From: Caldicellulosiruptor saccharolyticus DSM 8903
GTDB taxonomy: Bacteria > Bacillota > Thermoanaerobacteria > Caldicellulosiruptorales > Caldicellulosiruptoraceae
Assembly: GCF_000016545.1 (NCBI RefSeq)
Contig: NC_009437.1
Span: 1,219,501 to 1,283,500 of the forward strand
Length of the DNA stretch: 64,000 bases
Reading direction: 5' to 3'
Shown here: positions 1 through 64,000 of the stretch, piece by piece
How the letters are laid out: each line of letters opens with the position of its first letter
Numbering within the stretch: position 1 is the stretch's first letter
The notes under the pieces: model-generated
Databases searched by the model: none
What the model was told of the DNA's origin: nothing
The model's input: only the letters and a program-made list of their open reading frames with translations
Program-made: the position numbers and the translations under genes

Positions 1-207
1 AAAATTTAAGGTCAGTAGGGGAATGTATAGTTAAAGTCATTAAGCAAGCGAATTAAAGGAAAAAGGGGGGTGATAAAAAACGGCTAAAAACATAAGTAAT
101 TATTAAACATTTATTGTAGGAACTAAGTATAAGTTTCAAAATCATACCGTCCAATACGATTAATTGAAGTTAACTATCAAATCAAAAAGAGGGGGTTAGG
201 GTTAAAA
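1..207 (+). promoter_or_regulatory. Leader of the GH9 cellulase gene
   Basis: No gene is seen here. A purine-rich GAGGGGG ribosome-binding site lies near 189-196, upstream of the ATG at 208. A GGGGTGATAAAA block near 66-78 also occurs upstream of the GH74 gene (near 10594-10605), and both genes share an AAGAGGGGGTTA-type ribosome-binding site, which suggests related leaders. No promoter can be assigned with confidence. Confidence 0.45.
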
Positions 208-3200
208 ATGCTTAAACTAAAAAAAGCAATAAAAAGGATAACACTGTGTGTTGCTGTGGTATTTCTATTGCAGATTTTATTTCTATTTTCAGGATACAAT
301 AACAGTGATGTGAAAGCAGCAACAACCTTTAACTATGGTGAAGCTCTTCAAAAAGCAATTATGTTTTATGAATTCCAGATGTCAGGTAAACTGCCATCAT
401 GGATCCGCAACAACTGGCGAGGAGATTCTGGTCTAAATGATGGTAAAGATGTAGGCTTGGATCTTACAGGTGGCTGGCATGATGCAGGCGATCATGTAAA
501 GTTTAATCTACCAATGTCATACAGTGCTTCAATGCTTTCGTGGGCAGTTTATGAGTATAAAGCAGCATTTGAGAAAAGTGGCCAGCTTGAACATATACTT
601 AACCAGATAGAATGGGTAAACGACTACTTTGTAAAATGCCATCCATCAAAGTATGTATACTACTATCAAGTTGGTGATCCAATTGAAGATCATAACTTCT
701 GGGGACCAGCAGAAGTTATGCAAATGAAACGGCCAGCATACAAGTGTGATTTAAATAATCCAGCAAGTTCAGTTGTTGCAGAAACAGCTGCATCCTTGGC
801 TGCAGCTTCAATCGTTATACGTGAAAGAAACAGTCAAAAGGCAGACACATATTTGCAGCATGCGATAGAACTCTTTGATTTTGCTGATAGAACTCGTAGC
901 GATGCAGGGTATACTGCAGCAACCGGCTTTTACACATCAGGTGGCTTTATTGATGATCTTGGCTGGGCGGCAGTGTGGTTATATCTTGCGACAAATGACA
1001 AATCATATTTGGATAAAGCTGAGACGCTTATGGCAGAATATGCCGGTGGCACAAATACATGGACACAGTGCTGGGATGATGTAAGATACGGAGCAATCTT
1101 ACTTTTAGCAAAGATTACTAATAAAGACATATATAAAGGTGCTGTTGAAAGAAATCTTGATCATTGGACATATAACATAACATATACACCTAAGGGTCTT
1201 GCATGGCTAACAGGGTGGGGCTCACTTAGGTATGCTACAACTGCAGCTTTCTTAGCGTTTGTTTATGCAGATTGGTCGGGATGTCCAGAAAATAAGCGAA
1301 CAGCTTATCTAAAATTTGGTGAGAGTCAGATTAACTATGCATTAGGTTCAACAGGAAGAAGCTTTTTGGTAGGATTTGGACAAAATTATCCACAACATCC
1401 ACATCATAGAAATGCACATAGTTCATGGGCGAACAGTATGCGAATACCCGAATATCATCGACACATACTTTATGGTGCATTAGTAGGTGGACCAGGCTCT
1501 GATGATAGTTACAATGATGATATTACTGACTATGTACAAAACGAGGTGGCTTGTGACTACAATGCTGGTATTGTTGGTGCTCTAGCAAAAATGTACCTTA
1601 TGTATGGAGGAGACCCAATACCTAATTTCAAAGCTATCGAAAAGCCAACTAATGATGAAATTTTTGTTGAATCCAAGTTTGGTAATTCACAGGGTGCAAA
1701 CTATACTGAAATAATTTCATACATTTATAACAGAACGGGATGGCCACCACGGGTCACAGATAATTTAAACTTTAAGTATTTTATTGACCTAAGTGAGTTA
1801 ATCAAGGCTGGGTATGGTCCTGATATTGTTAAAGTAGAGACATATTATTCGGAAGGTGGAAAAATATCTGGACCATACGTATGGAATGCGTCAAAGAACA
1901 TTTACTATATATTGGTTGATTTTACAGGAACAAAAATATACCCAGGTGGGGAAGTAGAACACAAAAAACAAGCTCAATTTAAGATCTCTGTACCACAAGG
2001 CGTTCCATGGGATCCAACTAATGACCCATCTTATGCAGGATTAACAAAAGAACTTAGTAAGAATAAATTCATAGCAGCTTATGAAGGTAATGTGCTGGTA
2101 TGGGGACAAGAACCAGAGGGATCCTCAAGTTCAACGCCAACACCAACACCTGTGCCGACGGTGACAGTAACACCGACGCCGACACCGACAGTAACAGTAA
2201 CGCCAACCCCGACGCCGACAGTAACAGCGACTCCAACACCTACACCTACACCTGTTAGCACACCTGCGACAGGTGGGCAGATAAAGGTACTGTATGCTAA
2301 CAAGGAGACAAACAGCACTACAAACACGATAAGGCCATGGTTGAAGGTAGTGAATAGTGGCAGCAGTAGTATAGATTTGAGCAGGGTAACGATAAGGTAC
2401 TGGTACACGGTAGATGGTGAGAGGGCACAGAGTGCGGTATCAGACTGGGCACAGATAGGAGCAAGCAATGTAACATTCAAGTTTGTAAAGCTGAGCAGTA
2501 GTGTAAGTGGAGCGGATTATTACTTGGAGATAGGATTTAAGAGTGGAGCAGGGCAGTTACAGCCTGGGAAGGACACAGGAGAGATACAGATAAGATTTAA
2601 CAAGGATGACTGGAGCAATTACAATCAGGGGAATGACTGGTCATGGTTACAGAGCATGACGAGTTATGGAGAGAATGAGAAGGTAACGGCGTATATAGAT
2701 GGTGTGCTGGTATGGGGACAGGAGCCGAGTGGAGCGACACCTGCGCCAGCCCCGACAGCGACGTCGACACCTACACCAACAGTAACACCGACGCCGACAC
2801 CGACAGTAACAGTAACGCCAACCCCGACGCCGACAGTAACAGCGACTCCAACACCTACACCTACACCTGTTAGCACACCTGCGACAGGTGGGCAGATAAA
2901 GGTACTGTATGCTAACAAGGAGACAAACAGCACTACAAACACGATAAGGCCATGGTTGAAGGTAGTGAATAGTGGCAGCAGTAGTATAGATTTGAGCAGG
3001 GTAACGATAAGGTACTGGTACACGGTAGATGGTGAGAGGGCACAGAGTGCGATATCAGACTGGGCACAGATAGGAGCAAGCAATGTAACATTCAAGTTTG
3101 TGAAGCTGAGTAGTAGTGTAAGTGGAGCGGACTATTACTTGGAGATAGGATTTAAGAGTGGAGCAGGGCAGTTGCAGCCTGGGAAGGACACAGGAGAGAT

Positions 3201-3591
3201 ACAGATAAGATTTAACAAGGATGACTGGAGCAATTACAATCAGGGGAATGACTGGTCATGGTTACAGAGCATGACGAGTTATGGAGAGAATGAGAAGGTA
3301 ACGGCGTATATAGATGGTGTGCTGGTATGGGGACAGGAGCCGAGTGGAACAACACCTGCGCCGACGTCAACACCGACAGTAACGGTAACACCAACACCGA
3401 CACCCACACCAACACCTACACCAACAGTAACACCGACACCAACACCAACACCGGGTAATGGATTAGCAAGAATTGATACAAGCACATTGGTAGGGACTAA
3501 TCAGCACACTGTTGGTATAGAGATAGACTTGATACGGCATTGCGTGGAATCAGGCATGGGGTATGAACTCTGTGAGGGTAGTGCTGAGTAA
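208..3591 (+). CDS. Secreted GH9-CBM3c-CBM3b-CBM3b cellulase (frameshifted before its GH5 module)
   Basis: Extracellular processive endoglucanase of the multimodular Caldicellulosiruptor type. Residues 1-38 form a signal peptide. The GH9 domain spans about 40-480, with the DAGD catalytic-base motif at Asp92/Asp95 and the catalytic acid probably Glu446 in [14 protein letters not shown]3c follows at about 485-632, directly attached as in processive GH9 enzymes. Then come a Pro/Thr linker, a CBM3b (about 688-841), a linker, a second CBM3b (about 893-1046), and a third linker. The frame then enters a GH5 mannanase but is lost near 3500: a GH5-like sequence continues in another frame for about 55 bases and in a third frame from about 3555. 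The ancestral product was GH9-CBM3-CBM3-CBM3-GH5. As it stands, the polypeptide ends with about 30 out-of-frame residues. The GH9 and CBM modules look intact, so the truncated product could still be active. Confidence 0.9.
2269..3345 (+). repeat. Tandem near-identical CBM3b modules plus Pro/Thr linkers
   Basis: Two cellulose-binding modules (2269-2730 and 2884-3345) are almost identical at the nucleotide level, with a 615-base repeat period. They are separated by a low-complexity linker of ACA/CCG-type codons. The start of a third copy lies in the GH74 gene at 13161-13422. Such identity between modules and genes favours recombination and gene conversion. Confidence 0.9.
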
Positions 3592-4303
3592 TGGTTACCG
3601 ATGGACGAAGATACCAGCAAGTGAAGTGGCAAATATTATATCATTGTCAAGAAGTCTTGGTTTCAAAGCTATTATATTAGAAGTACACGACACAACAGGA
3701 TATGGAGAAGATGGGGCAGCGTGTTCATTGGTACAAGCAGTGGAATATTGGAAGGAGATAAAGAGCGTATTAGACGGTAACGAAGATTTTGTAATTATAA
3801 ACATTGGTAATGAGCCGTATGGGAACAATAACTATCAAAACTGGGTTAATGACACGAAGAACGCTATAAAAGCACTTAGAGATGCAGGATTCAAGCACAC
3901 GATAATGGTGGATGCGCCGAACTGGGGTCAGGATTGGTCTAATACTATGAGAGATAATGCCCAGAGCATAATGGAAGCAGATCCGCTGCGCAATTTGGTA
4001 TTTTCGATTCATATGTATGGTGTATACAATACAGCAAGCAAGGTCGAAGAGTACATCAAATCATTTGTTGATAAGGGGTTACCATTGGTTATTGGGGAAT
4101 TTGGACATCAGCACACAGATGGTGACCCTGATGAAGAAGCTATTGTCAGGTATGCAAAACAGTACAAGATAGGATTATTTAGTTGGTCGTGGTGTGGAAA
4201 TTCGAGCTATGTTGGGTATTTGGACATGGTAAACAACTGGGACCCCAATAATCCAACTCCATGGGGGCAATGGTATAAAACTAATGCAATTGGTACAAAG
4301 TAG
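3563..4303 (+). pseudogene. GH5 (subfamily 8-like) beta-mannanase module, detached by frameshift
   Basis: This is the C-terminal catalytic module of the preceding multimodular enzyme, in a different frame. It carries the GH5 acid/base Glu in NIGNEPYG and the nucleophile Glu in VIGEFGHQHTDGD, and it closely resembles GH5_8 mannanases as I recall them (for example the SIHMYG and SWSWCGNS segments). The first about 30 residues of the module lie in two other frames upstream: an LVGTN segment in the cellulase frame, then [17 protein letters not shown] at about 3504-3554. Two single-base losses explain this. The ATG at 3563 is an internal Met (MNSVRVVLS), not a natural start, and there is no ribosome-binding site or signal peptide. 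Unless there are sequencing errors, no secreted mannanase is made from it. Confidence 0.8.
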
Positions 4304-4354
4304 AAGCATAAATAATTCAAAGTGTTAATTGCAAAATTAGTTACTTTTGAACTC

Positions 4355-4385
4355 ACAGGGTGGGTTTTCTGTACGCCCGCCCTGT
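4355..4385 (+). terminator. Terminator after the GH9/GH5 gene
   Basis: Inverted repeat ACAGGGTGGG / CCCGCCCTGT (10 bp with one G-U pair) around an 11-base loop, followed by TAATTTTA. It sits about 50 bases after the GH5 stop. Confidence 0.7.
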
Positions 4386-4558
4386 TAATTTTATGAATAA
4401 ACTTGTTGTAAGAACAGTAATATTAAATTATTTGGACAATTGGCTGGAAAATAACCATTTAATATCATTAATGGTATTCAATTAATAACATACATTTTAG
4501 AAAATGTCATCATAAAATTAAAATATTCTATGCTAAAAATTAAAGGAGTGAAAAGTTA

Positions 4559-6256
4559 ATGCAAAATAAAAATAGTTTAATAATTTTTGCGATACTAATT
4601 GCAACAATATACTTTACGTTACAAGTCATTACGATTGGTTCAAGAGATATCCCAGTAACATATTGGGCTCCTAAGGAAGAAGGATGCATCATTGAAATTT
4701 CTATTGCAAAAGAATTTATAAAAGATTTCTTTGCATATTTTGGTTATGGCGATGGAAAAATTGATGTACAATTTTTAAAAGATAACTCTATAATATTACA
4801 GCAATCTGTTCAAGCTGCTTTTTACCAAGGGAAAATTGTACCAGTAAACAATATTGTTGACAAAATCATCATTGTAACACACGGAAATAATATTGAGATC
4901 AAAGAAATTGCAGCACGGAAGGATTACAAAAATTTCTTAAACTTATCGAAAGCAGTAATTAACATTTTAAAAGGTTCAAAATATATAGGGAATCCTAACA
5001 ATATAGTTGATGAACAGTCAAAAATGAGAACAATTTTAAATTACCGTTACAGTTCATATTTTGATGAAATATATCACGCGAGGACAGCTTATGAACTTTT
5101 AAAGGGATTGCCTCCATATGATTTAGTCCATCCGCCATTGGGTAAGTGGTTAATATCAATCGGAATGGCAATATGGGGAGTAAATCCATTTGGGTGGAGA
5201 TTTGTTAACTTAATTTTTGGTTCAATTGTGTTAGTCCTTATATTAATTTTACTCACAAAACTGTATAAACCATCATTTTGGTGCGGAATAGCAATTACTA
5301 TACTGCTGGCAAGTGACTTTTTGCACAATAGTTTATCGAGGACGGCAAACATTGACACATTTAGTTTGTTTTTTGTTATTTTATGTTCTATTTTTGGGAT
5401 GTCATACATAAATAATATACGCCACATGAGAGAAAAATTAGACAGGACAGATATGGTATACTTTTTGACCTTTTCAGCTGGGGGGTTGGCTTTTGCGTGT
5501 AAATGGAATGCCTTGTATCCAATTATACCTGTACTAACTATTTCATTCGGTTATAAGCTTTATAATATTATAAAAAATAATAACAAAAGTTGGATTTTAA
5601 AAACAGTCAAGCAAGGTGTATTGTCTATTTTAGCTTTCACAATACCTTATTATCTTACGTATTTACCAATAATTATAAAGTATCCATATTACAATTTACC
5701 ATGGGCGATTATAACTGATTTTATAATGTTACAAAAACATATATGGAAATACCATTCAACATTAGTAGCAACGCATCCATTTTCTTCTGAGTGGTATCAA
5801 TGGCTTTTATCAACAAAACCGCTATGGGCTTATTATGATAATTCGCTGCCAACGAATTTGCGTTCGACTATTGCATATTTAGGTAATCCAGTTATGTGGG
5901 GCCTGGGGTTATTAGCAATGGTATATTTATTGGTAGTTGCTGCAAAAAATCCCAAAAACAATTTGAGCCTTTTTATAGTAATTGCAAGTTATGTATCTTC
6001 AATTGTTCCTTGGATTTTCATAAGCAGAATTAAATTCATATATCATTATTACCTCGCATTACCATGGCTTTATATAGCAGTAGTTATGGTAATTGATAAT
6101 CTAAATCTTAAGCAAAGTTTAAAAAAGAAGGTTGCAATTATTTTAAGTGTTTTGGGATTGATTATGCTTGTCATATTCTATCCAGCTGTGAGCGGTTTAA
6201 CAGTATCAGCTAAGTACATAGAGTTATTAAGAATAATGAAAAGTTGGATATTTTAG
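4559..6256 (+). CDS. GT39 protein O-mannosyltransferase (PMT family)
   Basis: Polytopic GT-C glycosyltransferase of the dolichyl/undecaprenyl-phosphate-mannose protein mannosyltransferase family, expected to glycosylate Ser/Thr of exported proteins on the outer membrane face. The catalytic region carries the acidic DEIYHARTAYELL loop and the HPPLGKWLI motif (about residues 168-198). About ten hydrophobic segments follow. Unusually, about 130 residues precede the DE loop after the first membrane segment, where ordinary PMTs place it almost at once. This insert may be an extracytoplasmic domain. The ribosome-binding site AAAGGAG lies just upstream. In C. bescii, deletion of a GT39 gene in the equivalent position is reported to abolish glycosylation of secreted cellulases and growth on crystalline cellulose. 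I infer the same client set here. Confidence 0.85.
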   Translation: MQNKNSLIIFAILIATIYFTLQVITIGSRDIPVTYWAPKEEGCIIEISIAKEFIKDFFAYFGYGDGKIDVQFLKDNSIILQQSVQAAFYQGKIVPVNNIVDKIIIVTHGNNIEIKEIAARKDYKNFLNLSKAVINILKGSKYIGNPNNIVDEQSKMRTILNYRYSSYFDEIYHARTAYELLKGLPPYDLVHPPLGKWLISIGMAIWGVNPFGWRFVNLIFGSIVLVLILILLTKLYKPSFWCGIAITILLASDFLHNSLSRTANIDTFSLFFVILCSIFGMSYINNIRHMREKLDRTDMVYFLTFSAGGLAFACKWNALYPIIPVLTISFGYKLYNIIKNNNKSWILKTVKQGVLSILAFTIPYYLTYLPIIIKYPYYNLPWAIITDFIMLQKHIWKYHSTLVATHPFSSEWYQWLLSTKPLWAYYDNSLPTNLRSTIAYLGNPVMWGLGLLAMVYLLVVAAKNPKNNLSLFIVIASYVSSIVPWIFISRIKFIYHYYLALPWLYIAVVMVIDNLNLKQSLKKKVAIILSVLGLIMLVIFYPAVSGLTVSAKYIELLRIMKSWIF

Positions 6257-6295
6257 CATAATAGTATAAGCATAAAAAGGAGATTGGAAAACAAG

Positions 6296-7753
6296 ATGAC
6301 AAATAAAAAATTTGAAGCAATAAACAAGCAAGACATTGCAAATGAGAAAGATGGAGTAATTATTGTGTATGGTATCCTAACTACAATATTGTTATTGAGT
6401 TGGTGGATTTTTAATTTAAGTGAAGCAATATTTAAAAGCAGACAACCAGATAGGATAATAGTAGGTATTACAACATTAATTGGAGTTATTTTATACAGTT
6501 ATTACTTGATTTTTGGTGATAAAAAGTCATTCGTTACAAAAGCAGAATTAATATGGATGTTAATAGTAGCATTTTTTGTAAGGTTAGCTTTAGGTAGGGC
6601 AGTATCAGGACATCCAATAGATGTAAACTGCTTCAAGGCATGGATGAATATTGTTTCAAATGATATGTTCAATATTTATGAAAAGAATATTTTTATTGAC
6701 TATTTACCAGGATATTTAATTGTCTTGGCATTATTTAAAAACATTGTTTCAATTGTTTCATATTCTATTTCAGAAGAACTACTTATCAAATTACCGAACA
6801 TTATAGCTGATGTTGCTATTATAATTATGGTGTTAGGACTTAAACGGAAGTTTGGAAGTCGACTAACGCGAGTGGAAAGTATAGTAATTTTATTTAATCC
6901 AGTACTAATAATGCTTTCCTCACTGTGGGGTCAAAGTGACAACTTTGTATCAATGTTATTTGTTGTATTATTTGTAAGTTTAGTTTATAATTCTCATATT
7001 TTAACTGGATGTGTAACAGCATATTTATTATTCACTAAACCCCAATTTATTTTATATTTACCACTAATAGTACTGTACTGGATATACAATCTTTGGATAA
7101 GAAATAATACAAAGGACGTAATAAAACAAATAATTTCTTTTGGCATTCTAAGTAGTGCTTTATATTTTCTTTTTATGCCTTATAAAGATATATTATGGCT
7201 TCCTGCGTTTTTTGCGAAAGTAGCAGGAGAATATCCTTACTATACAGTAAATGCATTTAATATCTATTACGCTGCGGGTCTTAACTGGGTTAAAATAGGC
7301 GGTATGTACAATTTCATAAATCTAATTGTATTGGCAATTGCCTACATTTTGGTGTTAGTGCAATTTGGCCTTGGATTGAATAAAACAAACGATAAGATAG
7401 TCCAACTAAAGTATCTTATGCAAGGTGGTTTAATAGTTGGTTTACTTTCGTATAATTTTATGACTGGGATGCATGAGAGGTACGCTATATTTGCATGGTT
7501 ATTTTGCCTAATGTTATATTTGATGAGTAATGACATAATATTGTTAAGGGGTGCAGTGGTTATCTCGTTGTTATCATTTATGAATATATCTAAGGTTTTA
7601 GACCTTTCTCTGTCAAATATTTATTTTGTACAAAGAGAGTTTTCTAACTTTTTAGTGGCAATAGCCAATATTATGATTCTCATCGTGCTACTTTACGTTA
7701 TTATTCACAACCTACTGAAATGCAAGAAAAAAGGTATAGGTGTTAGAGAGTAA
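6296..7753 (+). CDS. Gpi18-like GT-C membrane mannosyltransferase
   Basis: Polytopic integral membrane protein of about 485 residues with about 11-12 membrane segments. The segments YLPGYL, SSLWGQSDN, FTKPQF, VNAFNIYY and MHERYAIFAW are typical of the COG5542/Gpi18-like family of lipid-linked-sugar mannosyltransferases. It lies about 40 bases after the GT39 gene, so probably in the same transcript. Together they could form a two-step O-glycosylation pathway, with initiation by the PMT and extension by this enzyme. The AAGGAG ribosome-binding site at 6277-6282 is only one base from a TTG at 6284, so the ATG at 6296 is the better start. The acceptor and donor are not visible in the sequence. 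Confidence 0.75.
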   Translation: MTNKKFEAINKQDIANEKDGVIIVYGILTTILLLSWWIFNLSEAIFKSRQPDRIIVGITTLIGVILYSYYLIFGDKKSFVTKAELIWMLIVAFFVRLALGRAVSGHPIDVNCFKAWMNIVSNDMFNIYEKNIFIDYLPGYLIVLALFKNIVSIVSYSISEELLIKLPNIIADVAIIIMVLGLKRKFGSRLTRVESIVILFNPVLIMLSSLWGQSDNFVSMLFVVLFVSLVYNSHILTGCVTAYLLFTKPQFILYLPLIVLYWIYNLWIRNNTKDVIKQIISFGILSSALYFLFMPYKDILWLPAFFAKVAGEYPYYTVNAFNIYYAAGLNWVKIGGMYNFINLIVLAIAYILVLVQFGLGLNKTNDKIVQLKYLMQGGLIVGLLSYNFMTGMHERYAIFAWLFCLMLYLMSNDIILLRGAVVISLLSFMNISKVLDLSLSNIYFVQREFSNFLVAIANIMILIVLLYVIIHNLLKCKKKGIGVRE

Positions 7754-7794
7754 AAATACAAAAGCAAAAAATATACAAAAGGGGGTGCACTAAA

Positions 7795-9321
7795 ATGAAA
7801 CGCAAAAAGAAGAACAAGGCAGTCCAAAAACAGCTAACGAAAAATCAACCTAAGGAACTTTTAAAGTTGCCTATTATAAGAAGTCTTATAATAGTATTAA
7901 TTTTATCACTGGTGGTGTTCATAATATATGGCACAACTTTAATGGTAGTCAAGAGAAATATTGCTGACCAATTTTTTGCTGTTTCAAACGAAAGTTATCA
8001 AAATGTAGCATACATCAATAGTAAATTGGCTATGTTTGAAAAGAACGGCAAATGGGGAGTAATGGATATAAAAGGAAAAATTATAGCAAAACCTATATAC
8101 GAAAGAATCCTGTTAGAAAGCGAGGGAATGATTCCAGTAAAGATTAGAAATAAATGGGGGTTTATCGATATTCATGGAAAGATTAGAATAAAACCGCAAT
8201 TTGACAATGTATCTGCGTTCACAAATCAGTTAGCAGCTGTATGCATCAATAACAGATGGGGAATTATAGATAAGTCAGGTAATTTTACTATAAAGCCTCA
8301 GTACCAAGATATAATTATACATCCGAATAGAGTGATTCAAGCTAAAAAGCAAAATAAATGGGGGATTATTGATAAAAAGGGCAATCAGATTATTCCTTTT
8401 AAATACAACGAAGTGCAAATTTTAAATTACAAAGGTGTGTTTGTTGCCAAGGAAAAGAGTAATTATAAAGTTATATCAATAGCAAACAAAAAAGAGAGCA
8501 AAGAAAACTACAGCAATTATTCGTTAAACATTGGAAAATTTCTGCCAGTTTTTAGAAATCATAAGTGGGGCGTATTAAATCTTGAAACATTATCAGAACT
8601 TTGTCCACCCATATATGATGAAATATGGGTCCACAATGAAGGTTGGTTTGAACTAAAAAAGGACAAAAAGTTATATATTATGTTTTCTGACGGCAAAATG
8701 TTACCTAAAAATTTTAAAAGGGATTCAGTAGTTGTTTCTTCAAACAAAATAATTTCAATAAAACAAAATAATGGCGTGGTCACGTTATTAAATCTTAATA
8801 CACGAAAAACGATTGACATAAAAGCACAAGATATATCAGTATTTAACAATGGATTAGCGGCAGTTAAGGTTAAAGAAAAATGGGGATTAATAACCGAGAA
8901 GGGAGAATATGTTATTAAACCAAAATATGATTCAATTTGGATAGCTGATAAAGACATAATTGTGACTTATCTTGATAAAAAATGGGGAATAGTAAAGACA
9001 GATGGGAAGGTTTTAATACCCCCAAAATATGACCTAATTGGTGAAGTAAAAGATGAGTATATCGCTTTTTTAAAAAATGGAAAATGGGGTGTAATGAAAA
9101 AAACAGGGAAGATACTTTTGAAACCGAAATTTGACCAAATTGTGATTCATAAAAAGAATTATATATTTGCTAAACAAAATGACATTTGGTTTTTAATAGT
9201 AATTGTGAATAATAAAAAGTACTTTTACAAGTTTAAAACATTTTCTGTAATGAAAATAAATGACAATATTTGGGCATATACTATAGATAAAGGAATGAAA
9301 GTCATTATACTGAAAAAATAA
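7795..9321 (+). CDS. Membrane-anchored WG-repeat protein
   Basis: 508 residues: a Lys-rich cytoplasmic N-terminus, one membrane segment at about 27-52, then an outside domain made of at least eight WG repeats. These recur every 40-50 residues with the core KWG(V/I)(I/M)D..GK...KP.YD, for example KNGKWGVMDIKGK and KEKWGLITEKGE. WG (KWG Leptospira) repeats form beta-rich folds thought to bind partners, with no known catalysis. The ribosome-binding site is AAGGGGG. Its place between two glycosyltransferases and a foldase, inside a cellulase locus, suggests a surface or periplasm-side scaffold for cellulase maturation or cell attachment. That role is inference only. Confidence 0.8.
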   Translation: MKRKKKNKAVQKQLTKNQPKELLKLPIIRSLIIVLILSLVVFIIYGTTLMVVKRNIADQFFAVSNESYQNVAYINSKLAMFEKNGKWGVMDIKGKIIAKPIYERILLESEGMIPVKIRNKWGFIDIHGKIRIKPQFDNVSAFTNQLAAVCINNRWGIIDKSGNFTIKPQYQDIIIHPNRVIQAKKQNKWGIIDKKGNQIIPFKYNEVQILNYKGVFVAKEKSNYKVISIANKKESKENYSNYSLNIGKFLPVFRNHKWGVLNLETLSELCPPIYDEIWVHNEGWFELKKDKKLYIMFSDGKMLPKNFKRDSVVVSSNKIISIKQNNGVVTLLNLNTRKTIDIKAQDISVFNNGLAAVKVKEKWGLITEKGEYVIKPKYDSIWIADKDIIVTYLDKKWGIVKTDGKVLIPPKYDLIGEVKDEYIAFLKNGKWGVMKKTGKILLKPKFDQIVIHKKNYIFAKQNDIWFLIVIVNNKKYFYKFKTFSVMKINDNIWAYTIDKGMKVIILKK

Positions 9322-9386
9322 TGTTAAAGTTACTGGATTATTAAATAGAGAATAACTAAAATATACTATATTAGGAGGCTTATTAC

Positions 9387-10409
9387 ATGAATAGAAAAAG
9401 TCTGATTGTAATAACCAGTATAATTTTTGTATCAATCATATTGTCACTGCTTATCTTAAAGGATCATATTGTTAAAATGATTGATGATAATAAAGTGGTA
9501 TTGGAGGTAAACGGTGATCAAATCACTAAAAGGGAGTATAAAATAAGGTTTAATACATTAAAAGAAAATGCAATTCAATTTTCATCACGTACGGATATCT
9601 TGGATCAAGTGTTTAATGGAAAAACATATAGAGAGTTATTGAAAGATGAATTGTTTAGGATTTTAATTGAAGAATTACTATGCTTGCAGGAAGCAAGGAG
9701 AAAAAATATTTATCTTACCAGACAAGAAGAAGATGAAATAAGAAAATACATTGAAGAGTTGAAAAGAGACATGGAAATGAGAAATTATTTTAATCAGTAT
9801 CTCCGAAAGATTGGTTCAGACGAAAATCATTTTTATAGAGACTTACAAAAGACGAGAATCATTAATAAACTCTATAAATATGTTACAGAAAGAATAACAC
9901 TTAGTGACTCAGAAGTGATTAAATATTATAATGCTAATAAAAGTCAGTTTAGAAAAATAAAAGTTATGGACATTTTTCTGAGAGTAGAAAATGCAGAAGA
10001 GGATGCCAAAAAGAGGAAAGTTGCAAATGAGATAATATCAGAGTTAAAGAGGGGAGAGGATTTTGAAAAGTTAGTTAAAAAGTATTCAGAAGTTGAGAGT
10101 TTAGACGGAAAAAAAGGAATTATTGATTACTTTAGAAAAGGTGAAAAAGAAGCTCAGTACGGTAGTGTTTTTGAGGAAGAGGTATTCAAATTAGCTGTTG
10201 GTCAAATTAGCAACGTTATTAAAACTGTTAATGGTTATCACATTGTAAAAGTAATTGATGAAAAGTATATGCCTTTTGATGAAGTGAAGGGAGAAATTCA
10301 AACCAAGTTAATAAAACAAAAGAAGGATGAAGTTTTCAAGTCGTATATTGAGAGCTTGAAAAAAATGTCAAAGATCAGTATTTATAAAGACAGAGTAAAA
10401 GATCTATAA
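9387..10409 (+). CDS. Extracytoplasmic peptidyl-prolyl isomerase, parvulin/PrsA-like foldase
   Basis: 340 residues with an N-terminal signal anchor (about 6-26) lacking a lipobox Cys, a SurA-N/trigger-like helical region (about 35-185), and a PpiC parvulin domain (about 190-285) with the FLRVENAEED start and the GYHIVKVID strand typical of the family. A C-terminal helix follows. It should catalyse cis-trans isomerisation of proline bonds in exported proteins at the outer membrane face. Proline-rich cellulase linkers and large CBM/GH modules made by the neighbouring genes are obvious candidate clients. The ribosome-binding site AGGAGG precedes the start. Parvulins of this type are widespread, so dedication to the cellulases is inferred from position alone. 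Confidence 0.85.
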   Translation: MNRKSLIVITSIIFVSIILSLLILKDHIVKMIDDNKVVLEVNGDQITKREYKIRFNTLKENAIQFSSRTDILDQVFNGKTYRELLKDELFRILIEELLCLQEARRKNIYLTRQEEDEIRKYIEELKRDMEMRNYFNQYLRKIGSDENHFYRDLQKTRIINKLYKYVTERITLSDSEVIKYYNANKSQFRKIKVMDIFLRVENAEEDAKKRKVANEIISELKRGEDFEKLVKKYSEVESLDGKKGIIDYFRKGEKEAQYGSVFEEEVFKLAVGQISNVIKTVNGYHIVKVIDEKYMPFDEVKGEIQTKLIKQKKDEVFKSYIESLKKMSKISIYKDRVKDL

Positions 10410-10682
10410 ATAGAATTCTAGTTTTTTTACACATTGCATATGCGATAAGAAAAGTCCAACAATTGTTAGTGCATTAAGAGCAATATTGTAATAATTTTTT
10501 GCAAGATAATTATAGATTCAGCGCAGTTCAAAAGTATAAAATGTTGTTAAAAAGAATAATGTATCAAATCTAAAACAACACAGTGACAGATGTGGGGTGA
10601 TAAAAGGAAGGTAATATTGTACATGTAACATGTAAGCTTTAAATACTTTCCTATTTAAAAAAAGAGAAAAGAGGGGGTTAAA
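10410..10682 (+). promoter_or_regulatory. Intergenic leader of the GH74 gene
   Basis: No gene is seen in 273 bases. A GGGGTGATAAAA block near 10594-10605 and an AAGAGGGGGTTA ribosome-binding site directly before the ATG resemble the GH9 leader. A short palindromic run, TACATGTAACATGTA, lies near 10620-10634. Confidence 0.4.
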
Positions 10683-13478
10683 ATGCGAAGGGGTATAGCG
10701 TTAATTGTTGGACTTATCTTTCTGTGTACAACTCTTTACAGTTTAGTCATTCCTGTGAGGGCAGAGAGTACAGTTGCTACTCAAAAATACGTTTGGAAAA
10801 ATGTAAAAATTGAAGGTGGCGGCGGTTTTATTACGGGAATAGTTTTTAATCCTAAGGAAAAAAACTTGGTTTATGTAAGAACAGATATTGGCGGTGCTTA
10901 CAGAAGTACAGATGGTGGCAATACGTGGACACAGCTTATGAGTTGGGTTAGTTTTGATGAGTGGAATTTATTAGGCGTAGAAAGTATAGCAACAGATCCT
11001 GTTGATCCAAATCGACTCTACATTGCTGCTGGTACTTACACGAATAGTTGGACAAACATGAACGGTGTTCTTTTACGTTCAAAAGACAAAGGTAATACAT
11101 TTGAAAGAACTCCTTTGCCGTTCAAACTGGGTGGCAATATGCCGGGTCGTAATATGGGAGAGAGATTAGCAATTGATCCGAATAACAATAGTATCCTATA
11201 TTTAGGTACACGAGAAGGGAATGGATTGTGGAAAAGCATCGATTATGGAGTTACATGGAAAAAAGTTGATAGCTTTCCAAACCCAGGGACATATATCGAA
11301 GATCCTAATTGTCCAAACGATTATTTAAATCATATCACAGGCGTTGTGTGGGTTGTATTTGATCCATCAAGCGGAAAACCAGGAGAGGGAAGTAAAGTAA
11401 TATATGTAGGTGTTGCAGATAAAAATACAAGCATATATTATACAAAAGATGGTGGGCAAACGTGGGAACCATTACCAGGGCAACCAACAGGATTACTTCC
11501 ACAACGTGCGAAATTAAGTTCAGATGGAATGCTATATATAACTTATAGTAACACGCAGGGGCCATATAATGGTGATTATGGTGAAGTATGGAAGTATAAT
11601 ACTAAAACTAGGGAATGGAAAAATATAAGCCCAATGCCAGCAAAAGATACTTATTTTGGTTATGGTGGGTTAGCAATTGATGCTCAGAACCCGAAGGTCG
11701 TTATGGTTGCGGCATTAAGTTCATGGTGGCCTGATACTTATATCTGGCGTAGTACAGACGGTGGTGAAACATGGAAGTGTATATGGGAATGGGCTGGATA
11801 TCCTAACAGAACGTTGCATTATACAATGGATATTTCGGCAGCTCCGTGGTTAAACTTTGGTATAACAAGTCCAGTTCCACCTGAGACAAGTCCTAAACTT
11901 GGATGGATGGTTGCAACCCTTGAAATAGATCCTTTTAATTCTGATAGAATGTTGCATGGTACAGGTGCCACATTATATGGTTCTGATGATTTGACAAAAT
12001 GGGATAGAGGAGAAAAGATAACTATCAAGGTAAAGGGAATTGGAATAGAGGAAACTTCTGTTGCAGCATTAGTTAGTCCTCCAGTTGGACCACATTTATT
12101 TAGTGCAATATATGATATAGCAGGGTTTAGACACGATGATTTAGAAAAGGCACCAAGTTGGACATATACTCAGCCCAATATGGGGTCAACAACGGATATA
12201 GATTACGCTGAATTAAATCCTAACTTTATGGTGCGTGTAGGAAATGTAGATAAAAAATGGAACCCAAATACAAATAGAATTGGTTTTTCATATGACGGTG
12301 GAAAATCATGGTTCCAGGGTAATCAAGAGCCTCAAGGAATGACAGAAGGTGGAACAGTTGCAGCAGCTGCTGATGGTAGTGTTGTCGTTTGGGCACCAAA
12401 AGGAGCACCAGTGTGCTATTCTACGGATAATGGGAATACATGGAATCAATGTGCTAATGTACCTTCAGGAGCAATAGTATACTCTGATAGAGTTAATCCG
12501 AACAAGTTTTATGCTTTTAAAGATGGAAAATTCTACATTAGCAACGATAAAGGTAAAACGTTCATTCAGTCACCAGCTACTGGTTTACCAACAAGCGGCA
12601 ATTTTAAGGCTGTTCCCGGTCGAGAAGGCGATATATGGTTAGTTGGTGATAATGGAATGTGGCATTCAGTTGATGGCGGCTATACATTTACAAAAATAGA
12701 AAATGTCAATGAAGCAGCAAGTATTGGATTTGGTAAACCCGCAGAGGGAAAAACGTACCCAGCGATATACACATATGCTAAAATTAATGGTATCAGAGGC
12801 ATATTTAGATCTGATGATGCAGGAATGAGCTGGGTGAGAATAAATGACGATAATAATCAGTTTGGTTGTGCTAATGCTGACATTACTGGAGACCCGAGAG
12901 TATATGGAAGAGTATTCGTTGCTACCAACGGCTTAGGTATAAAATGGGGAGAAATTGCTGACAGTGCTATTGTTCCAACATCAGCGCCAGTTTCAACAAC
13001 AACTGCGTCTCCAACCCCAACACCAACACCTGCGTCGACAGTAACGCCAACCCCGACACCTACGCCGACAGTAACACCAACCCCGACACCAACACCAACA
13101 CCGACCTCAACACCGACGGTAACACCGACACCTACGCCAACACCTGTTAGCACACCTGCGACAGGTGGGCAGATAAAGGTACTGTATGCTAACAAGGAGA
13201 CAAACAGCACGACAAACACGATAAGGCCATGGTTGAAGGTAGTGAACAGTGGTAGCAGTAGCATAGATTTGAGCAGGGTAACGATAAGGTACTGGTACAC
13301 GGTAGATGGTGAAAGGGCACAGAGTGCGATATCAGACTGGGCACAGATAGGAGCAAGCAATGTAACATTCGAGTTTGTGAAGCTGAGCAGTAGCGTAAGT
13401 GGAGCGGATTATTACTTGGAGAGAGACTTGTCAAGAATTTTGTGTTTCCATTTCATAGCGTATATTGTAGAGCTGTAA
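10683..13478 (+). CDS. Secreted GH74 xyloglucanase, truncated inside CBM3 by an IS256-type element
   Basis: Signal peptide at residues 1-29, then a GH74 double seven-bladed beta-propeller (about 35-765). It shows [11 protein letters not shown], which carries the family's catalytic Asp near the N-terminus, and many Asp-box-like S.D.G.TW repeats. A Pro/Thr linker (about 771-826) leads into a CBM3b beginning at about 827. The CBM3 breaks at residue about 913, after SGADYYLE. The last 18 residues are read from the insertion sequence, so the final third of the CBM is missing, along with everything downstream. In C. bescii the relative is GH74-CBM3-CBM3-GH48, so a second CBM and an exo-acting GH48 may have been lost here. 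The xyloglucanase domain itself looks intact, but with a damaged cellulose-binding module. Confidence 0.88.
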
Positions 13479-14729
13479 TATATTGTAACTACATTTTTTA
13501 AGAATAGGTACTCCGTTTTTCCACTTGCCCCGACGCAAGTTTTCTCTTTGTAAATATATGTTTATCTCTAAAACTTCTACAGATTGAAAATAACCACCGG
13601 AGTTTATTCTTATCTTTTCAATCATACTGTTTACGCTTTCTACAGCATTAGTAGTATAAATGTACTTTCTTAAATCTTCAGGATACCTCATATGTGCAAG
13701 ATAGAACTCTGCTTTTTCGCAAATACCTTTTATGAATCGAGGATATTTTGAGGAGTATTGCTCACAAAGAAGTTTGAACTTTGAAATAGCTTCGTCAAAA
13801 TCAGCAGAGGAAGTTCTTAGTTTATCAAGCTCTTTGTTGAAAACGGAAGCATCATCTTTTGCCATATGTTTTCTGACATTGCGTTGAAGGTGAACAAAAC
13901 ATAGTTGATGGTCGGCAAGGGGATAAGCGAGTCTAACAGCATCGATAATGCCTGGAAAATCATCGCTTACAACTATTAAGACTTTTTTAAGACCTCTTGT
14001 AATTAAGTCGTCAAAGACTCTCATCCAATCGGCTTTGTTTTCTTTGCCGAAGAAAGTGTAGATACCGAAGATATCTTTTTTGCCTTCTAAATCAATGCCA
14101 AGCACGACATAGCAAGTAGCTTGTTTAACTTTTGAGTTATCTTTAATTTCGCAATGGTAACCGTCAATGATAAGAGCAAAAGCACTTTCAGGAAGTTCTC
14201 TTTGTTTGAAAAGTTGAAGCTCGTTTTTAAGATCGTTTTTGATTTTTTCGATTTCGTCTTCAGAATAAGGCAGATTCATGCTTTTAAGAGTTTGGACAAG
14301 AGAACTTTCTGAGTAACCATTGGCGACTAAAGACATGAGCAGGTCAGTGTATGAGCTGTCAACCCTTTTGTAGCGGTCAGGGAGAATGGAAGGTCGAAAG
14401 TTACCAGAGCGTGTGCGAGGAACAGAAATTTCAAGGCTGCCAACAGGTGTTGCAAGTTTTCTGCCGTAAAAACCATTGCCTTTATCGTTTTCGTTTTTAG
14501 CAAGGTAAACAGTTCTTTCTGATAACATAAAGCAATCGAGCAAGTTTTCCAAAAGCTGTTTTAAAGCTGGGCGAGTAGGATCATCTTTGGAGCAATACAT
14601 ATTTAATACTTGCTCGATAGCCATATTTTTAGCGGTTTCAAAAATTTCATTTTTCTCCATAATCGTGAGCCCCCCTTTGGTGATTATTTCAACACTAATT
14701 ATACAGTGGACACAATTTTATTTTAACTC
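13423..14729 (-). mobile_element. IS256-family insertion sequence
   Basis: About 1.3 kb, approximate ends. The left border is set by loss of CBM3 homology at 13422. The right border is estimated from weakly matching ends sharing TTGTGT (AGAATTTTGTGTTTCC on the left, AAAATTGTGTCCACTG on the reverse complement of the right). One transposase gene fills it. The left flank is CBM3 coding sequence and the right flank is a TnpB fragment. With no target duplication, the element probably took part in a deletion or recombination. Confidence 0.75.
13431..14660 (-). CDS. IS256-family (Mutator type) transposase
   Basis: 409 residues, the usual length for the family. It shows the MULE-type DDE pattern: the first Asp in [12 protein letters not shown], the second in [13 protein letters not shown], and a C-terminal NAVESVNS segment carrying the Glu. 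The N-terminal helical DNA-binding part and the CFVHLQRNV motif (a Cys/His element before the last acidic residue) are also seen. It looks intact, so the element may still be mobile. The gene's 3' end lies within a few bases of the IS border, so the GH74 gene and the transposase overlap convergently. Confidence 0.92.
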
Positions 14730-15021
14730 CCAAGCTCAGTTTGCTGGCATAAAGGTTGTGTATGTTAGGGAGAATGGAACGTCCCAAGTATGTCCTTTAT
14801 GCGGGAGCAAAAACAGACCACAAAACAGGAACTATGAATGCAAGAAATGTGGATTTAGGTATCACAGGGATGGTGTAGGTGCTATAAACATCTACAGAAA
14901 GTATACAGGGGGAAATCTCCTGGTAGTAGGGCTATTGGCTTGCCCCACAGGTGTGAGGTTCAAAGAGCACCTGTGTTGCCCGACAGAATGGAATATCCAT
15001 CCTGTCGGGAAGACAGCCTAA
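14730..15021 (+). pseudogene. C-terminal remnant of IS200/IS605-type TnpB
   Basis: About 97 codons survive of a TnpB of about 400 residues. They hold the zinc ribbon (CPLCGSKN, then CKKCGFRYHRD) and the following DGVGAINI segment, which bears the last RuvC catalytic Asp. The N-terminal RuvC parts and the tnpA partner are absent. The start is cut by the IS256-type element, so the fragment cannot make a working nuclease. The open frame extends upstream to about 14587, but that part is IS256 sequence. Confidence 0.85.
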
Positions 15022-15075
15022 AATAAAGAGCTGTCAAGAATCCTCGTCCTTATCAAGGGCGGGGAGAAGTCAAAA
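15022..15075 (+). other. Right end of the IS605-type element (omega-RNA scaffold region)
   Basis: Directly after the tnpB stop is the sequence GAATCCTCGTCC...GGGCGGGGAGAAGTCA, which can fold as an imperfect hairpin (CCTCGTCC against GGCGGGG). In this family the 3' end of tnpB and the element's right end encode the guide-RNA scaffold, so this is probably its remnant. The border with host DNA is taken near 15075 and is not exact. Confidence 0.5.
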
Positions 15076-15116
15076 AATTGTTAAAAGTATTAGTTAAAAG
15101 AGCGGGGGAATTTAAA

Positions 15117-15599
15117 TTGAAAATATCTATTGGCTATCTGCCATCTCCACTTGGGCTCATAAAAATTGCAGGGCAAGACGATAGCATAGTATCAGTGGAG
15201 TTTGTTTCACACAAAGATGAAAAAGAGCTAATTAGCCCTGTTGTAAAGGAAGCTATTTTGCAACTTGAAGAGTACTTTGAAGGCAAGAAAACCACTTTTG
15301 AGCTAAAGCTTCAGCTGCAGGGGACGGAGTTTCAAAAAAGAGTTTGGAATGAACTTATAAAAGTTCCATTTAGAAGTGTAATTTCTTACAGAGAGCTTGC
15401 AGAAAAAGTTGGAAAACCACAGGGCGCAAGAGCTGTTGGAAATGCTGTTGGCAAAAATCCAGCTGTGATAATTGTTCCATGCCATCGGGTGGTCAAGTCA
15501 GATTTGTCCTTAGGTGGGTTTAGCGGTGGGCTTGAAAAAAAGATTTGGCTACTTTCACATGAAGGATGGAAAATAGAAAACGGGCTTTTGAGAAAATGA
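15117..15599 (+). CDS. ogt: Methylated-DNA--protein-cysteine methyltransferase
   Basis: Suicide DNA-repair enzyme that transfers the alkyl group from O6-alkylguanine to its own cysteine. The 160-residue product carries the active-site motif PCHRVV near residue 122 and the helix-turn-helix recognition segment YRELAEKVGKPQGARAVGNAVG. The frame is open from 15078, but the TTG at 15117, preceded by GCGGGGG and giving MKISIGYLPSPLG, fits the family length better. It lies directly downstream of the TnpB remnant. It is convergent with the beta-glucosidase gene and shares a terminator with it. Confidence 0.9.
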   Translation: MKISIGYLPSPLGLIKIAGQDDSIVSVEFVSHKDEKELISPVVKEAILQLEEYFEGKKTTFELKLQLQGTEFQKRVWNELIKVPFRSVISYRELAEKVGKPQGARAVGNAVGKNPAVIIVPCHRVVKSDLSLGGFSGGLEKKIWLLSHEGWKIENGLLRK

Positions 15600-15616
15600 A
15601 TTTCTCCAAAAGCCCG
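15581..15616. terminator. Bidirectional terminator between ogt and bglA
   Basis: Inverted repeat CGGGCTTTTGAGAAA / TTTCTCCAAAAGCCCG, with one unpaired base, lies across the ogt stop between the two convergent genes. It is flanked on the plus side by CCTTTATTTA. Confidence 0.75.
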
Positions 15617-15629
15617 CCTTTATTTATAT

Positions 15630-17030
<1,401 letters not shown>

Positions 17031-17165
17031 TCATGAAATCAATTACACTCATAACAAAATATATTGCCATATAAAATTTGAGTTTGCAAATAAAAATTTT
17101 AAGTGAATATTGCAGAATTTTTAGAGGTTTTTTACCAGTAGATGTTTTAGAAAAGAAACAAAAAA

Positions 17166-17202
17166 AGAGACACACCACTTTTAAAATACAAGGTGTGCCT
17201 CT
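17166..17202 (-). terminator. Terminator of the GH94 operon
   Basis: Read on the minus strand, AGAGGCACACC pairs with GGTGTGTCTCT (11 bp, one G-U) around a 15-base loop, followed by a T-rich tract. It lies about 35 bases after the stop of the second GH94 gene. Confidence 0.8.
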
Positions 17203-17235
17203 TTTTGTGTAGTTTTATTTTCCTTCTTTAAAAAG

Positions 17236-19608
17236 CTATTTTCCCATCACAACTTCAACTACATTTTCTTCATCAAGCAATTCTACTGGAATCAGATTAC
17301 CCACAATCTCTTTTCCATTTACCAAAATCTTTTTAACACCTTTTGAAATATGGTCTGGATTTGAAACCTTAATGGAAAGTTTTCTTCCTCTAAAATCTCT
17401 TACAACTTCAAAACCGTCCCACCATGACGGTATACATGGGTCAATTATAAGACCTTTGTAGTGTGGGCGAACCCCTAAGATAAACTGTGTTGCTGCAACA
17501 AATGCCCAGGTTGCAGTACCTGTCAGCCATGGGTTTCGAGCACGACCAAAATAATATGGATGCTCTTTTCCAGTTATAAACTGTGAGTATACATATGGTT
17601 CTGCTGTATAGATTTCTGCAATCTCATTTTTATTTGCAGGCAAGAATGACATATAATATCTATAAGCATAGTCTCCGCGACCTAAAATTGCCTCGGCGAT
17701 GATAACCCATGTATTTGCATGACAGAATATTGCAGCATTTTCTTTCAAGCCCGGTGGGAATGATGTTACGGCACCAACTTCGATGATGTAGTCTACATAT
17801 GCTGGCCAGTTTTTGACACAGCCATGCTCTGTTGCAAGATACTTTTTAACACTGTCCATTGCCATTTTGCCTTTTTCATCAACAAATGCACCTGAAAATA
17901 CTGACCATGATTGGGAGTTTAAGAATATCTTGCTCTGCTCACTTTCTTTAGAACCGAGTTTTTTGCCGCTTGCTAAGTATCCTCTTATAAACCACTCGCC
18001 ATCCCAGGTATACTCTTCCATTGCCTTTTTGATTTCATCTCTATAAACTTTATACTTTTCAGCATCCTCAGTCTTTCCGATATACTCAGCAAGTTCTATA
18101 AACTCTGATAAAGCCTTATAATAAAGCTGGGTGGACCATGTACTTTCACCACCGTCTTTGAGGTTTATACAGTCATTCCAGTCAGCAGCAAGACCAAGCA
18201 AAAGTCCATGTTTTCCCCTGTGTTTCCATGAAAACTCCAAAGCTTGTTTTAAATGCTCATAAACAGGAGCACTTTCCTTGTCGGCATATTCCACAACTTC
18301 ATCTAAGATAGAAAAATCACCTGTCTCTTTTATATAATGTGGCACAGCAATCAAAAGCCATAAATGGTCGTCTGAATAAATTCTCTCACGCGGTGGTATA
18401 TTATGTTCTCCTTGAGACCATGTAAGAGGCTGAAAATGATGCATCGCATACCCTTCAGACAGCTGAGCCCTCAAGAGTTCAATAAGTCTTTTTCTCACCT
18501 CATGAGGGATTGAATGTGCAACACCTAAAATGTCCTGCGAAGAGTCTCTAAAGCCAAGCCCGTCTCTTCCACCAGCCTCTATAAAAGATGCAGATCTTGA
18601 CCAGTTAAATGTTGTATGACACTGGTACTGGTTCCATATGTTCAGCATCAGATTCATCTTTTCGCTTGGTGTTGAGCATTTGAACTTGCTAAGCCTCTCA
18701 ATCCAGTACTTTTGCACCTTTTCAAATTCTTTTTGGATATTTTCTTTTGATGCAAAGAGTTTTTTGTATTCTTTGCCTTCCTTGTATGCATCTCCTACTC
18801 CCAACACAAACACTAAATACTCTTCCTGAGCAGGCTGAAGTTCAATTTTTACCTGTGTTGCACCGCATGGGTTTCCACCTATTGCGATGGAACCAAAACA
18901 CCTGCCATTTTGAATTGCTTCTGGATTTGATTCACTGTTATATGGACCAATAAATACATCTCTATCTGTATCAAAACTTTCAATCTTTTTATTTGTGCAT
19001 GTGAAAAATGCTTTTGGTTCATAAGGGCTCCAAAGCTTGATAGAATAGTCTATAATTTCATCTTCTTTGTTGTAACCCATTCTGCAAGTGTAGAGGATGT
19101 ACTGGAAATCCATCATGTCAAGCATGGAATTCCAAAGACAGAACTCTGTATAAGTAAATACAGACAGTTCTTTTCTTTCACCTGACTCATTTTTGATTTT
19201 AACTTCCCAAATCTCAATTGGCTTGTCTACTGGCACAAAGATTTTTAAAGATGAAGTTATGTCATTGTATTTACTTTCAAATATTGAATATCCAAGACCA
19301 TGACGACAGATGCTCTGGAACTTCTCAAGAGGCTTTCCAACAGGTTGCCAGCTTATTGACCAGAAGTCTTTTGTTTCTTCGTCTTTGATATATACGTATC
19401 TTCCAGGTCTGTCCATTGGGATGCTATTGAACCTGAAACGAGTGACCCTTCCAAGCTTAGGGGATTTGTAAAAAGAATAACCTGACGCATTGTTTGAGAT
19501 TATAAGACAATAGTCACTTGTCCCCAAATAATTTACCCATGAAGTTGGTGTTTTGGGGTTTGTTATAACATACTCTCTGTTTTGAGAATCAAAGTACCCA
19601 TAATTCAT
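17236..19608 (-). CDS. GH94 disaccharide phosphorylase, specificity uncertain
   Basis: 790-residue inverting phosphorylase with the same fold as its neighbour: an N-terminal beta-sandwich (about 1-270), a helical linker, an (alpha/alpha)6 barrel with the catalytic acid Asp in ADWNDC near residue 475, and a C-terminal jelly roll. Its N-terminal half (RPGRYVYIKDEETKDFWS, then FIEAGGRDGLGFRDSSQD) resembles the chitobiose and cellobionate phosphorylase branches, as I remember them, more than cellobiose phosphorylase. The beta-linked substrate may therefore differ from that of the adjacent gene. It starts 24 bases after that gene with an AAGGAGG site, so it is co-transcribed. There is no signal peptide; it acts in the cytoplasm and yields a sugar 1-phosphate without spending ATP. 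Cellodextrin phosphorylase is a common database name but is not supported by a motif I can see. Confidence 0.88.
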   Translation of the reverse strand: MNYGYFDSQNREYVITNPKTPTSWVNYLGTSDYCLIISNNASGYSFYKSPKLGRVTRFRFNSIPMDRPGRYVYIKDEETKDFWSISWQPVGKPLEKFQSICRHGLGYSIFESKYNDITSSLKIFVPVDKPIEIWEVKIKNESGERKELSVFTYTEFCLWNSMLDMMDFQYILYTCRMGYNKEDEIIDYSIKLWSPYEPKAFFTCTNKKIESFDTDRDVFIGPYNSESNPEAIQNGRCFGSIAIGGNPCGATQVKIELQPAQEEYLVFVLGVGDAYKEGKEYKKLFASKENIQKEFEKVQKYWIERLSKFKCSTPSEKMNLMLNIWNQYQCHTTFNWSRSASFIEAGGRDGLGFRDSSQDILGVAHSIPHEVRKRLIELLRAQLSEGYAMHHFQPLTWSQGEHNIPPRERIYSDDHLWLLIAVPHYIKETGDFSILDEVVEYADKESAPVYEHLKQALEFSWKHRGKHGLLLGLAADWNDCINLKDGGESTWSTQLYYKALSEFIELAEYIGKTEDAEKYKVYRDEIKKAMEEYTWDGEWFIRGYLASGKKLGSKESEQSKIFLNSQSWSVFSGAFVDEKGKMAMDSVKKYLATEHGCVKNWPAYVDYIIEVGAVTSFPPGLKENAAIFCHANTWVIIAEAILGRGDYAYRYYMSFLPANKNEIAEIYTAEPYVYSQFITGKEHPYYFGRARNPWLTGTATWAFVAATQFILGVRPHYKGLIIDPCIPSWWDGFEVVRDFRGRKLSIKVSNPDHISKGVKKILVNGKEIVGNLIPVELLDEENVVEVVMGK

Positions 19609-19632
19609 AAAAATACCCTCCTTAAAATTTTT

Positions 19633-22068
19633 CTATCCCAATATCACTTCAACAAAATGCTCTTTGCCATCTGAGAAAGCTGGTATTAAATTGGAAGGCA
19701 TTTCTTTTCCATCAACAACAACTTTTTTAACACCTTTTGAAACAGCATCAGGGTTTTTTACTTGTATATTGTAAATTGCATTTCTGAACACTCTTTTTAC
19801 AGTAAATCCTTTCCACTCTCTTGGTATGCAAGGGTCTATTAAAAGACCGTCATAATCAGGTCTTATTCCCAAAATCCACTGTGTCATTGCAACGAAATTC
19901 CATGCAGCAGAGCCTGTGAGCCATGAATTCTTAGCCTCACCTGGCTTGTACGCATCTTTTCCAGCAATCATCTGACAGTATACATATGGTTCAAGCTTGT
20001 GCACATCGCTTATCTCTTCTCTATATGATGGAGCAATCTTTGACCAGTACTCAAATGCTCTGTCTCCTCTTCCAACTATGCACTCTGCTATCATAATCCA
20101 CGGGTTGTTATGGCAAAAAACTGCTGCATTTTCCTTATAGCCGGGTGGATAGCTTGTAATTTCTCCTAAATGAATTTTATACTCAGTAAATGCCGGCTGA
20201 ACAAGAACTATTCCATGTTCTGTATCAAGATACTTTTTAACAGAATCGAGCGCAGAGATAGCCTTTCCATCATCAAGTCCTATTCCTGCCATTACACAAA
20301 AACCTTGTGTTTCAATAAATATCTTACCTTCGTCATTTTCTTTGCTTCCAACTTTGTTTCCAAAGTAGTCATATGCTCTTAAAAACCACTCGCCATCGTA
20401 ACCATAATTTAAAATTGCCTCTTTCATCTTTTCAATGTGGTATTGTGCATCTTTTGCAATATCTTCTTTACCCAACCTTTCACAAATCTTTACAAATTCC
20501 TTTCCAACATAGACAAACATCCCTGCTATCATAACAGATTCTGCAGTTTTGCCGTCTTTGTTATCACATGTCTGGAACGACTCATCAGGGTTTGTTGAAA
20601 ATGCGTTTAAGTTCAAGCAATCATTCCAGTCAGCCCTGCCTATGAGTGGAAGTCCATGCGGTCCTAAGTTGTTCACAACATGGTAAAATGCCCTTCTCAG
20701 GTGTTCGAACATTGAAGCAGCCTTTTGCGGGTCATTTTCAAAAGGAACAATTTCATCAAGAATGGACCAGTCTCCTGTTTCCTTGATGTAATGTGCAGTT
20801 GAGAGTATGAGCCACAACGGGTCGTCGTTGAAATTGCTACCTATTTCATTGTTGCCTCTTTTTGTAAGAGGCTGATATTGATGGTAAGCACCGCCATCTT
20901 CAAGCTGGGTTGCGGCTAAATCCAATATTCTTTCTCTTGCCCGTTCTGGTATCTGGTGAACAAAACCAAGAATATCTTGGTTAGAATCTCTGAACCCCAT
21001 TCCTCTTCCTATTCCAGACTCAAAGTATGAAGCACTTCTTGACAGGTTGAATGTTACCATACACTGATACTGGTTCCAGATGTTTACCATTCTATCTACC
21101 TTGTCTATGCCAGTCAGAACGTTAAACTTGTTCAGTAGATTGCTCCAAAATAGCCTCAAATTTTCGAATGATCTTTGGACGTCTTCTGGGTTTTTGAATT
21201 TTTCTATCATTTTGTAAGCCTTTTCTTTGTTTATAACACCTTTTTTAAGCCATTTTTTGTCTTCATCATTTTCTACATAACCCAGCACAAATACAAGCTC
21301 TTTTGCCTCCCCTGGCTGCAAAGAGATTTTTATCATATGCGATGCAATAGGTGCCCAGCCGTGAGCTTCTGAATTAAAACTCTTTCCATTTTCAACTGCT
21401 AAAGGTGCATCAAACCCTCTGTAAAGACCAAGAAATGTGTCCCTGTCAGTGTCAAATCCATCGATTGGAACGTTTACAGAATAAAAAGAATAATGATTTC
21501 TACGCTCTCTGTACTCTGTTTTATGGTAAATCACAGAACCTTCTATTTCAACCTCACCTGTACTTAAATTTCTTTGGAAGTTTGTCATATCGTCAAGCGC
21601 GTTCCAAAGACAAAACTCAATCAATGAAAAGAGTGTCAAATCCTTTGGCTGGGTAGATTTGTTTGTTATCTTAAGATAGTGTATCTCACAGTTTTCATCA
21701 ACTGGCACAAAAAATGTTTGCTCCACCTCAACGCCATTTCTTCTTCCTGTTATGATTGTATATCCAAGACCATGGCGACATTCATAAAACTCAAGAACTT
21801 TTCTTGTTGGCATCCATGAGGGTGACCAGAAATCCTCATTGTCTTTTATATAGAAATATCTTCCGCCCATATCAAGTGGAACATTGTTATAACGGAACCT
21901 TGTTATTCTTCTGAGTCTTGCATCTTTGTAAAAACAATAACCACCTGCATGGTTTGAGATTAAAGAAAGAAAGTCTTTCATGCCGAGATAGTTGATCCAC
22001 GGAAAAGGAGTAAGTGGAGTTGTTATGACATACTCTCTTTTATTGTCATCAAAATAACCAAATTTCAA
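19633..22068 (-). CDS. GH94 cellobiose phosphorylase
   Basis: 811 residues, the exact length I recall for clostridial cellobiose phosphorylases and close to them along the whole chain (for example [19 protein letters not shown] and [19 protein letters not shown]). It converts cellobiose and phosphate to glucose and alpha-glucose 1-phosphate, with inversion. The catalytic acid Asp is in [10 protein letters not shown] near residue 480. Cytoplasmic. The start is a TTG about ten bases after GAAGGGAG. It is the first gene of a two-gene operon. Its upstream region, 22069-22307, is shared divergently with a glycosyltransferase gene. It saves ATP when cells grow on cellulose, complementing bglA. Confidence 0.95.
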
Positions 22069-22307
22069 AGTTATCAGTCTCCCTTCTTTTGCAAATTATG
22101 ATTTTCACTTTTGCCTATCATCTTAATTATACCTTTTGACCATAATCAATCTTTTAATTATTTTGCCTTAATTTTGTACTATTTTGCTCTAAGAATTTTT
22201 CGAAGGTATATAGAATGTAGATATTAATTATCAGGAAGAATTATGATATACTCAATTATGAATACCTAATTAAAAATTTATGCAGTAGGTAGAAAGGGAG
22301 AACAACT

Positions 22308-23552
22308 TTGAAAAAGAAAATATGGATTTTAAACCACTACGCAATTCCACCTACAATGGGCGGAATTACAAGACATTTTGACTATGCAAAGGAGCTTGTA
22401 AAAAGAGGATATGATGTAAGTATTTTTGCCTCCAGTTTTGACCATAAGCAAAGAGTTGAGCTGCTTGGGAAAGGAGAAAAATTTAAAATAGAAGACTACA
22501 GTGGTGTAAAGTTCGTTTGGATAAAAACAACCCCATACAAGAAAAACGATTTCAAAAGGGTTGTAAACATATTTTCGTTTGCTAAAAACCTCTATTTTAT
22601 AGCAAGGAAATTTGAAAAACCGGATACAATTATAGCATCCTCTTTTCATCCACTTACATGGGTTGTGGGATATAGGTTGGCAAAGGGAAAAAAGGCTGAA
22701 TTTGTAGCAGAAGTGCGTGACCTTTGGCCACAAAGTGGAATTGACCTTGGTGCTTTCAAGGAAGGAAGCCTGATAGTTAGACTTTTGCGAAGGCTTGAGA
22801 AGTTCATATACACAAAAGCAAAGTATGTAATAACAGTTTTGCCAAAAGCAGATGAATACATTCAGAGCCTCGGAATAAATAAAGAAAAAATTGTACATAT
22901 TCCAAATGGTTGTGATAATGAGAGGTTTGACCTTCTGAAAAATACAATGCCCGATGAGGTAAAGAAGATTTTAGGTGAACATGAGGGGTATTTTAAAGCT
23001 TGCTATTTAGGTGCGCTTGGTCAAGCTAATGCAATGGAAACAATAATTGAGGCTGCAAAGTACGTGCAAGACGAAGTAGGTGACAAGATCCATTTTCTGA
23101 TAATAGGAGATGGTCCTGAGAAAGAAAAACTTCAGAAGATGGTCAAAAAATTTAAACTTTCAAATGTATTTTTTTATGATCCAATATCAAAACTTTCTGT
23201 ACCAAGCTTACTTGAGCGCGTTGACATAACACTTGTTTCTATGCACAATCTAAAAGTTTACAGGTTTGGGATATCTCTTAATAAACTTTTTGATTATTTG
23301 TGTGCTGCAAAGCCAATAGTGTTTGCAGGTAATGTTGCAAATGACATTGTCAAAGACTCAGGTGCGGGGTTTTCTTGTGATGCCTATGATTCAAAGGCAT
23401 TTGCTCAGAAGATTATAAAACTTTACGAGATGGATGAAGATGAGAGAAAGAGGATTGGGCAAAAGGGAAGAGAGTATGTTGAAAAATATCACGACATCAG
23501 AAAACTTGCAGATAGATTAGAACAAATTATAAATGGAGATGGTAATCGATGA
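22308..23552 (+). CDS. GT4 family glycosyltransferase
   Basis: 414-residue soluble GT-B enzyme. The N-terminal acceptor domain begins MKKKIWILNHYAIPPTMGG (a Gly-rich loop after the first strand). The C-terminal donor domain includes the strand ACYLGALGQAN, GDGPEKEKLQ, and a PIVFAGN segment. It resembles WcaI/WbuB-type capsule and exopolysaccharide transferases. The start is TTG with a GGGAG site. Its stop overlaps the next start by four bases (ATGA), so the two are translationally coupled. Together with the following phospho-sugar transferase it should help build a lipid-linked surface polysaccharide. The sugar donor cannot be told. Confidence 0.88.
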   Translation: MKKKIWILNHYAIPPTMGGITRHFDYAKELVKRGYDVSIFASSFDHKQRVELLGKGEKFKIEDYSGVKFVWIKTTPYKKNDFKRVVNIFSFAKNLYFIARKFEKPDTIIASSFHPLTWVVGYRLAKGKKAEFVAEVRDLWPQSGIDLGAFKEGSLIVRLLRRLEKFIYTKAKYVITVLPKADEYIQSLGINKEKIVHIPNGCDNERFDLLKNTMPDEVKKILGEHEGYFKACYLGALGQANAMETIIEAAKYVQDEVGDKIHFLIIGDGPEKEKLQKMVKKFKLSNVFFYDPISKLSVPSLLERVDITLVSMHNLKVYRFGISLNKLFDYLCAAKPIVFAGNVANDIVKDSGAGFSCDAYDSKAFAQKIIKLYEMDEDERKRIGQKGREYVEKYHDIRKLADRLEQIINGDGNR

Positions 23553-24895
23553 GGTCGTATATAAAAAGCTATCATAAACTCAGTAAGTTTTTTGTCGTGG
23601 TTATGGACCTTCTGCTAATTCATGCAGGGTATATCTTGGCATATATTATAAAGTTCAATTTTACATTCCCAAAGCGAAACTTTATGCCATACTATACATT
23701 GATTCCGCAAATAACTCTATTTGCTCTTGTACTATTGAACATTTATGGTCTTTACACAATCACAATGAAAACGATAAGCGAGATAGCATTTTCGATGGTT
23801 TTAGCCCTTATGCTCTTACAATTTTTAACAGTTGTTTCTACCTTCTTTTACAGGCACTTTGCATTCCCAAGAAGTATATTTATAATTGCATTTTTTATCC
23901 AGTTTCTGCTACTCCTCGGATGGAGAGGACTTGTTTTATATGTTTTCAAAAGAGTGCAGGGTGTCAAGCATGTGATGGTGATTGGTGAAAAGATGAAAGC
24001 ACAGGAGTTTGCCCAGAAGCTTCAAAATATCTCAAAAGGCTGGATTGAAGTAAAGTATGTGGTTGAACCAAATTCTATCGATCAGCTGATTCCATATATA
24101 AAGGCTGTTGACACAATCTATGTATATTCAAAGATGGATGAGAATTTAAAGAGCGAGATTGTAAGAAAAGCCATAGAATTTAAAAAGCACATTTTTATTA
24201 CACCTGATTTTAGAGATATCTTAGTTTCACGTGCAAGGGTAATTCAGTTTGACGATGTTGCAACACTTTCTATCGAGCAACCAGAGCTGACATCTGAGCA
24301 AAAGTTAATTAAGAGGGTGTGTGATATTCTTCTTGCTTCAGTTGCACTGGTTATTTCTTTTCCTATAATGATTTTAATTGCAATTGCCATAAAACTTGAT
24401 TCAGAAGGACCAGTAATTTACAAACAAAAAAGGGTTACAGAAGGTGAAAGAGAATTTTATGTTTTAAAATTCAGGACAATGGTAAAAGATGCAGAGAAGA
24501 TGACAGGCCCTGTTCTGGCAACCGAGAACGACCCAAGGATAACAAGGGTTGGAAGGTTTTTGCGCGCAACCCGGCTTGATGAGCTTCCACAGCTTATAAA
24601 TATTTTAAAAGGTGAGATGAGCTTTATAGGGCCAAGGCCAGAACGTCCTTACTTTGTTGAGCAGTTTAAAAAACTCTATCCTGAGTATTCTCTTCGCCAC
24701 AATGTAAAGGCAGGGCTCACAGGACTTGCACAGGTTTATGGCAAGTATGCAACAAGCCCAGAAGATAAGCTCAGGCTTGATTTGATATATATAAAGAATT
24801 ACTCTGTTTTTTTGGACATCAAGATTTTACTGTTGACCTTAAAAACAATCTTTACAAAAGAAGCAGCTGAGGGAGTAAAAACCCAAAAAGAATAG
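23549..24895 (+). CDS. Undecaprenyl-phosphate sugar phosphotransferase (exopolysaccharide initiation)
   Basis: 448 residues, polyprenol-phosphate hexose-1-phosphate transferase of the WbaP/WcaJ type. Four N-terminal membrane segments (about 12-120) and a Rossmann-like cytoplasmic region (about 125-245) precede another membrane segment. The catalytic bacterial-sugar-transferase domain (about 255-445) carries KFRTMV, the RATRLDELPQLINILKGEMS signature and GPRPERP. It loads the first sugar phosphate onto undecaprenyl phosphate. It is coupled to the GT4 gene by a four-base overlap and ended by a terminator, so the two form a minimal operon with no flippase or polymerase next to it. Confidence 0.92.
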   Translation: MRSYIKSYHKLSKFFVVVMDLLLIHAGYILAYIIKFNFTFPKRNFMPYYTLIPQITLFALVLLNIYGLYTITMKTISEIAFSMVLALMLLQFLTVVSTFFYRHFAFPRSIFIIAFFIQFLLLLGWRGLVLYVFKRVQGVKHVMVIGEKMKAQEFAQKLQNISKGWIEVKYVVEPNSIDQLIPYIKAVDTIYVYSKMDENLKSEIVRKAIEFKKHIFITPDFRDILVSRARVIQFDDVATLSIEQPELTSEQKLIKRVCDILLASVALVISFPIMILIAIAIKLDSEGPVIYKQKRVTEGEREFYVLKFRTMVKDAEKMTGPVLATENDPRITRVGRFLRATRLDELPQLINILKGEMSFIGPRPERPYFVEQFKKLYPEYSLRHNVKAGLTGLAQVYGKYATSPEDKLRLDLIYIKNYSVFLDIKILLLTLKTIFTKEAAEGVKTQKE

Positions 24896-24924
24896 GGCTG
24901 CTTTTCTATTTTGCGAGGCAGCCC
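24893..24924 (+). terminator. Terminator of the polysaccharide operon
   Basis: Perfect 8-bp stem AGGGCTGC / GCAGCCCT with a 16-base loop, overlapping the stop codon of the preceding gene. CTGTTT follows. Confidence 0.75.
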
Positions 24925-25004
24925 TCTGTTTATGGTAAAATCCCAATAAAAATGAGCAATCAGCATAAAACAGCACTACCAATTGGGTAATGCACTGCCG
25001 ACTG

Positions 25005-25202
25005 CTATACGTTGTTCCAAACCTCATCGTCAATGTCGTTGTTCCAAAAATCTATGCTACTCTCACTTCCCGACGCCAAATCACTTAGTAGTTTTTTATC
25101 TTGCTTGTGTTTTAAAAACAAAATAAAATCTATAACTTCTTCAATTTGACTTTCCGGGATTTCCTCAATTAGTTTTAATAAAAGATTTTTACTTGCTCTC
25201 AC
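25005..25202 (-). CDS. Small DUF2281-like antitoxin-type protein
   Basis: 65 residues beginning from a GTG at 25202 (MRASKNLLLKLIEEIPESQ), with GAGGTG upstream at a good distance. A longer frame from a GTG at 25229 has no clear ribosome-binding site. The pattern LIEEIPESQIEEVIDFILFLK followed by an acidic SSIDFWNNDIDDEVWNN tail is that of DUF2281/YefM-like small antitoxin proteins. The acidic tail with Trp residues is the part that would wrap a toxin. No toxin gene lies beside it: the downstream gap to 24925 is too short and the tmRNA gene lies upstream. It is either solitary or paired with a toxin elsewhere. Confidence 0.65.
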   Translation of the reverse strand: MRASKNLLLKLIEEIPESQIEEVIDFILFLKHKQDKKLLSDLASGSESSIDFWNNDIDDEVWNNV

Positions 25203-25315
25203 TAATTTCACCTCGAAATGGATATTCACTTATCTATACCTTAATTATTTTTAATGGAAGTTCTTCTTAGAAGAGCAGTCACATAAACCCTAAAACTTCA
25301 CAGAGTTGTTTATTT

Positions 25316-25683
25316 TGGTGGAGGCGGGGGGATTTGAACCCCCGTCCGAAGGCATCGAACTCCAAACTTCTCCGGGTGCAGTCAGTGTACTTAAATTCTC
25401 GGGAAGAAAACGCCCACTGACAGGCTTTTTCTTCCCCAGCCTGAGATTTGACCCAAAAGTAAGGCTCAGGCGACCTTACTTTCGGTGCCCCACGTGGGTT
25501 GGCGCCCGACTCGGAGGCCGTGGGCACCTCCGGCGGACGTTAGCTGCTTATCTTATGCAGCTAAAGCGAGTTCAGCTTTGTCTGCAGTTATTTTTCTTCT
25601 CGGTTTTTTATAGTGGTACCGAGAAAACCACTACCCGCTATTTGGAATCCGACTGCCCCCGTCGAATTCCAAAACACGCCCCC
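25316..25683 (-). ncRNA. ssrA: tmRNA
   Basis: Transfer-messenger RNA of 368 bases. The 5' GGGGGCG (25677-25683) pairs with CGCCTCC (25320-25326), followed by ACCA at the 3' end (25316-25319). The TTCAAATC T-loop and the 5' GGAATTCGACGGGGGCAG block typical of tmRNA are present. On the minus strand the resume region reads AATAACT then GCA GAC AAA GCT, giving the tag ADKAELALAA followed by TAA. It releases stalled ribosomes and tags the product for proteolysis. The smpB gene lies directly upstream on the same strand, ending one base before the tmRNA begins. Confidence 0.97.
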
Positions 25684-26160
25684 TTATCTTAAATACTCCT
25701 TCATCTTCTTTCTTATCTCAAGCTCAGCATCTCTTTTTGCTATTGCTTCACGCTTATCAAAAAGTTTTTTACCTTTTGCAACTGCAAGCTCTACTTTTAT
25801 TTTACCTCTTTTGAGGTAAATCTTCAATGGGATTAAAGTGTAACCTTTTTGTTGCACATAACCTGCTAAGCGGTTTATTTCAGACTTGTGAAGAAGGAGT
25901 TTTCTGTCTCTCATAGGGTCTACGTTGAAGATGTTGCCCTTTTCGTAAGGGCTTATGTGCATATTGTAGAGAAAAACCTCACCGTTTTCAACCCTGGCAA
26001 AACTGTCTTTCAAGTTTACATGACCAAGGCGCACAGACTTTACTTCAGTGCCTTTTAGCTCAATTCCTGCTTCGATTGTCTCTTCAATGAAATAATCATG
26101 ATAGGCTTTGCGATTTGTTGCAATGACTTTTATATCGTCTTGTTTATTCTTTTCAGCCAT
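25684..26160 (-). CDS. smpB: SsrA-binding protein
   Basis: 158 residues. It binds the tRNA-like part of tmRNA and delivers it to stalled ribosomes. Recognised by the [20 protein letters not shown] start, the [11 protein letters not shown] core, [21 protein letters not shown], and the basic C-terminal tail [20 protein letters not shown]. The order smpB-ssrA on one strand, with no gap, is the usual arrangement and points to co-transcription and processing of tmRNA out of the smpB message. Upstream, 26161-26548 carries no gene. Confidence 0.97.
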
Positions 26161-26548
26161 TTAATTCAACTCCTACGTTTGGTTGCAATTTATATTTCTT
26201 TGCAAACTTTTATTATATATTAGTTATAGCAATTTGTCAACTTTCAGTACCCATTTGCTTATTTAAATTTTGGCTTTCTCTTCAAGTTTTTCCTCTCTTA
26301 TCTTTTTCCTTATCTAATATTGCATTGGTTTCAAATAATCAAGAACCATTATTTTGCCATTCTCAACATTTTTTATATTCGATATTATTTAAATATCCAA
26401 AGAGTTTGCTTTTTTTATTTCAGAACAATCATTCTATTAATTTCTACAATGTATGGTTTATTTCTCTTGACTTATAGTTAACTCTAACAGATATAATTTT
26501 AAACAAGAAAATTGAAAACAAAGATTGATAATGGAGGTAGAATAAATA
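26161..26548. other. AT-rich intergenic region between smpB and an aldo/keto reductase
   Basis: 388 bases with divergent genes on either side. It must carry both promoters, but I see no consensus pair, hairpin or convincing small gene. A ribosome-binding site TGGAGG lies just before 26549. Confidence 0.4.
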
Positions 26549-27691
26549 ATGCAATACAGAGATTTTGGGAAAACAGGCATGAGAACATCTCTTCTTGGCG
26601 TTGGTGCGATGAGACTTCCTATCATTGGTGAAGATGCATCTCAAATAGATGAAGAAAAGGCAATAGAGATGATAAGGTTTGCCATCGAGCATGGTGTGAA
26701 TTACGTTGATACTGCATATCCATATCATGGAGGGAACAGCGAAAAGGTAGTTGGAAAAGCTTTGCAAAATGGTTACAGAGAAAAGGTCTTCCTTGCAACC
26801 AAGTCTCCTGTATGGCAAGTCGAAAAACACGAAGATTTTGAGAGATTTTTGGATGAGCAGCTGGAAAAACTTCAAACTGACCATGTGGACATGTACCTTA
26901 TGCACGCTCTCAACAAAGAGAGATGGGAAAAAATAAAGGCTTTGAGGTTCTTCGAATTCTTTGAAAAAGCAAAGGCACAAGGGAAAATAAGATTTGCAGG
27001 GTTTTCCTTCCATGACAAATACCCCACATTTAAAGAGATAGTGGATGGTTATGATGGATGGGATTTTTGCCAAATCCAATTAAACTACATGGATGTCAAC
27101 TACCAGGTAGGCGTCAGAGGCTTAAAGTACCCTGCTTCCAAGGGACTTGCAGTAGTGATAATGGAACCACTAAAGGGTGGAAAACTTGCAAAACTACCAC
27201 GGAAAGTGCAAGACATTCTCAAAAGAAGTGGGAAAAACTGGTCTGCAGTAGAGTGGAGTTTAAGATGGCTTGGAAACTTTCCGGAGGTTTCTGTTATACT
27301 AAGTGGAATGAGCACTTTGGAACATGTGAAAGAGAATGTTGAAATCATGAAAAATGTAACCCCCAACAACTTGACTGAAGAAGACTTGAAAATGATTGAG
27401 GAAGCAAGAAAGACACTGGGGTCTTTTGCAGTGATAAACTGCACAGAATGTGGCTACTGCATGCCGTGTCCAAGCGCTGTTGATATTCCCGAAAATTTCA
27501 GACTGTATAATGAAACTGTTATGTTTGGAGATTGGAAAGGTGGAAGAGGAATATACAAATGGCTTGAGGGACAAAAGACAGCTGCATCTTTTTGCAAAGA
27601 GTGTGGGGAGTGCCTTAGTAAGTGTCCGCAAAGATTAGAAATTCCTTCCCTTCTTAAAAAAGTTAACAGTGAACTGACAGAGGTGAAATGA
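26549..27691 (+). CDS. Aldo/keto reductase with C-terminal 4Fe-4S ferredoxin domain
   Basis: 380 residues. The (beta/alpha)8 aldo/keto reductase barrel carries Asp and Tyr of the catalytic tetrad in VDTAYPYHGG and the Lys in ATKSPVW. A C-terminal region holds two cysteine clusters, CTECGYCMPCPSAVDIP and CKECGECLSKCPQRLEIP, suited to iron-sulfur centres. Such fusions are common in anaerobes. The electron source may be ferredoxin or flavodoxin rather than NAD(P)H, and the substrate is unknown. It heads an apparent operon with a flavodoxin (13-base gap) and a cupin. A second protein of the same family is encoded at 49543-50565. Confidence 0.9.
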   Translation: MQYRDFGKTGMRTSLLGVGAMRLPIIGEDASQIDEEKAIEMIRFAIEHGVNYVDTAYPYHGGNSEKVVGKALQNGYREKVFLATKSPVWQVEKHEDFERFLDEQLEKLQTDHVDMYLMHALNKERWEKIKALRFFEFFEKAKAQGKIRFAGFSFHDKYPTFKEIVDGYDGWDFCQIQLNYMDVNYQVGVRGLKYPASKGLAVVIMEPLKGGKLAKLPRKVQDILKRSGKNWSAVEWSLRWLGNFPEVSVILSGMSTLEHVKENVEIMKNVTPNNLTEEDLKMIEEARKTLGSFAVINCTECGYCMPCPSAVDIPENFRLYNETVMFGDWKGGRGIYKWLEGQKTAASFCKECGECLSKCPQRLEIPSLLKKVNSELTEVK

Positions 27692-27704
27692 GGAGGGGCA
27701 GACA

Positions 27705-28234
27705 ATGGCTCATTCCAAAATTCTCATCGCCTATTTTTCTCGTAAAGGGAACAATTATCTCAATGGCAGAATTACAAACTTGCCAATTGGAAATACAGAA
27801 ATAGTAGCTCAAAAAATACAAAAATTAACGGGTGGTGATCTATTCGAAATCAAACCAGCAAAACAGTATCCGGAAGATTATTACGAAACGATAGAAATAG
27901 CAAAAGAAGAAAAAAGAAAAAATGCCAGACCAGAACTAGCAAATAAACTCGATGATATAAGCCCATATGAAGTGGTTTTCCTCGGTTATCCTAACTGGTG
28001 GGGAACAATGCCAATGGCGGTATTTACTTTTTTAGAGTCTTACGATTTTACAGGAAAGACCATTGCTCCGTTTTGCACACATGAAGGAAGTGGACTTGGG
28101 AGCAGTGAAAGGGATATAAAAAAACTGTGCCCAAAAGCAAATGTATTGCCAGGATTAGCTATTAGAGGGAGCAGTGTTACCAAGCTGATAATGATATTCA
28201 AAACTGGTTATCAAGGCTTGGTTTATTAACTTAA
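27705..28234 (+). pseudogene. Flavodoxin with C-terminal frameshift
   Basis: Flavodoxin-like FMN-binding domain with an N-terminal ILIAYFSRKGNN phosphate-binding loop, GYPNWWGTMP, and FCTHEGSGLGSS. The uninterrupted frame ends at 28229 with a poor tail (TKLIMIFKTGYQ). The frame one step away, from about 28181 to 28234, encodes QADNDIQNWLSRLGLLT, the normal ending for this family, so one base is missing near 28176-28183 (GTTACCAA instead of, for example, GTTAACCAA). The core is intact, and loss of the last helix may only weaken the protein. The ribosome-binding site is GGAGGGG. It may exchange electrons with the preceding ferredoxin-type reductase. Confidence 0.8.
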
Positions 28235-28253
28235 AAGAGAGGTGAGGATTCAA

Positions 28254-28667
28254 ATGGATGGAGCTAAAAAACCAATTTTTCCATTAGGTACTAAAGTCCA
28301 AAATAGCTATTTTATTGGAACCGTTTGGGTTGAAACATTAGTAGCTTATGATAAAACTATGAACTGTGCAATTTATAATGTTACTTTTGAGAAAGGTGCA
28401 AGGAATAATTGGCACAGGCACCCAGGTGGACAAATTTTATTGATTACTGGTGGGAAAGGGTATTATCAAGAGGAAGGAAAGGTTGCAAGGATAATAAAGA
28501 AGGGAGATGTTGTTGTAATTCTGCCAAATGTGAAACACTGGCATGGTGCAGTGCCAGATAGTTTTCTTTCTCATATTGCCATTACAACAAACCCTGATAA
28601 AGGCGAAGTAGAATGGTTAGAACCTGTTGATGATGAATACTATTTTCAACTTAAATCTGAGCAGTGA
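28254..28667 (+). CDS. Cupin-domain protein
   Basis: 137 residues folding as one conserved beta-barrel cupin. Motif 1 is in NWHRHPGGQILLITGGKGYYQEE (metal-binding His, His, Gln/Glu), and motif 2 is in GDVVVILPNVKHWHGAVPD. The ATG at 28254, with GAGGTGAGG just before it, is preferred to the in-frame GTG at 28242. It resembles carboxymuconolactone-decarboxylase-associated or quercetinase-like cupins, but the reaction is unknown. It is last in the aldo/keto reductase-flavodoxin operon and is followed by a terminator. Confidence 0.85.
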   Translation: MDGAKKPIFPLGTKVQNSYFIGTVWVETLVAYDKTMNCAIYNVTFEKGARNNWHRHPGGQILLITGGKGYYQEEGKVARIIKKGDVVVILPNVKHWHGAVPDSFLSHIAITTNPDKGEVEWLEPVDDEYYFQLKSEQ

Positions 28668-28722
28668 AAAGTTCAGTAAAGTTTTTGCTTTGATATGTAA
28701 ATTATTAAAAAATTATTCAGTT

Positions 28723-28755
28723 TAGGCTCTTTTTAAAGGAGCCTATTTTTTTGTT
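28723..28755 (+). terminator. Terminator after the cupin gene
   Basis: Stem TAGGCTC / GAGCCTA (7 bp) with a short loop, then a run of T residues. Confidence 0.85.
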
Positions 28756-28808
28756 TTGTTTGTTTGCTAACAATGAATTAAAATAGGTATTTAGGAGGTG
28801 TGTAAATA

Positions 28809-29212
28809 TTGACAATAACAGAAGTTAGCAAGAAATATGGTATTTCAGCTCATACACTTCGATATTATGAGCGAATTGGTTTGATACCTAAAGCAAAAAA
28901 AATGAAAATGGAATTAGGTATTATACAGAAGAAGACTGCAGATGGATTGAATTTATACTATGTATGCGAAAGGCTGGGGTTGAAATTGAGACACTACTTG
29001 AGTATGTAAATCTTCTACACCGAGGTGATGAAACAATAGAGCAAAGAAGGCAACTTTTGATAAAACAAAGAGATAAACTTATTTTGCGAATGGAAGAGAT
29101 AAAAAAGGCTTTGGAGAAGCTAAATTACAAAATTAAAGATTATGAATCAAAAATTGTTCCTGTAGAGAAGGATTTGATGAAGTTGAATTTTAATAGAAGC
29201 TTAATGGATTAG
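28809..29212 (+). pseudogene. MerR-family regulator, frameshifted
   Basis: The TTG start at 28809, after AGGAGG, gives the MerR helix-turn-helix TITEVSKKYGISAHTLRYYERIGLIPKA. The frame then fails in an eight-A run at 28895-28902. In the neighbouring frame the protein continues as NGIRYYTEEDCRWIEFILCMRKAGVEIETLLEYVNLL and the usual coiled-coil to 29212. Adding one A restores a normal regulator of about 135 residues, with the dimerisation helix at about 80-115. This class usually controls oxidoreductase or stress genes. Being next to the redox operon, it was probably that operon's regulator. Slippage in the A run, either in the cell or in sequencing, is the likely cause. Confidence 0.85.
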
Positions 29213-29428
29213 GGTCTCAAATAATCTGTTTGGTTGCTTTTAGCTATACAGGATAATTTTAAAATTTGAATTTCAAAAATCCAACAAAAAGTTAGAATTT
29301 TTATGACAAATATTTCAATGAAACGTTAATGTTAAAATTGTATAATCTGACATTAGATATGAGGAAAAAACTCAATTAACTAACATTGTTTACACCAAAC
29401 TTGGTTGGGCAATTGAAAGGAGGGTAAA

Positions 29429-29469
29429 GGCTTAGTTTATAAATAGCAGTATCATAGATAAACTAAGCC
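29429..29469 (+). promoter_or_regulatory. Perfect 12-bp inverted repeat between the ribosome-binding site and start of an MFS gene
   Basis: GGCTTAGTTTAT (29429-29440) and ATAAACTAAGCC (29458-29469) are perfect complements around a 17-base loop. A strong AAAGGAGGG lies directly upstream (29416-29424), but the MFS start codon (29476) is behind the hairpin. Folding would bring the two closer together or block initiation. There is no T tract, so it is not an ordinary terminator. Confidence 0.7.
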
Positions 29470-29475
29470 ACAAAA

Positions 29476-30651
29476 ATGGCCATACTTTTATTAGCTTTTA
29501 TTTACATATCGTTTATTAGTTTAGGCTTACCTGACTCAATGTTAGGCGCTGCTTGGCCTGTTATAAGAAGCGATTTGAATTTGCCAGTTTATACGGCTGG
29601 TATTATTTCTTTGACCATAACATGTTCCACTGTTGTTTCAAGCATGTTAAACCCATTTATCGTAAAGAAAATAGGGACAGGTAAAATTGTTGTTATAAGT
29701 ACCTTATTTTCTTCTATTGGACTATTTACTTTTTCACATGCACCTTCATTTGTTTTCCTGGGCCTTAGTGCAGTACTTATAGGCTTAGGAGGAGGAAGTA
29801 TTGATGCAGCTTTGAATAATTTTGTAGCTTTGCATTATCAGGCAAAACATATGAATTGGCTGCACTCGTTGTGGGGTGTTGGGACAACTTTAGGTTCTTA
29901 TATAATTTCGATTTTTATAGTATATCCAGAGGGTTGGAGAAAGGGATATTTAGTTGTTTCGGCGTTTCAACTTTTGTTAGCAACGTTATTTTTTATTTTG
30001 CTTCCGGTGTGGAATATATATGAAAAAGACAATAATAATAAAAGCTCAAATATTAGGAAAAATGAGCGCAAAAAATCATTGCTGTTTGCAAGTGCAGCAA
30101 TATCAATAATTACATTTTTCTTCTATTGTGCTATTGAAACCACGACAGGGTTGTGGGCAAGCAGTTTTTTAGTAAATTACAAACATATTCCTCCTTCTAT
30201 TGCTGCAAAAGGAACATCTTCCTTTTTCTTTGGAATAACAATAGGGAGAATTTTGTCTGGATTTGTGAGCATGAAGTTGAGCGGTAAAAAAATTATCAGG
30301 TTATCCTTGGCTTTATTATTCACTGGTATTTTTGTTTTATTAACAGATGTTCCACAAATGATCTACTTATTTGGTTTTGCACTAATTGGTTTTGGCTGTG
30401 CACCTATCTTTCCTACAATGATGCATGAAACGCCAAAAAGATTTGGTGAGGATATTTCGCACATTGTAATAAGTATGCAAATGGCTGCCGGATATTTGGG
30501 CAGCGCACTTGCTCCTTTGCTATTTGGAATTGTTATATCAATGATTGGAGTTTATGTGTTACCATTATATCTGCTGATCTTGCTTTTTATTTTGACGCTT
30601 TTTACAGAGCTATTAAATTATCAGTTAAATAAAAAAGCAGAAGGTTTGTAG
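29476..30651 (+). CDS. MFS transporter
   Basis: 391 residues with 12 predicted membrane segments in two halves around a charged loop at about 190-205. The start LLAFIYISFISLGLPDSMLG and the GLGGGSIDAALNNFVALHY segment mark the FucP/YfkF-like branch of the major facilitator family often seen next to sugar genes. The substrate is unknown. The first Met lies almost at the first membrane segment, and the only good ribosome-binding site is about 50 bases upstream, beyond an inverted repeat. The true N-terminus or its control is therefore unusual. An AraC-type regulator and a GH3 glucosidase follow on the same strand. Confidence 0.85.
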   Translation: MAILLLAFIYISFISLGLPDSMLGAAWPVIRSDLNLPVYTAGIISLTITCSTVVSSMLNPFIVKKIGTGKIVVISTLFSSIGLFTFSHAPSFVFLGLSAVLIGLGGGSIDAALNNFVALHYQAKHMNWLHSLWGVGTTLGSYIISIFIVYPEGWRKGYLVVSAFQLLLATLFFILLPVWNIYEKDNNNKSSNIRKNERKKSLLFASAAISIITFFFYCAIETTTGLWASSFLVNYKHIPPSIAAKGTSSFFFGITIGRILSGFVSMKLSGKKIIRLSLALLFTGIFVLLTDVPQMIYLFGFALIGFGCAPIFPTMMHETPKRFGEDISHIVISMQMAAGYLGSALAPLLFGIVISMIGVYVLPLYLLILLFILTLFTELLNYQLNKKAEGL

Positions 30652-30691
30652 CAAATTCTTTCTGATTTTTATAATACATTTACAAATTTAT

Positions 30692-30720
30692 TTTGGTAAG
30701 ATGAAAAAATGTTGTATAAT
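30692..30720 (+). promoter_or_regulatory. Possible promoter of the AraC regulator
   Basis: A good -10, TATAAT (30715-30720), with a weak -35, TTTGGT (30692-30697), at 17 bases. It lies 20-35 bases before the regulator start. Confidence 0.4.
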
Positions 30721-30755
30721 ATATTTAGAAACCTTAACAAATGGTGAAAGTATTT

Positions 30756-31760
30756 ATGTTTGTAGTTAATATTCAAACTCAAAAAAAAGATAAAGATTCA
30801 ACTGCTCAAAAATGCATTTACGAGGTTATAGACTTTGATGATAGATTGCCTTTAAAGATATTTTATCACAATCTTCCGTTTGTTCAACATCACTGGCACG
30901 AAGCGTTAGAGTTGATTTTCGTTGTTTGTGGTAATGTGACTGTTGTCAAGAATGGAATGATATATAAGTTAGGTAGTGAAGATATATTATTGGTTAACTC
31001 CAATGAAATTCATACGACATATTTGGATAATAGTGGTATTATTCTTGTTCTTCAAATATCCTCACGTTTTATTAAAGAAAATACAGGTGTTGAGAAAATC
31101 ACATTTAATTCACTGTTCTCAATTCCTGAGAGTAAGTTTGATGTTGATAAAGTAAATGAAATAAAGAAATCTGTGCTTGAAATTATGCTTTTGCATAATA
31201 AAAAAGCTGAAAGTGTAGGCCTTGAAATAAAAAGTAAATTATATCATTTATTATATTTGCTGACTTCTTATTTTAAAGATAACTGTGAAAAAATCTCTTT
31301 GGAAGAGAAAAAGGAATGCCAGAGAGAAAGATTGCAAAGAATTATTAAACTTATCGATGAAAATTATGACACTATTTCTGTTAATGAAATAGCAAGAAGG
31401 GAACATCTAAGCCTCTCATATCTATCAAAATATTTCAAAAATAATGTTGGTATAACGTTGAAAGAATATATAACCAAAAAACGATTAGAACATGCTGTGA
31501 AAGACATTCTAAATACTGATTTATCATTACTCGAAATAGCACTAAAAAATGGATTTTCTGATGAAAAATTATTAATCAAATGCTTTAAGGAACACTATAA
31601 TATGACTCCTTCTCAATTTAGAAAAATGTACAGAACTTTTTCAATAGGCGATAAAAGTTGTTTTAGTTATTTGAATATTTTTGAAGACATGACATTGTCA
31701 CTAGAAATATTTAAAAGGTTAGAGAGTTTAGTAAGTAAATACAAGCAGATGTCAAATTGA
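30756..31760 (+). CDS. AraC-family transcriptional regulator
   Basis: Sugar-sensing regulator. The N-terminal cupin-like domain (about 20-110) carries HHWHEALELIFVVCG and the metal/sugar pocket pattern. A linker follows, then two C-terminal helix-turn-helices (about 195-295) with ISVNEIARREHLSLSYLSKYFKNNVG and the AraC signature IALKNGFSDEKLLIKCFKEHYNMTPSQFRK. An extra tail of about 40 residues follows. ATG 30756 has GGTGAAAG in front and is preferred to ATG 30741. It likely controls the MFS transporter before it or the GH3 gene after it. Confidence 0.85.
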   Translation: MFVVNIQTQKKDKDSTAQKCIYEVIDFDDRLPLKIFYHNLPFVQHHWHEALELIFVVCGNVTVVKNGMIYKLGSEDILLVNSNEIHTTYLDNSGIILVLQISSRFIKENTGVEKITFNSLFSIPESKFDVDKVNEIKKSVLEIMLLHNKKAESVGLEIKSKLYHLLYLLTSYFKDNCEKISLEEKKECQRERLQRIIKLIDENYDTISVNEIARREHLSLSYLSKYFKNNVGITLKEYITKKRLEHAVKDILNTDLSLLEIALKNGFSDEKLLIKCFKEHYNMTPSQFRKMYRTFSIGDKSCFSYLNIFEDMTLSLEIFKRLESLVSKYKQMSN

Positions 31761-31954
31761 AATGATATGTTCAAGAATCTAATTTTAACGGACTTATAAA
31801 GAGATGGTACAGGTCCTATTTTTTATTGTATTTCAAAAAAGAACAAGTAACATAGAAAACATCGAACAGACAAAAAAGGTTTAATATAAATTTAGTAACT
31901 ATTAAAAAATACACAATTACAACCCAGAAATAAATCCAAGGGGGGCTTTAGAAA

Positions 31955-34207
31955 ATGTCAGATAAAATAAAAGAGTTGATATCAAAAATGACCCTTGAAG
32001 AAAAAGCAAGCTTGTGTTCAGGGTTTGATGCATGGCACACAAAAGCTATTGAAAGATTAGGCATACCTTCAATAATGATGACAGATGGACCCCATGGAGT
32101 AAGAAAATCTAATGGATTTAATTTGAACGAAACTGTACCATCCACCTGTTTTCCAACAGCAGCATGTATGGCGAGCTCATGGGATAGGAATTTACTACAA
32201 GAAGTTGGGGCGGCAATTGGTAAAGAGTGCCAAGCTGAGGGTGTTTCGATTCTTTTAGGACCTGGTGTAAATATCAAACGTACACCACTTTGTGGAAGAA
32301 ATTTCGAATATTATTCGGAAGACCCGCTCCTGTCTTCCGAATTAGCAGCTTCATTTATTAAAGGTGTACAAAGCCAGGGCGTAGGGACTTCTATCAAACA
32401 TTTTGCTGCTAACAATCAAGAGTATAGAAGGCTTGTAGTTGATGCAAGGGTTGATGAGAGAACACTTAGAGAGATTTACCTTGCAAGTTTTGAGAAGGCT
32501 ATAAAAGAAGCAAAGCCATGGACAGTAATGGCTGCATACAATAAAGTCAATGGTGAATATTGTACTCAAAATGAGTATCTTCTTACAAAGATTTTAAAAG
32601 AAGAATGGGGATTTGAAGGGGTTGTTGTTTCTGATTGGGGAGCAGTTGATGATAGAGTAAAAGCTTTAGAAGCAGGACTTGATCTGCAGATGCCAGGAAA
32701 CGGAGGCATAGATGATAAAAAGATTGTAGAGGCAGTGAAAAGTGGAAAGCTTTCAGAAGAAGTACTTGATAGAGCTGTGGAAAGAATACTCAAAATAGTT
32801 TTTAAGGCAGTAGAGAATAAAAAAGAAGGTTTTACTTATGATAAAGAGGCTCATCATGAATTAGCAATTAAAGTTGCAAGAGAAAGCATGGTACTTTTAA
32901 AGAATGAGGATAACATCTTGCCTTTAAAAGCTCAAGGCACAATTGGAATCATTGGCGGCTTTGCAAAACAGCCACAATATCAGGGTGGTGGTAGTTCTCA
33001 TCTAAATCCAACAAAGTTATCTATTCCTCTTGATGAGATATTGAATATTGTAGGAGACAAGGCAAAAGTTTTGTATGCCCAGGGTTATGATTTGCAAACT
33101 GGCGAGACAAATGTCAATTATATTTCAGAAGCAAAAGAAGTAGCAAAGAAGTCTGATGTTGTTGTAATCTTTGCAGGTCTTCCAGAAAGTTTTGATTCTG
33201 AAGGGCTTGATAGGCAGCATTTAAAATTACCAGACGGACATAATATAATCATAAATGAAGTTCTTAAAGAAAATAGCAATGTTGTAGTTGTATTGATGAA
33301 TGGTTCGGCAGTTGAAATGCCATGGATAGATAAAGTAAAAGGTATTTTTGAATGTTATTTAGCAGGCCAAGGCGTTGGTAAAGCTATTGCTGAGCTTTTA
33401 TTCGGAATTGCTAATCCTTGTGGTAAGTTAGCCGAAACTTTTCCAATAAAACTTAGCGACAATCCAGCACATTTAAACTACCCAGGTGAAAAAGATAGAG
33501 TTGAATACCGCGAAGGGCTATTTGTTGGTTATAGATATTATGATAAAAAAGAAATGGATGTGCTTTTCCCATTTGGATATGGATTGAGTTATACTAAATT
33601 TGATTATCTTGACATTAGAGTGGATAAAAAAGAGTTAGATGAAAATCAAATTTTGAAAGTTTTTGTTAGAGTCAAAAATAGTGGAAAAATAGCAGGAAAA
33701 GAGATTGTTCAAATATATGTAAGCAAAAAAGAGAGTAATGTAATGCGACCAGAAAAGGAATTAAAAGCATTTAAAAAAGTTTACTTAGAACCTGGTGAAG
33801 TAAAAGAGATAGAATTTACCCTTGATAAAAGAGCTTTTGCATATTATGAAGTGGATGTTCAAGATTGGTATGTTGAAGAAGGTGAGTATAATATTTTGGT
33901 TGGAAAATCTTCAAGAGATATTGTTTTGAGTGAGAAAGTATATGTAAAATCCCTGAGAAAATTGCCAAAAACATATACAAGAAATACAATTTTATATGAT
34001 TTAAAAGATGACCCTAAAGGTAAAGAAATTTATAATGAAATTGTTGAAATGATTAAAAAGAGTTTTAATTTTTCTTCTTCAAATGCTGATGATACGATTA
34101 TGATGTTTCTATTGCAAACTCCTTTAAGGAGCTTGGTTTCATTTACTCGAGGATTGATTAGTGGAGAAAAAATTGAAATGTGGCTCAGGGAGTTAAATAA
34201 GCAGTAA
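31955..34207 (+). CDS. GH3 beta-glucosidase (or related beta-glycosidase)
   Basis: 750 residues with no signal peptide, so cytoplasmic. The GH3 N-terminal barrel (about 1-300) has the nucleophile Asp227 in VVVSDWGAV and the KHFAANNQE substrate-binding loop. The (alpha/beta)6 sandwich follows (about 310-540), and a fibronectin-III-like domain (about 580-660) is reached through FPFGYGLSYTKF. A C-terminal extension of about 80 residues is typical of clostridial enzymes. The ribosome-binding site is GGGGGG. It cleaves glucose (or xylose) from the non-reducing end of beta-linked oligosaccharides. The upstream AraC regulator and downstream two-component sugar system suggest control by a hemicellulose-derived sugar. 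Exact specificity needs an assay. Confidence 0.92.
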   Translation: MSDKIKELISKMTLEEKASLCSGFDAWHTKAIERLGIPSIMMTDGPHGVRKSNGFNLNETVPSTCFPTAACMASSWDRNLLQEVGAAIGKECQAEGVSILLGPGVNIKRTPLCGRNFEYYSEDPLLSSELAASFIKGVQSQGVGTSIKHFAANNQEYRRLVVDARVDERTLREIYLASFEKAIKEAKPWTVMAAYNKVNGEYCTQNEYLLTKILKEEWGFEGVVVSDWGAVDDRVKALEAGLDLQMPGNGGIDDKKIVEAVKSGKLSEEVLDRAVERILKIVFKAVENKKEGFTYDKEAHHELAIKVARESMVLLKNEDNILPLKAQGTIGIIGGFAKQPQYQGGGSSHLNPTKLSIPLDEILNIVGDKAKVLYAQGYDLQTGETNVNYISEAKEVAKKSDVVVIFAGLPESFDSEGLDRQHLKLPDGHNIIINEVLKENSNVVVVLMNGSAVEMPWIDKVKGIFECYLAGQGVGKAIAELLFGIANPCGKLAETFPIKLSDNPAHLNYPGEKDRVEYREGLFVGYRYYDKKEMDVLFPFGYGLSYTKFDYLDIRVDKKELDENQILKVFVRVKNSGKIAGKEIVQIYVSKKESNVMRPEKELKAFKKVYLEPGEVKEIEFTLDKRAFAYYEVDVQDWYVEEGEYNILVGKSSRDIVLSEKVYVKSLRKLPKTYTRNTILYDLKDDPKGKEIYNEIVEMIKKSFNFSSSNADDTIMMFLLQTPLRSLVSFTRGLISGEKIEMWLRELNKQ

Positions 34208-34228
34208 ATGAAATAAAAAGTTTGCTGG

Positions 34229-34252
34229 GGCTGCTATTATGCAGCCTTTTTT
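34229..34252 (+). terminator. Terminator after the GH3 gene
   Basis: Stem GGCTGC / GCAGCC around TATTAT, followed by six T residues. Confidence 0.85.
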
Positions 34253-34353
34253 GTTTAGAAATGATAGTAAATTATTCTATGTGAGATGGATAGGTTATAG
34301 ATGTTATAATAAAATTAGTGAAAAATTTTTAACAAAAGAAATGGGTGATGATT

Positions 34354-36168
34354 ATGAGTTTTAGTAAAAAATTATTCTTAGCTTATTCGCTATTAATTAT
34401 ATTTTTGGCATTTATTGTAGGCATTGCATTCTATACATATAATCTTCGCGTGATGGAGGAAGATGTTGTAGCAAAATTAAATGCAGTTTCAGACAAGGTT
34501 GCACAAGAAGTTTCAAGTTTATTGAATCAAATGGATTTTATAATAGACTTTTTGATATCTAACAATGATTTTGTAGAATCAACAATAACACTTAACGCAC
34601 TGAATAGAAAGAATAATAGTAATCTAGTATACGTGAATGAAGCAAAAAAAACAATCGAAGGAATACTTTATAATTATCTTATAATTAGAAGGTTTTATAG
34701 AGTAAGCTATTTTAATAAGAAGGGGGATTTTATTACAAGTAATTTTAAGTCTCCATTTCCTCAGGAGGACAGGGTAAACCAGTTGATTAATAAAACAAAG
34801 TGGTTTACCTTGTCAGAAAAAGTGCAAGGAAATATAATAATACCTCAATATTATGACCCATGGCGTGATGATAAAAATGTGAAAGTTTTTTCAAAAGTGC
34901 GTTTCTTAGGTGGATATGAAAACGGATTAGGTTACATAGAGGTTCAAATGTTGTATTCGAATATAGAGAATATTTTTAATGATGAATCTTTAAAAAATGT
35001 AAAAATATTAATGACAGCTGATAAAAATGTATTTTATGCACGTAATATATCAGAAACAGAGATGAAAGATTATTATAAACTTTTAAGCAAATTTACTAAT
35101 GTAGAAATAGATTTTAGCAGTCTTGATAAAAATGACAATGAACTAATAGCGATAAGATATTTACCTAAACAAAAAATTGCTATTTTTTTAATTTTTGATA
35201 GAACATTGATTGAACGCCCATTAAAAATTAGTAGAAATTCTGTTTTGCTCTTTGGATTACTTATTATATTTATTTCACTCTTTTTTATATACTTTATGAC
35301 TAACCAATTTACCAAACCTATTCGCGAGCTCAAGAGTAAAGTGGACAAAATTAACATAAATAATCTTAGCCAAAGAATTGTATTGGAAAATACAAATGAT
35401 GAAATTAAAGCATTAAATAAAGCCTTTCAGAATTTATTAGATAGGTTAAATGAAGCAATAAATAAAGAAATGAAATACAAGTTATTACAGATGAAAGCAA
35501 ATCTTGAAGCGCTGCAAGCTCAGGTCAATCCCCATTTTATTTACAATATACTTAATATCATTTCGCACAGGGGTTTGCTTAACAAAGACAAAGAGATTTG
35601 CGAAATTTGCAGTAGTTTAGCTTCAATGCTTAGATATTCAACTTCAGCAAGTAGTAGAATTGCTACATTAAAAGACGAGGTTGAGCATGTTAGAAATTAT
35701 CTGAATCTTATGAAAAAAAGATATGAAGATAAATTAGAATATTTTATGGAATTTCAAGAAGAGGTTTTAAATCAAAGGGTTCCAAAGCTTATTTTACAAC
35801 CGATTGTAGAAAATTCGTTTGCTCATGGTTTTGAGAACAAAACTGATAAAATGAAGGTTTGGATTAAAGGGTATGAAAAGGATAACTGGTGGTACGTTGA
35901 GGTAAAAGATAATGGACAAGGTTTTGATGATGAAGCACTTATAAACATTAAAAGAGAAATTGAAAATATCAAAAGGAGTTTCAATTATAACGAAGAAATA
36001 GAAGGATTTGAGATTGGTAAAATTGGACTTTTAAATACATATGCGCGGATGATGATATTTTATAAAAATAAATTTGTTTTTGATATAGGTAATAGTAATG
36101 AAAATGGTGGTGCTGTTGTATTGTTGGGTGGTGAGATTGAAGTAAATCGTGAGGAAGGTGAAAGATAA
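34354..36168 (+). CDS. Sensor histidine kinase of the YesM/LytS type
   Basis: 604 residues. Membrane segment 1 is at about 6-28, an extracytoplasmic sensor domain at about 29-285, segment 2 at about 290-312, and a HAMP linker at about 315-370. The His_kinase domain has the phospho-acceptor His394 in QVNPHFIYNILN, and the ATPase domain carries the N-box ILQPIVENSFAHGF and DNGQGFDD. ATG 34354, with GGGTGATG upstream, is preferred to GTG 34345. YesM-type kinases usually sense oligosaccharides and regulate an adjacent CUT1 sugar ABC transporter through a YesN regulator. The next gene starts directly after the stop but is itself abnormal, lacking the regulator's DNA-binding domain. Confidence 0.92.
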   Translation: MSFSKKLFLAYSLLIIFLAFIVGIAFYTYNLRVMEEDVVAKLNAVSDKVAQEVSSLLNQMDFIIDFLISNNDFVESTITLNALNRKNNSNLVYVNEAKKTIEGILYNYLIIRRFYRVSYFNKKGDFITSNFKSPFPQEDRVNQLINKTKWFTLSEKVQGNIIIPQYYDPWRDDKNVKVFSKVRFLGGYENGLGYIEVQMLYSNIENIFNDESLKNVKILMTADKNVFYARNISETEMKDYYKLLSKFTNVEIDFSSLDKNDNELIAIRYLPKQKIAIFLIFDRTLIERPLKISRNSVLLFGLLIIFISLFFIYFMTNQFTKPIRELKSKVDKININNLSQRIVLENTNDEIKALNKAFQNLLDRLNEAINKEMKYKLLQMKANLEALQAQVNPHFIYNILNIISHRGLLNKDKEICEICSSLASMLRYSTSASSRIATLKDEVEHVRNYLNLMKKRYEDKLEYFMEFQEEVLNQRVPKLILQPIVENSFAHGFENKTDKMKVWIKGYEKDNWWYVEVKDNGQGFDDEALINIKREIENIKRSFNYNEEIEGFEIGKIGLLNTYARMMIFYKNKFVFDIGNSNENGGAVVLLGGEIEVNREEGER

Positions 36169-38142
36169 ATGAGACTAAAAGTTTTAATTGTTGATGATGA
36201 ACCAGCAGCAATTAAGTATTTGTTGACAATATTTCAAGAATATTCAAAAGACTTTGAGATAGCTGATATTGCTCAAGATGGTGAGGAGGCATTAAAAAAA
36301 ATAGAGAAAAGTGAGCCTGATATAGTTATAACAGATATTAAAATGCCTCTTTGTAATGGACTTGACCTTGTATCAAAGGCAAAAATTAAGTTTCCTGATA
36401 TTGAATATGTTTTAATAAGCGGATATAAGGATTTTGAATATGCCCAGAGAGCAATTCGCGAGGGAGTTTGTGACTATGTTTTAAAACCCATAGATGTGGA
36501 TAGTTTTGTTAATCTCTTAAATCGTTTGAAAGAAAAAATAGAGAAGAAATATTATGACAAACAAATATTACTATTAAAGAAAATAATAGCTGATATCAAA
36601 ATAGATGAGAAAGAAATAAAAAAGTTTCTACCATGGGATAAATATTTCTTATGCATATTGAGAGAAGGAGGTATTCCTCTCAAGTATTCTTCAAAGACAA
36701 AATTTATTAACGAAATTAATTTTGAAACAGCATCGGAAATTAGTCCGTCTAAATTTGAAAATGCTTTATATTGGCAGTTTTTTGGACGAGATGACCAAGA
36801 GTTAATACTAATAACGCCAGATACAGGTAATAAACTGACAGTAGTTGAGTTATTTAAAAAAATTTTTGAGAGCAAAAAAGACGGAGGACTTTATTTTACA
36901 AGTGTGATTGTAGATTATTCCTTTGAATTATTTCAGTTAAAAGACATGCTTATGAAAACTTTAAGGTTTTTGGATTTAAATATTGTACTTGGATATACAC
37001 AAATTATACACTACAACCCAAATAATAGTAGCAGTACTTTATTAAGTAAAGAAAGTGATATTAATCAAAGAGAAATTGAAAAGAAATTCTCATATTATAT
37101 TTCAAATTTGATGGTAGAGAGTTTAGAAAAGGAATTAGAGAGAGTTTTAGATAAATTGAAAGAACAAAAAGTTCCACTTATTATAGTTAGTAGTTTATTT
37201 CGCAATGTAATAATATTTGCAGCAGAACAATTAAATTCAGAAATGAAAAGATATGATATTGAATATATCTTAGATGAATTGATATCTACAAGTAAGCGAG
37301 GTGGAATTATGAGAGCACAGAAAATAAAGCGAAGTATTGCAGAAGTTATTGCTTTAGCTTTGGTATTAATAATTTATGGTATCCCATTCTTCTTTATATT
37401 CATTAACTCTGTGAAGAGTAAAGGCGAAGCAGCAAGTTTAGACTTGAGTTTTCCTAAACAGGTGCTTTTAATAGAAAATTATAAATCAGTTTTAGCTGAA
37501 CAGGATGGAGTTGTTGTCAGAGCATTTATAAATAGTACATTGATTACAGTATTTTCAGTGATAGTTTTAGTTTTTGTTGCATCAATGACAGGATTTATAA
37601 TACAAAGGAGAAAAAATAAAACTATGACATTTATAAGTTTTTTGATTTTAATTGGTTTAATACTTCCGCCATCTGTTGTTCCCACAATATGGATATTAAA
37701 ATTATTAGGACTTTTCAAAACTCTGCCAGGGATTGTTTTGATTGAAGTTGCTTTAGGTTTGCCGTTTGCAACACTGCTTTATAGTAATTTCTTATCAACA
37801 ATTCCTCAAGAGATAGACGAAAGCGCACTGATAGATGGTTGTAATAGCTATCAGCTATTTTTCCGAATAATATTTCCTTTGTTAAAGCCAGTTACAGCCA
37901 CAATAGTAATATTATCTTCAATATCTATTTATAATGATTTTGTAAACCCTCTTTACTTTTTACCAGGTGCTGAAAATCCAACAGTTCAATTAACTTTATA
38001 TAATTTTATGAGTAGATACAATACATCTTGGAACTTACTCTTTGCGGATGTTGTTTTGATTTCTATACCTCCATTAATATTGTTTATATTCTTCAACAGA
38101 AAAATAATAAGTGGAATGGTGGCAGGGGCTATAAAGGCTTAA
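36169..38142 (+). CDS. Response regulator (YesN-like) lacking its HTH, fused in frame to a CUT1 sugar ABC permease
   Basis: Residues 1-120 are a receiver domain with the acidic pair Asp9/Asp10, phospho-acceptor Asp56 in ITDIKMP, and the VLKP lysine. Residues 120-380 match the middle region of YesN regulators, but the C-terminal AraC helix-turn-helix is absent. Residues 381-657 are a complete MalG-type permease (six membrane segments; coupling loop ESALIDGCNSYQLFFRIIFPLL, the EAA motif). The permease Met at 37309 has its own GAGGTGG site, so it could also be made separately. The gene order expected in this family is regulator, solute-binding protein, permease 1, permease 2. An in-frame deletion removing the regulator's end, the binding protein and permease 1 explains the fusion. 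The remaining protein can neither bind DNA nor form a full transporter alone. Confidence 0.88.
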   Translation: MRLKVLIVDDEPAAIKYLLTIFQEYSKDFEIADIAQDGEEALKKIEKSEPDIVITDIKMPLCNGLDLVSKAKIKFPDIEYVLISGYKDFEYAQRAIREGVCDYVLKPIDVDSFVNLLNRLKEKIEKKYYDKQILLLKKIIADIKIDEKEIKKFLPWDKYFLCILREGGIPLKYSSKTKFINEINFETASEISPSKFENALYWQFFGRDDQELILITPDTGNKLTVVELFKKIFESKKDGGLYFTSVIVDYSFELFQLKDMLMKTLRFLDLNIVLGYTQIIHYNPNNSSSTLLSKESDINQREIEKKFSYYISNLMVESLEKELERVLDKLKEQKVPLIIVSSLFRNVIIFAAEQLNSEMKRYDIEYILDELISTSKRGGIMRAQKIKRSIAEVIALALVLIIYGIPFFFIFINSVKSKGEAASLDLSFPKQVLLIENYKSVLAEQDGVVVRAFINSTLITVFSVIVLVFVASMTGFIIQRRKNKTMTFISFLILIGLILPPSVVPTIWILKLLGLFKTLPGIVLIEVALGLPFATLLYSNFLSTIPQEIDESALIDGCNSYQLFFRIIFPLLKPVTATIVILSSISIYNDFVNPLYFLPGAENPTVQLTLYNFMSRYNTSWNLLFADVVLISIPPLILFIFFNRKIISGMVAGAIKA

Positions 38143-38247
38143 AGATAATTTCATAATGATTTAAGTATATAAATCAATTATTGGTAATTGAGAAATTGTA
38201 TTTGATTGATTAAAATCAATCATAAGAAAAACAAAGGAGAATGCAAA

Positions 38248-39679
38248 ATGGTATTAGAAATAAAAGAAGTCAAATGTGAATATAGAAAAAATCCAATAGG
38301 GCTTGGGACAAAAAAACCAAGATTTTCGTGGATAATAAATTCTGATATACCTGCAACAAAGCAGACAGCATATCAGATGGTGTTTGCAAGAGATGAAAAT
38401 TTTGAGGATATAATTTATGATACAGGTATTATATCTTCTGAACAATCAGTCCATGTGGAATATAATGGCCCTGAGCTTGAAGAATGTCAGAGATATTATT
38501 ATAAAGTTAGAATATGGGATAACCATGGCAATGTTTCAGATTGGTCAAAAACGAATTATTTTGAAGTAGGAATTCTTGATAACAGTAAATGGATAGCTGA
38601 TTGGATATCAACATATGATGATGACAACTGCGAAAGGTCACCATATTTTAGATATAGATTTGAGGTAAGAAAACCTCTAAAAAGAGCCATACTATATGCA
38701 ACAGCACTCGGGTTATACGAAGCTTGGCTAAATAACAAAAGAGTAAGTGACTATTACTTTACACCAGGTTGGACATCTTATCATAAAAGAATTCAGTATC
38801 AGGCCTATGATGTTACTCAAGATATTAAAATAGGACAGAATGTGATAGGTGCAATTTTAGGAGCAGGCTGGTATAAAGGAACATTAGGGTGGGAAGGCAA
38901 GAAAAATATCTACGGAGATAGATTGGCTTTTTTGGCACAATTGCATCTTTATTATGCAGATGGAACTGAAGAGATAATTTCTACTGATGAAAAGTGGGAA
39001 TATAAATTGGGACCAATTTTATTTTCTGAATTTTATGATGGTGAGATTTATGATGCACGTCTGGAACTGCAAGAATGGATGAATCCAGCACTTTATGATA
39101 AAGACTGGAAAAAGGCTAAAGTTATAGAATACAGAAAAGATATATTAGTAGCTCAGGAGAATATTCCAGCAAGAAAAATGGAAGTAATCAAGCCAGTAGC
39201 TATTATTACAACTCCCAAGAGAGAAACTGTTATAGATTTTGGACAGAATATGGTGGGTTTTGTTAGATTTAAAGTTAAAGGAAATGCTGGAGATAGAGTT
39301 GTGCTAAAACATGCAGAGGTATTAGACAAAGAGGGAAATTTTTACACTGATAATCTCAGAAAAGCAAAGCAAACTATTGAATATATTTTAAAAGGCGATT
39401 ATGAAGAGATATTTGAGCCTCACTTTACTTACCAAGGTTTTAGATATGTAAAAGTTGAAGAATATCCAGGAAAGGTTGATATAAACAATTTTGAAGGGAT
39501 TGTGATCTATTCAGGGATGGAAACAACAGGAGAATTTGAATGTTCAGATGATCTTGTAAATAGACTTCAAAAGAATATAGTATGGAGTCAGAAAGGAAAT
39601 TTTGTTGATGTTCCAACAGATTGTCCACAAAGAGACGAAAGACTTGGGTGGACAGGAGATGCTCAGGTGTTTATTAAAA
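38248..39679 (+). pseudogene. GH78 alpha-L-rhamnosidase, 5' part interrupted by an insertion sequence
   Basis: The start ATG 38248 has an AAAGGAG site. The frame encodes the N-terminal Ig-like and beta-sandwich domains of bacterial GH78 enzymes and enters the (alpha/alpha)6 catalytic barrel. It stops being host sequence right after the catalytic motif DCPQRDERLGWTGDAQVF, where Asp, Arg and Glu of the family's active site lie. Reading on, 18 residues of IS sequence follow to a stop at 39732. The 3' part resumes at 40938. No signal peptide is present. It would remove L-rhamnose from pectin or glycoside fragments inside the cell. The insertion, with a 15-base target duplication, is clean, so the gene is disrupted but could be restored by exact excision. 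Confidence 0.9.
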
Positions 39680-40772
39680 GGTACGTGGTGAAGACATATT
39701 TACCACCAAATTTATTACAGAACAGAGAATAGAAGGTGCCTACTTTTTTCATAATATCCTCAAGAAGTAATGTAGGAAATTGAAATATATGGGAGGAGAC
39801 CAGAGATTTTGAAGCTATGAATTTTTCGAATGGTGTCCTCCCGTTCATTCCTTTACCATTATGAGGTCTGAAAAAGTTCCATGTATCTTGCCATTTCTGG
39901 GCTCTTTGAATAAATTCATCTTTTGTTTTACATCTTTCAGCATGAATCATTAAAAAATACTCATCATCAGCTCTATGTGAATTTTCAATTATACCCATTA
40001 AATGCTTTGCTTTTGGTGGAATAGGATTTAGTTCTACACCCAAAAATGACAGCATCTCATTCCACTGCTTTAACTTTCTTTCGCTTCCTCCACAAAATTC
40101 TGCTCCATTGTCTAATCGGATCTTTATTATATTTCTTACATTATGAGTTCTTAACCATAATGCAACTAAGGATATGAACATAAATCCAAAAGCGGATGAA
40201 AGTTCGTAAGAATAGGCTGTAAATCTTGTTCTTGTTGCAACATCTATTATGTTCCACTCATAGCAAGGCAAATTGTATCTTTTCATATGTTCATATACCT
40301 CCTTGGGAAGACTTTCTTTGTCTAAAAGATGTTTTGTATCAAGCTGAAATTCAGAAAATGGGATAAGAGTTTCATAATCGTATAGACTTCTTTCACCTTT
40401 TTTTGTTCTTTTTGTTTTTCGAGCTACAGAGTTTCTTCTAAGAATTGACTTTATTGTGTTTTCACTTATTTTGATACCATATTTTCTGAGAAGATAAAAA
40501 GACAAACGTCTATATCTAAAACCAGTTTTTTTAGACTCTTCGACAATAAAATTTTCGAGTTCAGAAGAAAGCTTTTTGGGAGAAGATTTAGGTTTTTTTG
40601 ATTTATCTTCAAGAGGACCGTAGACAGCTCTTCTTACGGTATGTCTTGATACACCTAATATTTTAGCAGTTTTTGATACGTTTTTGTTATTTGATTCAAA
40701 GACTTTTCGAACTAATTCTCTAGCTTTTTGAGGGGATATTTTTCTTAGTTCGTGGTATGATATAATATTCAT
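39663..40772 (-). CDS. DDE transposase of IS copy 1 (IS1202-like)
   Basis: Start at 40772 (MNIISYHELRK), with GGGAGGA upstream. An N-terminal helix-turn-helix (VSKTAKILGVSRHTVRRAVYG) is followed by an rve/DDE core with Asp in FQLDTKHLLD, Asp in IRLDNGAEFCGG, and Glu in IENSHRADDEYF. The reading frame has no stop inside the element: it runs through the end at 39680 and terminates in the target DNA at 39663, adding the host-encoded residues LLINT. The sequence is otherwise the same as copy 2, and both look active. Confidence 0.88.
   Translation of the reverse strand: MNIISYHELRKISPQKARELVRKVFESNNKNVSKTAKILGVSRHTVRRAVYGPLEDKSKKPKSSPKKLSSELENFIVEESKKTGFRYRRLSFYLLRKYGIKISENTIKSILRRNSVARKTKRTKKGERSLYDYETLIPFSEFQLDTKHLLDKESLPKEVYEHMKRYNLPCYEWNIIDVATRTRFTAYSYELSSAFGFMFISLVALWLRTHNVRNIIKIRLDNGAEFCGGSERKLKQWNEMLSFLGVELNPIPPKAKHLMGIIENSHRADDEYFLMIHAERCKTKDEFIQRAQKWQDTWNFFRPHNGKGMNGRTPFEKFIASKSLVSSHIFQFPTLLLEDIMKKVGTFYSLFCNKFGGKYVFTTYLLINT
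39665..39679 (+). repeat. Target-site duplication, left copy, of IS copy 1
   Basis: AGGTGTTTATTAAAA, repeated exactly at 40938-40952 on the other side of the element. Confidence 0.85.
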
Positions 40773-40937
40773 AGTAGGCTGTCCTCCCATCCTGGTAGTT
40801 TTTCTATTTTTCTTTTGAATATTAGATTACACTTTTTAATTATATCAAACAGGAGGGAGGCAGCCTCAACTCTTTTTATGAAATTTTCTTCTTCGTACAT
40901 TCTTTCGCTGTGGTAAATATCTCTACACCTATTCGAG
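39680..40937 (-). mobile_element. IS1202-like insertion sequence, copy 1
   Basis: 1258 bases, bounded by an exact 15-base target duplication. The ends are imperfect inverted repeats: GGTACGTGGTGAAGACATAT on the left against CTCGAATAGGTGTAGAGATA on the reverse complement of the right, both running into ATATTTACCAC. An apparently identical element lies at 43970-45227 in opposite orientation. The long duplication (14-15 bases) and a transposase with a helix-turn-helix plus an rve-type DDE domain fit the IS1202/ISTde1 group. Family placement is from memory. Confidence 0.85.
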
Positions 40938-42208
40938 AGGTGTTTATTAAAACAGCTTGCTTTAATATGGATGTTGCACTTTTCTTCACCAAGTGGTTGC
41001 ATGATTTGGCAGCAGACCAGTTTGAAAATGGTGGTGTGCCTTTTGTAATTCCAAATATTTTCTTTTCCAAAACTCAATCATTCGGAGATGAACATTCTTC
41101 TTCAGCTTGGGGTGATGCCGCAACAATCTGCCCATGGACTATTTACCAGTATTATGCAGACAAAAGGCTTCTTGAGCAGCAATATCAAAGTATGAAAAAG
41201 TGGGTTGAATATATTAGAAAACAGGGAGACAATGAATATTTGTGGAATACTGGCTTTCACTTTGGCGATTGGGTTGCATTAGATACTATAGAAGGAAGCT
41301 ATATTGGTGCCACACCAAAGGATTTGATTGCTACTGCATTTTATGCATATTCAACATGGATATTGAGTCAAACAGCTAAGGTTTTGGGCTATGTTGAAGA
41401 TGTTGAGGAGTATACAAAACTATATCACAACATTGTAACAGAGTTTAGGAAAGAATTTGTAACACCAAATGGAAGACTTGCTGCACATACACAAACTGCT
41501 CACGTTTTGGCTTTAATGTTTGATTTGCTTGAAAAGAAAGACGTTGAAAAGAATGTTGAAATGCTAATTGAACTACTAAAAGAAATAGATATTACGGATG
41601 CAAGCAAGGTAGATTATGCACTGACAACTGGGTTTGTAGGCACTCCATATTTGTGTCATGTATTGACAAAGTATGGACGAAGTGATATTGCATTAAAGCT
41701 TTTGCTTCGAAAGAAATATCCATCTTGGTTATATCAAGTATTAAAAGGTGCGACAACTATATGGGAACATTGGGACGGAATAAAAGAAGATGGAACATTT
41801 TGGGATGCGAATATGAATTCGTTTAATCACTATGCTTATGGTTCAATTGGTGACTGGATGTATAGTGTAGTAGGTGGACTAAATATCTTAGAACCTGGAT
41901 TTAAGAAATTTTTAATTAAACCTTATTTTGAGTATTTTAATTACGTTAAGTTAAAATATAAATCTATGTACGGTGATATTTTTGTTAGGTGGGAAAAACA
42001 AGTTAATAGTATAAAACTTGAGTTAATTGTTCCTGCAAACACAGAGGCAATTGTGGAACTTGAAAAGATTGATACTGATACTTTTAAAATATTGAGTCAA
42101 GAAAATTCAGGCTCCGAAACAGGGATAAAAGATATTACAATAAATGAAAATATTATTAAGATATCAATTGGTTCAGGTAACTACAAATTTGAATTTAAGA
42201 AAATATGA
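40938..42208 (+). pseudogene. GH78 alpha-L-rhamnosidase, 3' part
   Basis: Continues the rhamnosidase after the insertion sequence. Codons GTG TTT ATT AAA ACA follow the duplicated target, so removing the element and one copy of the duplication restores the frame exactly. It encodes the rest of the (alpha/alpha)6 barrel (WLHDLAADQFENGGVPFVIP, then WGDAATICPWTIYQYYADK) and the C-terminal beta domain ending near LIKPYFEYFNYVK. The open frame reaches back to 40910 within the IS, so a GTG there could start a fragment. That fragment lacks the catalytic motif and would be inactive. Confidence 0.88.
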
Positions 42209-42292
42209 GGAATGTAAATGGAGCGGTTTTGAGCCGCCCTATTTTTAAAATTTACTTTATTATAATGTTGATACTGGGAGTGATTATGCCCT

Positions 42293-43063
42293 ATGCTTGC
42301 ATTAGAGAGGCAACAAAAGATATTGTCGTTGTTATTTTCCAAAAAAAGTGTAAAGGTTAGTAAACTTAGTGAAATATTTAATGTGTCACCAGAGACAGTA
42401 ATGAATGATTTAAAGAAATTTGAGAAAGAAGGCATAATAATAAAAGCATATGGTGGGGCAGTTTTGAAAGAGGGATTTGAAAAGAAATTCAATCATTTTG
42501 AGGAAGAAGTTAAGGACCAGTTTTTAACAGAAGCAGAAAGGTTGGCAAGTGCGATAGTAAGGGAAATCGAAGAAGGTAGCGTAATTGTTCTTGACAACAG
42601 TGAAGTTTCTTTAGAAATAGCAAAGAAGATAAAGGAAAAGGGAATAGGAATAACTGTTATAACGAATTATGTAAAGGTTGTAAATGAACTAATGGATGAA
42701 AAGAATGTTGAGCTAATTTGTGTAGGTGGAAAGCTTGACAGGAAAACAGGTTCATATATTGGGATGTTAGCACAGGAATTTGTAAAAGGTTTGAGAGCAG
42801 ACAAAGCAATTATTAGCTGCACAGGTTTTAGCTTAGAAAAAGGTGTAACAGAGGACGATGAGATTGTGGCAAGTACAAAAAAGACCTTGGCAAAGGTTGC
42901 AAGTGAAGTTGTATTAGCTGTTATGGAAACAAATTTCAAGAAAAACGGTACTATAAAGTGTATTGATATTGATAGCATAAGTTTTGTGTTTTCAACAGTA
43001 ACTTTACCAAAAGAAATTGAAAAGTATCTTTGGTATAAAGACATAAAGATAAAATATTGTTAA
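42293..43063 (+). CDS. DeoR-family transcriptional regulator
   Basis: 256 residues. The N-terminal winged helix-turn-helix (QQKILSLLFSKKSVKVSKLSEIFNVSPETVMNDLKKFEKEG) is followed by the DeoR sensor domain, with VIVLDNSEVSLEIAK, VITNYVKVVNEL, CVGGKLDRKTGSYIG and ISCTGFSLEKGVTEDDE, a fold shared with ribose-5-phosphate isomerase that binds sugar phosphates. The start has GGGAGTG about ten bases before it. It lies 84 bases after the rhamnosidase. In other bacteria DeoR regulators next to GH78 genes control rhamnose catabolism, so it may sense a rhamnose-derived phosphate. Confidence 0.9.
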   Translation: MLALERQQKILSLLFSKKSVKVSKLSEIFNVSPETVMNDLKKFEKEGIIIKAYGGAVLKEGFEKKFNHFEEEVKDQFLTEAERLASAIVREIEEGSVIVLDNSEVSLEIAKKIKEKGIGITVITNYVKVVNELMDEKNVELICVGGKLDRKTGSYIGMLAQEFVKGLRADKAIISCTGFSLEKGVTEDDEIVASTKKTLAKVASEVVLAVMETNFKKNGTIKCIDIDSISFVFSTVTLPKEIEKYLWYKDIKIKYC

Positions 43064-43553
43064 CATTGAGTAGATGTTCTTAGTTTTTTAATATTGTAAA
43101 AGCTTCAATATAAGCTAATGTATGTAATATGCAAAAAAATAAAATTCTGAAAAAAGCACAATTTATAATATAATATGTTTTTTGTATTTTTATTACAGAG
43201 GACATTGAAATATATTTTGAAAAAAGTAAATAAATATATCATTAGAAAATAATAAAAACGATAAATTTGATATACATTATTAAAACAATGTTGAAAGATA
43301 AGACAAAATTAACAAAAAGCATAAGGAGGAACTGGAGAGACAATGAATGAAAAGAAGTTAAAAACAACAAAAATTTAAACACATACAAGGAATACTTAGA
43401 ATTTACCGTCATAAGTAGTAATGTAGTAAAAAAATTTAGGTTCTTATTTTGTCAAATCCAGTCCTCCCACGCTTTAGATTTTTAAAACTAAAAGAAATAA
43501 AACTATGTTTTAAATACAAAATTCTGTTAATCCTTAGTTCATAAAGTATCGCT
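43064..43553 (+). other. Intergenic region with an abortive gene start
   Basis: 490 AT-rich bases. At 43323-43329 there is a strong AAGGAGG site, and at 43343 an ATG begins MNEKKLKTTKI, stopping at 43378. It looks like the first residues of an exported protein, for example a sugar-binding protein, cut off after 11 codons. Nothing recognisable follows up to the SNF2 fragment. Confidence 0.45.
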
Positions 43554-43969
43554 TTACTCCAACAACTCCAATATTTCCTCTTTTGAAAATTTTCCTATAA
43601 AAGATTGACTTGCTTCGATTAAACTATCAAATAGGTCTTTCTTTTTCTGTTGTAGAACAAGTATTTTCTCTTCTATTGAATTTTTGGTTATAATCTTAAA
43701 TGACTGAACAACATTTTTCTGGCCCAGCCTGTGTGCTCTTGCTGTTGCCTGGTTTTCAACTGCCGGGTTCCACCATGCATCAAAGTGAATAACAACGTCT
43801 GCCCCAGTAATATTGAGTCCAAATCCACCAGCTTTTAGCGAAAGCAAAAAGACATTTCTCTCTCCACTGTTGAACCTGTTCACCATTTCAACTCTGTCTT
43901 CAGCCTTTGTTGTACCGTCTAAATAAAAGTATAAAATCTTTTCCTTGTCAAGCATTTTTTTGATAATAG
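43554..43969 (-). pseudogene. SNF2/SWIM helicase, C-terminal fragment
   Basis: The last part of a SNF2 ATPase, cut off by IS copy 2. It encodes the end of the helicase C-terminal domain, with motif V/VI elements SLKAGGFGLNITGADVVIHFDAWWNP and ATARAHRLGQ containing the arginine finger. The frame agrees with the middle fragment at 45228-46633: removing the IS and one 14-base target copy joins IIYSQWTSMLSIIKK to MLDKEKILYFYLDG without a shift. The open frame extends to 43997 through IS sequence. Confidence 0.9.
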
Positions 43970-45227
43970 CTCGAATAGGTGTAGAGATATTTACCACAGC
44001 GAAAGAATGTACGAAGAAGAAAATTTCATAAAAAGAGTTGAGGCTGCCTCCCTCCTGTTTGATATAATTAAAAAGTGTAATCTAATATTCAAAAGAAAAA
44101 TAGAAAAACTACCAGGATGGGAGGACAGCCTACTATGAATATTATATCATACCACGAACTAAGAAAAATATCCCCTCAAAAAGCTAGAGAATTAGTTCGA
44201 AAAGTCTTTGAATCAAATAACAAAAACGTATCAAAAACTGCTAAAATATTAGGTGTATCAAGACATACCGTAAGAAGAGCTGTCTACGGTCCTCTTGAAG
44301 ATAAATCAAAAAAACCTAAATCTTCTCCCAAAAAGCTTTCTTCTGAACTCGAAAATTTTATTGTCGAAGAGTCTAAAAAAACTGGTTTTAGATATAGACG
44401 TTTGTCTTTTTATCTTCTCAGAAAATATGGTATCAAAATAAGTGAAAACACAATAAAGTCAATTCTTAGAAGAAACTCTGTAGCTCGAAAAACAAAAAGA
44501 ACAAAAAAAGGTGAAAGAAGTCTATACGATTATGAAACTCTTATCCCATTTTCTGAATTTCAGCTTGATACAAAACATCTTTTAGACAAAGAAAGTCTTC
44601 CCAAGGAGGTATATGAACATATGAAAAGATACAATTTGCCTTGCTATGAGTGGAACATAATAGATGTTGCAACAAGAACAAGATTTACAGCCTATTCTTA
44701 CGAACTTTCATCCGCTTTTGGATTTATGTTCATATCCTTAGTTGCATTATGGTTAAGAACTCATAATGTAAGAAATATAATAAAGATCCGATTAGACAAT
44801 GGAGCAGAATTTTGTGGAGGAAGCGAAAGAAAGTTAAAGCAGTGGAATGAGATGCTGTCATTTTTGGGTGTAGAACTAAATCCTATTCCACCAAAAGCAA
44901 AGCATTTAATGGGTATAATTGAAAATTCACATAGAGCTGATGATGAGTATTTTTTAATGATTCATGCTGAAAGATGTAAAACAAAAGATGAATTTATTCA
45001 AAGAGCCCAGAAATGGCAAGATACATGGAACTTTTTCAGACCTCATAATGGTAAAGGAATGAACGGGAGGACACCATTCGAAAAATTCATAGCTTCAAAA
45101 TCTCTGGTCTCCTCCCATATATTTCAATTTCCTACATTACTTCTTGAGGATATTATGAAAAAAGTAGGCACCTTCTATTCTCTGTTCTGTAATAAATTTG
45201 GTGGTAAATATGTCTTCACCACGTACC
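43970..45227 (+). mobile_element. IS1202-like insertion sequence, copy 2
   Basis: 1258 bases, the same length and apparently the same sequence as copy 1 but inverted relative to it. It is flanked by the 14-base direct repeat TTTTTTGATAATAG (43956-43969 and 45228-45241). It splits the SNF2 gene between its helicase motifs III and V. Confidence 0.88.
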
Positions 45228-45235
45228 TTTTTTGA
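44135..45235 (+). CDS. DDE transposase of IS copy 2 (IS1202-like)
   Basis: Same protein as in copy 1: helix-turn-helix, then DDE core. It starts at ATG 44135 with GGGAGGA upstream. An in-frame ATG at 44117 has no ribosome-binding site. The frame again leaves the element without a stop codon and ends at 45233-45235, where the target TTTTTTGA supplies TGA. The tail is therefore two residues (LF) here, against five in copy 1. Confidence 0.88.
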   Translation: MNIISYHELRKISPQKARELVRKVFESNNKNVSKTAKILGVSRHTVRRAVYGPLEDKSKKPKSSPKKLSSELENFIVEESKKTGFRYRRLSFYLLRKYGIKISENTIKSILRRNSVARKTKRTKKGERSLYDYETLIPFSEFQLDTKHLLDKESLPKEVYEHMKRYNLPCYEWNIIDVATRTRFTAYSYELSSAFGFMFISLVALWLRTHNVRNIIKIRLDNGAEFCGGSERKLKQWNEMLSFLGVELNPIPPKAKHLMGIIENSHRADDEYFLMIHAERCKTKDEFIQRAQKWQDTWNFFRPHNGKGMNGRTPFEKFIASKSLVSSHIFQFPTLLLEDIMKKVGTFYSLFCNKFGGKYVFTTYLF

Positions 45236-46633
45236 TAATAGATAGCATTGAAGTCCACTGAGAATATATAATTACTCTGTGCCCACTTTCTAAGCTGTCT
45301 TGTAAAATTTCTTTCAGTGCTTCCATCTTACCAGAGCTTCCTTTGTAATCTTCAAATACAAGCTTTGGATGACAGCAGATCTGTCTTAGTCTTGTTAATA
45401 AGGAAAATATTTTTATTTGACTTTTTTCAAACCCAGCTGAATCTATTTCTTTTTCAATCTCTTTTTTGGCTGAAACTAAAAATTGCTTGTAGATTTTTTC
45501 CTGTTCAGGGCTCATTGCAACTTGAATATTTGTTTCTATTAGTTCAGGAAGTTCATTTAATACATCTTGTTTTACTCTTCTTAAAACAAACGGTTTTATC
45601 AGTTTTTTCAATTTTTCCAATGCATTATTGTTTCCACTATAAATTGGCATCGCAAAACGCTCAACAAATTTCTCAGCTCCTCCTAAATATCCAGGAAGTA
45701 TAAAATCAAAGATCGACCACAGTTCTATGAGATTATTTTCGATTGGTGTACCTGTCAGGGCAAATTTAGCATCTGCACAGATTTCTTTTACAGCCAGCTT
45801 TATTTGTGAGTGAGGATTTTTTATGTACTGTGCTTCATCTAAGATACAAACACTAAAATCGATATCCTTATAAAGTTCTATATCTTTTCTCAAAAGTGCA
45901 TATGATGTAATTACAATATCATATTCTGGTATTTTTTCTATTGCTTTTTTGCGCTTTGCAGGTGTTGAGTCTATAATTAGAGTTTTCAAGGCTGGCGCAA
46001 ATTTATCAATTTCCTGTTTCCAGTTATAAATTAATGATGTTGGCACAACAACTAACACTGGGTTTTTAATTTTTTGCTTATTTGCAAGAATAAAGCCAAG
46101 TACCTGTAGAGTTTTTCCAAGCCCCATATCATCAGCTAAAATTCCACCAAGTTCATTTTCAAATAGAGAAGATAACCATTTTATTCCAAGTTTCTGATAA
46201 TCTCTTAACACACCTTGAAGCTCAACCGGGATTTCAATATCAATTTCACTAATATTTTCTATCTTTTCAATAATATTTTTTATACTTTCAACTCCATTTG
46301 CCTGAATTCCGCTTTCATCTAAAAGTTTTGTTACAGCCACTGCTTCTTGTAAAGAAAGCTCAGCTTTTTCTTTTATAACCTGGTCTATGTCAGATGCAGA
46401 ATCTATAAATGAAACTAATTTTTTCATATTTGGACTATCTAAAATCAAAATTGAACCATCTTTGAGTTTGTAATACTTTTTCTTTTTCTTTATTGCATCA
46501 AGAATATTTTTAAGCTCTGAACTCTCAAGCTCATCACTTTCAAGCCAGAAGTCAATTGAATGTTTAGAATATTTTAAGCAGGGGATAATTTTTACATCTT
46601 TTTTAATTTTAAGCTTTTTAAAATCTTCTGAAT
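45228..46633 (-). pseudogene. SNF2/SWIM helicase, middle fragment
   Basis: The ATPase core of the split helicase: Walker A in GGILADDMGLGKT, Walker B in CILDEAQYIKN, motif III in FALTGTPIEN, and the start of the C-terminal lobe (RQICCHPKL, then VIIYSQWTSML). The frame is open from the IS4-type element at 46634 and needs no Met of its own, though a Met occurs at 46448. Residues FKKLKIKKDVKIIPCLKYS right after the border continue VYYSED of the next fragment upstream, once the element and one 12-base target copy are removed. Confidence 0.9.
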
Positions 46634-47749
46634 CAAGTTGTTGAATAAATAATTATACCATTAATGTTACTATATAGAACTATAAATTATTCCACGTGTA
46701 TTTAAAAGAAAATTTACAGTTTTCAATTTTTTGAATATAGACCTCTATCAAATAAGTAATCATAATCCAGTCTACATGCTTCTTATATGTTCTAAAACCT
46801 CTTAACCTTACTTGTTCTAAATTGTATTCTCCTTTTAACTTACCAAATAATCTTTCTATTTTTGTCCTCTGCTTATATAACTTTTGTCCTTCTTCGCTTC
46901 TTAAAAATTCCATATTTTTTATCCTCAAAATATTTTTTACATTACTGAAATCCTTACTATTTCTCTTATTTACCGCCGCTACAAACTTCATCCCAAGTCT
47001 ATCTGACACCTCAAACCATTTCGCACAATCATAACCTGCATCTGCCAATATCACTTCAGGTCCAAATATCTTAGCTTCATACAAAAGTTCTACTACTTTA
47101 CTGTCATGGATATTTGCACATGTCAACCACCATACTATAGGTATAACCTCGCTTTCAACTGTTGCTAACACATGTAATTTATACCCATTGTAAAAACCTA
47201 AACTAACACATACTCCTACTTCTGCCTCTTTGTCACCCCTCGAGCTTCTCAAAGGTGTAGAATCTATAGCACAAACTTTTGTCTGCGGATCTATTTCTCT
47301 CACTAAAATTCTTGCTATCCCTTCTATATATTCTTCTTCAATTACTTTTGCCCATTTCGAAAAATATGTATGATCGGGGCTCTTTTCTATCCCTATAGCC
47401 TTTTTAAATTCTTCATCTTCATTTATCTTGTATTCTAATTCCCTGAAACTGTTTATCTTGTTTTTGACTTTGTAAACAAAACAAGCTATTATATGGCTTA
47501 GCTTAAATTTCTTCGGTCTTCCTCTCCTGCTACTTTTTATCTTTAATCCCAAGGCTTTTATTACTTTCTCAATTGTCATAAGTATCTTTAAAAATTTTTG
47601 TTTTTGTGTTTTAATAAAATTAGTCATTGCCATCCTCCTTAGTTACGTGTTTTTAGTCTTCTCTTGCTATAATTTTACCTTAAGGAGGATGGCTTTTTAT
47701 ATATATCTATTTATTGTCTTTTCTGTTAATCTGTTTTATTCAACAAGCT
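46634..47749 (-). mobile_element. IS4/IS5-superfamily insertion sequence
   Basis: About 1116 bases, flanked by the direct repeat AATCTTCTGAAT (46622-46633 and 47750-47761), with terminal inverted repeats around TTGTTGAATAAA (46638-46649 and 47735-47746 inverted). Removing it with one target copy deletes 1128 bases, a multiple of three, and rejoins the SNF2 frame. The last three or four bases at each end are ambiguous. Confidence 0.82.
46680..47633 (-). CDS. DDE transposase of the IS4/IS5 superfamily
   Basis: 317 residues. The N-terminal basic segment (KSSRRGRPKKFKLSHII) is followed by a DDE core with Asp in VCAIDSTPLRSS and Asp in VILADAGYDCAKW. The Glu lies in the YREK signature Y-x2-R-x3-E-x6-K within LYKQRTKIERLFGKLK. 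It looks full length. The start ATG at 47633 is preceded by AAGGAGG close by. Confidence 0.88.
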   Translation of the reverse strand: MAMTNFIKTQKQKFLKILMTIEKVIKALGLKIKSSRRGRPKKFKLSHIIACFVYKVKNKINSFRELEYKINEDEEFKKAIGIEKSPDHTYFSKWAKVIEEEYIEGIARILVREIDPQTKVCAIDSTPLRSSRGDKEAEVGVCVSLGFYNGYKLHVLATVESEVIPIVWWLTCANIHDSKVVELLYEAKIFGPEVILADAGYDCAKWFEVSDRLGMKFVAAVNKRNSKDFSNVKNILRIKNMEFLRSEEGQKLYKQRTKIERLFGKLKGEYNLEQVRLRGFRTYKKHVDWIMITYLIEVYIQKIENCKFSFKYTWNNL

Positions 47750-48902
47750 AATCTTCTGAATAATAAACGTCAGTTATCTTTTGGATTTGCGAAACACCTT
47801 CTGCTAAGAATTCCATGAATATATCGGGGTCAAGACATTCATAATAAAATTCTTGGTCAGATTTTATCTCATTAAACCCATAAGCAAACAAAATACTTTG
47901 AATTTCAAACAAACTAAAATAATCAAATAATGGAACTTTCTTGGTTTTTGAAATTGTATCAAATATTTCATTCATTCCACTGATTCTTGCAACAAACCTT
48001 TCATTCTCAAACTCTAAATATAATTTGGGTTTAATAATATAATCTTCTAAAATAAATTTTTTGAGGTCCGGGTCAATTTCTAATTCAAAGTGCTGGTTTA
48101 AAAATAGATAATATTTGTTCATGAAGTCACAAAAGTCTTCTATATTAAGAGTTAAAAATTTAATGTCTTCAACTTTAAAAGTGTTAAATACTCTATTTGC
48201 CTCAGCTGTTTTTTTGATTATTGAAGAAAATATCTTTTGCTCTGGTGTAAGCTTGTAAAGAGTACCATCTGAGACAAAATAACTTCCATCGCTATATAAA
48301 AATTTTCTGTTAGCAATGTCTATTAAATTACTGTAAAGCCTTACCTGATTATCTTCAAGTTTAAATGAAATCTTAGGTTTTACTTTAGTGCAAAGATCAA
48401 CTTTTACTTTTTGAGCATCATAATAATTTGCTACAAAGTAATCAAAAGATATAAAAATTTCTTCATTGTCAAGGATTTCAATTATTTCATTTGCAATTTT
48501 TGCAGGTAAGTAAAGAGTATTTTTTTCTGTTTCCAAATCTAAAAAGTTCAGATACTTCAAAAGTACATTCAAAAGTTTTTTGTCTTTTTCACCAAAAAAA
48601 TGATAAGTAGGATTGTACACAAAATTCTTACCAAACTGAAATGGTTGTTTTTGTTCGTATGCTTTTAGAAATTCTGGTATATTTGAAACTACATAATCTC
48701 TTTTAAAATCTGAAGTTTTTATCTTTAATTTCAAAGTTATTATGTCATTCAAAGAAGAACCAAAGTATTTTTCTAAGGATATATTAGGAGTTTTTTTAGA
48801 TGAGTTATCAAGCAAAAATTGTATATAACATTCTTCAAAATTGCTTGAAATAAACTGGTAAATGCGAGAGTTTTTTTGTTTTTTCCTTCTCAATAGCCTC
48901 AT
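47750..48902 (-). pseudogene. SNF2/SWIM helicase, N-terminal-middle fragment
   Basis: Encodes the bacterial SNF2 helicase-associated region between the SWIM finger and the ATPase core, with no catalytic motif of its own. It begins in frame at about 48870 (NSRIYQFISSNFEECY) and ends at VYYSED, where the IS4-type element is inserted; the TAG is made by the junction. The upstream SWIM part is in the next frame over: the A/T-rich run around 48868-48880 carries one extra base. The Met at 48902 (MRLLRRKK) is inside the shifted region and is not a natural start. Confidence 0.85.
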
Positions 48903-49374
48903 TTAACTTTTGTTCTAACATTTGAGACAGAGTTTCTTGCATCTTATTTAGGCTATTGAGAATATATTTACCGTCAGCAAAACTTTTTAACACAGCAATT
49001 ATGTGCCGGCAAAAATCTTCAGACTGAACAAAATCTTCAATATCTATTTCTTCTTCTGATTCAAAAGTGATATTTTCTAAACTGCATGAACATGCAGCAG
49101 TTATAATTATGTTTTCAATCTCAATATTTCCAAAGAAGTCCTGAGACATATATAAAGGCAGAGCAAAATCGATAAAAACCCAGTATTCGTTCTTGCCATC
49201 TTCTACTTTTGCAAATATTGCATTTTCTTCTTGGTCATACTGAATATTTTCTTTTTTAATTTTTCGAGCAAGGTCAATTCCCTTTTCAAAGGCTTTTCTG
49301 TTTTTTGCAAAATATGCAAGTTTTTGCTCTGAGAGAAACTGCACAATTGTTTGATAATCAAGTTCTAAAGACAT
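48835..49374 (-). pseudogene. SNF2/SWIM helicase, N-terminal SWIM zinc-finger part
   Basis: The true start of the helicase gene. About 165 residues hold a SWIM finger with the C-x-C ... C-x-H pattern in ACSCSL and FCRHIIAVL, followed by a coiled-coil (MQETLSQMLEQKLNEAIEKEKTKK). The frame is lost in a homopolymer-rich stretch, and the last eight residues (LSHLPVYF region) are out of frame. SWIM-SNF2 proteins of about 1140 residues are common in Firmicutes and are thought to be DNA-translocating ATPases of uncertain role. Reassembled from the four pieces, this one would have that length. Confidence 0.85.
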
Positions 49375-49542
49375 TGTTTTTCACATCCTTTTTGCATTTA
49401 TAGAGCTTTTCATCCACATTGATTTTATCAAAAAATGAACTTTATTCAGTAATCTAAAAATTATTAGAAATGCTCAATTCTCTTATCCAAAACAAAAAAC
49501 CTCATCCCTTAAATTTTCAAGGAAAGAAGCTTAAAGACTAGA

Positions 49543-50565
49543 TTAATCGCCGATTGTTGCTCGAATAATCTCAAGCTTTTTCTCAATCATATCAGGTATT
49601 GGCAAATTGTATGGGCATCTTGTTACGCAAACTCCACATTTAATGCAATTTTTTGCTTTTTGATATGCATCATAAAACCAGCCAGACTTTAGAGTATTAA
49701 AAGGCAATCTTTTCATTGCAGAATCTGCATGGAGTATTACCCAAATAGGAATTTGTTGAGGGCATGGTTGACAATAATTGCATCTTCTGCAAAATTCTTT
49801 ACCAAGCTCTTTTCGTATCCTTTCTATTTCTTTCATTTCATCGTCAGTCAAAGCACTGAGATTCATAGCAACATTAACATTTTCATCCAATTCCTTAATG
49901 GTTTCTATTCCAGGGTCAGGTACGACAAATTCTTTTTGCAAGACGTATTTTAAAGATAGAGCAGCGTTTGGAATAACACCGCCACCAACTGGCTTCATTG
50001 CAATTATTCCAATATCTTTTTGGAGTGCTAATGGGAAAACTTTGTCTTCTACATCTGTTTCTATTATATTATAGCAAAGTTGGATCACATCAAATTTATC
50101 TGTATTTATTAACTTTTCAAGAATTTCTGTACTGTGGCTTGAAGCGCCGATAAATCTAATAAGTCCTTTTTCCTTTGCCTCAACCAGTCCCCAGTAAGCT
50201 CCATCTTCAGCAAAAACCCTATTGAATGTATCTATATCATTAACACCATGTAGCTGATAAATATCAATTTGTTCGACACCAAGGTTTTTAAGGCTTATTT
50301 CAATATCCTTCAAAATTCCTTCTTTTGTTCTATTTTGCGATTTAGATGCCAAGTATACTTTTTTGTTAATTCCTTTCAAAGCCTTACCAATTTTTATTTC
50401 ACTATCAGTATAACCTCTTGCAGTGTCAATCAAATTAATTCCAAGTTCAATTGCTCTTCTGATTAATCTTATAGCAGACTCCTCATCGATTCTTTGTATT
50501 GGTATTCCACCAAATGCTATTGGGAAAACCTCAATATTTGTCCTACCAAGCCTTCTGTATTTCAT
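49543..50565 (-). CDS. Aldo/keto reductase with C-terminal 4Fe-4S domain (second copy)
   Basis: 340 residues. The barrel carries NLIDTARGYTDSE (Asp and Tyr) and YLASKSQNR (Lys). The C-terminal domain has cysteines in CRRCNYCQPCPQQIP and CIKCGVCVTRCPYNLPIP, able to hold two iron-sulfur centres. It is shorter by 40 residues than, and clearly diverged from, the protein at 26549, so this is an old paralogue, not a recent duplication. It begins four bases after the end of an ABC exporter gene on the same strand, so the two are co-transcribed. The substrate is unknown. Confidence 0.9.
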   Translation of the reverse strand: MKYRRLGRTNIEVFPIAFGGIPIQRIDEESAIRLIRRAIELGINLIDTARGYTDSEIKIGKALKGINKKVYLASKSQNRTKEGILKDIEISLKNLGVEQIDIYQLHGVNDIDTFNRVFAEDGAYWGLVEAKEKGLIRFIGASSHSTEILEKLINTDKFDVIQLCYNIIETDVEDKVFPLALQKDIGIIAMKPVGGGVIPNAALSLKYVLQKEFVVPDPGIETIKELDENVNVAMNLSALTDDEMKEIERIRKELGKEFCRRCNYCQPCPQQIPIWVILHADSAMKRLPFNTLKSGWFYDAYQKAKNCIKCGVCVTRCPYNLPIPDMIEKKLEIIRATIGD

Positions 50566-50569
50566 ATTT

Positions 50570-52330
50570 TTATACCTCCCTTATTAAGCTATCATTTTCA
50601 TCAATTAACTGCACAGAACACAAATGATAATAAAGTCCTTTTTTAGCAAAAAGCTCTTCATGTGTGCCCATTTCCACAATTTCGCCATCTTTCAAAACTA
50701 TAATCTTATCTGCCTTTTTTACAGTAGTTAACCTGTGAGCAATAATTAAAATTGTCCTTGTACCTGCTAAGTTGTTTATGGCTTCTTGAATTTCTTTTTC
50801 TGTTTCTGTATCAACAGAAGAAGTTGCTTCATCTAAGATTAATATCGGTGCATTTTTCAAGACAGCTCTTGCAATTGCCAAACGCTGTTTTTGGCCTCCA
50901 GAGAGCTTTACTCCTCTTTCGCCGATTACTGTGTCATAGCCCTGCGGAAGATTTTGGATAAAGTCATGCGCGCAGGCAATTTTTGCTGCTTGAATTATTT
51001 CATCCATGGTAGCATCTTCTTTTCCATATGCAATGTTTTGAGCAACTGTTCCATTGAACAAAAACACATCTTGCATTACCATACTGATATTATCATGTAA
51101 TGATTTTAAAGTGACATCCTTTATATCAATATCGTCAATTTTAATTACACCTGAATCTGGGTCATAAAAACGATTTAAAAGATACATAATTGTTGTCTTT
51201 CCAACACCAGTGGGGCCGACAAACGCAACCATTTGTCCCGGCTGAATTTCAAATGAAATATTTTTTAGAACCTGAACTTCAGGATTGTAAGAAAAAGAGA
51301 CATTTTCAAAGGTGATTTTACCTTGAACGTTTTTAAGTTTCTGCGCATTCTCTTTTTCTTTTATCTCAGACTCTGTTTGAAGAATCTCAAAAACTCTCTC
51401 AGCGCCTGCCAAAGCTTGCTGAACGTTTTCGATAACTTGAGATAGCTGAGTCACCGGTTGATAGAACATGCTAAGATACAGAATAAATCCAACGATATCT
51501 TGCACAGGCACTTTTCCACTCAATGCCATAAGTCCACCAACAGAAACTACTATCACTGTTCCAACAGAGCTTAGAAAACTCACAGTTGGATGAAATACTG
51601 CTGAGAGCTTGAGGGCACTCAAAAGTGCGTTAATGTGTCTGTAAATTTTTTCTTTTATTTTTAAAAGCTCTTTCTCCTGCTTGTTAAAGATTTGTATTTC
51701 ACGGATACCTGAGAGATTATCTTGCAAATCAGCATTTAAATCTGCTAATGCTTTTTGAGCTTCTCTAAAATTTGGCAAAATCTTTTTGGCAAAGACTGTA
51801 CCGCTTAAAACTAGAAACGGTATAGGAATTAAAGATAGCGCAGCAAGAACAGGGTTTATGATAAAAAGGATACACGCGACACCGAGTATTATAAGAGAAT
51901 TTGTAAACAGGTCTGGAACAGCATGGGCAATCAAGACTTCAAAATTTGCAGTATCATTTACAACTCTTGACATAAGCTGGCCTGTTTGTTTGTCTACAAA
52001 ATACCCGAAAGAAAGCTGTTGAAGCTTGCTATAAACCAAAGTTCTCACATGTGCAACTAAATTCCATGCTGCATAATGTGAGAGATAACTATTTAAAAAC
52101 TGAAATACAATTCTTAAAATGTAAGATAAAATCAATATAAGGGAGATGTTGATTATCATTCTTTTTGCATTTGGGTACTTGCTAATATTTGTAATTATTC
52201 CTGTCAAATCCCTCACAAGCCACGGGCCAAGAAGGTTTAATGCTGTGATAGCAAGCATGGAGATACCAGAGACAATGAGATATTTCCAGTACGGTCTTGC
52301 CATCTTCACAAGCTTTATCAAATACCCCAT
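50570..52330 (-). CDS. ABC exporter, fused membrane and ATPase domains
   Basis: 586-residue half-transporter that works as a homo- or heterodimer. Six membrane segments (about 18-300) precede the nucleotide-binding domain (about 335-575), with Walker A GPTGVGKTT, signature LSGGQKQRLAIARA, Walker B ILILDEATSSVD and the switch His in IIAHRL. Multidrug or lipid export is usual for this MsbA/LmrA-like class, but the cargo is not visible. It is the first gene of a pair with the aldo/keto reductase and sits 23 bases downstream of cas6, so all three could share a transcript. Confidence 0.93.
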   Translation of the reverse strand: MGYLIKLVKMARPYWKYLIVSGISMLAITALNLLGPWLVRDLTGIITNISKYPNAKRMIINISLILILSYILRIVFQFLNSYLSHYAAWNLVAHVRTLVYSKLQQLSFGYFVDKQTGQLMSRVVNDTANFEVLIAHAVPDLFTNSLIILGVACILFIINPVLAALSLIPIPFLVLSGTVFAKKILPNFREAQKALADLNADLQDNLSGIREIQIFNKQEKELLKIKEKIYRHINALLSALKLSAVFHPTVSFLSSVGTVIVVSVGGLMALSGKVPVQDIVGFILYLSMFYQPVTQLSQVIENVQQALAGAERVFEILQTESEIKEKENAQKLKNVQGKITFENVSFSYNPEVQVLKNISFEIQPGQMVAFVGPTGVGKTTIMYLLNRFYDPDSGVIKIDDIDIKDVTLKSLHDNISMVMQDVFLFNGTVAQNIAYGKEDATMDEIIQAAKIACAHDFIQNLPQGYDTVIGERGVKLSGGQKQRLAIARAVLKNAPILILDEATSSVDTETEKEIQEAINNLAGTRTILIIAHRLTTVKKADKIIVLKDGEIVEMGTHEELFAKKGLYYHLCSVQLIDENDSLIREV

Positions 52331-52353
52331 TCAATCATCTCCTTGAAAAAATT

Positions 52354-53106
52354 TTACTCAATGATTTCAAAAAGTCCAAATCCCTGAGAGTTTTTTGAGC
52401 CAAGTCCGCAGTAATATGCAACTTCCATTATTTTTGGGTCAGTTTCAATTGTATAAAAACCAAGCCAGCCTTTTATGGGCGTCTTTTTAAAAAGCATGGG
52501 TTTAAAGTGTGATTTTTCTTCAACCTTCAGTGGTTTTAAATCAAATCTAAAACTTTTTTCGTCAAAGTCTTTTATTAAAAGCTTGCATTTTTTCATCAGG
52601 TTTTGGGAAATAAGATTATAAAACTCATCCTCAAAAGGAGTAAAAAAGTGTTTGTATTCTGAATTTTCATTTCTGATTGTTTTATACGCACACATAGGAG
52701 ATAACATTTTTATTTTATGAAAACTTGAGAATTTCGGTTTTCTGAGCATATTTGCAGATGTTACATATAGTATATTATCTTTTAGATAAATTTGGTCTTT
52801 TTTCAAAAGCCCGGTTGAAAATTTTGTGACAAAATCCTCAACAGGTGATGACACTGTAAGTGAAACCTTTTTGTCAAATATTATTTTTTTATTTGAACCT
52901 TCTCCAACAATCTTAAATGGACCTTCTAAGCGAGAAAATGAAAAAAGTTTAAAGTTTTTCAAATCAACCTCATATCCCTTGTCATGTAAAAATGTTGCAT
53001 AGATTTTGTCTTCAATAGTGTTGTATATCATGGACTGGACAAAGTAGTTGTAATGGATAGGAAGTTCAATTAGGTTTTGGGATTCAAAGTCTACTTTTAT
53101 TCGCAT
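52354..53106 (-). CDS. cas6: CRISPR-associated endoribonuclease Cas6 (isolated)
   Basis: 250 residues from an ATG at 53106, with AAGGGAG upstream. The open frame continues to 53181, but the longer N-terminus has no ribosome-binding site. Two RAMP ferredoxin-like folds are inferred. The N-terminal segment LPIHYNYFVQSMIYNTI matches the Cas6 region that holds the catalytic His, here the His of PIHYN. The C-terminal Gly-rich loop YYCGLGSKNSQGFGLFEII is diagnostic. It would cut CRISPR precursor RNA within repeats. No other cas gene and no CRISPR array lies in the window, so it must act on arrays elsewhere or be a remnant. The gene itself looks intact. Confidence 0.85.
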   Translation of the reverse strand: MRIKVDFESQNLIELPIHYNYFVQSMIYNTIEDKIYATFLHDKGYEVDLKNFKLFSFSRLEGPFKIVGEGSNKKIIFDKKVSLTVSSPVEDFVTKFSTGLLKKDQIYLKDNILYVTSANMLRKPKFSSFHKIKMLSPMCAYKTIRNENSEYKHFFTPFEDEFYNLISQNLMKKCKLLIKDFDEKSFRFDLKPLKVEEKSHFKPMLFKKTPIKGWLGFYTIETDPKIMEVAYYCGLGSKNSQGFGLFEIIE

Positions 53107-53313
53107 GGTTTTCTCCCTTTCCTTAAAGTGAAGTTTTATTTTCCATAAAGATATTTTATCAGGAAAATTAAGAATTTGCACAACTGCTTTTAAAAAAACA
53201 TATCAAGATTTTAATGTTTATTTAATTTTTTTAAGTGAATATAGCAAAACATTTTCCATTAATGATATTATAAATTTTGAAAGTACAAACTTGAAAAAAA
53301 GGAGGCCCAAAAT

Positions 53314-55503
53314 ATGTCAATCACCTTTAACCCACAAACAAATATGTTTTTCATAGAAGCAAAGAACACAAGCTACATAATAAAGCTTTTCAAAGGAAAG
53401 TTTTTGTCCCACGTTTATTGGGGCAAAAAGATAAAAGAGTTTGAGTGGACAGATTTTGATGTGACAGGAGGAAGAGTATTTGGTGCAACACCTGACCCAA
53501 ATGACAAGACATATTCATTTGATACAATGCTTTTAGAATACCCTGCATATGGAAATTCAGATTTCAGACACCCTGCCTATCAAGTTGAGCAGGAAGATGG
53601 CTCTCGTATCACAAACCTTGTTTACAAAACACACAGAATCTATGATGGAAAGCCAAAATTAGAAGGTCTTCCGGCAACATATGTTGAGTCACCTGATGAG
53701 GCTCAAACACTGGAGATAGAACTTTATGATGATCTGATTGACTTGAAAGTAACATTGATATATACAGCTTTCAGAGATTTTGATGTAATAACAAGAAGTG
53801 TAAGGTTTGAGAACTTAGGAAAACAAACTCTCAAAATTCTTCGTGCAATGAGCGTTTGTGTTGATTTCCCAGAAGGGGATTTTGACCTTCTTCATCTTTG
53901 GGGTTCGTGGGCAAGAGAAAGGTATGTTGAGAGAATTCCACTTATTCACGGAATGCAGGTAATTGACAGTGCAAGGGGTGAAAGTTCACATCAGCACAAT
54001 CCATTTATAGCACTTTTGTCAAAGGATGCAACTGAAAAACATGGCGATGTGTATGGCTTTTCGCTTGTGTATAGTGGAAACTTTGCTGCAATTGTGGAAA
54101 AGGACCAGTACAATATGCTTAGGGTTACAATGGGTATAAATCCTTTTGAATTTACATGGGTACTAAAACCGGGCGAAAGTTTCCAAACACCAGAGGTTGT
54201 GATGGTTAATTCACAAGAGGGCTTGGGAGGGATGTCTCGCACATACCACAAGCTCTACAGGAAAAGACTTTGCAGAGGGGTATATAGAGATAAGAGAAGA
54301 CCAATTCTGATAAACAGCTGGGAAGCTACATATTTCAATTTCAATGAAGAAAAGCTTTTGGCTTTAGCAAAGGAAGCAAAAGAGCTTGGGATTGAGCTAT
54401 TTGTACTTGATGATGGATGGTTTGGCAAAAGAGATGATGACACAAGCTCGCTTGGAGACTGGTTTGTTGACAGAAGGAAGCTTCCAAATGGCTTAGATGG
54501 GCTTGGCAAAAAGCTAAATGAAATGGGGCTCAAATTTGGGCTTTGGTTTGAACCTGAGATGGTATCCCCTGATAGTGAACTTTATAGGAAACATCCTGAT
54601 TGGTGCATTCAAGTTCGAGGAAGGAGCTTGACTCAATGCAGAAACCAGTATGTTCTGGACATTACAAGAGAAGATGTTAGAAAAGAGATTTTGAGAATGA
54701 TGAAGGAGATTCTAAAAGCAGCTCCAATTGAATATATCAAGTGGGACATGAACAGGCCCTTAACAGAGGTAGGTTCGCTTGAGCTCCCACCAGAGAGGCA
54801 AAAAGAGGTCTTCCACAGATATGTTCTGGGACTTTATCAGATGATGGAAGAGCTGACAACAGAATTTCCCCACATTCTATTTGAAGGCTGTTCTGGCGGT
54901 GGTGGCAGGTTTGACCCAGGAATTTTGTACTACATGCCTCAAATTTGGACGAGTGATGACACAGATGCAATAGAGAGGCTTAAAATCCAGTTTGGAACAA
55001 GCATAGTGTATCCAGCATCTACAATGGGTGCGCATGTATCAATTGTGCCAAACCATCAGGTTGGAAGGGTAACACCAATGAAGACAAGAGGGGTTGTAGC
55101 ACTTTCTGGCTGTTTTGGGTATGAGCTTGATTTGACAAAGCTATCTTGTGAGGACAAAGAAGAGATTAAAAGACAAATTGAGCTTTACAAGAGAATATGG
55201 CATATAGTGTTTGAAGGTGATCTGTACAGATTAATTTCTCCATTTGATGGAAATAGCGCTGCATGGATGTATGTGACAGAGGATAAGAAAGAAGCAGTTG
55301 TATTCTATGTTGAAATTTTAAGGCAGCCAAACCCACCAATCAAAAGGTTAAAATTGGATGGACTTGACCCCAGCAAGAGCTATTTAATTGAAGGTGAGCA
55401 AAAAACAAGGTTTGGCGATGAGCTTATGAACATAGGGCTTATGATTCCTCAGATGTGGGGAGACTTTAATTCTCATATATGGATTTTAAAAGCAGTTGAT
55501 TAG
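53314..55503 (+). CDS. GH36 alpha-galactosidase
   Basis: 729 residues with no signal peptide; cytoplasmic, probably tetrameric. The N-terminal beta-sandwich (about 1-320), (beta/alpha)8 barrel (about 330-650) and C-terminal beta-domain are laid out as in Geobacillus AgaA. The nucleophile is Asp478 in IKWDMNRPL and the acid/base Asp548 in TSDDTDAIERL, the same numbering I recall for that 729-residue enzyme. LFVLDDGWFGKRDDD and CSGGGGRFDPG are other signatures. It removes alpha-galactose from raffinose-type sugars and galactomannan fragments, which fits with the broken mannanase at the start of the window. The ribosome-binding site is AAGGAGG. Confidence 0.96.
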   Translation: MSITFNPQTNMFFIEAKNTSYIIKLFKGKFLSHVYWGKKIKEFEWTDFDVTGGRVFGATPDPNDKTYSFDTMLLEYPAYGNSDFRHPAYQVEQEDGSRITNLVYKTHRIYDGKPKLEGLPATYVESPDEAQTLEIELYDDLIDLKVTLIYTAFRDFDVITRSVRFENLGKQTLKILRAMSVCVDFPEGDFDLLHLWGSWARERYVERIPLIHGMQVIDSARGESSHQHNPFIALLSKDATEKHGDVYGFSLVYSGNFAAIVEKDQYNMLRVTMGINPFEFTWVLKPGESFQTPEVVMVNSQEGLGGMSRTYHKLYRKRLCRGVYRDKRRPILINSWEATYFNFNEEKLLALAKEAKELGIELFVLDDGWFGKRDDDTSSLGDWFVDRRKLPNGLDGLGKKLNEMGLKFGLWFEPEMVSPDSELYRKHPDWCIQVRGRSLTQCRNQYVLDITREDVRKEILRMMKEILKAAPIEYIKWDMNRPLTEVGSLELPPERQKEVFHRYVLGLYQMMEELTTEFPHILFEGCSGGGGRFDPGILYYMPQIWTSDDTDAIERLKIQFGTSIVYPASTMGAHVSIVPNHQVGRVTPMKTRGVVALSGCFGYELDLTKLSCEDKEEIKRQIELYKRIWHIVFEGDLYRLISPFDGNSAAWMYVTEDKKEAVVFYVEILRQPNPPIKRLKLDGLDPSKSYLIEGEQKTRFGDELMNIGLMIPQMWGDFNSHIWILKAVD

Positions 55504-55524
55504 ATTTAGATTTGGTAGTATAAT
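55496..55524 (+). promoter_or_regulatory. Promoter of the GNAT gene
   Basis: TTGATT (55496-55501), 17 bases, TATAAT (55519-55524), about 28 bases before the start. It overlaps the end of the GH36 gene. Confidence 0.65.
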
Positions 55525-55551
55525 TGTAAAAAAGCAGGAAAGTGTGGTTGG

Positions 55552-56370
55552 ATGATAAGGAAACTTTCAAATGCTGATTTTAAAACTCTTATGGATTTTG
55601 TCCGAAAGGAAAAAGAGTGGAATATTTTTATAATTGGCGATATTTTAAGTTTTGGTTTTGACTCACCGGTTGTTGAGGTTTGGGGTGAATTTGATATAGT
55701 ATCTGGAAATTTAAAAGCAGTTCTTCTTCGCTATCGCAGAGATTTGATTTTCTATTCAGATTCTGACAGCTGGGACATTGACTCATTTTGCAATATTATA
55801 CTTACAACAAGGTGCAAAGTTTTTTCTGGCAAAAAGGATGCTGTTATGCCGTTTTTGAAAGCACTGAATGTGCTTAATAAAAGAGAGCAGCTTTTTATGA
55901 AGCTTGACAGCAGTGTAGATAAGAATAAATTAGAACTTTCTCAGGAAGAATTTGAAAAGGTCAGGGTAATAAATAAGGATAATTTAGAAGAAAACCTTGA
56001 CAAGCTTGAACTGATAGTATACCTATATCAGTCTATAGAAGAATTTTTAAATCCCTCAACGTTTGAACAGCTAAGACAGGATGTTTTGATGGGAAGAAGC
56101 AGGATATATTATATAGAAGAAGATGGGATGGTTGTATCATCTGCGCGGACAGGTGCAGAAATTGCAGACATGGCAATGGTTTTAAGTGTTTGCACAATGC
56201 ACGAGTATCGTTCAAGAGGATACGCTACTATGTGCATGAAAAGACTTTGTAGTGATTTGATAAAAGAGGGTAAATCGCTTTGCTTGTTTTGTGACAACCC
56301 TAAAGCTGCTAATATATACAGAAAAATTGGTTTTCAGCAGATTGGCACGTGGGTGACATTGGGATTGTAA
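55552..56370 (+). CDS. GNAT-family acetyltransferase
   Basis: 272 residues. The C-terminal half (about 180-268) is a GNAT fold: acetyl-CoA-binding motif A in MVLSVCTMHEYRSRGYATMCMKRLCSDL (R-x-x-G-Y/x-A pattern), then motif B in CDNPKAANIYRKIGFQQIGTW. The N-terminal about 150 residues form an extra domain of the kind found in FR47-like or GNAT pairs. The substrate is unknown. Its own promoter and a downstream terminator make it monocistronic. Confidence 0.85.
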   Translation: MIRKLSNADFKTLMDFVRKEKEWNIFIIGDILSFGFDSPVVEVWGEFDIVSGNLKAVLLRYRRDLIFYSDSDSWDIDSFCNIILTTRCKVFSGKKDAVMPFLKALNVLNKREQLFMKLDSSVDKNKLELSQEEFEKVRVINKDNLEENLDKLELIVYLYQSIEEFLNPSTFEQLRQDVLMGRSRIYYIEEDGMVVSSARTGAEIADMAMVLSVCTMHEYRSRGYATMCMKRLCSDLIKEGKSLCLFCDNPKAANIYRKIGFQQIGTWVTLGL

Positions 56371-56392
56371 AGTATTTGTTTTAGTCAATCTT

Positions 56393-56430
56393 AACCACCT
56401 GGGAATAGGCAGGTGGTTCTTATTTTTTTA
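56393..56430 (+). terminator. Terminator after the GNAT gene
   Basis: Stem AACCACCTG / CAGGTGGTT (9 bp perfect) with an 8-base loop, then CTTATTTTTTT. Confidence 0.92.
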
Positions 56431-56439
56431 AATTTTTGG

Positions 56440-56468
56440 TTGTAGTTGTATGGATTTAGTGATATAAT
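56440..56468 (+). promoter_or_regulatory. Promoter of a small exported-protein gene
   Basis: TTGTAG (56440-56445), 17 bases, TATAAT (56463-56468), about 28 bases before the start at 56497. Confidence 0.65.
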
Positions 56469-56496
56469 ATAGCAAAATAAAAAAGGTGAGCAAACC

Positions 56497-57066
56497 ATGA
56501 AAAAATTTGTTTTCTTTTCAGTAGTTTTTTTAAGCTTAATCTTAGCTTTCATCTTATTTGCAATTTTTTCGTTTAGTCTTTTATTTTCACAAGACAGCGG
56601 TGTAAAAGAATTCGAGGAAAATTTTGGTATAAGACTTCCAAGAGGTACAGTTTCAGAAAAAATATATGACGATTATGGTGGTTTTCACAATGACGGCATG
56701 AAACTTTACAAATTTGTTTTTACTTCAGAAGGTAAGAAAAGTTTTATTTCATACATCGAAAAACAAAAAAGCTGGAAAAAGCTCCCTTTAAGTCAAGCAT
56801 ATCAAGCACTAATATATGGTGGAGAAGTTAAAGATTTTTCTGGTAATGTTACAGGATTTGGAGGCTTTGCAAAAAAAGTTGGTCTTCCTAAAATTTCTGA
56901 GGGATTTTGGAAAGCAATTGGTGACAGGTCGGTTATCACAGCAAGGTTTATAGATTATGAAAACCTTGATACTAAAACTCTTATCAACCTTAATTCATAT
57001 GATTTTTATTTGGCAATCTACTATACAAAAAAAGGAATACTTTATATGTTCCATGTAAATACTTGA
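56497..57066 (+). CDS. Unrecognised membrane-anchored or secreted protein
   Basis: 189 residues. One hydrophobic N-terminal segment (about 5-30, no lipobox Cys) is followed by a soluble domain of about 155 residues facing outward. That domain is rich in aromatic residues and charged pairs, with IRLPRGTVSEKIYDDYGGFHNDG near its start and no cysteine. I do not recognise a family. It has an AAGGTGAG ribosome-binding site and its own promoter. No neighbour gives a function. Confidence 0.75.
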   Translation: MKKFVFFSVVFLSLILAFILFAIFSFSLLFSQDSGVKEFEENFGIRLPRGTVSEKIYDDYGGFHNDGMKLYKFVFTSEGKKSFISYIEKQKSWKKLPLSQAYQALIYGGEVKDFSGNVTGFGGFAKKVGLPKISEGFWKAIGDRSVITARFIDYENLDTKTLINLNSYDFYLAIYYTKKGILYMFHVNT

Positions 57067-57094
57067 AAAACTTTTTTATATAAAAAAAGAAGCA

Positions 57095-57343
57095 ATGTGT
57101 AAAAGGTTTTCAGAGCAAAAAATTGGTTGGATATTAATTACTTTCTATTTGAGCACCTTCCTAAGAAAGTTTGCGGGACAAGATTTTTCTCTTGCTTATA
57201 AATGGAATAAACAACTTTTGTTTGTTTTATGTATCATTGGTGATATTTTTTCAACAACCTCTTTATGCAAAATTAATGTTGACTTAGTTGTAAAAATCTG
57301 CTACAATGATCGAACAATTTTATTTTTGTATGAGAGTTGCTAA
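57095..57343 (+). CDS. Doubtful small open frame
   Basis: 82 codons beginning MCKRFSEQKIGWILITFYLS. There is no good ribosome-binding site (only AAGAAG), and the composition is irregular with several Cys and Trp. It occupies most of the 316-base gap 57067-57382, in which I see nothing else. It may be noncoding or a decayed gene. Confidence 0.25.
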   Translation: MCKRFSEQKIGWILITFYLSTFLRKFAGQDFSLAYKWNKQLLFVLCIIGDIFSTTSLCKINVDLVVKICYNDRTILFLYESC

Positions 57344-57382
57344 ATATAAGCCTGAATTTTTTTAATGGAGGTTTAATTTAAA

Positions 57383-57559
57383 ATGAAAGATTATAGAATT
57401 ATGCTGTTAGGAATTGCAATTATTCTATTTGGAATTGCTTATGAAGTAACGTTAATTGGTTATGATCCAGCAGAATTTTTGCGATTTATAGTAAAATCAT
57501 TTAAATTTATAGGCATTATTGTTACAATAATTGGTTATTTTGAAGCAGAAAAGAAATAA
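57383..57559 (+). CDS. Small two-helix membrane protein
   Basis: 58 residues (MKDYRIMLLGIAIILFG...EAEKK) with TGGAGG 12-18 bases before the ATG. Two hydrophobic stretches (about 5-26 and 40-53) flank a short polar loop containing GYDPAEF. The length, strong ribosome-binding site and tidy Lys-rich end support a real gene. Function unknown. Confidence 0.65.
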   Translation: MKDYRIMLLGIAIILFGIAYEVTLIGYDPAEFLRFIVKSFKFIGIIVTIIGYFEAEKK

Positions 57560-57596
57560 TCGTGCAGAAGTTACTTTTATTTTTATAAAATTTTGG

Positions 57597-57625
57597 TTGT
57601 ATTCTCAGGAGTTTAATGGTATAAT
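57597..57625 (+). promoter_or_regulatory. Promoter of the SIMPL-domain gene
   Basis: TTGTAT (57597-57602), 17 bases, TATAAT (57620-57625). A TTTTGGTTGTA run across the -35 region is also present at the 56440 promoter. Confidence 0.65.
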
Positions 57626-57656
57626 GTAATAAAGTGAAAAAATGGAGGTTAAAAGT

Positions 57657-58391
57657 TTGAATAATAAAAACGTTACCTATGTTCTGGTTGCTTTAATTAT
57701 AGGGATTTCTTTTACAATCTCTTCTTACTTTTTATCAAACGGCCTTATAAATTTAAGGGCAGAAAGAAAGGTCATTACAGTAACAGGTTCTGCAAAAAAA
57801 CAAATAAGGTCTGACCTTGTCAAGTGGACGGGGATGTATTCTGCTCAGGCAAAAGATTTAAAAGAAGCTTACAAACTTTTGGAAGAAAGTCAGAAGAAGG
57901 TGAAAGATTATTTCCTCTCAAAAGGACTTTCTGAAAAGGACTTAATTTTTTCTTCAATTTCAACTCAAACAATATACGAGATGCTTCCAAATGGAATATA
58001 TTCAACAAAGGTTGATAGCTACAAGCTTTCACAAAGCGTTCAGATTACATCAAAAGATGTAGACAAGATTACAGATCTTTCTCGAAAGTCAACGGAGCTT
58101 ATAAACTCCGGTGTTCAGTTTGAGTCTATGCCACCTCAGTATTATTACACAAAGCTTGCAGATTTAAAAATCCAGATGCTTTCTTTGGCAACAGAAGATG
58201 CTGTAAGAAGAGCAAAACAGATTGCAAAGAGTACAGGAAGTAGCGTTGAAAGATTAAAATCTGCTTCTATGGGTGTTTTTCAGATAACTCCGCTTTATTC
58301 AACTGAAGTTAGTGACTATGGAATAAATGATACAACATCAATAGATAAAGAAATAACTGCTGTTGTTAACTGTGAGTTTATAATAAAATAA
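57657..58391 (+). CDS. SIMPL (DUF541) domain protein
   Basis: 244 residues from a TTG at 57657 that follows GGAGG by eight bases. The ATG at 57642 overlaps that ribosome-binding site and is not the start. An N-terminal membrane segment (about 5-28) is followed by the SIMPL domain, starting ERKVITVTGSAKKQIRSDLVKWTG and ending with DKEITAVVNCEFIIK. Members are periplasmic or outer-face proteins, often associated with oxidative stress or signalling; the biochemical role is unclear. It ends before a shared terminator with hydF. Confidence 0.85.
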   Translation: MNNKNVTYVLVALIIGISFTISSYFLSNGLINLRAERKVITVTGSAKKQIRSDLVKWTGMYSAQAKDLKEAYKLLEESQKKVKDYFLSKGLSEKDLIFSSISTQTIYEMLPNGIYSTKVDSYKLSQSVQITSKDVDKITDLSRKSTELINSGVQFESMPPQYYYTKLADLKIQMLSLATEDAVRRAKQIAKSTGSSVERLKSASMGVFQITPLYSTEVSDYGINDTTSIDKEITAVVNCEFIIK

Positions 58392-58402
58392 GTGGCAAAA
58401 AG

Positions 58403-58437
58403 CCCCTTCCAGTTGACTTAAGGGTAGTTGGAAGGGG
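58403..58437. terminator. Bidirectional terminator between the SIMPL gene and hydF
   Basis: CCCCTTCCAGTT (58403-58414) pairs with AGTTGGAAGGGG (58426-58437), with A and T runs on the outside of both arms. Confidence 0.82.
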
Positions 58438-58438
58438 T

Positions 58439-59650
58439 TTAATATTCAAACTCAATTCCAAACGGTTTTAGTGCTCTTGGTAGGATTCCATGGACATATG
58501 CAATCATGATACCATAGTTTGTGATTGGCACACCCTGTTTTTTAGCAAGTTCTACTCTAAATAGCATCTCTCTTCGTGTTATCATACAGCCACCACAGTG
58601 GATTATAAGCTTGTACTTTGTGAGATCTTTTGGATAATTGTAGCCTGATACCCATTCAAAGTTTATATCAAATCCAGCAATCTGACGCAGCCACCTTGGA
58701 ATTTTAACAGTTCCAATGTCATCTGATTGCCTGTGGTGTGTGCATGCCTCGGCAATCAAAACTGTATCCCCAGGTTTTAAATCTTTAATTTTCCTGACTC
58801 CCTCAACAAACTCCACCAAATCCCCTTTGTATCTTGCAAACAAAATTGAAAAAGATGTAAGAGGAATATCAGGTGGGGTGTCTGCATCAACCTTTAAAAA
58901 CGCTTGTGAATCTGTTATAACAATTGCAGGTTTTTTACCAAGATTTTCGATAGTTTCTTTTAACTCATATTCCTTTGTCACAATTGCAATTGCATCAGAA
59001 TCCAAAATATCTCTTATTGTCTGCTGCTGAGGCAAAATCAATCTTCCTTTTGGTGCTGCCTTGTCAATCGGCACAACTAAAACTACAAAGTCACCCGGGT
59101 TTATCAAATCTCCTACTATTCGCAAATCCTCACCAATATCTGGCACAAGCTTTGCAAGTGAACTTTTTAGCTCATCAATGCCTTTTAAAGTAACACATGA
59201 CACAGCTAAAAATGGCATTCCCAAGCTTGTTTGCAAAAAAGAAAGTTTTTCTTTATAATTTGGGTCTTTGTCAATCTTATTCAAAACACCAATTCTTGGC
59301 ACTTTTTTTTCGTCAAAAAGTTTTGCAAGCTGCTTTTCATACGTCAAGTCATCTATATCAGATACCACTAATATTGCAATATCAGTTTTGTTCAAAACCT
59401 CCAGTGTCTTTTCAATCCTGAGCTTACCAAGCTCACCCACATCATCAATTCCTGCTGTGTCAATTAAAACAACAGGACCGAGCGGCAAAATCTCCATTGA
59501 TTTGTAAACAGGGTCGGTAGTAGTTCCCGGCATGTCAGACACAATCGCAATTGGCTGGTTTGTTATGGCATTGATTAAACTTGACTTACCTGCGTTTCTC
59601 TTGCCAAATATAGCTATGTGAAGCCTTTCACTGCGCGGTGTTGTGTTCAT
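58439..59650 (-). CDS. hydF: [FeFe]-hydrogenase maturation GTPase HydF
   Basis: 403 residues. It is the scaffold on which HydE and HydG build the diiron subcluster before transfer to the hydrogenase. The N-terminal GTPase domain has the P-loop GKRNAGKSS, DTAGIDD and NKID; a dimerisation domain follows. The C-terminal iron-sulfur domain carries the conserved EACTHHRQ and HCGGCMITRR ligands (one Cys, then C-x2-C, plus His). It starts at ATG 59650. It lies 28 bases downstream of aspA on the same strand and is evidently co-transcribed. HydE and HydG are not in the window. Confidence 0.95.
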   Translation of the reverse strand: MNTTPRSERLHIAIFGKRNAGKSSLINAITNQPIAIVSDMPGTTTDPVYKSMEILPLGPVVLIDTAGIDDVGELGKLRIEKTLEVLNKTDIAILVVSDIDDLTYEKQLAKLFDEKKVPRIGVLNKIDKDPNYKEKLSFLQTSLGMPFLAVSCVTLKGIDELKSSLAKLVPDIGEDLRIVGDLINPGDFVVLVVPIDKAAPKGRLILPQQQTIRDILDSDAIAIVTKEYELKETIENLGKKPAIVITDSQAFLKVDADTPPDIPLTSFSILFARYKGDLVEFVEGVRKIKDLKPGDTVLIAEACTHHRQSDDIGTVKIPRWLRQIAGFDINFEWVSGYNYPKDLTKYKLIIHCGGCMITRREMLFRVELAKKQGVPITNYGIMIAYVHGILPRALKPFGIEFEY

Positions 59651-59678
59651 CTTAAAAGTCAGTCCTTTCCGTAAGATT

Positions 59679-61064
59679 TCATTCTTTAAACTTTATAAAC
59701 TCAAAAGGATTCAAAAGCTCTTGTGCTTCTTTTTCATCCATAATATTTAGCTCTTTAACAACATCTATTATTTGCTTGCTCTCTAAAGTAGCCTTTTTTG
59801 CAATTTCTGCTGCCTTGTCATATCCAATCTTGTCAATTAAGCTTGCTGCAATAGCAGGAGTCTTTTTTGCATACTCTAAACATTTTTCTTTGTTTGCTGT
59901 TATACCATCTATGCACTGCTGCCTGAAAATTTTAATACCATTTTTGAGAATTTTAAGATTCTCAAGAAGATTGTTTGCTATCAGAGGTAAAAAAGCATTC
60001 AGTTCAAGCTGACCAGCCTGCGCTGCTAAAGTTATTGCAAAGTCGTTTGCCATCACCTGAAAAGCTATTGTGTTTACAAGCTCAGGGATTACAGGATTTA
60101 CCTTTCCAGGCATAATGCTTGAGCCAGCCTGAACAGCTGGCAGGTTTATCTCATTAAAGCCTGTGTTTGGTCCAGAGGAAAGAAGACGAAGGTCATTTGC
60201 AATCTTTGAGAGATTCACTGCCAAGGCTTTCAAAAGCCCTGAACATTCAACAAAAACGTCTGCGTTCTGTGTCGCATCCATAAGATAATCTGAACGAGCC
60301 AAGCCGATTTTGGTAAGGTTTCTTAGTATTTCTATCACTTTAAAGATGTATTTCAAAGGTGCGTTTACTCCTGTGCCAACAGCAGTTGCACCAAGATTGA
60401 CAACCCTGAGCCGCTCTTCAACCTTGTATAGTCTCCATCTGTCGCGTGAGATAGCTTGGGCATATGCACCAAACTCCTGACCAAGTGTTACAGGCAGGGC
60501 ATCTTGCAGCTGTGTTCTTCCTGCCTTTATTACATCCTCAAATTCATGTTCTTTTTTCTGAAGACTTTTTTGAAGCTCTGCACATTCTTCTGAAAGTTCT
60601 CTTACATTCCATATAGTGGCAATTCGCAAGGCTGTAGGGTACACATCGTTTGTTGACTGTGATAGATTAACATGATTAATTGGATGAATTATATCATACT
60701 CACCCGGTTTTCTTCCAATGTGAATTAAGGCTACGTTTGCAATAACTTCGTTTACATTCATATTTGTAGATGTTCCCGCACCGCCCTGGAAGCTGTCTAC
60801 AATGAACTGGTCGTCATATTTTCCTGCCAGAATTTCGTCACATGCAAAGACAATAGCATCTTTAATTTTTTCATCCAAAAGACCAACTTCATAGTTTGCA
60901 ATTGCGCACGCTTTTTTGACCATGACAAGCGCTTTTATTAAATCTTTGTCAACGCTCTTTCCAGAGACGTTAAAATTAGCAAAAGCGCGTTTTGTGTGAA
61001 TTCCATAAAGCTCAGAATCAGAAAGCTCAATACTGCCCAAGAAATCTTTTTCTATTCTTGACAT
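59679..61064 (-). CDS. aspA: Aspartate ammonia-lyase
   Basis: 461 residues of the fumarase/aspartase superfamily, converting L-aspartate reversibly to fumarate and ammonia. Signature GSSIMPGKVNP near residue 315, plus GGAGTSTNMNVNEV, NHVNLSQSTND and GRTQLQDALPVTLGQE. The AGGAGAG ribosome-binding site is good. Genes for this enzyme are found next to hydrogenase maturation genes in several anaerobic Firmicutes and Thermotogae, and here it leads hydF, so the pairing is a conserved context and not chance. A metabolic reason (possibly ammonium for HydF-dependent assembly) is speculative. Confidence 0.95.
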   Translation of the reverse strand: MSRIEKDFLGSIELSDSELYGIHTKRAFANFNVSGKSVDKDLIKALVMVKKACAIANYEVGLLDEKIKDAIVFACDEILAGKYDDQFIVDSFQGGAGTSTNMNVNEVIANVALIHIGRKPGEYDIIHPINHVNLSQSTNDVYPTALRIATIWNVRELSEECAELQKSLQKKEHEFEDVIKAGRTQLQDALPVTLGQEFGAYAQAISRDRWRLYKVEERLRVVNLGATAVGTGVNAPLKYIFKVIEILRNLTKIGLARSDYLMDATQNADVFVECSGLLKALAVNLSKIANDLRLLSSGPNTGFNEINLPAVQAGSSIMPGKVNPVIPELVNTIAFQVMANDFAITLAAQAGQLELNAFLPLIANNLLENLKILKNGIKIFRQQCIDGITANKEKCLEYAKKTPAIAASLIDKIGYDKAAEIAKKATLESKQIIDVVKELNIMDEKEAQELLNPFEFIKFKE

Positions 61065-61610
61065 TGCTGTATATCTCTCCTGATTAAATGTATTTTAAAG
61101 TTGTCCGATATTAATCAACATCAAATATTATATCATATCGATGAGAATTCAGGTGAAAAAGACGCAATTTTAAAAGCACTTTCTTTAATTGCGGAATTTT
61201 AAAGCTTTGCGAGAGGTTTTTATGTCCAATAAAGATAACTTTGAATCAGTTCACAACAGTCATTTCATGTGATTTTTCCCTTTGGATTTATGTTTGTTTT
61301 TTAAGTGTGTAATTGGAGTGCAAAAAATATTAATTGGTTTAATTTAAAAACAGAAAACAATCCAAGGTAAATTTTTATCTTTGGCAAGACAAAATAATGC
61401 AAGATTGAGTACAAAATATTGAAAAAAAAAACAATATTGTGAATTGAAATTTAAAACAAAAGCTATATATTACAATTAAAATCTCTTGCCTGAAAGTAAA
61501 ATTAAAAAAGGAGAAAGAATTTGAGGTTGGGAAGATTGATTTGAGAAGGATAATGGTTTGAATTAATTTATCAGTATTTAGATTTACTTCTTTATTTTGG
61601 AGGTATTCTT
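61065..61610. other. Intergenic region before the radical SAM genes
   Basis: 546 AT-rich bases with no convincing gene. Between 61139 and 61203 a short open stretch ends DENSGEKDAILKALSLIAEF, which resembles the end of some protein. An AAAGGAG site at about 61507 precedes a tiny frame from TTG 61521. A TTTGGAGG ribosome-binding site for the next gene is at about 61595. Confidence 0.4.
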
Positions 61611-62585
61611 ATGAAAGTGATATGGAATTTGACGAGACTGTGCAACTGGAATTGTGTGATTTGTTGTGTCGATGCTGTTCATGTAAGTAACAAACAAATA
61701 CCAGAGATTCAAAAAAGATTGATTTTAAATGGGAAGGAATTAACATTCGAAGAAAAAGTGAAAATAGTTAACGATTTATATAATAGTGGTATAAACTCAA
61801 TTGATTTTTCAGGTGGAAATCTGCTTTTAATAAATGATAATATTAAATTACTTCAATATGCTGCTTCTAAATTTTCAAAAGATTGCTTATCTATAAGTAT
61901 ACCAGGGAATAATTTAAATTTTGAATTAATCTGCAATTTAAAGGATTATGTATCTAAAGTTGAATTTACGTTAGATAATGTAGAAGGTGACAAGGATGGT
62001 TCAAGACCAAATGGATTTGTTGAGTTGGCAAAGAATGCAATAAAATTGTGTGTAAAAGAAAATATCACTGTATGCGTTAGTACAGTGCTTAAAAAAAGTA
62101 ATGTTTCACCTAAGAACTTGAGTAAAATTTATTACTTTTTAATTGAAAATGGTGTAGAAGAATGGGAAATATTGCGCTTTTACCAGGTAGGAAGAGCAGC
62201 GAATATTTATGCTCTAAATCCTGATGATAGTGAACTTAAAGAGGCAATTAAGTACATAGATGAACTCAAAAAGGAAAATATTATACAAATTTCATATCAG
62301 CATTCTTTAAAAAACAAAATTCACGGAAATGTTAAGTGTAATGCTTTAAGTCATTCAATAGGTATATTTGCTGATGGAACAGTTAGTGCATGTGCTTGGG
62401 CACTTGGATATAATGGTAGGCCAATTGATGAAAATTTTGTATTGGGAAAGATGCCAGAACAAAGCTTGAAAGATATTATTGAGAGTGATAAAGCATTAAA
62501 ATGGAATAGTAATGAGCTAAAAAATTCTGCTTCAATATGTCAGCCTGATAAAATTATGCTGAATAATCTGTATTTCACTAAATAG
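61611..62585 (+). CDS. Radical SAM protein with additional C-terminal cysteines
   Basis: 324 residues. Radical SAM iron-sulfur motif CNWNCVIC at Cys11/Cys15/Cys18, at the very N-terminus after the first strand, followed by the SGGNLLL glycine-rich SAM-binding segment. The rest forms a partial TIM barrel. Near the C-terminus KCNALSHSIGIFADGTVSACAWALG and a later Cys (SASICQPD) resemble a SPASM/twitch auxiliary-cluster domain, as in peptide- or carbohydrate-modifying enzymes. The substrate is not identifiable. The ribosome-binding site TTTGGAGG is strong. The next radical SAM gene starts 22 bases later, so the two are one operon. Confidence 0.85.
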   Translation: MKVIWNLTRLCNWNCVICCVDAVHVSNKQIPEIQKRLILNGKELTFEEKVKIVNDLYNSGINSIDFSGGNLLLINDNIKLLQYAASKFSKDCLSISIPGNNLNFELICNLKDYVSKVEFTLDNVEGDKDGSRPNGFVELAKNAIKLCVKENITVCVSTVLKKSNVSPKNLSKIYYFLIENGVEEWEILRFYQVGRAANIYALNPDDSELKEAIKYIDELKKENIIQISYQHSLKNKIHGNVKCNALSHSIGIFADGTVSACAWALGYNGRPIDENFVLGKMPEQSLKDIIESDKALKWNSNELKNSASICQPDKIMLNNLYFTK

Positions 62586-62606
62586 GAAAAGGTGTACGAG
62601 GATAAA

Positions 62607-63416
62607 ATGCAAGCTATAAGATGTAAAACAATTCTTACTAAAAGTAAGTTACCAAGTGTTGATTACTGCTATAATGTTTATATTGGATGTACCCATGCAT
62701 GCCAATACTGTTACGCAGAATTTATGAAAAAATTTACAGGACATATTAATGATGAATGGGGTCAATTTGTTGACTACAAAGAAAATGCTTTAGAGATACT
62801 TGAAAAAGAAATTAAAAAGGTTAAAAAGAACGAAAAAGTATTATTGGGAAGTGTTACCGATTCCTACCAACCGATAGAAAAGAAACTTCTTTTGACAAGG
62901 AAAAGTCTCGAATTATTTTTAAAGAATAAAACACATATTTCTATTTTAACCAAGTCAGCTTTGGTTTTAAGAGATATTGACATACTATCAGGTTACGATA
63001 AGTGTGAAGTAGGTATAAGCTGTGGTTTTTTAGATAAGAATGTTTATCAAATTTTGGAACCACGTGCTAGCAATCCTTACGAAAGAATAATGGTCCTCAG
63101 AGAATTGAAACGTGCAGGAATAAGAACATACTTATTCATAAGTCCAATAATTCCTTTTATCAGTGATATAGAATCTATTTTTTCTTTAGCAGGGGACAGT
63201 ATTGATTTTGCAATGGGTGAAATATTAAATACAAAGCGTAACAATATTAAGAAATTAAGAAGTATATTAGAAAAATTGGTTGGATACAATAAAGTTTCAG
63301 AAATATTAAATCTTTGTAAAGATAATGAATATCTATCGACAATTCAAGATAAATTTGAAGCCTTATGTAGAGCTTATAGAGTCGAAAATAAAGGGTTTTT
63401 TGCTCATAAGAATTAA
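62607..63416 (+). CDS. SPL-family (spore photoproduct lyase-like) radical SAM protein
   Basis: 269 residues from ATG 62607 (GAGG before it). A GTG at 62592 is in frame but is too close to a ribosome-binding site to be likely. The motif GCTHACQYCYAEFM (Cys28/Cys32/Cys35) and downstream LLGSVTDSYQPIEKKLLLTRK and ISILTKSALVLRD match the SPL-like/Rv2578c group of radical SAM proteins, whose role is mostly unknown. There is no sign of the DNA-binding hairpin of true spore photoproduct lyase. The adjacency to another radical SAM gene and a transporter-like gene suggests a small biosynthetic operon. Confidence 0.85.
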   Translation: MQAIRCKTILTKSKLPSVDYCYNVYIGCTHACQYCYAEFMKKFTGHINDEWGQFVDYKENALEILEKEIKKVKKNEKVLLGSVTDSYQPIEKKLLLTRKSLELFLKNKTHISILTKSALVLRDIDILSGYDKCEVGISCGFLDKNVYQILEPRASNPYERIMVLRELKRAGIRTYLFISPIIPFISDIESIFSLAGDSIDFAMGEILNTKRNNIKKLRSILEKLVGYNKVSEILNLCKDNEYLSTIQDKFEALCRAYRVENKGFFAHKN

Positions 63417-63454
63417 GCAATATGAAAACATTATAGTATATAAGAGGCGAAAAG

Positions 63455-64000
63455 ATGGTAAAAGATTGTTTATTCTTTCTGGTAAAGTTTAGTTCATATA
63501 TGCCAATGGTATTATTACCGTTATTTATATATAAAGAGTTTAATAACGTGTTTTTAATTGGTATTTCGTTAGCAGTGTGGAGGATCTTGTCATATTACAA
63601 ATATAACGTTATTCATAAAACATTGCAGAAGTATATTGTTAGAGCAAGTTTGATATTGATTTTAATAGTAGACTTGTTATATCCTGTAAATCCAAAATAT
63701 AATATATTATTTTTAATCTTTATTTCTTCTTTATTGTCTTCGTATCTGAGAGTAGAGCCTGCCTGTTTAAGAGAGAGTGCGTTAACTAATTTTATATTCA
63801 TAGTGAGTGGAATGATATTTGCTGGTTTAATTATGTATAATTTGCGCTTTCTAAGTTTTTACTTCAACATTTTTAATATTGCATTATTGTTAGTTTGTAG
63901 AATTTCTCCATTTGAAAAAATAAAGAGATGTTCATTTAAAGTATTTAAGTATGATTTAATAACTGTATTTCTTCATAATTTCATTTACTATTTTTTTATT
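63455..64000 (+). CDS. Polytopic membrane protein, 5' part (runs off the window)
   Basis: An open frame of 182 codons from ATG 63455, without a stop at the window edge. It shows at least five hydrophobic segments in the first 180 residues (MPMVLLPLFIY, FLIGISLAVW, ASLILILIVDLL, ILFLIFISSLLSS, FIFIVSGMIFAGLI). It resembles the first half of an MFS-type permease, with no clear motif. It starts 38 bases after the second radical SAM gene, so it is probably the operon's transporter. The ribosome-binding site is weak (AAGAGGCGAAA). Confidence 0.65.
   Translation, partial: MVKDCLFFLVKFSSYMPMVLLPLFIYKEFNNVFLIGISLAVWRILSYYKYNVIHKTLQKYIVRASLILILIVDLLYPVNPKYNILFLIFISSLLSSYLRVEPACLRESALTNFIFIVSGMIFAGLIMYNLRFLSFYFNIFNIALLLVCRISPFEKIKRCSFKVFKYDLITVFLHNFIYYFFI

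Follow-up and report, generated by a model that had tools for sequence, protein, structure and literature searches.

An open reading frame (ORF) of Caldicellulosiruptor saccharolyticus DSM 8903 that joins the front of a response regulator in frame to a complete sugar permease is best explained as a chimaera left when a single deletion removed about 2.8 kb from a canonical operon for oligosaccharide uptake, a reading to which we give a probability of roughly 0.93. By canonical we mean the gene order kinase, YesN-type regulator, binding protein, MalF-type permease (permease 1), MalG-type permease (permease 2) and GH78. The ORF lies in the window, that is, the whole stretch of 64,000 nucleotides analysed here (positions 1219501-1283500 of a 2,970,275-base single-contig genome). 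An in-frame deletion scar had been proposed in the first-pass annotation, and three findings support this proposal: in a relative of the same class (G031) the two halves are distinct genes with others lying between, a piece of the lost permease 1 survives at the joint, and the rest of the genome lacks the missing genes. Deletion-made chimaeric ORFs (pseudogenes) are a known kind in bacterial genomes. The present ORF resembles them in that two genes are joined by loss of what lay between them, with a remnant of a lost gene at the joint, but it differs from typical examples in that the joined frame has remained open and the start of the downstream gene has been preserved. The features concerned are as follows.

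31955-34207, + strand: GH3 glycosidase, an apparently intact member of the cluster (Pfam; 73% DNA identity to G031 in part)
34345-36168, + strand: sensor histidine kinase (HAMP, His_kinase), complete, 607 aa (ORF listing, Pfam; residues 3-602 are 42% identical to the G031 kinase)
36169-38142, + strand: fused ORF, 657 aa, ATG start, no interruption (ORF listing)
36169-37293, + strand: 5' part of a YesN/AraC-type response regulator gene, with receiver and middle region, HTH end lost (Pfam, G031 homology; right edge uncertain, about 37280-37294)
37283-37294, + strand: zone holding the deletion junction, alignable with the regulator or with the end of permease 1 (sequence comparison with G031)
37295-37312, + strand: relic of the 3' end of the lost permease 1 (MalF type), AGC GAG GTG GAA TTA TGA, that is, SEVEL-stop, in a frame unused by the fused ORF and overlapping the permease 2 ATG
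37309-38142, + strand: complete MalG-type sugar permease (permease 2), 277 aa, with its own ATG and AGGTGG upstream (Pfam, similarity to G006 and G031)
38206-39679, + strand: GH78 alpha-L-rhamnosidase gene, 5' part, with the first copy of a 15-bp target duplication at 39665-39679
39680-40937, - strand: IS481-like insertion element of about 1258 bp, its transposase listed as ORF 39663-40790, - strand
40938-42208, + strand: 3' part of the same GH78 gene, with the second copy of the duplication, AGGTGTTTATTAAAA, at 40938-40952

The fused ORF begins directly after the kinase stop codon. Pfam places Response_reg (82 bits) at residues 5-116 and BPD_transp_1 at residues 473-644, and the receiver and middle region together occupy residues 1 to about 375. 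The receiver retains DDEP at residue 9, TDIKMP at 55, SGY at 84 and LKP at 105, which represent the acidic pair, the Asp, the Ser/Thr and the Lys of receiver domains and agree with a YesN/AraC-type response regulator; the C-terminal AraC-type HTH that also belongs to this type was not found in the fused ORF by Pfam. In blast comparisons, the fused protein is 33% identical to the G031 regulator over residues 3-383, and its permease half shows full-length similarity over 272 residues to permease 2 of G006, a member of the same genus (66%), and to permease 2 of G031 (63%, residues 385-656), which together with BPD_transp_1 identifies it as a MalG-type permease of the CUT1 group. As the halves match two different genes of one G031 operon, a spurious open frame can be dismissed. 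The permease starts internally at the ATG at 37309-37311, with the Shine-Dalgarno-like AGGTGG ahead of it. A receiver and middle region running into a complete MalG-type permease with a buried start and ribosome-binding site, as first described from the letters alone, is thus what the ORF listing, Pfam and these signals show, and the products estimated then at 75 kDa (fused) and 30 kDa (free permease) have calculated masses of 75.2 kDa and, for the 277 aa from M381, 30.9 kDa. No other permease or binding-protein match was found inside the window, which leaves the permease there without the MalF-type partner and binding protein of a complete CUT1 importer.

The intact locus that the first-pass annotation had suggested for comparison was found in G031 (L079), which holds GH3, GH78, kinase, a 512-aa regulator, binding protein, permease 1 and permease 2 as separate genes, with Response_reg and HTH_18 (at 429-507) in the regulator, SBP_bac_1 in the binding protein, and two BPD_transp_1 genes. 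This is an intact oligosaccharide ABC operon of the CUT1 type that carries its own kinase and a YesN/AraC-type regulator. Its kinase, regulator and permease 2 are homologous to those of the window and follow in the same order, and both clusters have GH3 and GH78; the window, however, lacks the HTH of the regulator as well as the binding protein and permease 1, and its GH78 is interrupted. The position of GH78 also differs, being after permease 2 in the window and in G006 and between GH3 and the kinase in G031. The locus of G006 (L080) has the order binding protein, permease 1, permease 2, GH78, DeoR-type gene and lies at the same chromosomal place, between smpB/tmRNA and a Snf2-type gene. It shares with the window the order permease 2, GH78, DeoR and these flanking genes, but has an intact binding protein and permease 1, no fusion, and no kinase or regulator in the stretch compared. 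DNA identity between the two genomes is about 67-70% in permease 2 and GH78, and 89-96% in the flanks. At a separate place, on contig C7 of G012 (L011/L032; 64683-68528 and 63569-67312), a permease match and a kinase match to this operon are no more than 400 bases apart, one on each strand.

Relative to G031, the stretch missing from the window amounts to 2775 bp. Homology to the regulator fades at LDELISTS, which places the joint at about 37283-37294. In G031, permease 1 ends in AAA AGC GAG GTG GAG TTA TGA and overlaps the permease 2 ATG (ATGA overlap); the counterpart in the window reads GTA AGC GAG GTG GAA TTA TGA, agreeing at 18 of 21 bases, while the next best site on the + strand of the window agrees at 14 of 21. 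In 18 of 24 permease loci examined on both strands, the place of the relic is taken by a permease 1 end with the pattern E-V-E, E-G-E or E-V-D, then one residue and a stop; in this set of 24, L010 is G031 itself (the source of the query) and several others are near-identical sister loci. The 21-mer is also matched at 18 of 21 bases in L115, which is another permease 1 end (REVEL-stop); this match supports the reading of the relic as a permease 1 end, yet it means that the 21-mer is not unique to this operon. The SEVEL-stop relic and the 18 loci place the right break inside the last permease 1 codons, and the left break lies after the middle region of the regulator. By this comparison the window has lost the HTH end of its regulator, the entire binding protein and almost the whole of permease 1. 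Microhomology at the joint is possible; it should be noted that neither this nor the exact break points can be fixed, because the nearest intact regulator is only 33% identical and the joint bases could belong to either side. Permease 2 retains its own start because the surviving permease 1 tail holds its ribosome-binding site, and this tail would carry the site into whichever frame the break joined. The fused frame would be open by accident, since permease 1 and permease 2 overlapped (ATGA) and the break fell in the right phase.

The lost genes were sought in the rest of the genome. With G006 permease 1 as query, no close relative was found among 20 matches, the best being 30% identical. Of these, 18 are MalF-type genes that have their own MalG-type gene no more than 250 bases away, and the remaining two are weak cross-matches with genes of the MalG type, the fused gene being one of them; since all 18 MalF-type genes found adjoin a MalG-type gene of their own, the permease of the fused gene is the orphan. 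Likewise, the G006 binding protein gave seven matches in the genome, none a close relative (26% for the best-scoring), and the HTH of the G031 regulator matched only in other genes. Hence a partner encoded elsewhere in the genome was rejected, there being only distant paralogues for permease 1, the binding protein and the HTH. The HTH is absent from the fused ORF, and the binding protein and first permease, which had been reported as absent from the expected gene order, are missing both at the locus and genome-wide.

The first-pass annotation had also raised a new protein that tethers a receiver to a permease in the membrane, for which we found no positive support and which is unlikely. Under this proposal the ORF would be kept as a 75-kDa membrane protein whose cytoplasmic receiver would be phosphorylated by the neighbouring kinase; the protein would act either as a phosphate sink bound to the membrane or as a phosphorylation-controlled gate for a transporter using the MalF-type subunit of another operon. 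We regard such retention as very improbable, and kinase-driven gating of a borrowed-partner transporter has a similarly slight chance. The frame is open, both parts keep their family motifs, and the adjoining kinase is complete; moreover, the joint lies just before the first strong hydrophobic segment of the permease, so that the topology would allow a receiver in the cytoplasm, provided that the permease has its N-terminus there, as proteins of the MalG-type family do. The interior of the ORF shows no decay, being open through 657 codons with receiver motifs and permease intact, which fits a recent event but also fits a retained protein, and because the ORF holds no further damage a kept, tethered receiver is compatible with the sequence. 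Against this, the permease 1 relic marks the joint as a break point rather than a designed linker, the genome holds no orphan MalF-type partner, and the GH78 gene of the cluster is broken.

Retention is also disfavoured by the distribution of the fusion. The first-pass annotation had held that relatives with the same fused gene, and with other transporter parts encoded elsewhere, would make it a true family, and no such fused gene was found in the 41 relatives, the 398 phylum genomes or the genome contigs collection, among the matches listed. A match spanning both halves occurred in one of the 41 relatives (own genome included) and in one of the 398 phylum genomes (top few candidates per genome scored), in each case the genome of the window, so that among these matches there is no receiver-permease fusion conserved in more than one species. 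With so small a number of candidates scored in each genome, the phylum scan could have missed a distant fusion of independent origin. Several candidates were inspected and rejected. In L054 and L059 the adjacent permease and receiver matches are separate genes in the opposite order, permease then regulator (ORF lists), and in L049, L050, L051 and L067 the receiver match lies thousands of bases from the permease match. Long open frames around permease matches (720, 590, 619, 630, 618, 600, 524 and 431 aa) were inspected in eight regions of six genomes: the permease is a normal-size ORF in G005 (two places), G014 and G203, and in G336 (two places), G211 and G366 the long frames are overlapping ones, as judged by ORF listing alone. 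The parts of the literature available, including PMC8579813 and PMC4187192, contained nothing on a fusion of receiver and permease, nor on this locus, whose tags were guessed from its position in the genome.

The GH78 gene downstream was broken independently of the deletion by an insertion element, which is in keeping with a locus in recent decay. Its transposase resembles IS481 most closely (NF033577, 117.5 bits, below the model cut-off of 224). The genome carries at least 25 identical copies of the element (29 matches listed; best 40 of 100 candidates scored), and this identity suggests recent spread. A second copy in the window (43970-45227), in the opposite orientation, cuts a Snf2-type helicase gene. 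At the fusion joint no copy was found, those of the window lying at 39680 and 43970, and the deletion is for this reason not attributable to the insertion element on this evidence. The same observations bear on the idea that the real genome has an intact operon from which about 2.8 kb was lost by a sequencing or assembly collapse. The species is represented by one genome, so that any polymorphism or assembly comparison is single-strain, and the repeats nearby, with the copy number given above, are of a kind that could favour a collapse; however, there is no insertion element at the joint, which lies in unique coding sequence, and the genome is a single contig with 99.98% completeness, which makes a collapse very improbable. 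Near the Snf2-type gene there is also a transposase-like ORF of another type (46680-47633), across which the matching G006 DNA (L099) is contiguous.

The cluster belongs to an accessory island (window 25316-43969) beside tmRNA/smpB, the tmRNA having been found by search and the smpB and Snf2-type genes having been named from sequence features. Among the 12 genus genomes compared, the gap between smpB and Snf2 is 55 bp in four (G002, G003, G004 and G008), below 200 bp in G001 and G007, and 9-18 kb in G005, G006, G009 and the genome of the window (G000); no Snf2 match was found beside smpB in G010 and G011. The content of this site differs between species, and the cluster is therefore accessory DNA, a setting in keeping with easy loss.

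If the deletion reading is correct, the operon would no longer function as a transporter or as a two-component switch. The kinase could still be produced and would at most phosphorylate a receiver without DNA-binding output, while permease 2 would be left without partner and binding protein. The 75-kDa fused product, a free 31-kDa permease, or both could be translated without a selected role, and a dead operon in early decay is the simplest reading. The broken GH78 enzyme gene nearby and the deletion together therefore speak for ordinary gene decay and not for a new kind of protein, and the fused ORF opens no long-standing question. It does offer a small, clear case in which an overlapping gene pair, with the start signal of the downstream gene inside the upstream one, turns an operon deletion into a clean-looking fusion, and it cautions against taking such ORFs for new multidomain proteins. 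In annotations of this strain, the cluster should not be called a functional sugar importer.

Follow-up and report, generated by a model that had tools for sequence, protein, structure and literature searches.

A Recently Exchanged Seven-Gene Cassette with Two Radical SAM Enzymes and an ABC-2 Exporter in Caldicellulosiruptor saccharolyticus: Possible Modification and Export of a Small Molecule

The analyzed window of 64,000 bp (bases 1219501–1283500 of the complete 2,970,275-bp chromosome of C. saccharolyticus DSM 8903) ends within a cassette of seven co-directional genes, about 7.1 kb long. The cassette is foreign in composition, and there is good evidence for its recent horizontal exchange between two species of the genus. 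Its parts are individually of familiar kinds; their combination turned up nowhere else in the collections searched. Our tentative reading, which we hold at somewhat less than even confidence, is that the cassette was horizontally acquired and serves the radical modification of a small molecule, self-protection, and export.

Organization of the Locus

The DNA downstream of the window is numbered as locus L003 (window position = L003 position + 58999). The following features were recognized:

61239–61509 (L003:2240–2510), + strand: leader of a genus-native papain-like cysteine peptidase gene, found in the genus both here and at further loci
61591–61610, + strand: left edge of the part common with the second species (~99%), just 5' of the ribosome-binding site of gene 1
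61599–61604, + strand: ribosome-binding site of gene 1 (ggaggt)
61611–62585, + strand: gene 1, Twitch-type radical SAM protein, 324 aa (ORF, Pfam, NCBIfam, motif)
62592–63416, + strand: gene 2, radical SAM protein of the pair B/PA0069/Rv2578c neighborhood, 274 aa (ORF, Pfam, NCBIfam, motif)
63455–64480 (end = L003:5481, past the window end), + strand: gene 3, MFS-like multi-pass membrane protein, 341 aa (ORF, hydropathy, weak MFS match)
L003:5490–6476, + strand: gene 4, ABC ATPase (ABC_tran, DrrA match)
L003:6478–7326, + strand: gene 5, ABC2_membrane_6 permease (Pfam)
L003:7334–8119, + strand: gene 6, ABC2_membrane_6 permease (Pfam)
L003:8279–9505, + strand: gene 7, nucleotidyltransferase-like protein, 408 aa, TTG start behind GGAGG (GS-x11-DxD motif)
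L003:10312–11640: IS110 element beside the cassette, 3' of gene 7, in the window's genome

A preliminary description of the window had placed two radical SAM genes and a membrane protein gene close together in AT-rich DNA and expected the operon to continue past the window. The close spacing was confirmed: gene 1 and gene 2 are 6 bp apart, gene 2 and gene 3 are 38 bp apart, and the gaps throughout genes 1–6 are 1–38 bp. The operon does continue: downstream of MFS-like gene 3 come the gene for an ABC-2 ATPase, those for two ABC2_membrane_6 permeases, and, after a gap of 159 bp without a terminator-like site, a divergent nucleotidyltransferase-like gene. The AT-richness is also real, since the G+C content of the cassette (27.6%) lies below the minimum of 30.1% among 108 equal-size windows of the preceding 61 kb. 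Rfam gave no match.

The cassette begins just behind the leader of the papain-like peptidase gene. This noncoding leader of about 270 bp recurs elsewhere in genomes of the genus with 71–82% identity and has no Rfam match; the one copy inspected lies upstream of a paralogous peptidase gene (L086). The leader contains a promoter-like sequence, TTGAAA-16-TATATT (61444–61471), in a scan whose yield did not exceed chance (52 sites found, 54.5 expected). As the leader lies a little upstream of the shared part, a host promoter may drive expression of the cassette.

Several other features of the region were recorded. The papain-like cysteine peptidase (QAYSNWCWAA motif) and a membrane-anchored protein of 328–331 aa form a pair (L003:12039–13703), kept at this site across most of the genus and duplicated in the same genome (L086:5247–6867); the copy beside the cassette appears frame-shifted. 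HydF (58439–59650) adjoins a gene of the aspartate ammonia-lyase/fumarase family (59679–61064), both named by eye from the sequence; this is a known kind of pair, ammonia-lyases having been linked to [FeFe]-hydrogenase maturation (PMC11736057). Several IS110 copies of the genome are split in two, with the pieces overlapping by ~8 bp and ~1.3 kb between them (G000:C1:353240–355885 and 1649512–1652157), suggesting that another insertion sequence landed in IS110.

Distribution, Recent Transfer, and Decay

Among twelve species of the genus examined, one genome each, two carried the cassette, and both had it at one and the same site. The ten other species had no cassette there, and most of them join sequence matching L003 ~2510 directly to sequence matching ~12161. 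Between the two carriers, identity was 97% in the cassette, 91% in the left flank, and 88% in the right flank. Synonymous divergence (dS) was 0.011–0.087 across the seven genes versus 0.46, 0.30, and 1.9 for three flanking genes, which indicates recent movement of the cassette. The start region of the ammonia-lyase gene occurs once more 3' of the cassette (L003:11748–12160), in a diverged form that resembles another species' version (L085), as if the cassette had entered by a single crossover at the site. No matching cassette was found in another genus in the collections searched, whose low-identity range was covered non-exhaustively. A phage origin was considered and rejected: scans of viral contigs gave no relatives, and the phage matches of gene 2 were at most 37% identical.

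The copy of the second species is decaying: its gene 1 is interrupted by stop codons at positions 34 and 105, genes 3 and 4 are split apart by an insertion sequence, and a one-base insertion affects gene 7. This damage, the IS110 element adjoining the cassette in the window's genome, and the absence of any enzyme building a scaffold would also fit a decaying fragment of a larger cluster, non-functional even in C. saccharolyticus. We find this doubtful, because the window's genome has an intact version of each of the seven genes and dN/dS was 0.20–0.47 for six of them. With only two related copies, the second of them damaged, conservation cannot serve as a test of gene content.

Radical SAM Enzymes

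Gene 1 matched Pfam Radical_SAM (PF04055; 1.8e-10, 41.7 bits against a gathering cut-off of 29.5) and, in its C-terminal part, SPASM (PF13186; 1.9e-7, 31.7 bits against 21.5). The core begins at residue 2–6 in the profile matches, and its motif CNWNCVIC occupies residues 11–18. The C-terminal part contains only C243-x12-G-x4-C261 and C310, probable ligands of an auxiliary cluster; the full seven-cysteine, two-cluster SPASM motif is not present, CX2CX5CX3C being absent. By these cysteines, gene 1 looks closer to the one-cluster Twitch domain, as distinguished from SPASM in PMC6231123, than to full SPASM. Its earlier naming as SPASM-like thus holds for the Pfam matches and probably has to be narrowed to the Twitch type.

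The CxxxCxxC core, the C-terminal C-x9-15-G-x4-C, and one more cysteine are shared with the Twitch enzymes BtrN, MoaA, and SkfB and are consistent with a single auxiliary cluster; gene 1 differs from these enzymes in belonging to no named family. It scored far under every named NCBIfam cut-off, the best match being TIGR04053 (61 bits vs. 395). A match to viperin (PADLOC 3.3e-9, NCBIfam 3.2e-6) was rejected, as it reached 26.5 bits against a cut-off of 180 and gene 1 has a C-terminal Twitch/SPASM domain. Pattern-based scanning of IMG/VR and of 84,980 species genomes revealed no relatives of gene 1, a rarity that holds for close relatives only, since single-protein pattern scans detect no others. 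At E 1e-20, none was found in the 398 phylum genomes besides its own; among plasmids, two matches with ~25% identity were obtained.

Gene 2 also belongs to the radical SAM superfamily (PF04055; 4.6e-14, 53.4 bits vs. 29.5) and has the cluster motif CTHACQYC at residues 33–40. Its likelier start is the ATG at 62607, which has its own GAGG and gives a protein of 269 aa. The preliminary description had assigned gene 2 to the spore photoproduct lyase (SPL) family. This assignment was abandoned: the two share a distant similarity of the radical SAM core, but gene 2 falls under the cut-offs of both SPL profiles (TIGR04070: 6.3e-5, 22.1 bits vs. 400; PF20903: 0.01, 15.2 bits vs. 27) and is therefore no true SPL. 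Its nearest NCBIfam family is mobile pair B (TIGR04470; 1.2e-51), with 175.7 bits against a curated cut-off of 410; the scores for PA0069 and Rv2578c were 157.8 and 106.5 bits, each likewise under its cut-off.

Like the radical SAM mobile pair (TIGR04471 and TIGR04470), for which a genuine pair A/B locus in Lachnospira eligens was used as the comparison, the cassette has two adjacent radical SAM genes on mobile DNA. It differs in that gene 1 encodes a Twitch-type protein of 324 aa instead of a pair A protein of ~220 aa, in the absence of a MarR regulator, and in the added transport genes. The families that gene 1 matched do not include pair A (TIGR04471).

Relatives of gene 2 at E 1e-20 were present in 97 of the 398 phylum genomes. 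Beside 20 of the nearest ones, no cassette genes other than generic ABC ATPases were found, and 19 of the 20 had no second radical SAM motif within two ORFs on either side; the remaining one had an unrelated pair A-like motif. The supposition that such radical SAM pairs have a usual context, modification and export, was thus not upheld. Occurrence of the two genes apart in most genomes, which the preliminary description would have counted against a joint operon, was observed for gene 2 as a family, judged by these relatives, and leaves the cassette as a unit unrefuted.

Evidence Against a Peptide Product

The same description had suggested the modification and export of a peptide or small molecule by an uncharacterised operon, adding that no precursor peptide could be recognised upstream. 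The uncharacterised operon with export functions is supported, a complete ABC-2 exporter lying directly after the MFS-like gene; the peptide is not. Scanning both strands for short reading frames preceded by a ribosome-binding site yielded nothing convincing, only an upstream ORF of 16 residues and short ORFs associated with insertion sequences, in agreement with the precursor's reported absence. Neither feature expected of sactipeptide and ranthipeptide systems, a precursor near the maturase and an N-terminal RRE on the maturase, was found; gene 1 begins directly in the radical SAM core, leaving no room for an RRE or another peptide-binding domain. The lack of a precursor and the Twitch-type gene 1 without such a domain together disfavor a peptide product. 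The RiPP reading was accordingly set aside.

In a RiPP system, gene 1 or gene 2 would modify a short peptide whose gene either lies elsewhere in the genome or has been lost from the left edge of the cassette, and the ABC-2 transporter would export it. This is consistent with the Twitch-type sactisynthase SkfB being the sole PDB entry that gene 1 matched by sequence (6.8e-4), with the nif11-class, SkfB, and AlbA maturases among its NCBIfam matches, and with the left edge, which lies directly at the ribosome-binding site of gene 1, so that upstream genes may have been lost. The maturase matches, however, were all far under their cut-offs (e.g., 40 bits vs. 725), and the cassette contains no peptidase in addition to lacking a precursor ORF and an RRE-sized N-terminal domain in gene 1. 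We regard a RiPP system as improbable. In the part of a published RiPP survey of 211 anaerobes available to us, C. saccharolyticus was represented only by the circular-peptide loci Csac_0523 and Csac_2575, with no cluster of the present kind (PMC4289311).

Transport and Nucleotidyltransferase-Like Genes

Gene 3 was correctly described as a multi-pass membrane protein: it has seven hydropathy peaks, and its match to MFS is weak (0.0074). A radical SAM–MFS gene pair of Agathobacter rectalis was examined as a possible instance of the same system and rejected, because its radical SAM protein is 25% identical and the MFS proteins do not align.

Genes 4–6 encode a complete ABC-2 exporter within one operon. 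The ATPase was most similar to DrrA (2.9e-65; ABC_tran 92.8 bits vs. 25), and both permeases belong to ABC2_membrane_6 (PF06182; 7e-17 and 7.4e-47, 62.4 and 160.5 bits vs. 22). Other ABC-2 exporter trios with ABC2_membrane_6 likewise combine an ATPase and two permeases in one operon; the cassette permeases are only ~22–31% identical to those of the relative loci. Permease matches occurred in 54 of 338 phylum genomes. In all 20 relative loci of the first permease examined, the ABC trio was kept, and recognizable relatives of the radical SAM, MFS, or nucleotidyltransferase genes of the cassette were absent. The trio was probably recruited into the cassette. No known pathway emerged from conserved neighbors of either the 20 gene 2 relatives or these 20 permease loci, their common content being limited to unrelated ABC ATPases and the ABC trio.

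Gene 7 carries the nucleotidyltransferase motif G-S-x11-D-x-D. Its matches were weak, to Polbeta (0.0019, 18.8 bits vs. 26.9), MntA (0.0045), and ANT(9) (0.022, 14 bits vs. 340), so that it lies below the cut-offs for an aminoglycoside-type nucleotidyltransferase (ANT(9), Polbeta). Close relatives of gene 7 were not found in any collection searched. Structure predictions from the single sequences, run with no alignment, gave unusable models for gene 1 and gene 7 (mean pLDDT of 36 and 40, respectively); these failures and the existence of only two copies keep functional certainty low.

Proposed Function

We tentatively propose that the radical SAM enzymes encoded by genes 1 and 2 act in turn on one small, non-peptide metabolite, candidates being a sugar, an aminocyclitol, a nucleotide, or an amino-acid derivative. 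The DrrA-like ABC-2 exporter (genes 4–6) and MFS-like gene 3 would carry the modified molecule outward, and gene 7 would serve to activate an intermediate or else to inactivate the product intracellularly, like aminoglycoside adenylyltransferases. The sequences themselves show which genes are present and in what order, their motifs, the foreign composition, the recent exchange, and the decay of one copy; a common substrate for the two radical SAM enzymes, its small non-peptide nature, outward transport, and the role of gene 7 are inferred. The tight spacing of genes 1–6 within seven co-directional genes and the DrrA-like ATPase with its two permeases argue for this small-molecule function, as does the cysteine pattern of gene 1, which fits the Twitch domain of the small-molecule enzymes BtrN and MoaA (PMC9012708), and equally that of SkfB. 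Gene 1 without an RRE extension, an upstream region with only the 16-residue ORF, and the motif and weak matches of gene 7 point the same way; the low dS relative to the flanks and the ten species without the cassette at the site agree with its acquisition. Against it stand the weak nucleotidyltransferase and MFS assignments, the failed structure predictions, and the lack of a scaffold-building enzyme, which leaves host metabolism or another locus as the source of any substrate.

The same gene content might instead form a resistance island, in which the two pumps (ABC-2 and MFS) and the nucleotidyltransferase protect against a foreign antibiotic and one or both radical SAM enzymes, like Cfr, modify a target of the host, for instance rRNA or tRNA, with no synthesis. 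Three kinds of gene other than the radical SAM genes look like genes for the efflux or inactivation of drugs, a scaffold enzyme is missing, the cassette moves between species, and pair B relatives are also found on plasmids. Among the matches listed, however, neither radical SAM protein matched Cfr/RlmN or an RNA-modifying family, and Twitch domains such as that of gene 1 are known to occur in enzymes acting on small molecules and on peptides (PMC6231123, PMC9012708). A resistance island is unlikely but keeps an appreciable chance.

Going further than small-molecule modification, the locus could represent a mobile biosynthetic cassette of a kind not described before: a Twitch-type and a pair B-type enzyme would share one small molecule as their substrate, self-protection would work by adenylylation, export would be dual, and the outcome would be a new bioactive compound in extreme thermophiles; we offer this as a speculation with a rather small chance of being right. 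If the cassette does make a molecule, it would assign a function to one member of the pair B/PA0069 group of radical SAM proteins, a group that is uncharacterised although common, with relatives in roughly one in four of the sampled genomes of the phylum; it would also add a thermostable route to a new natural product. Since closely related species either have the cassette or lack it cleanly, comparative metabolomics would be a simple test.
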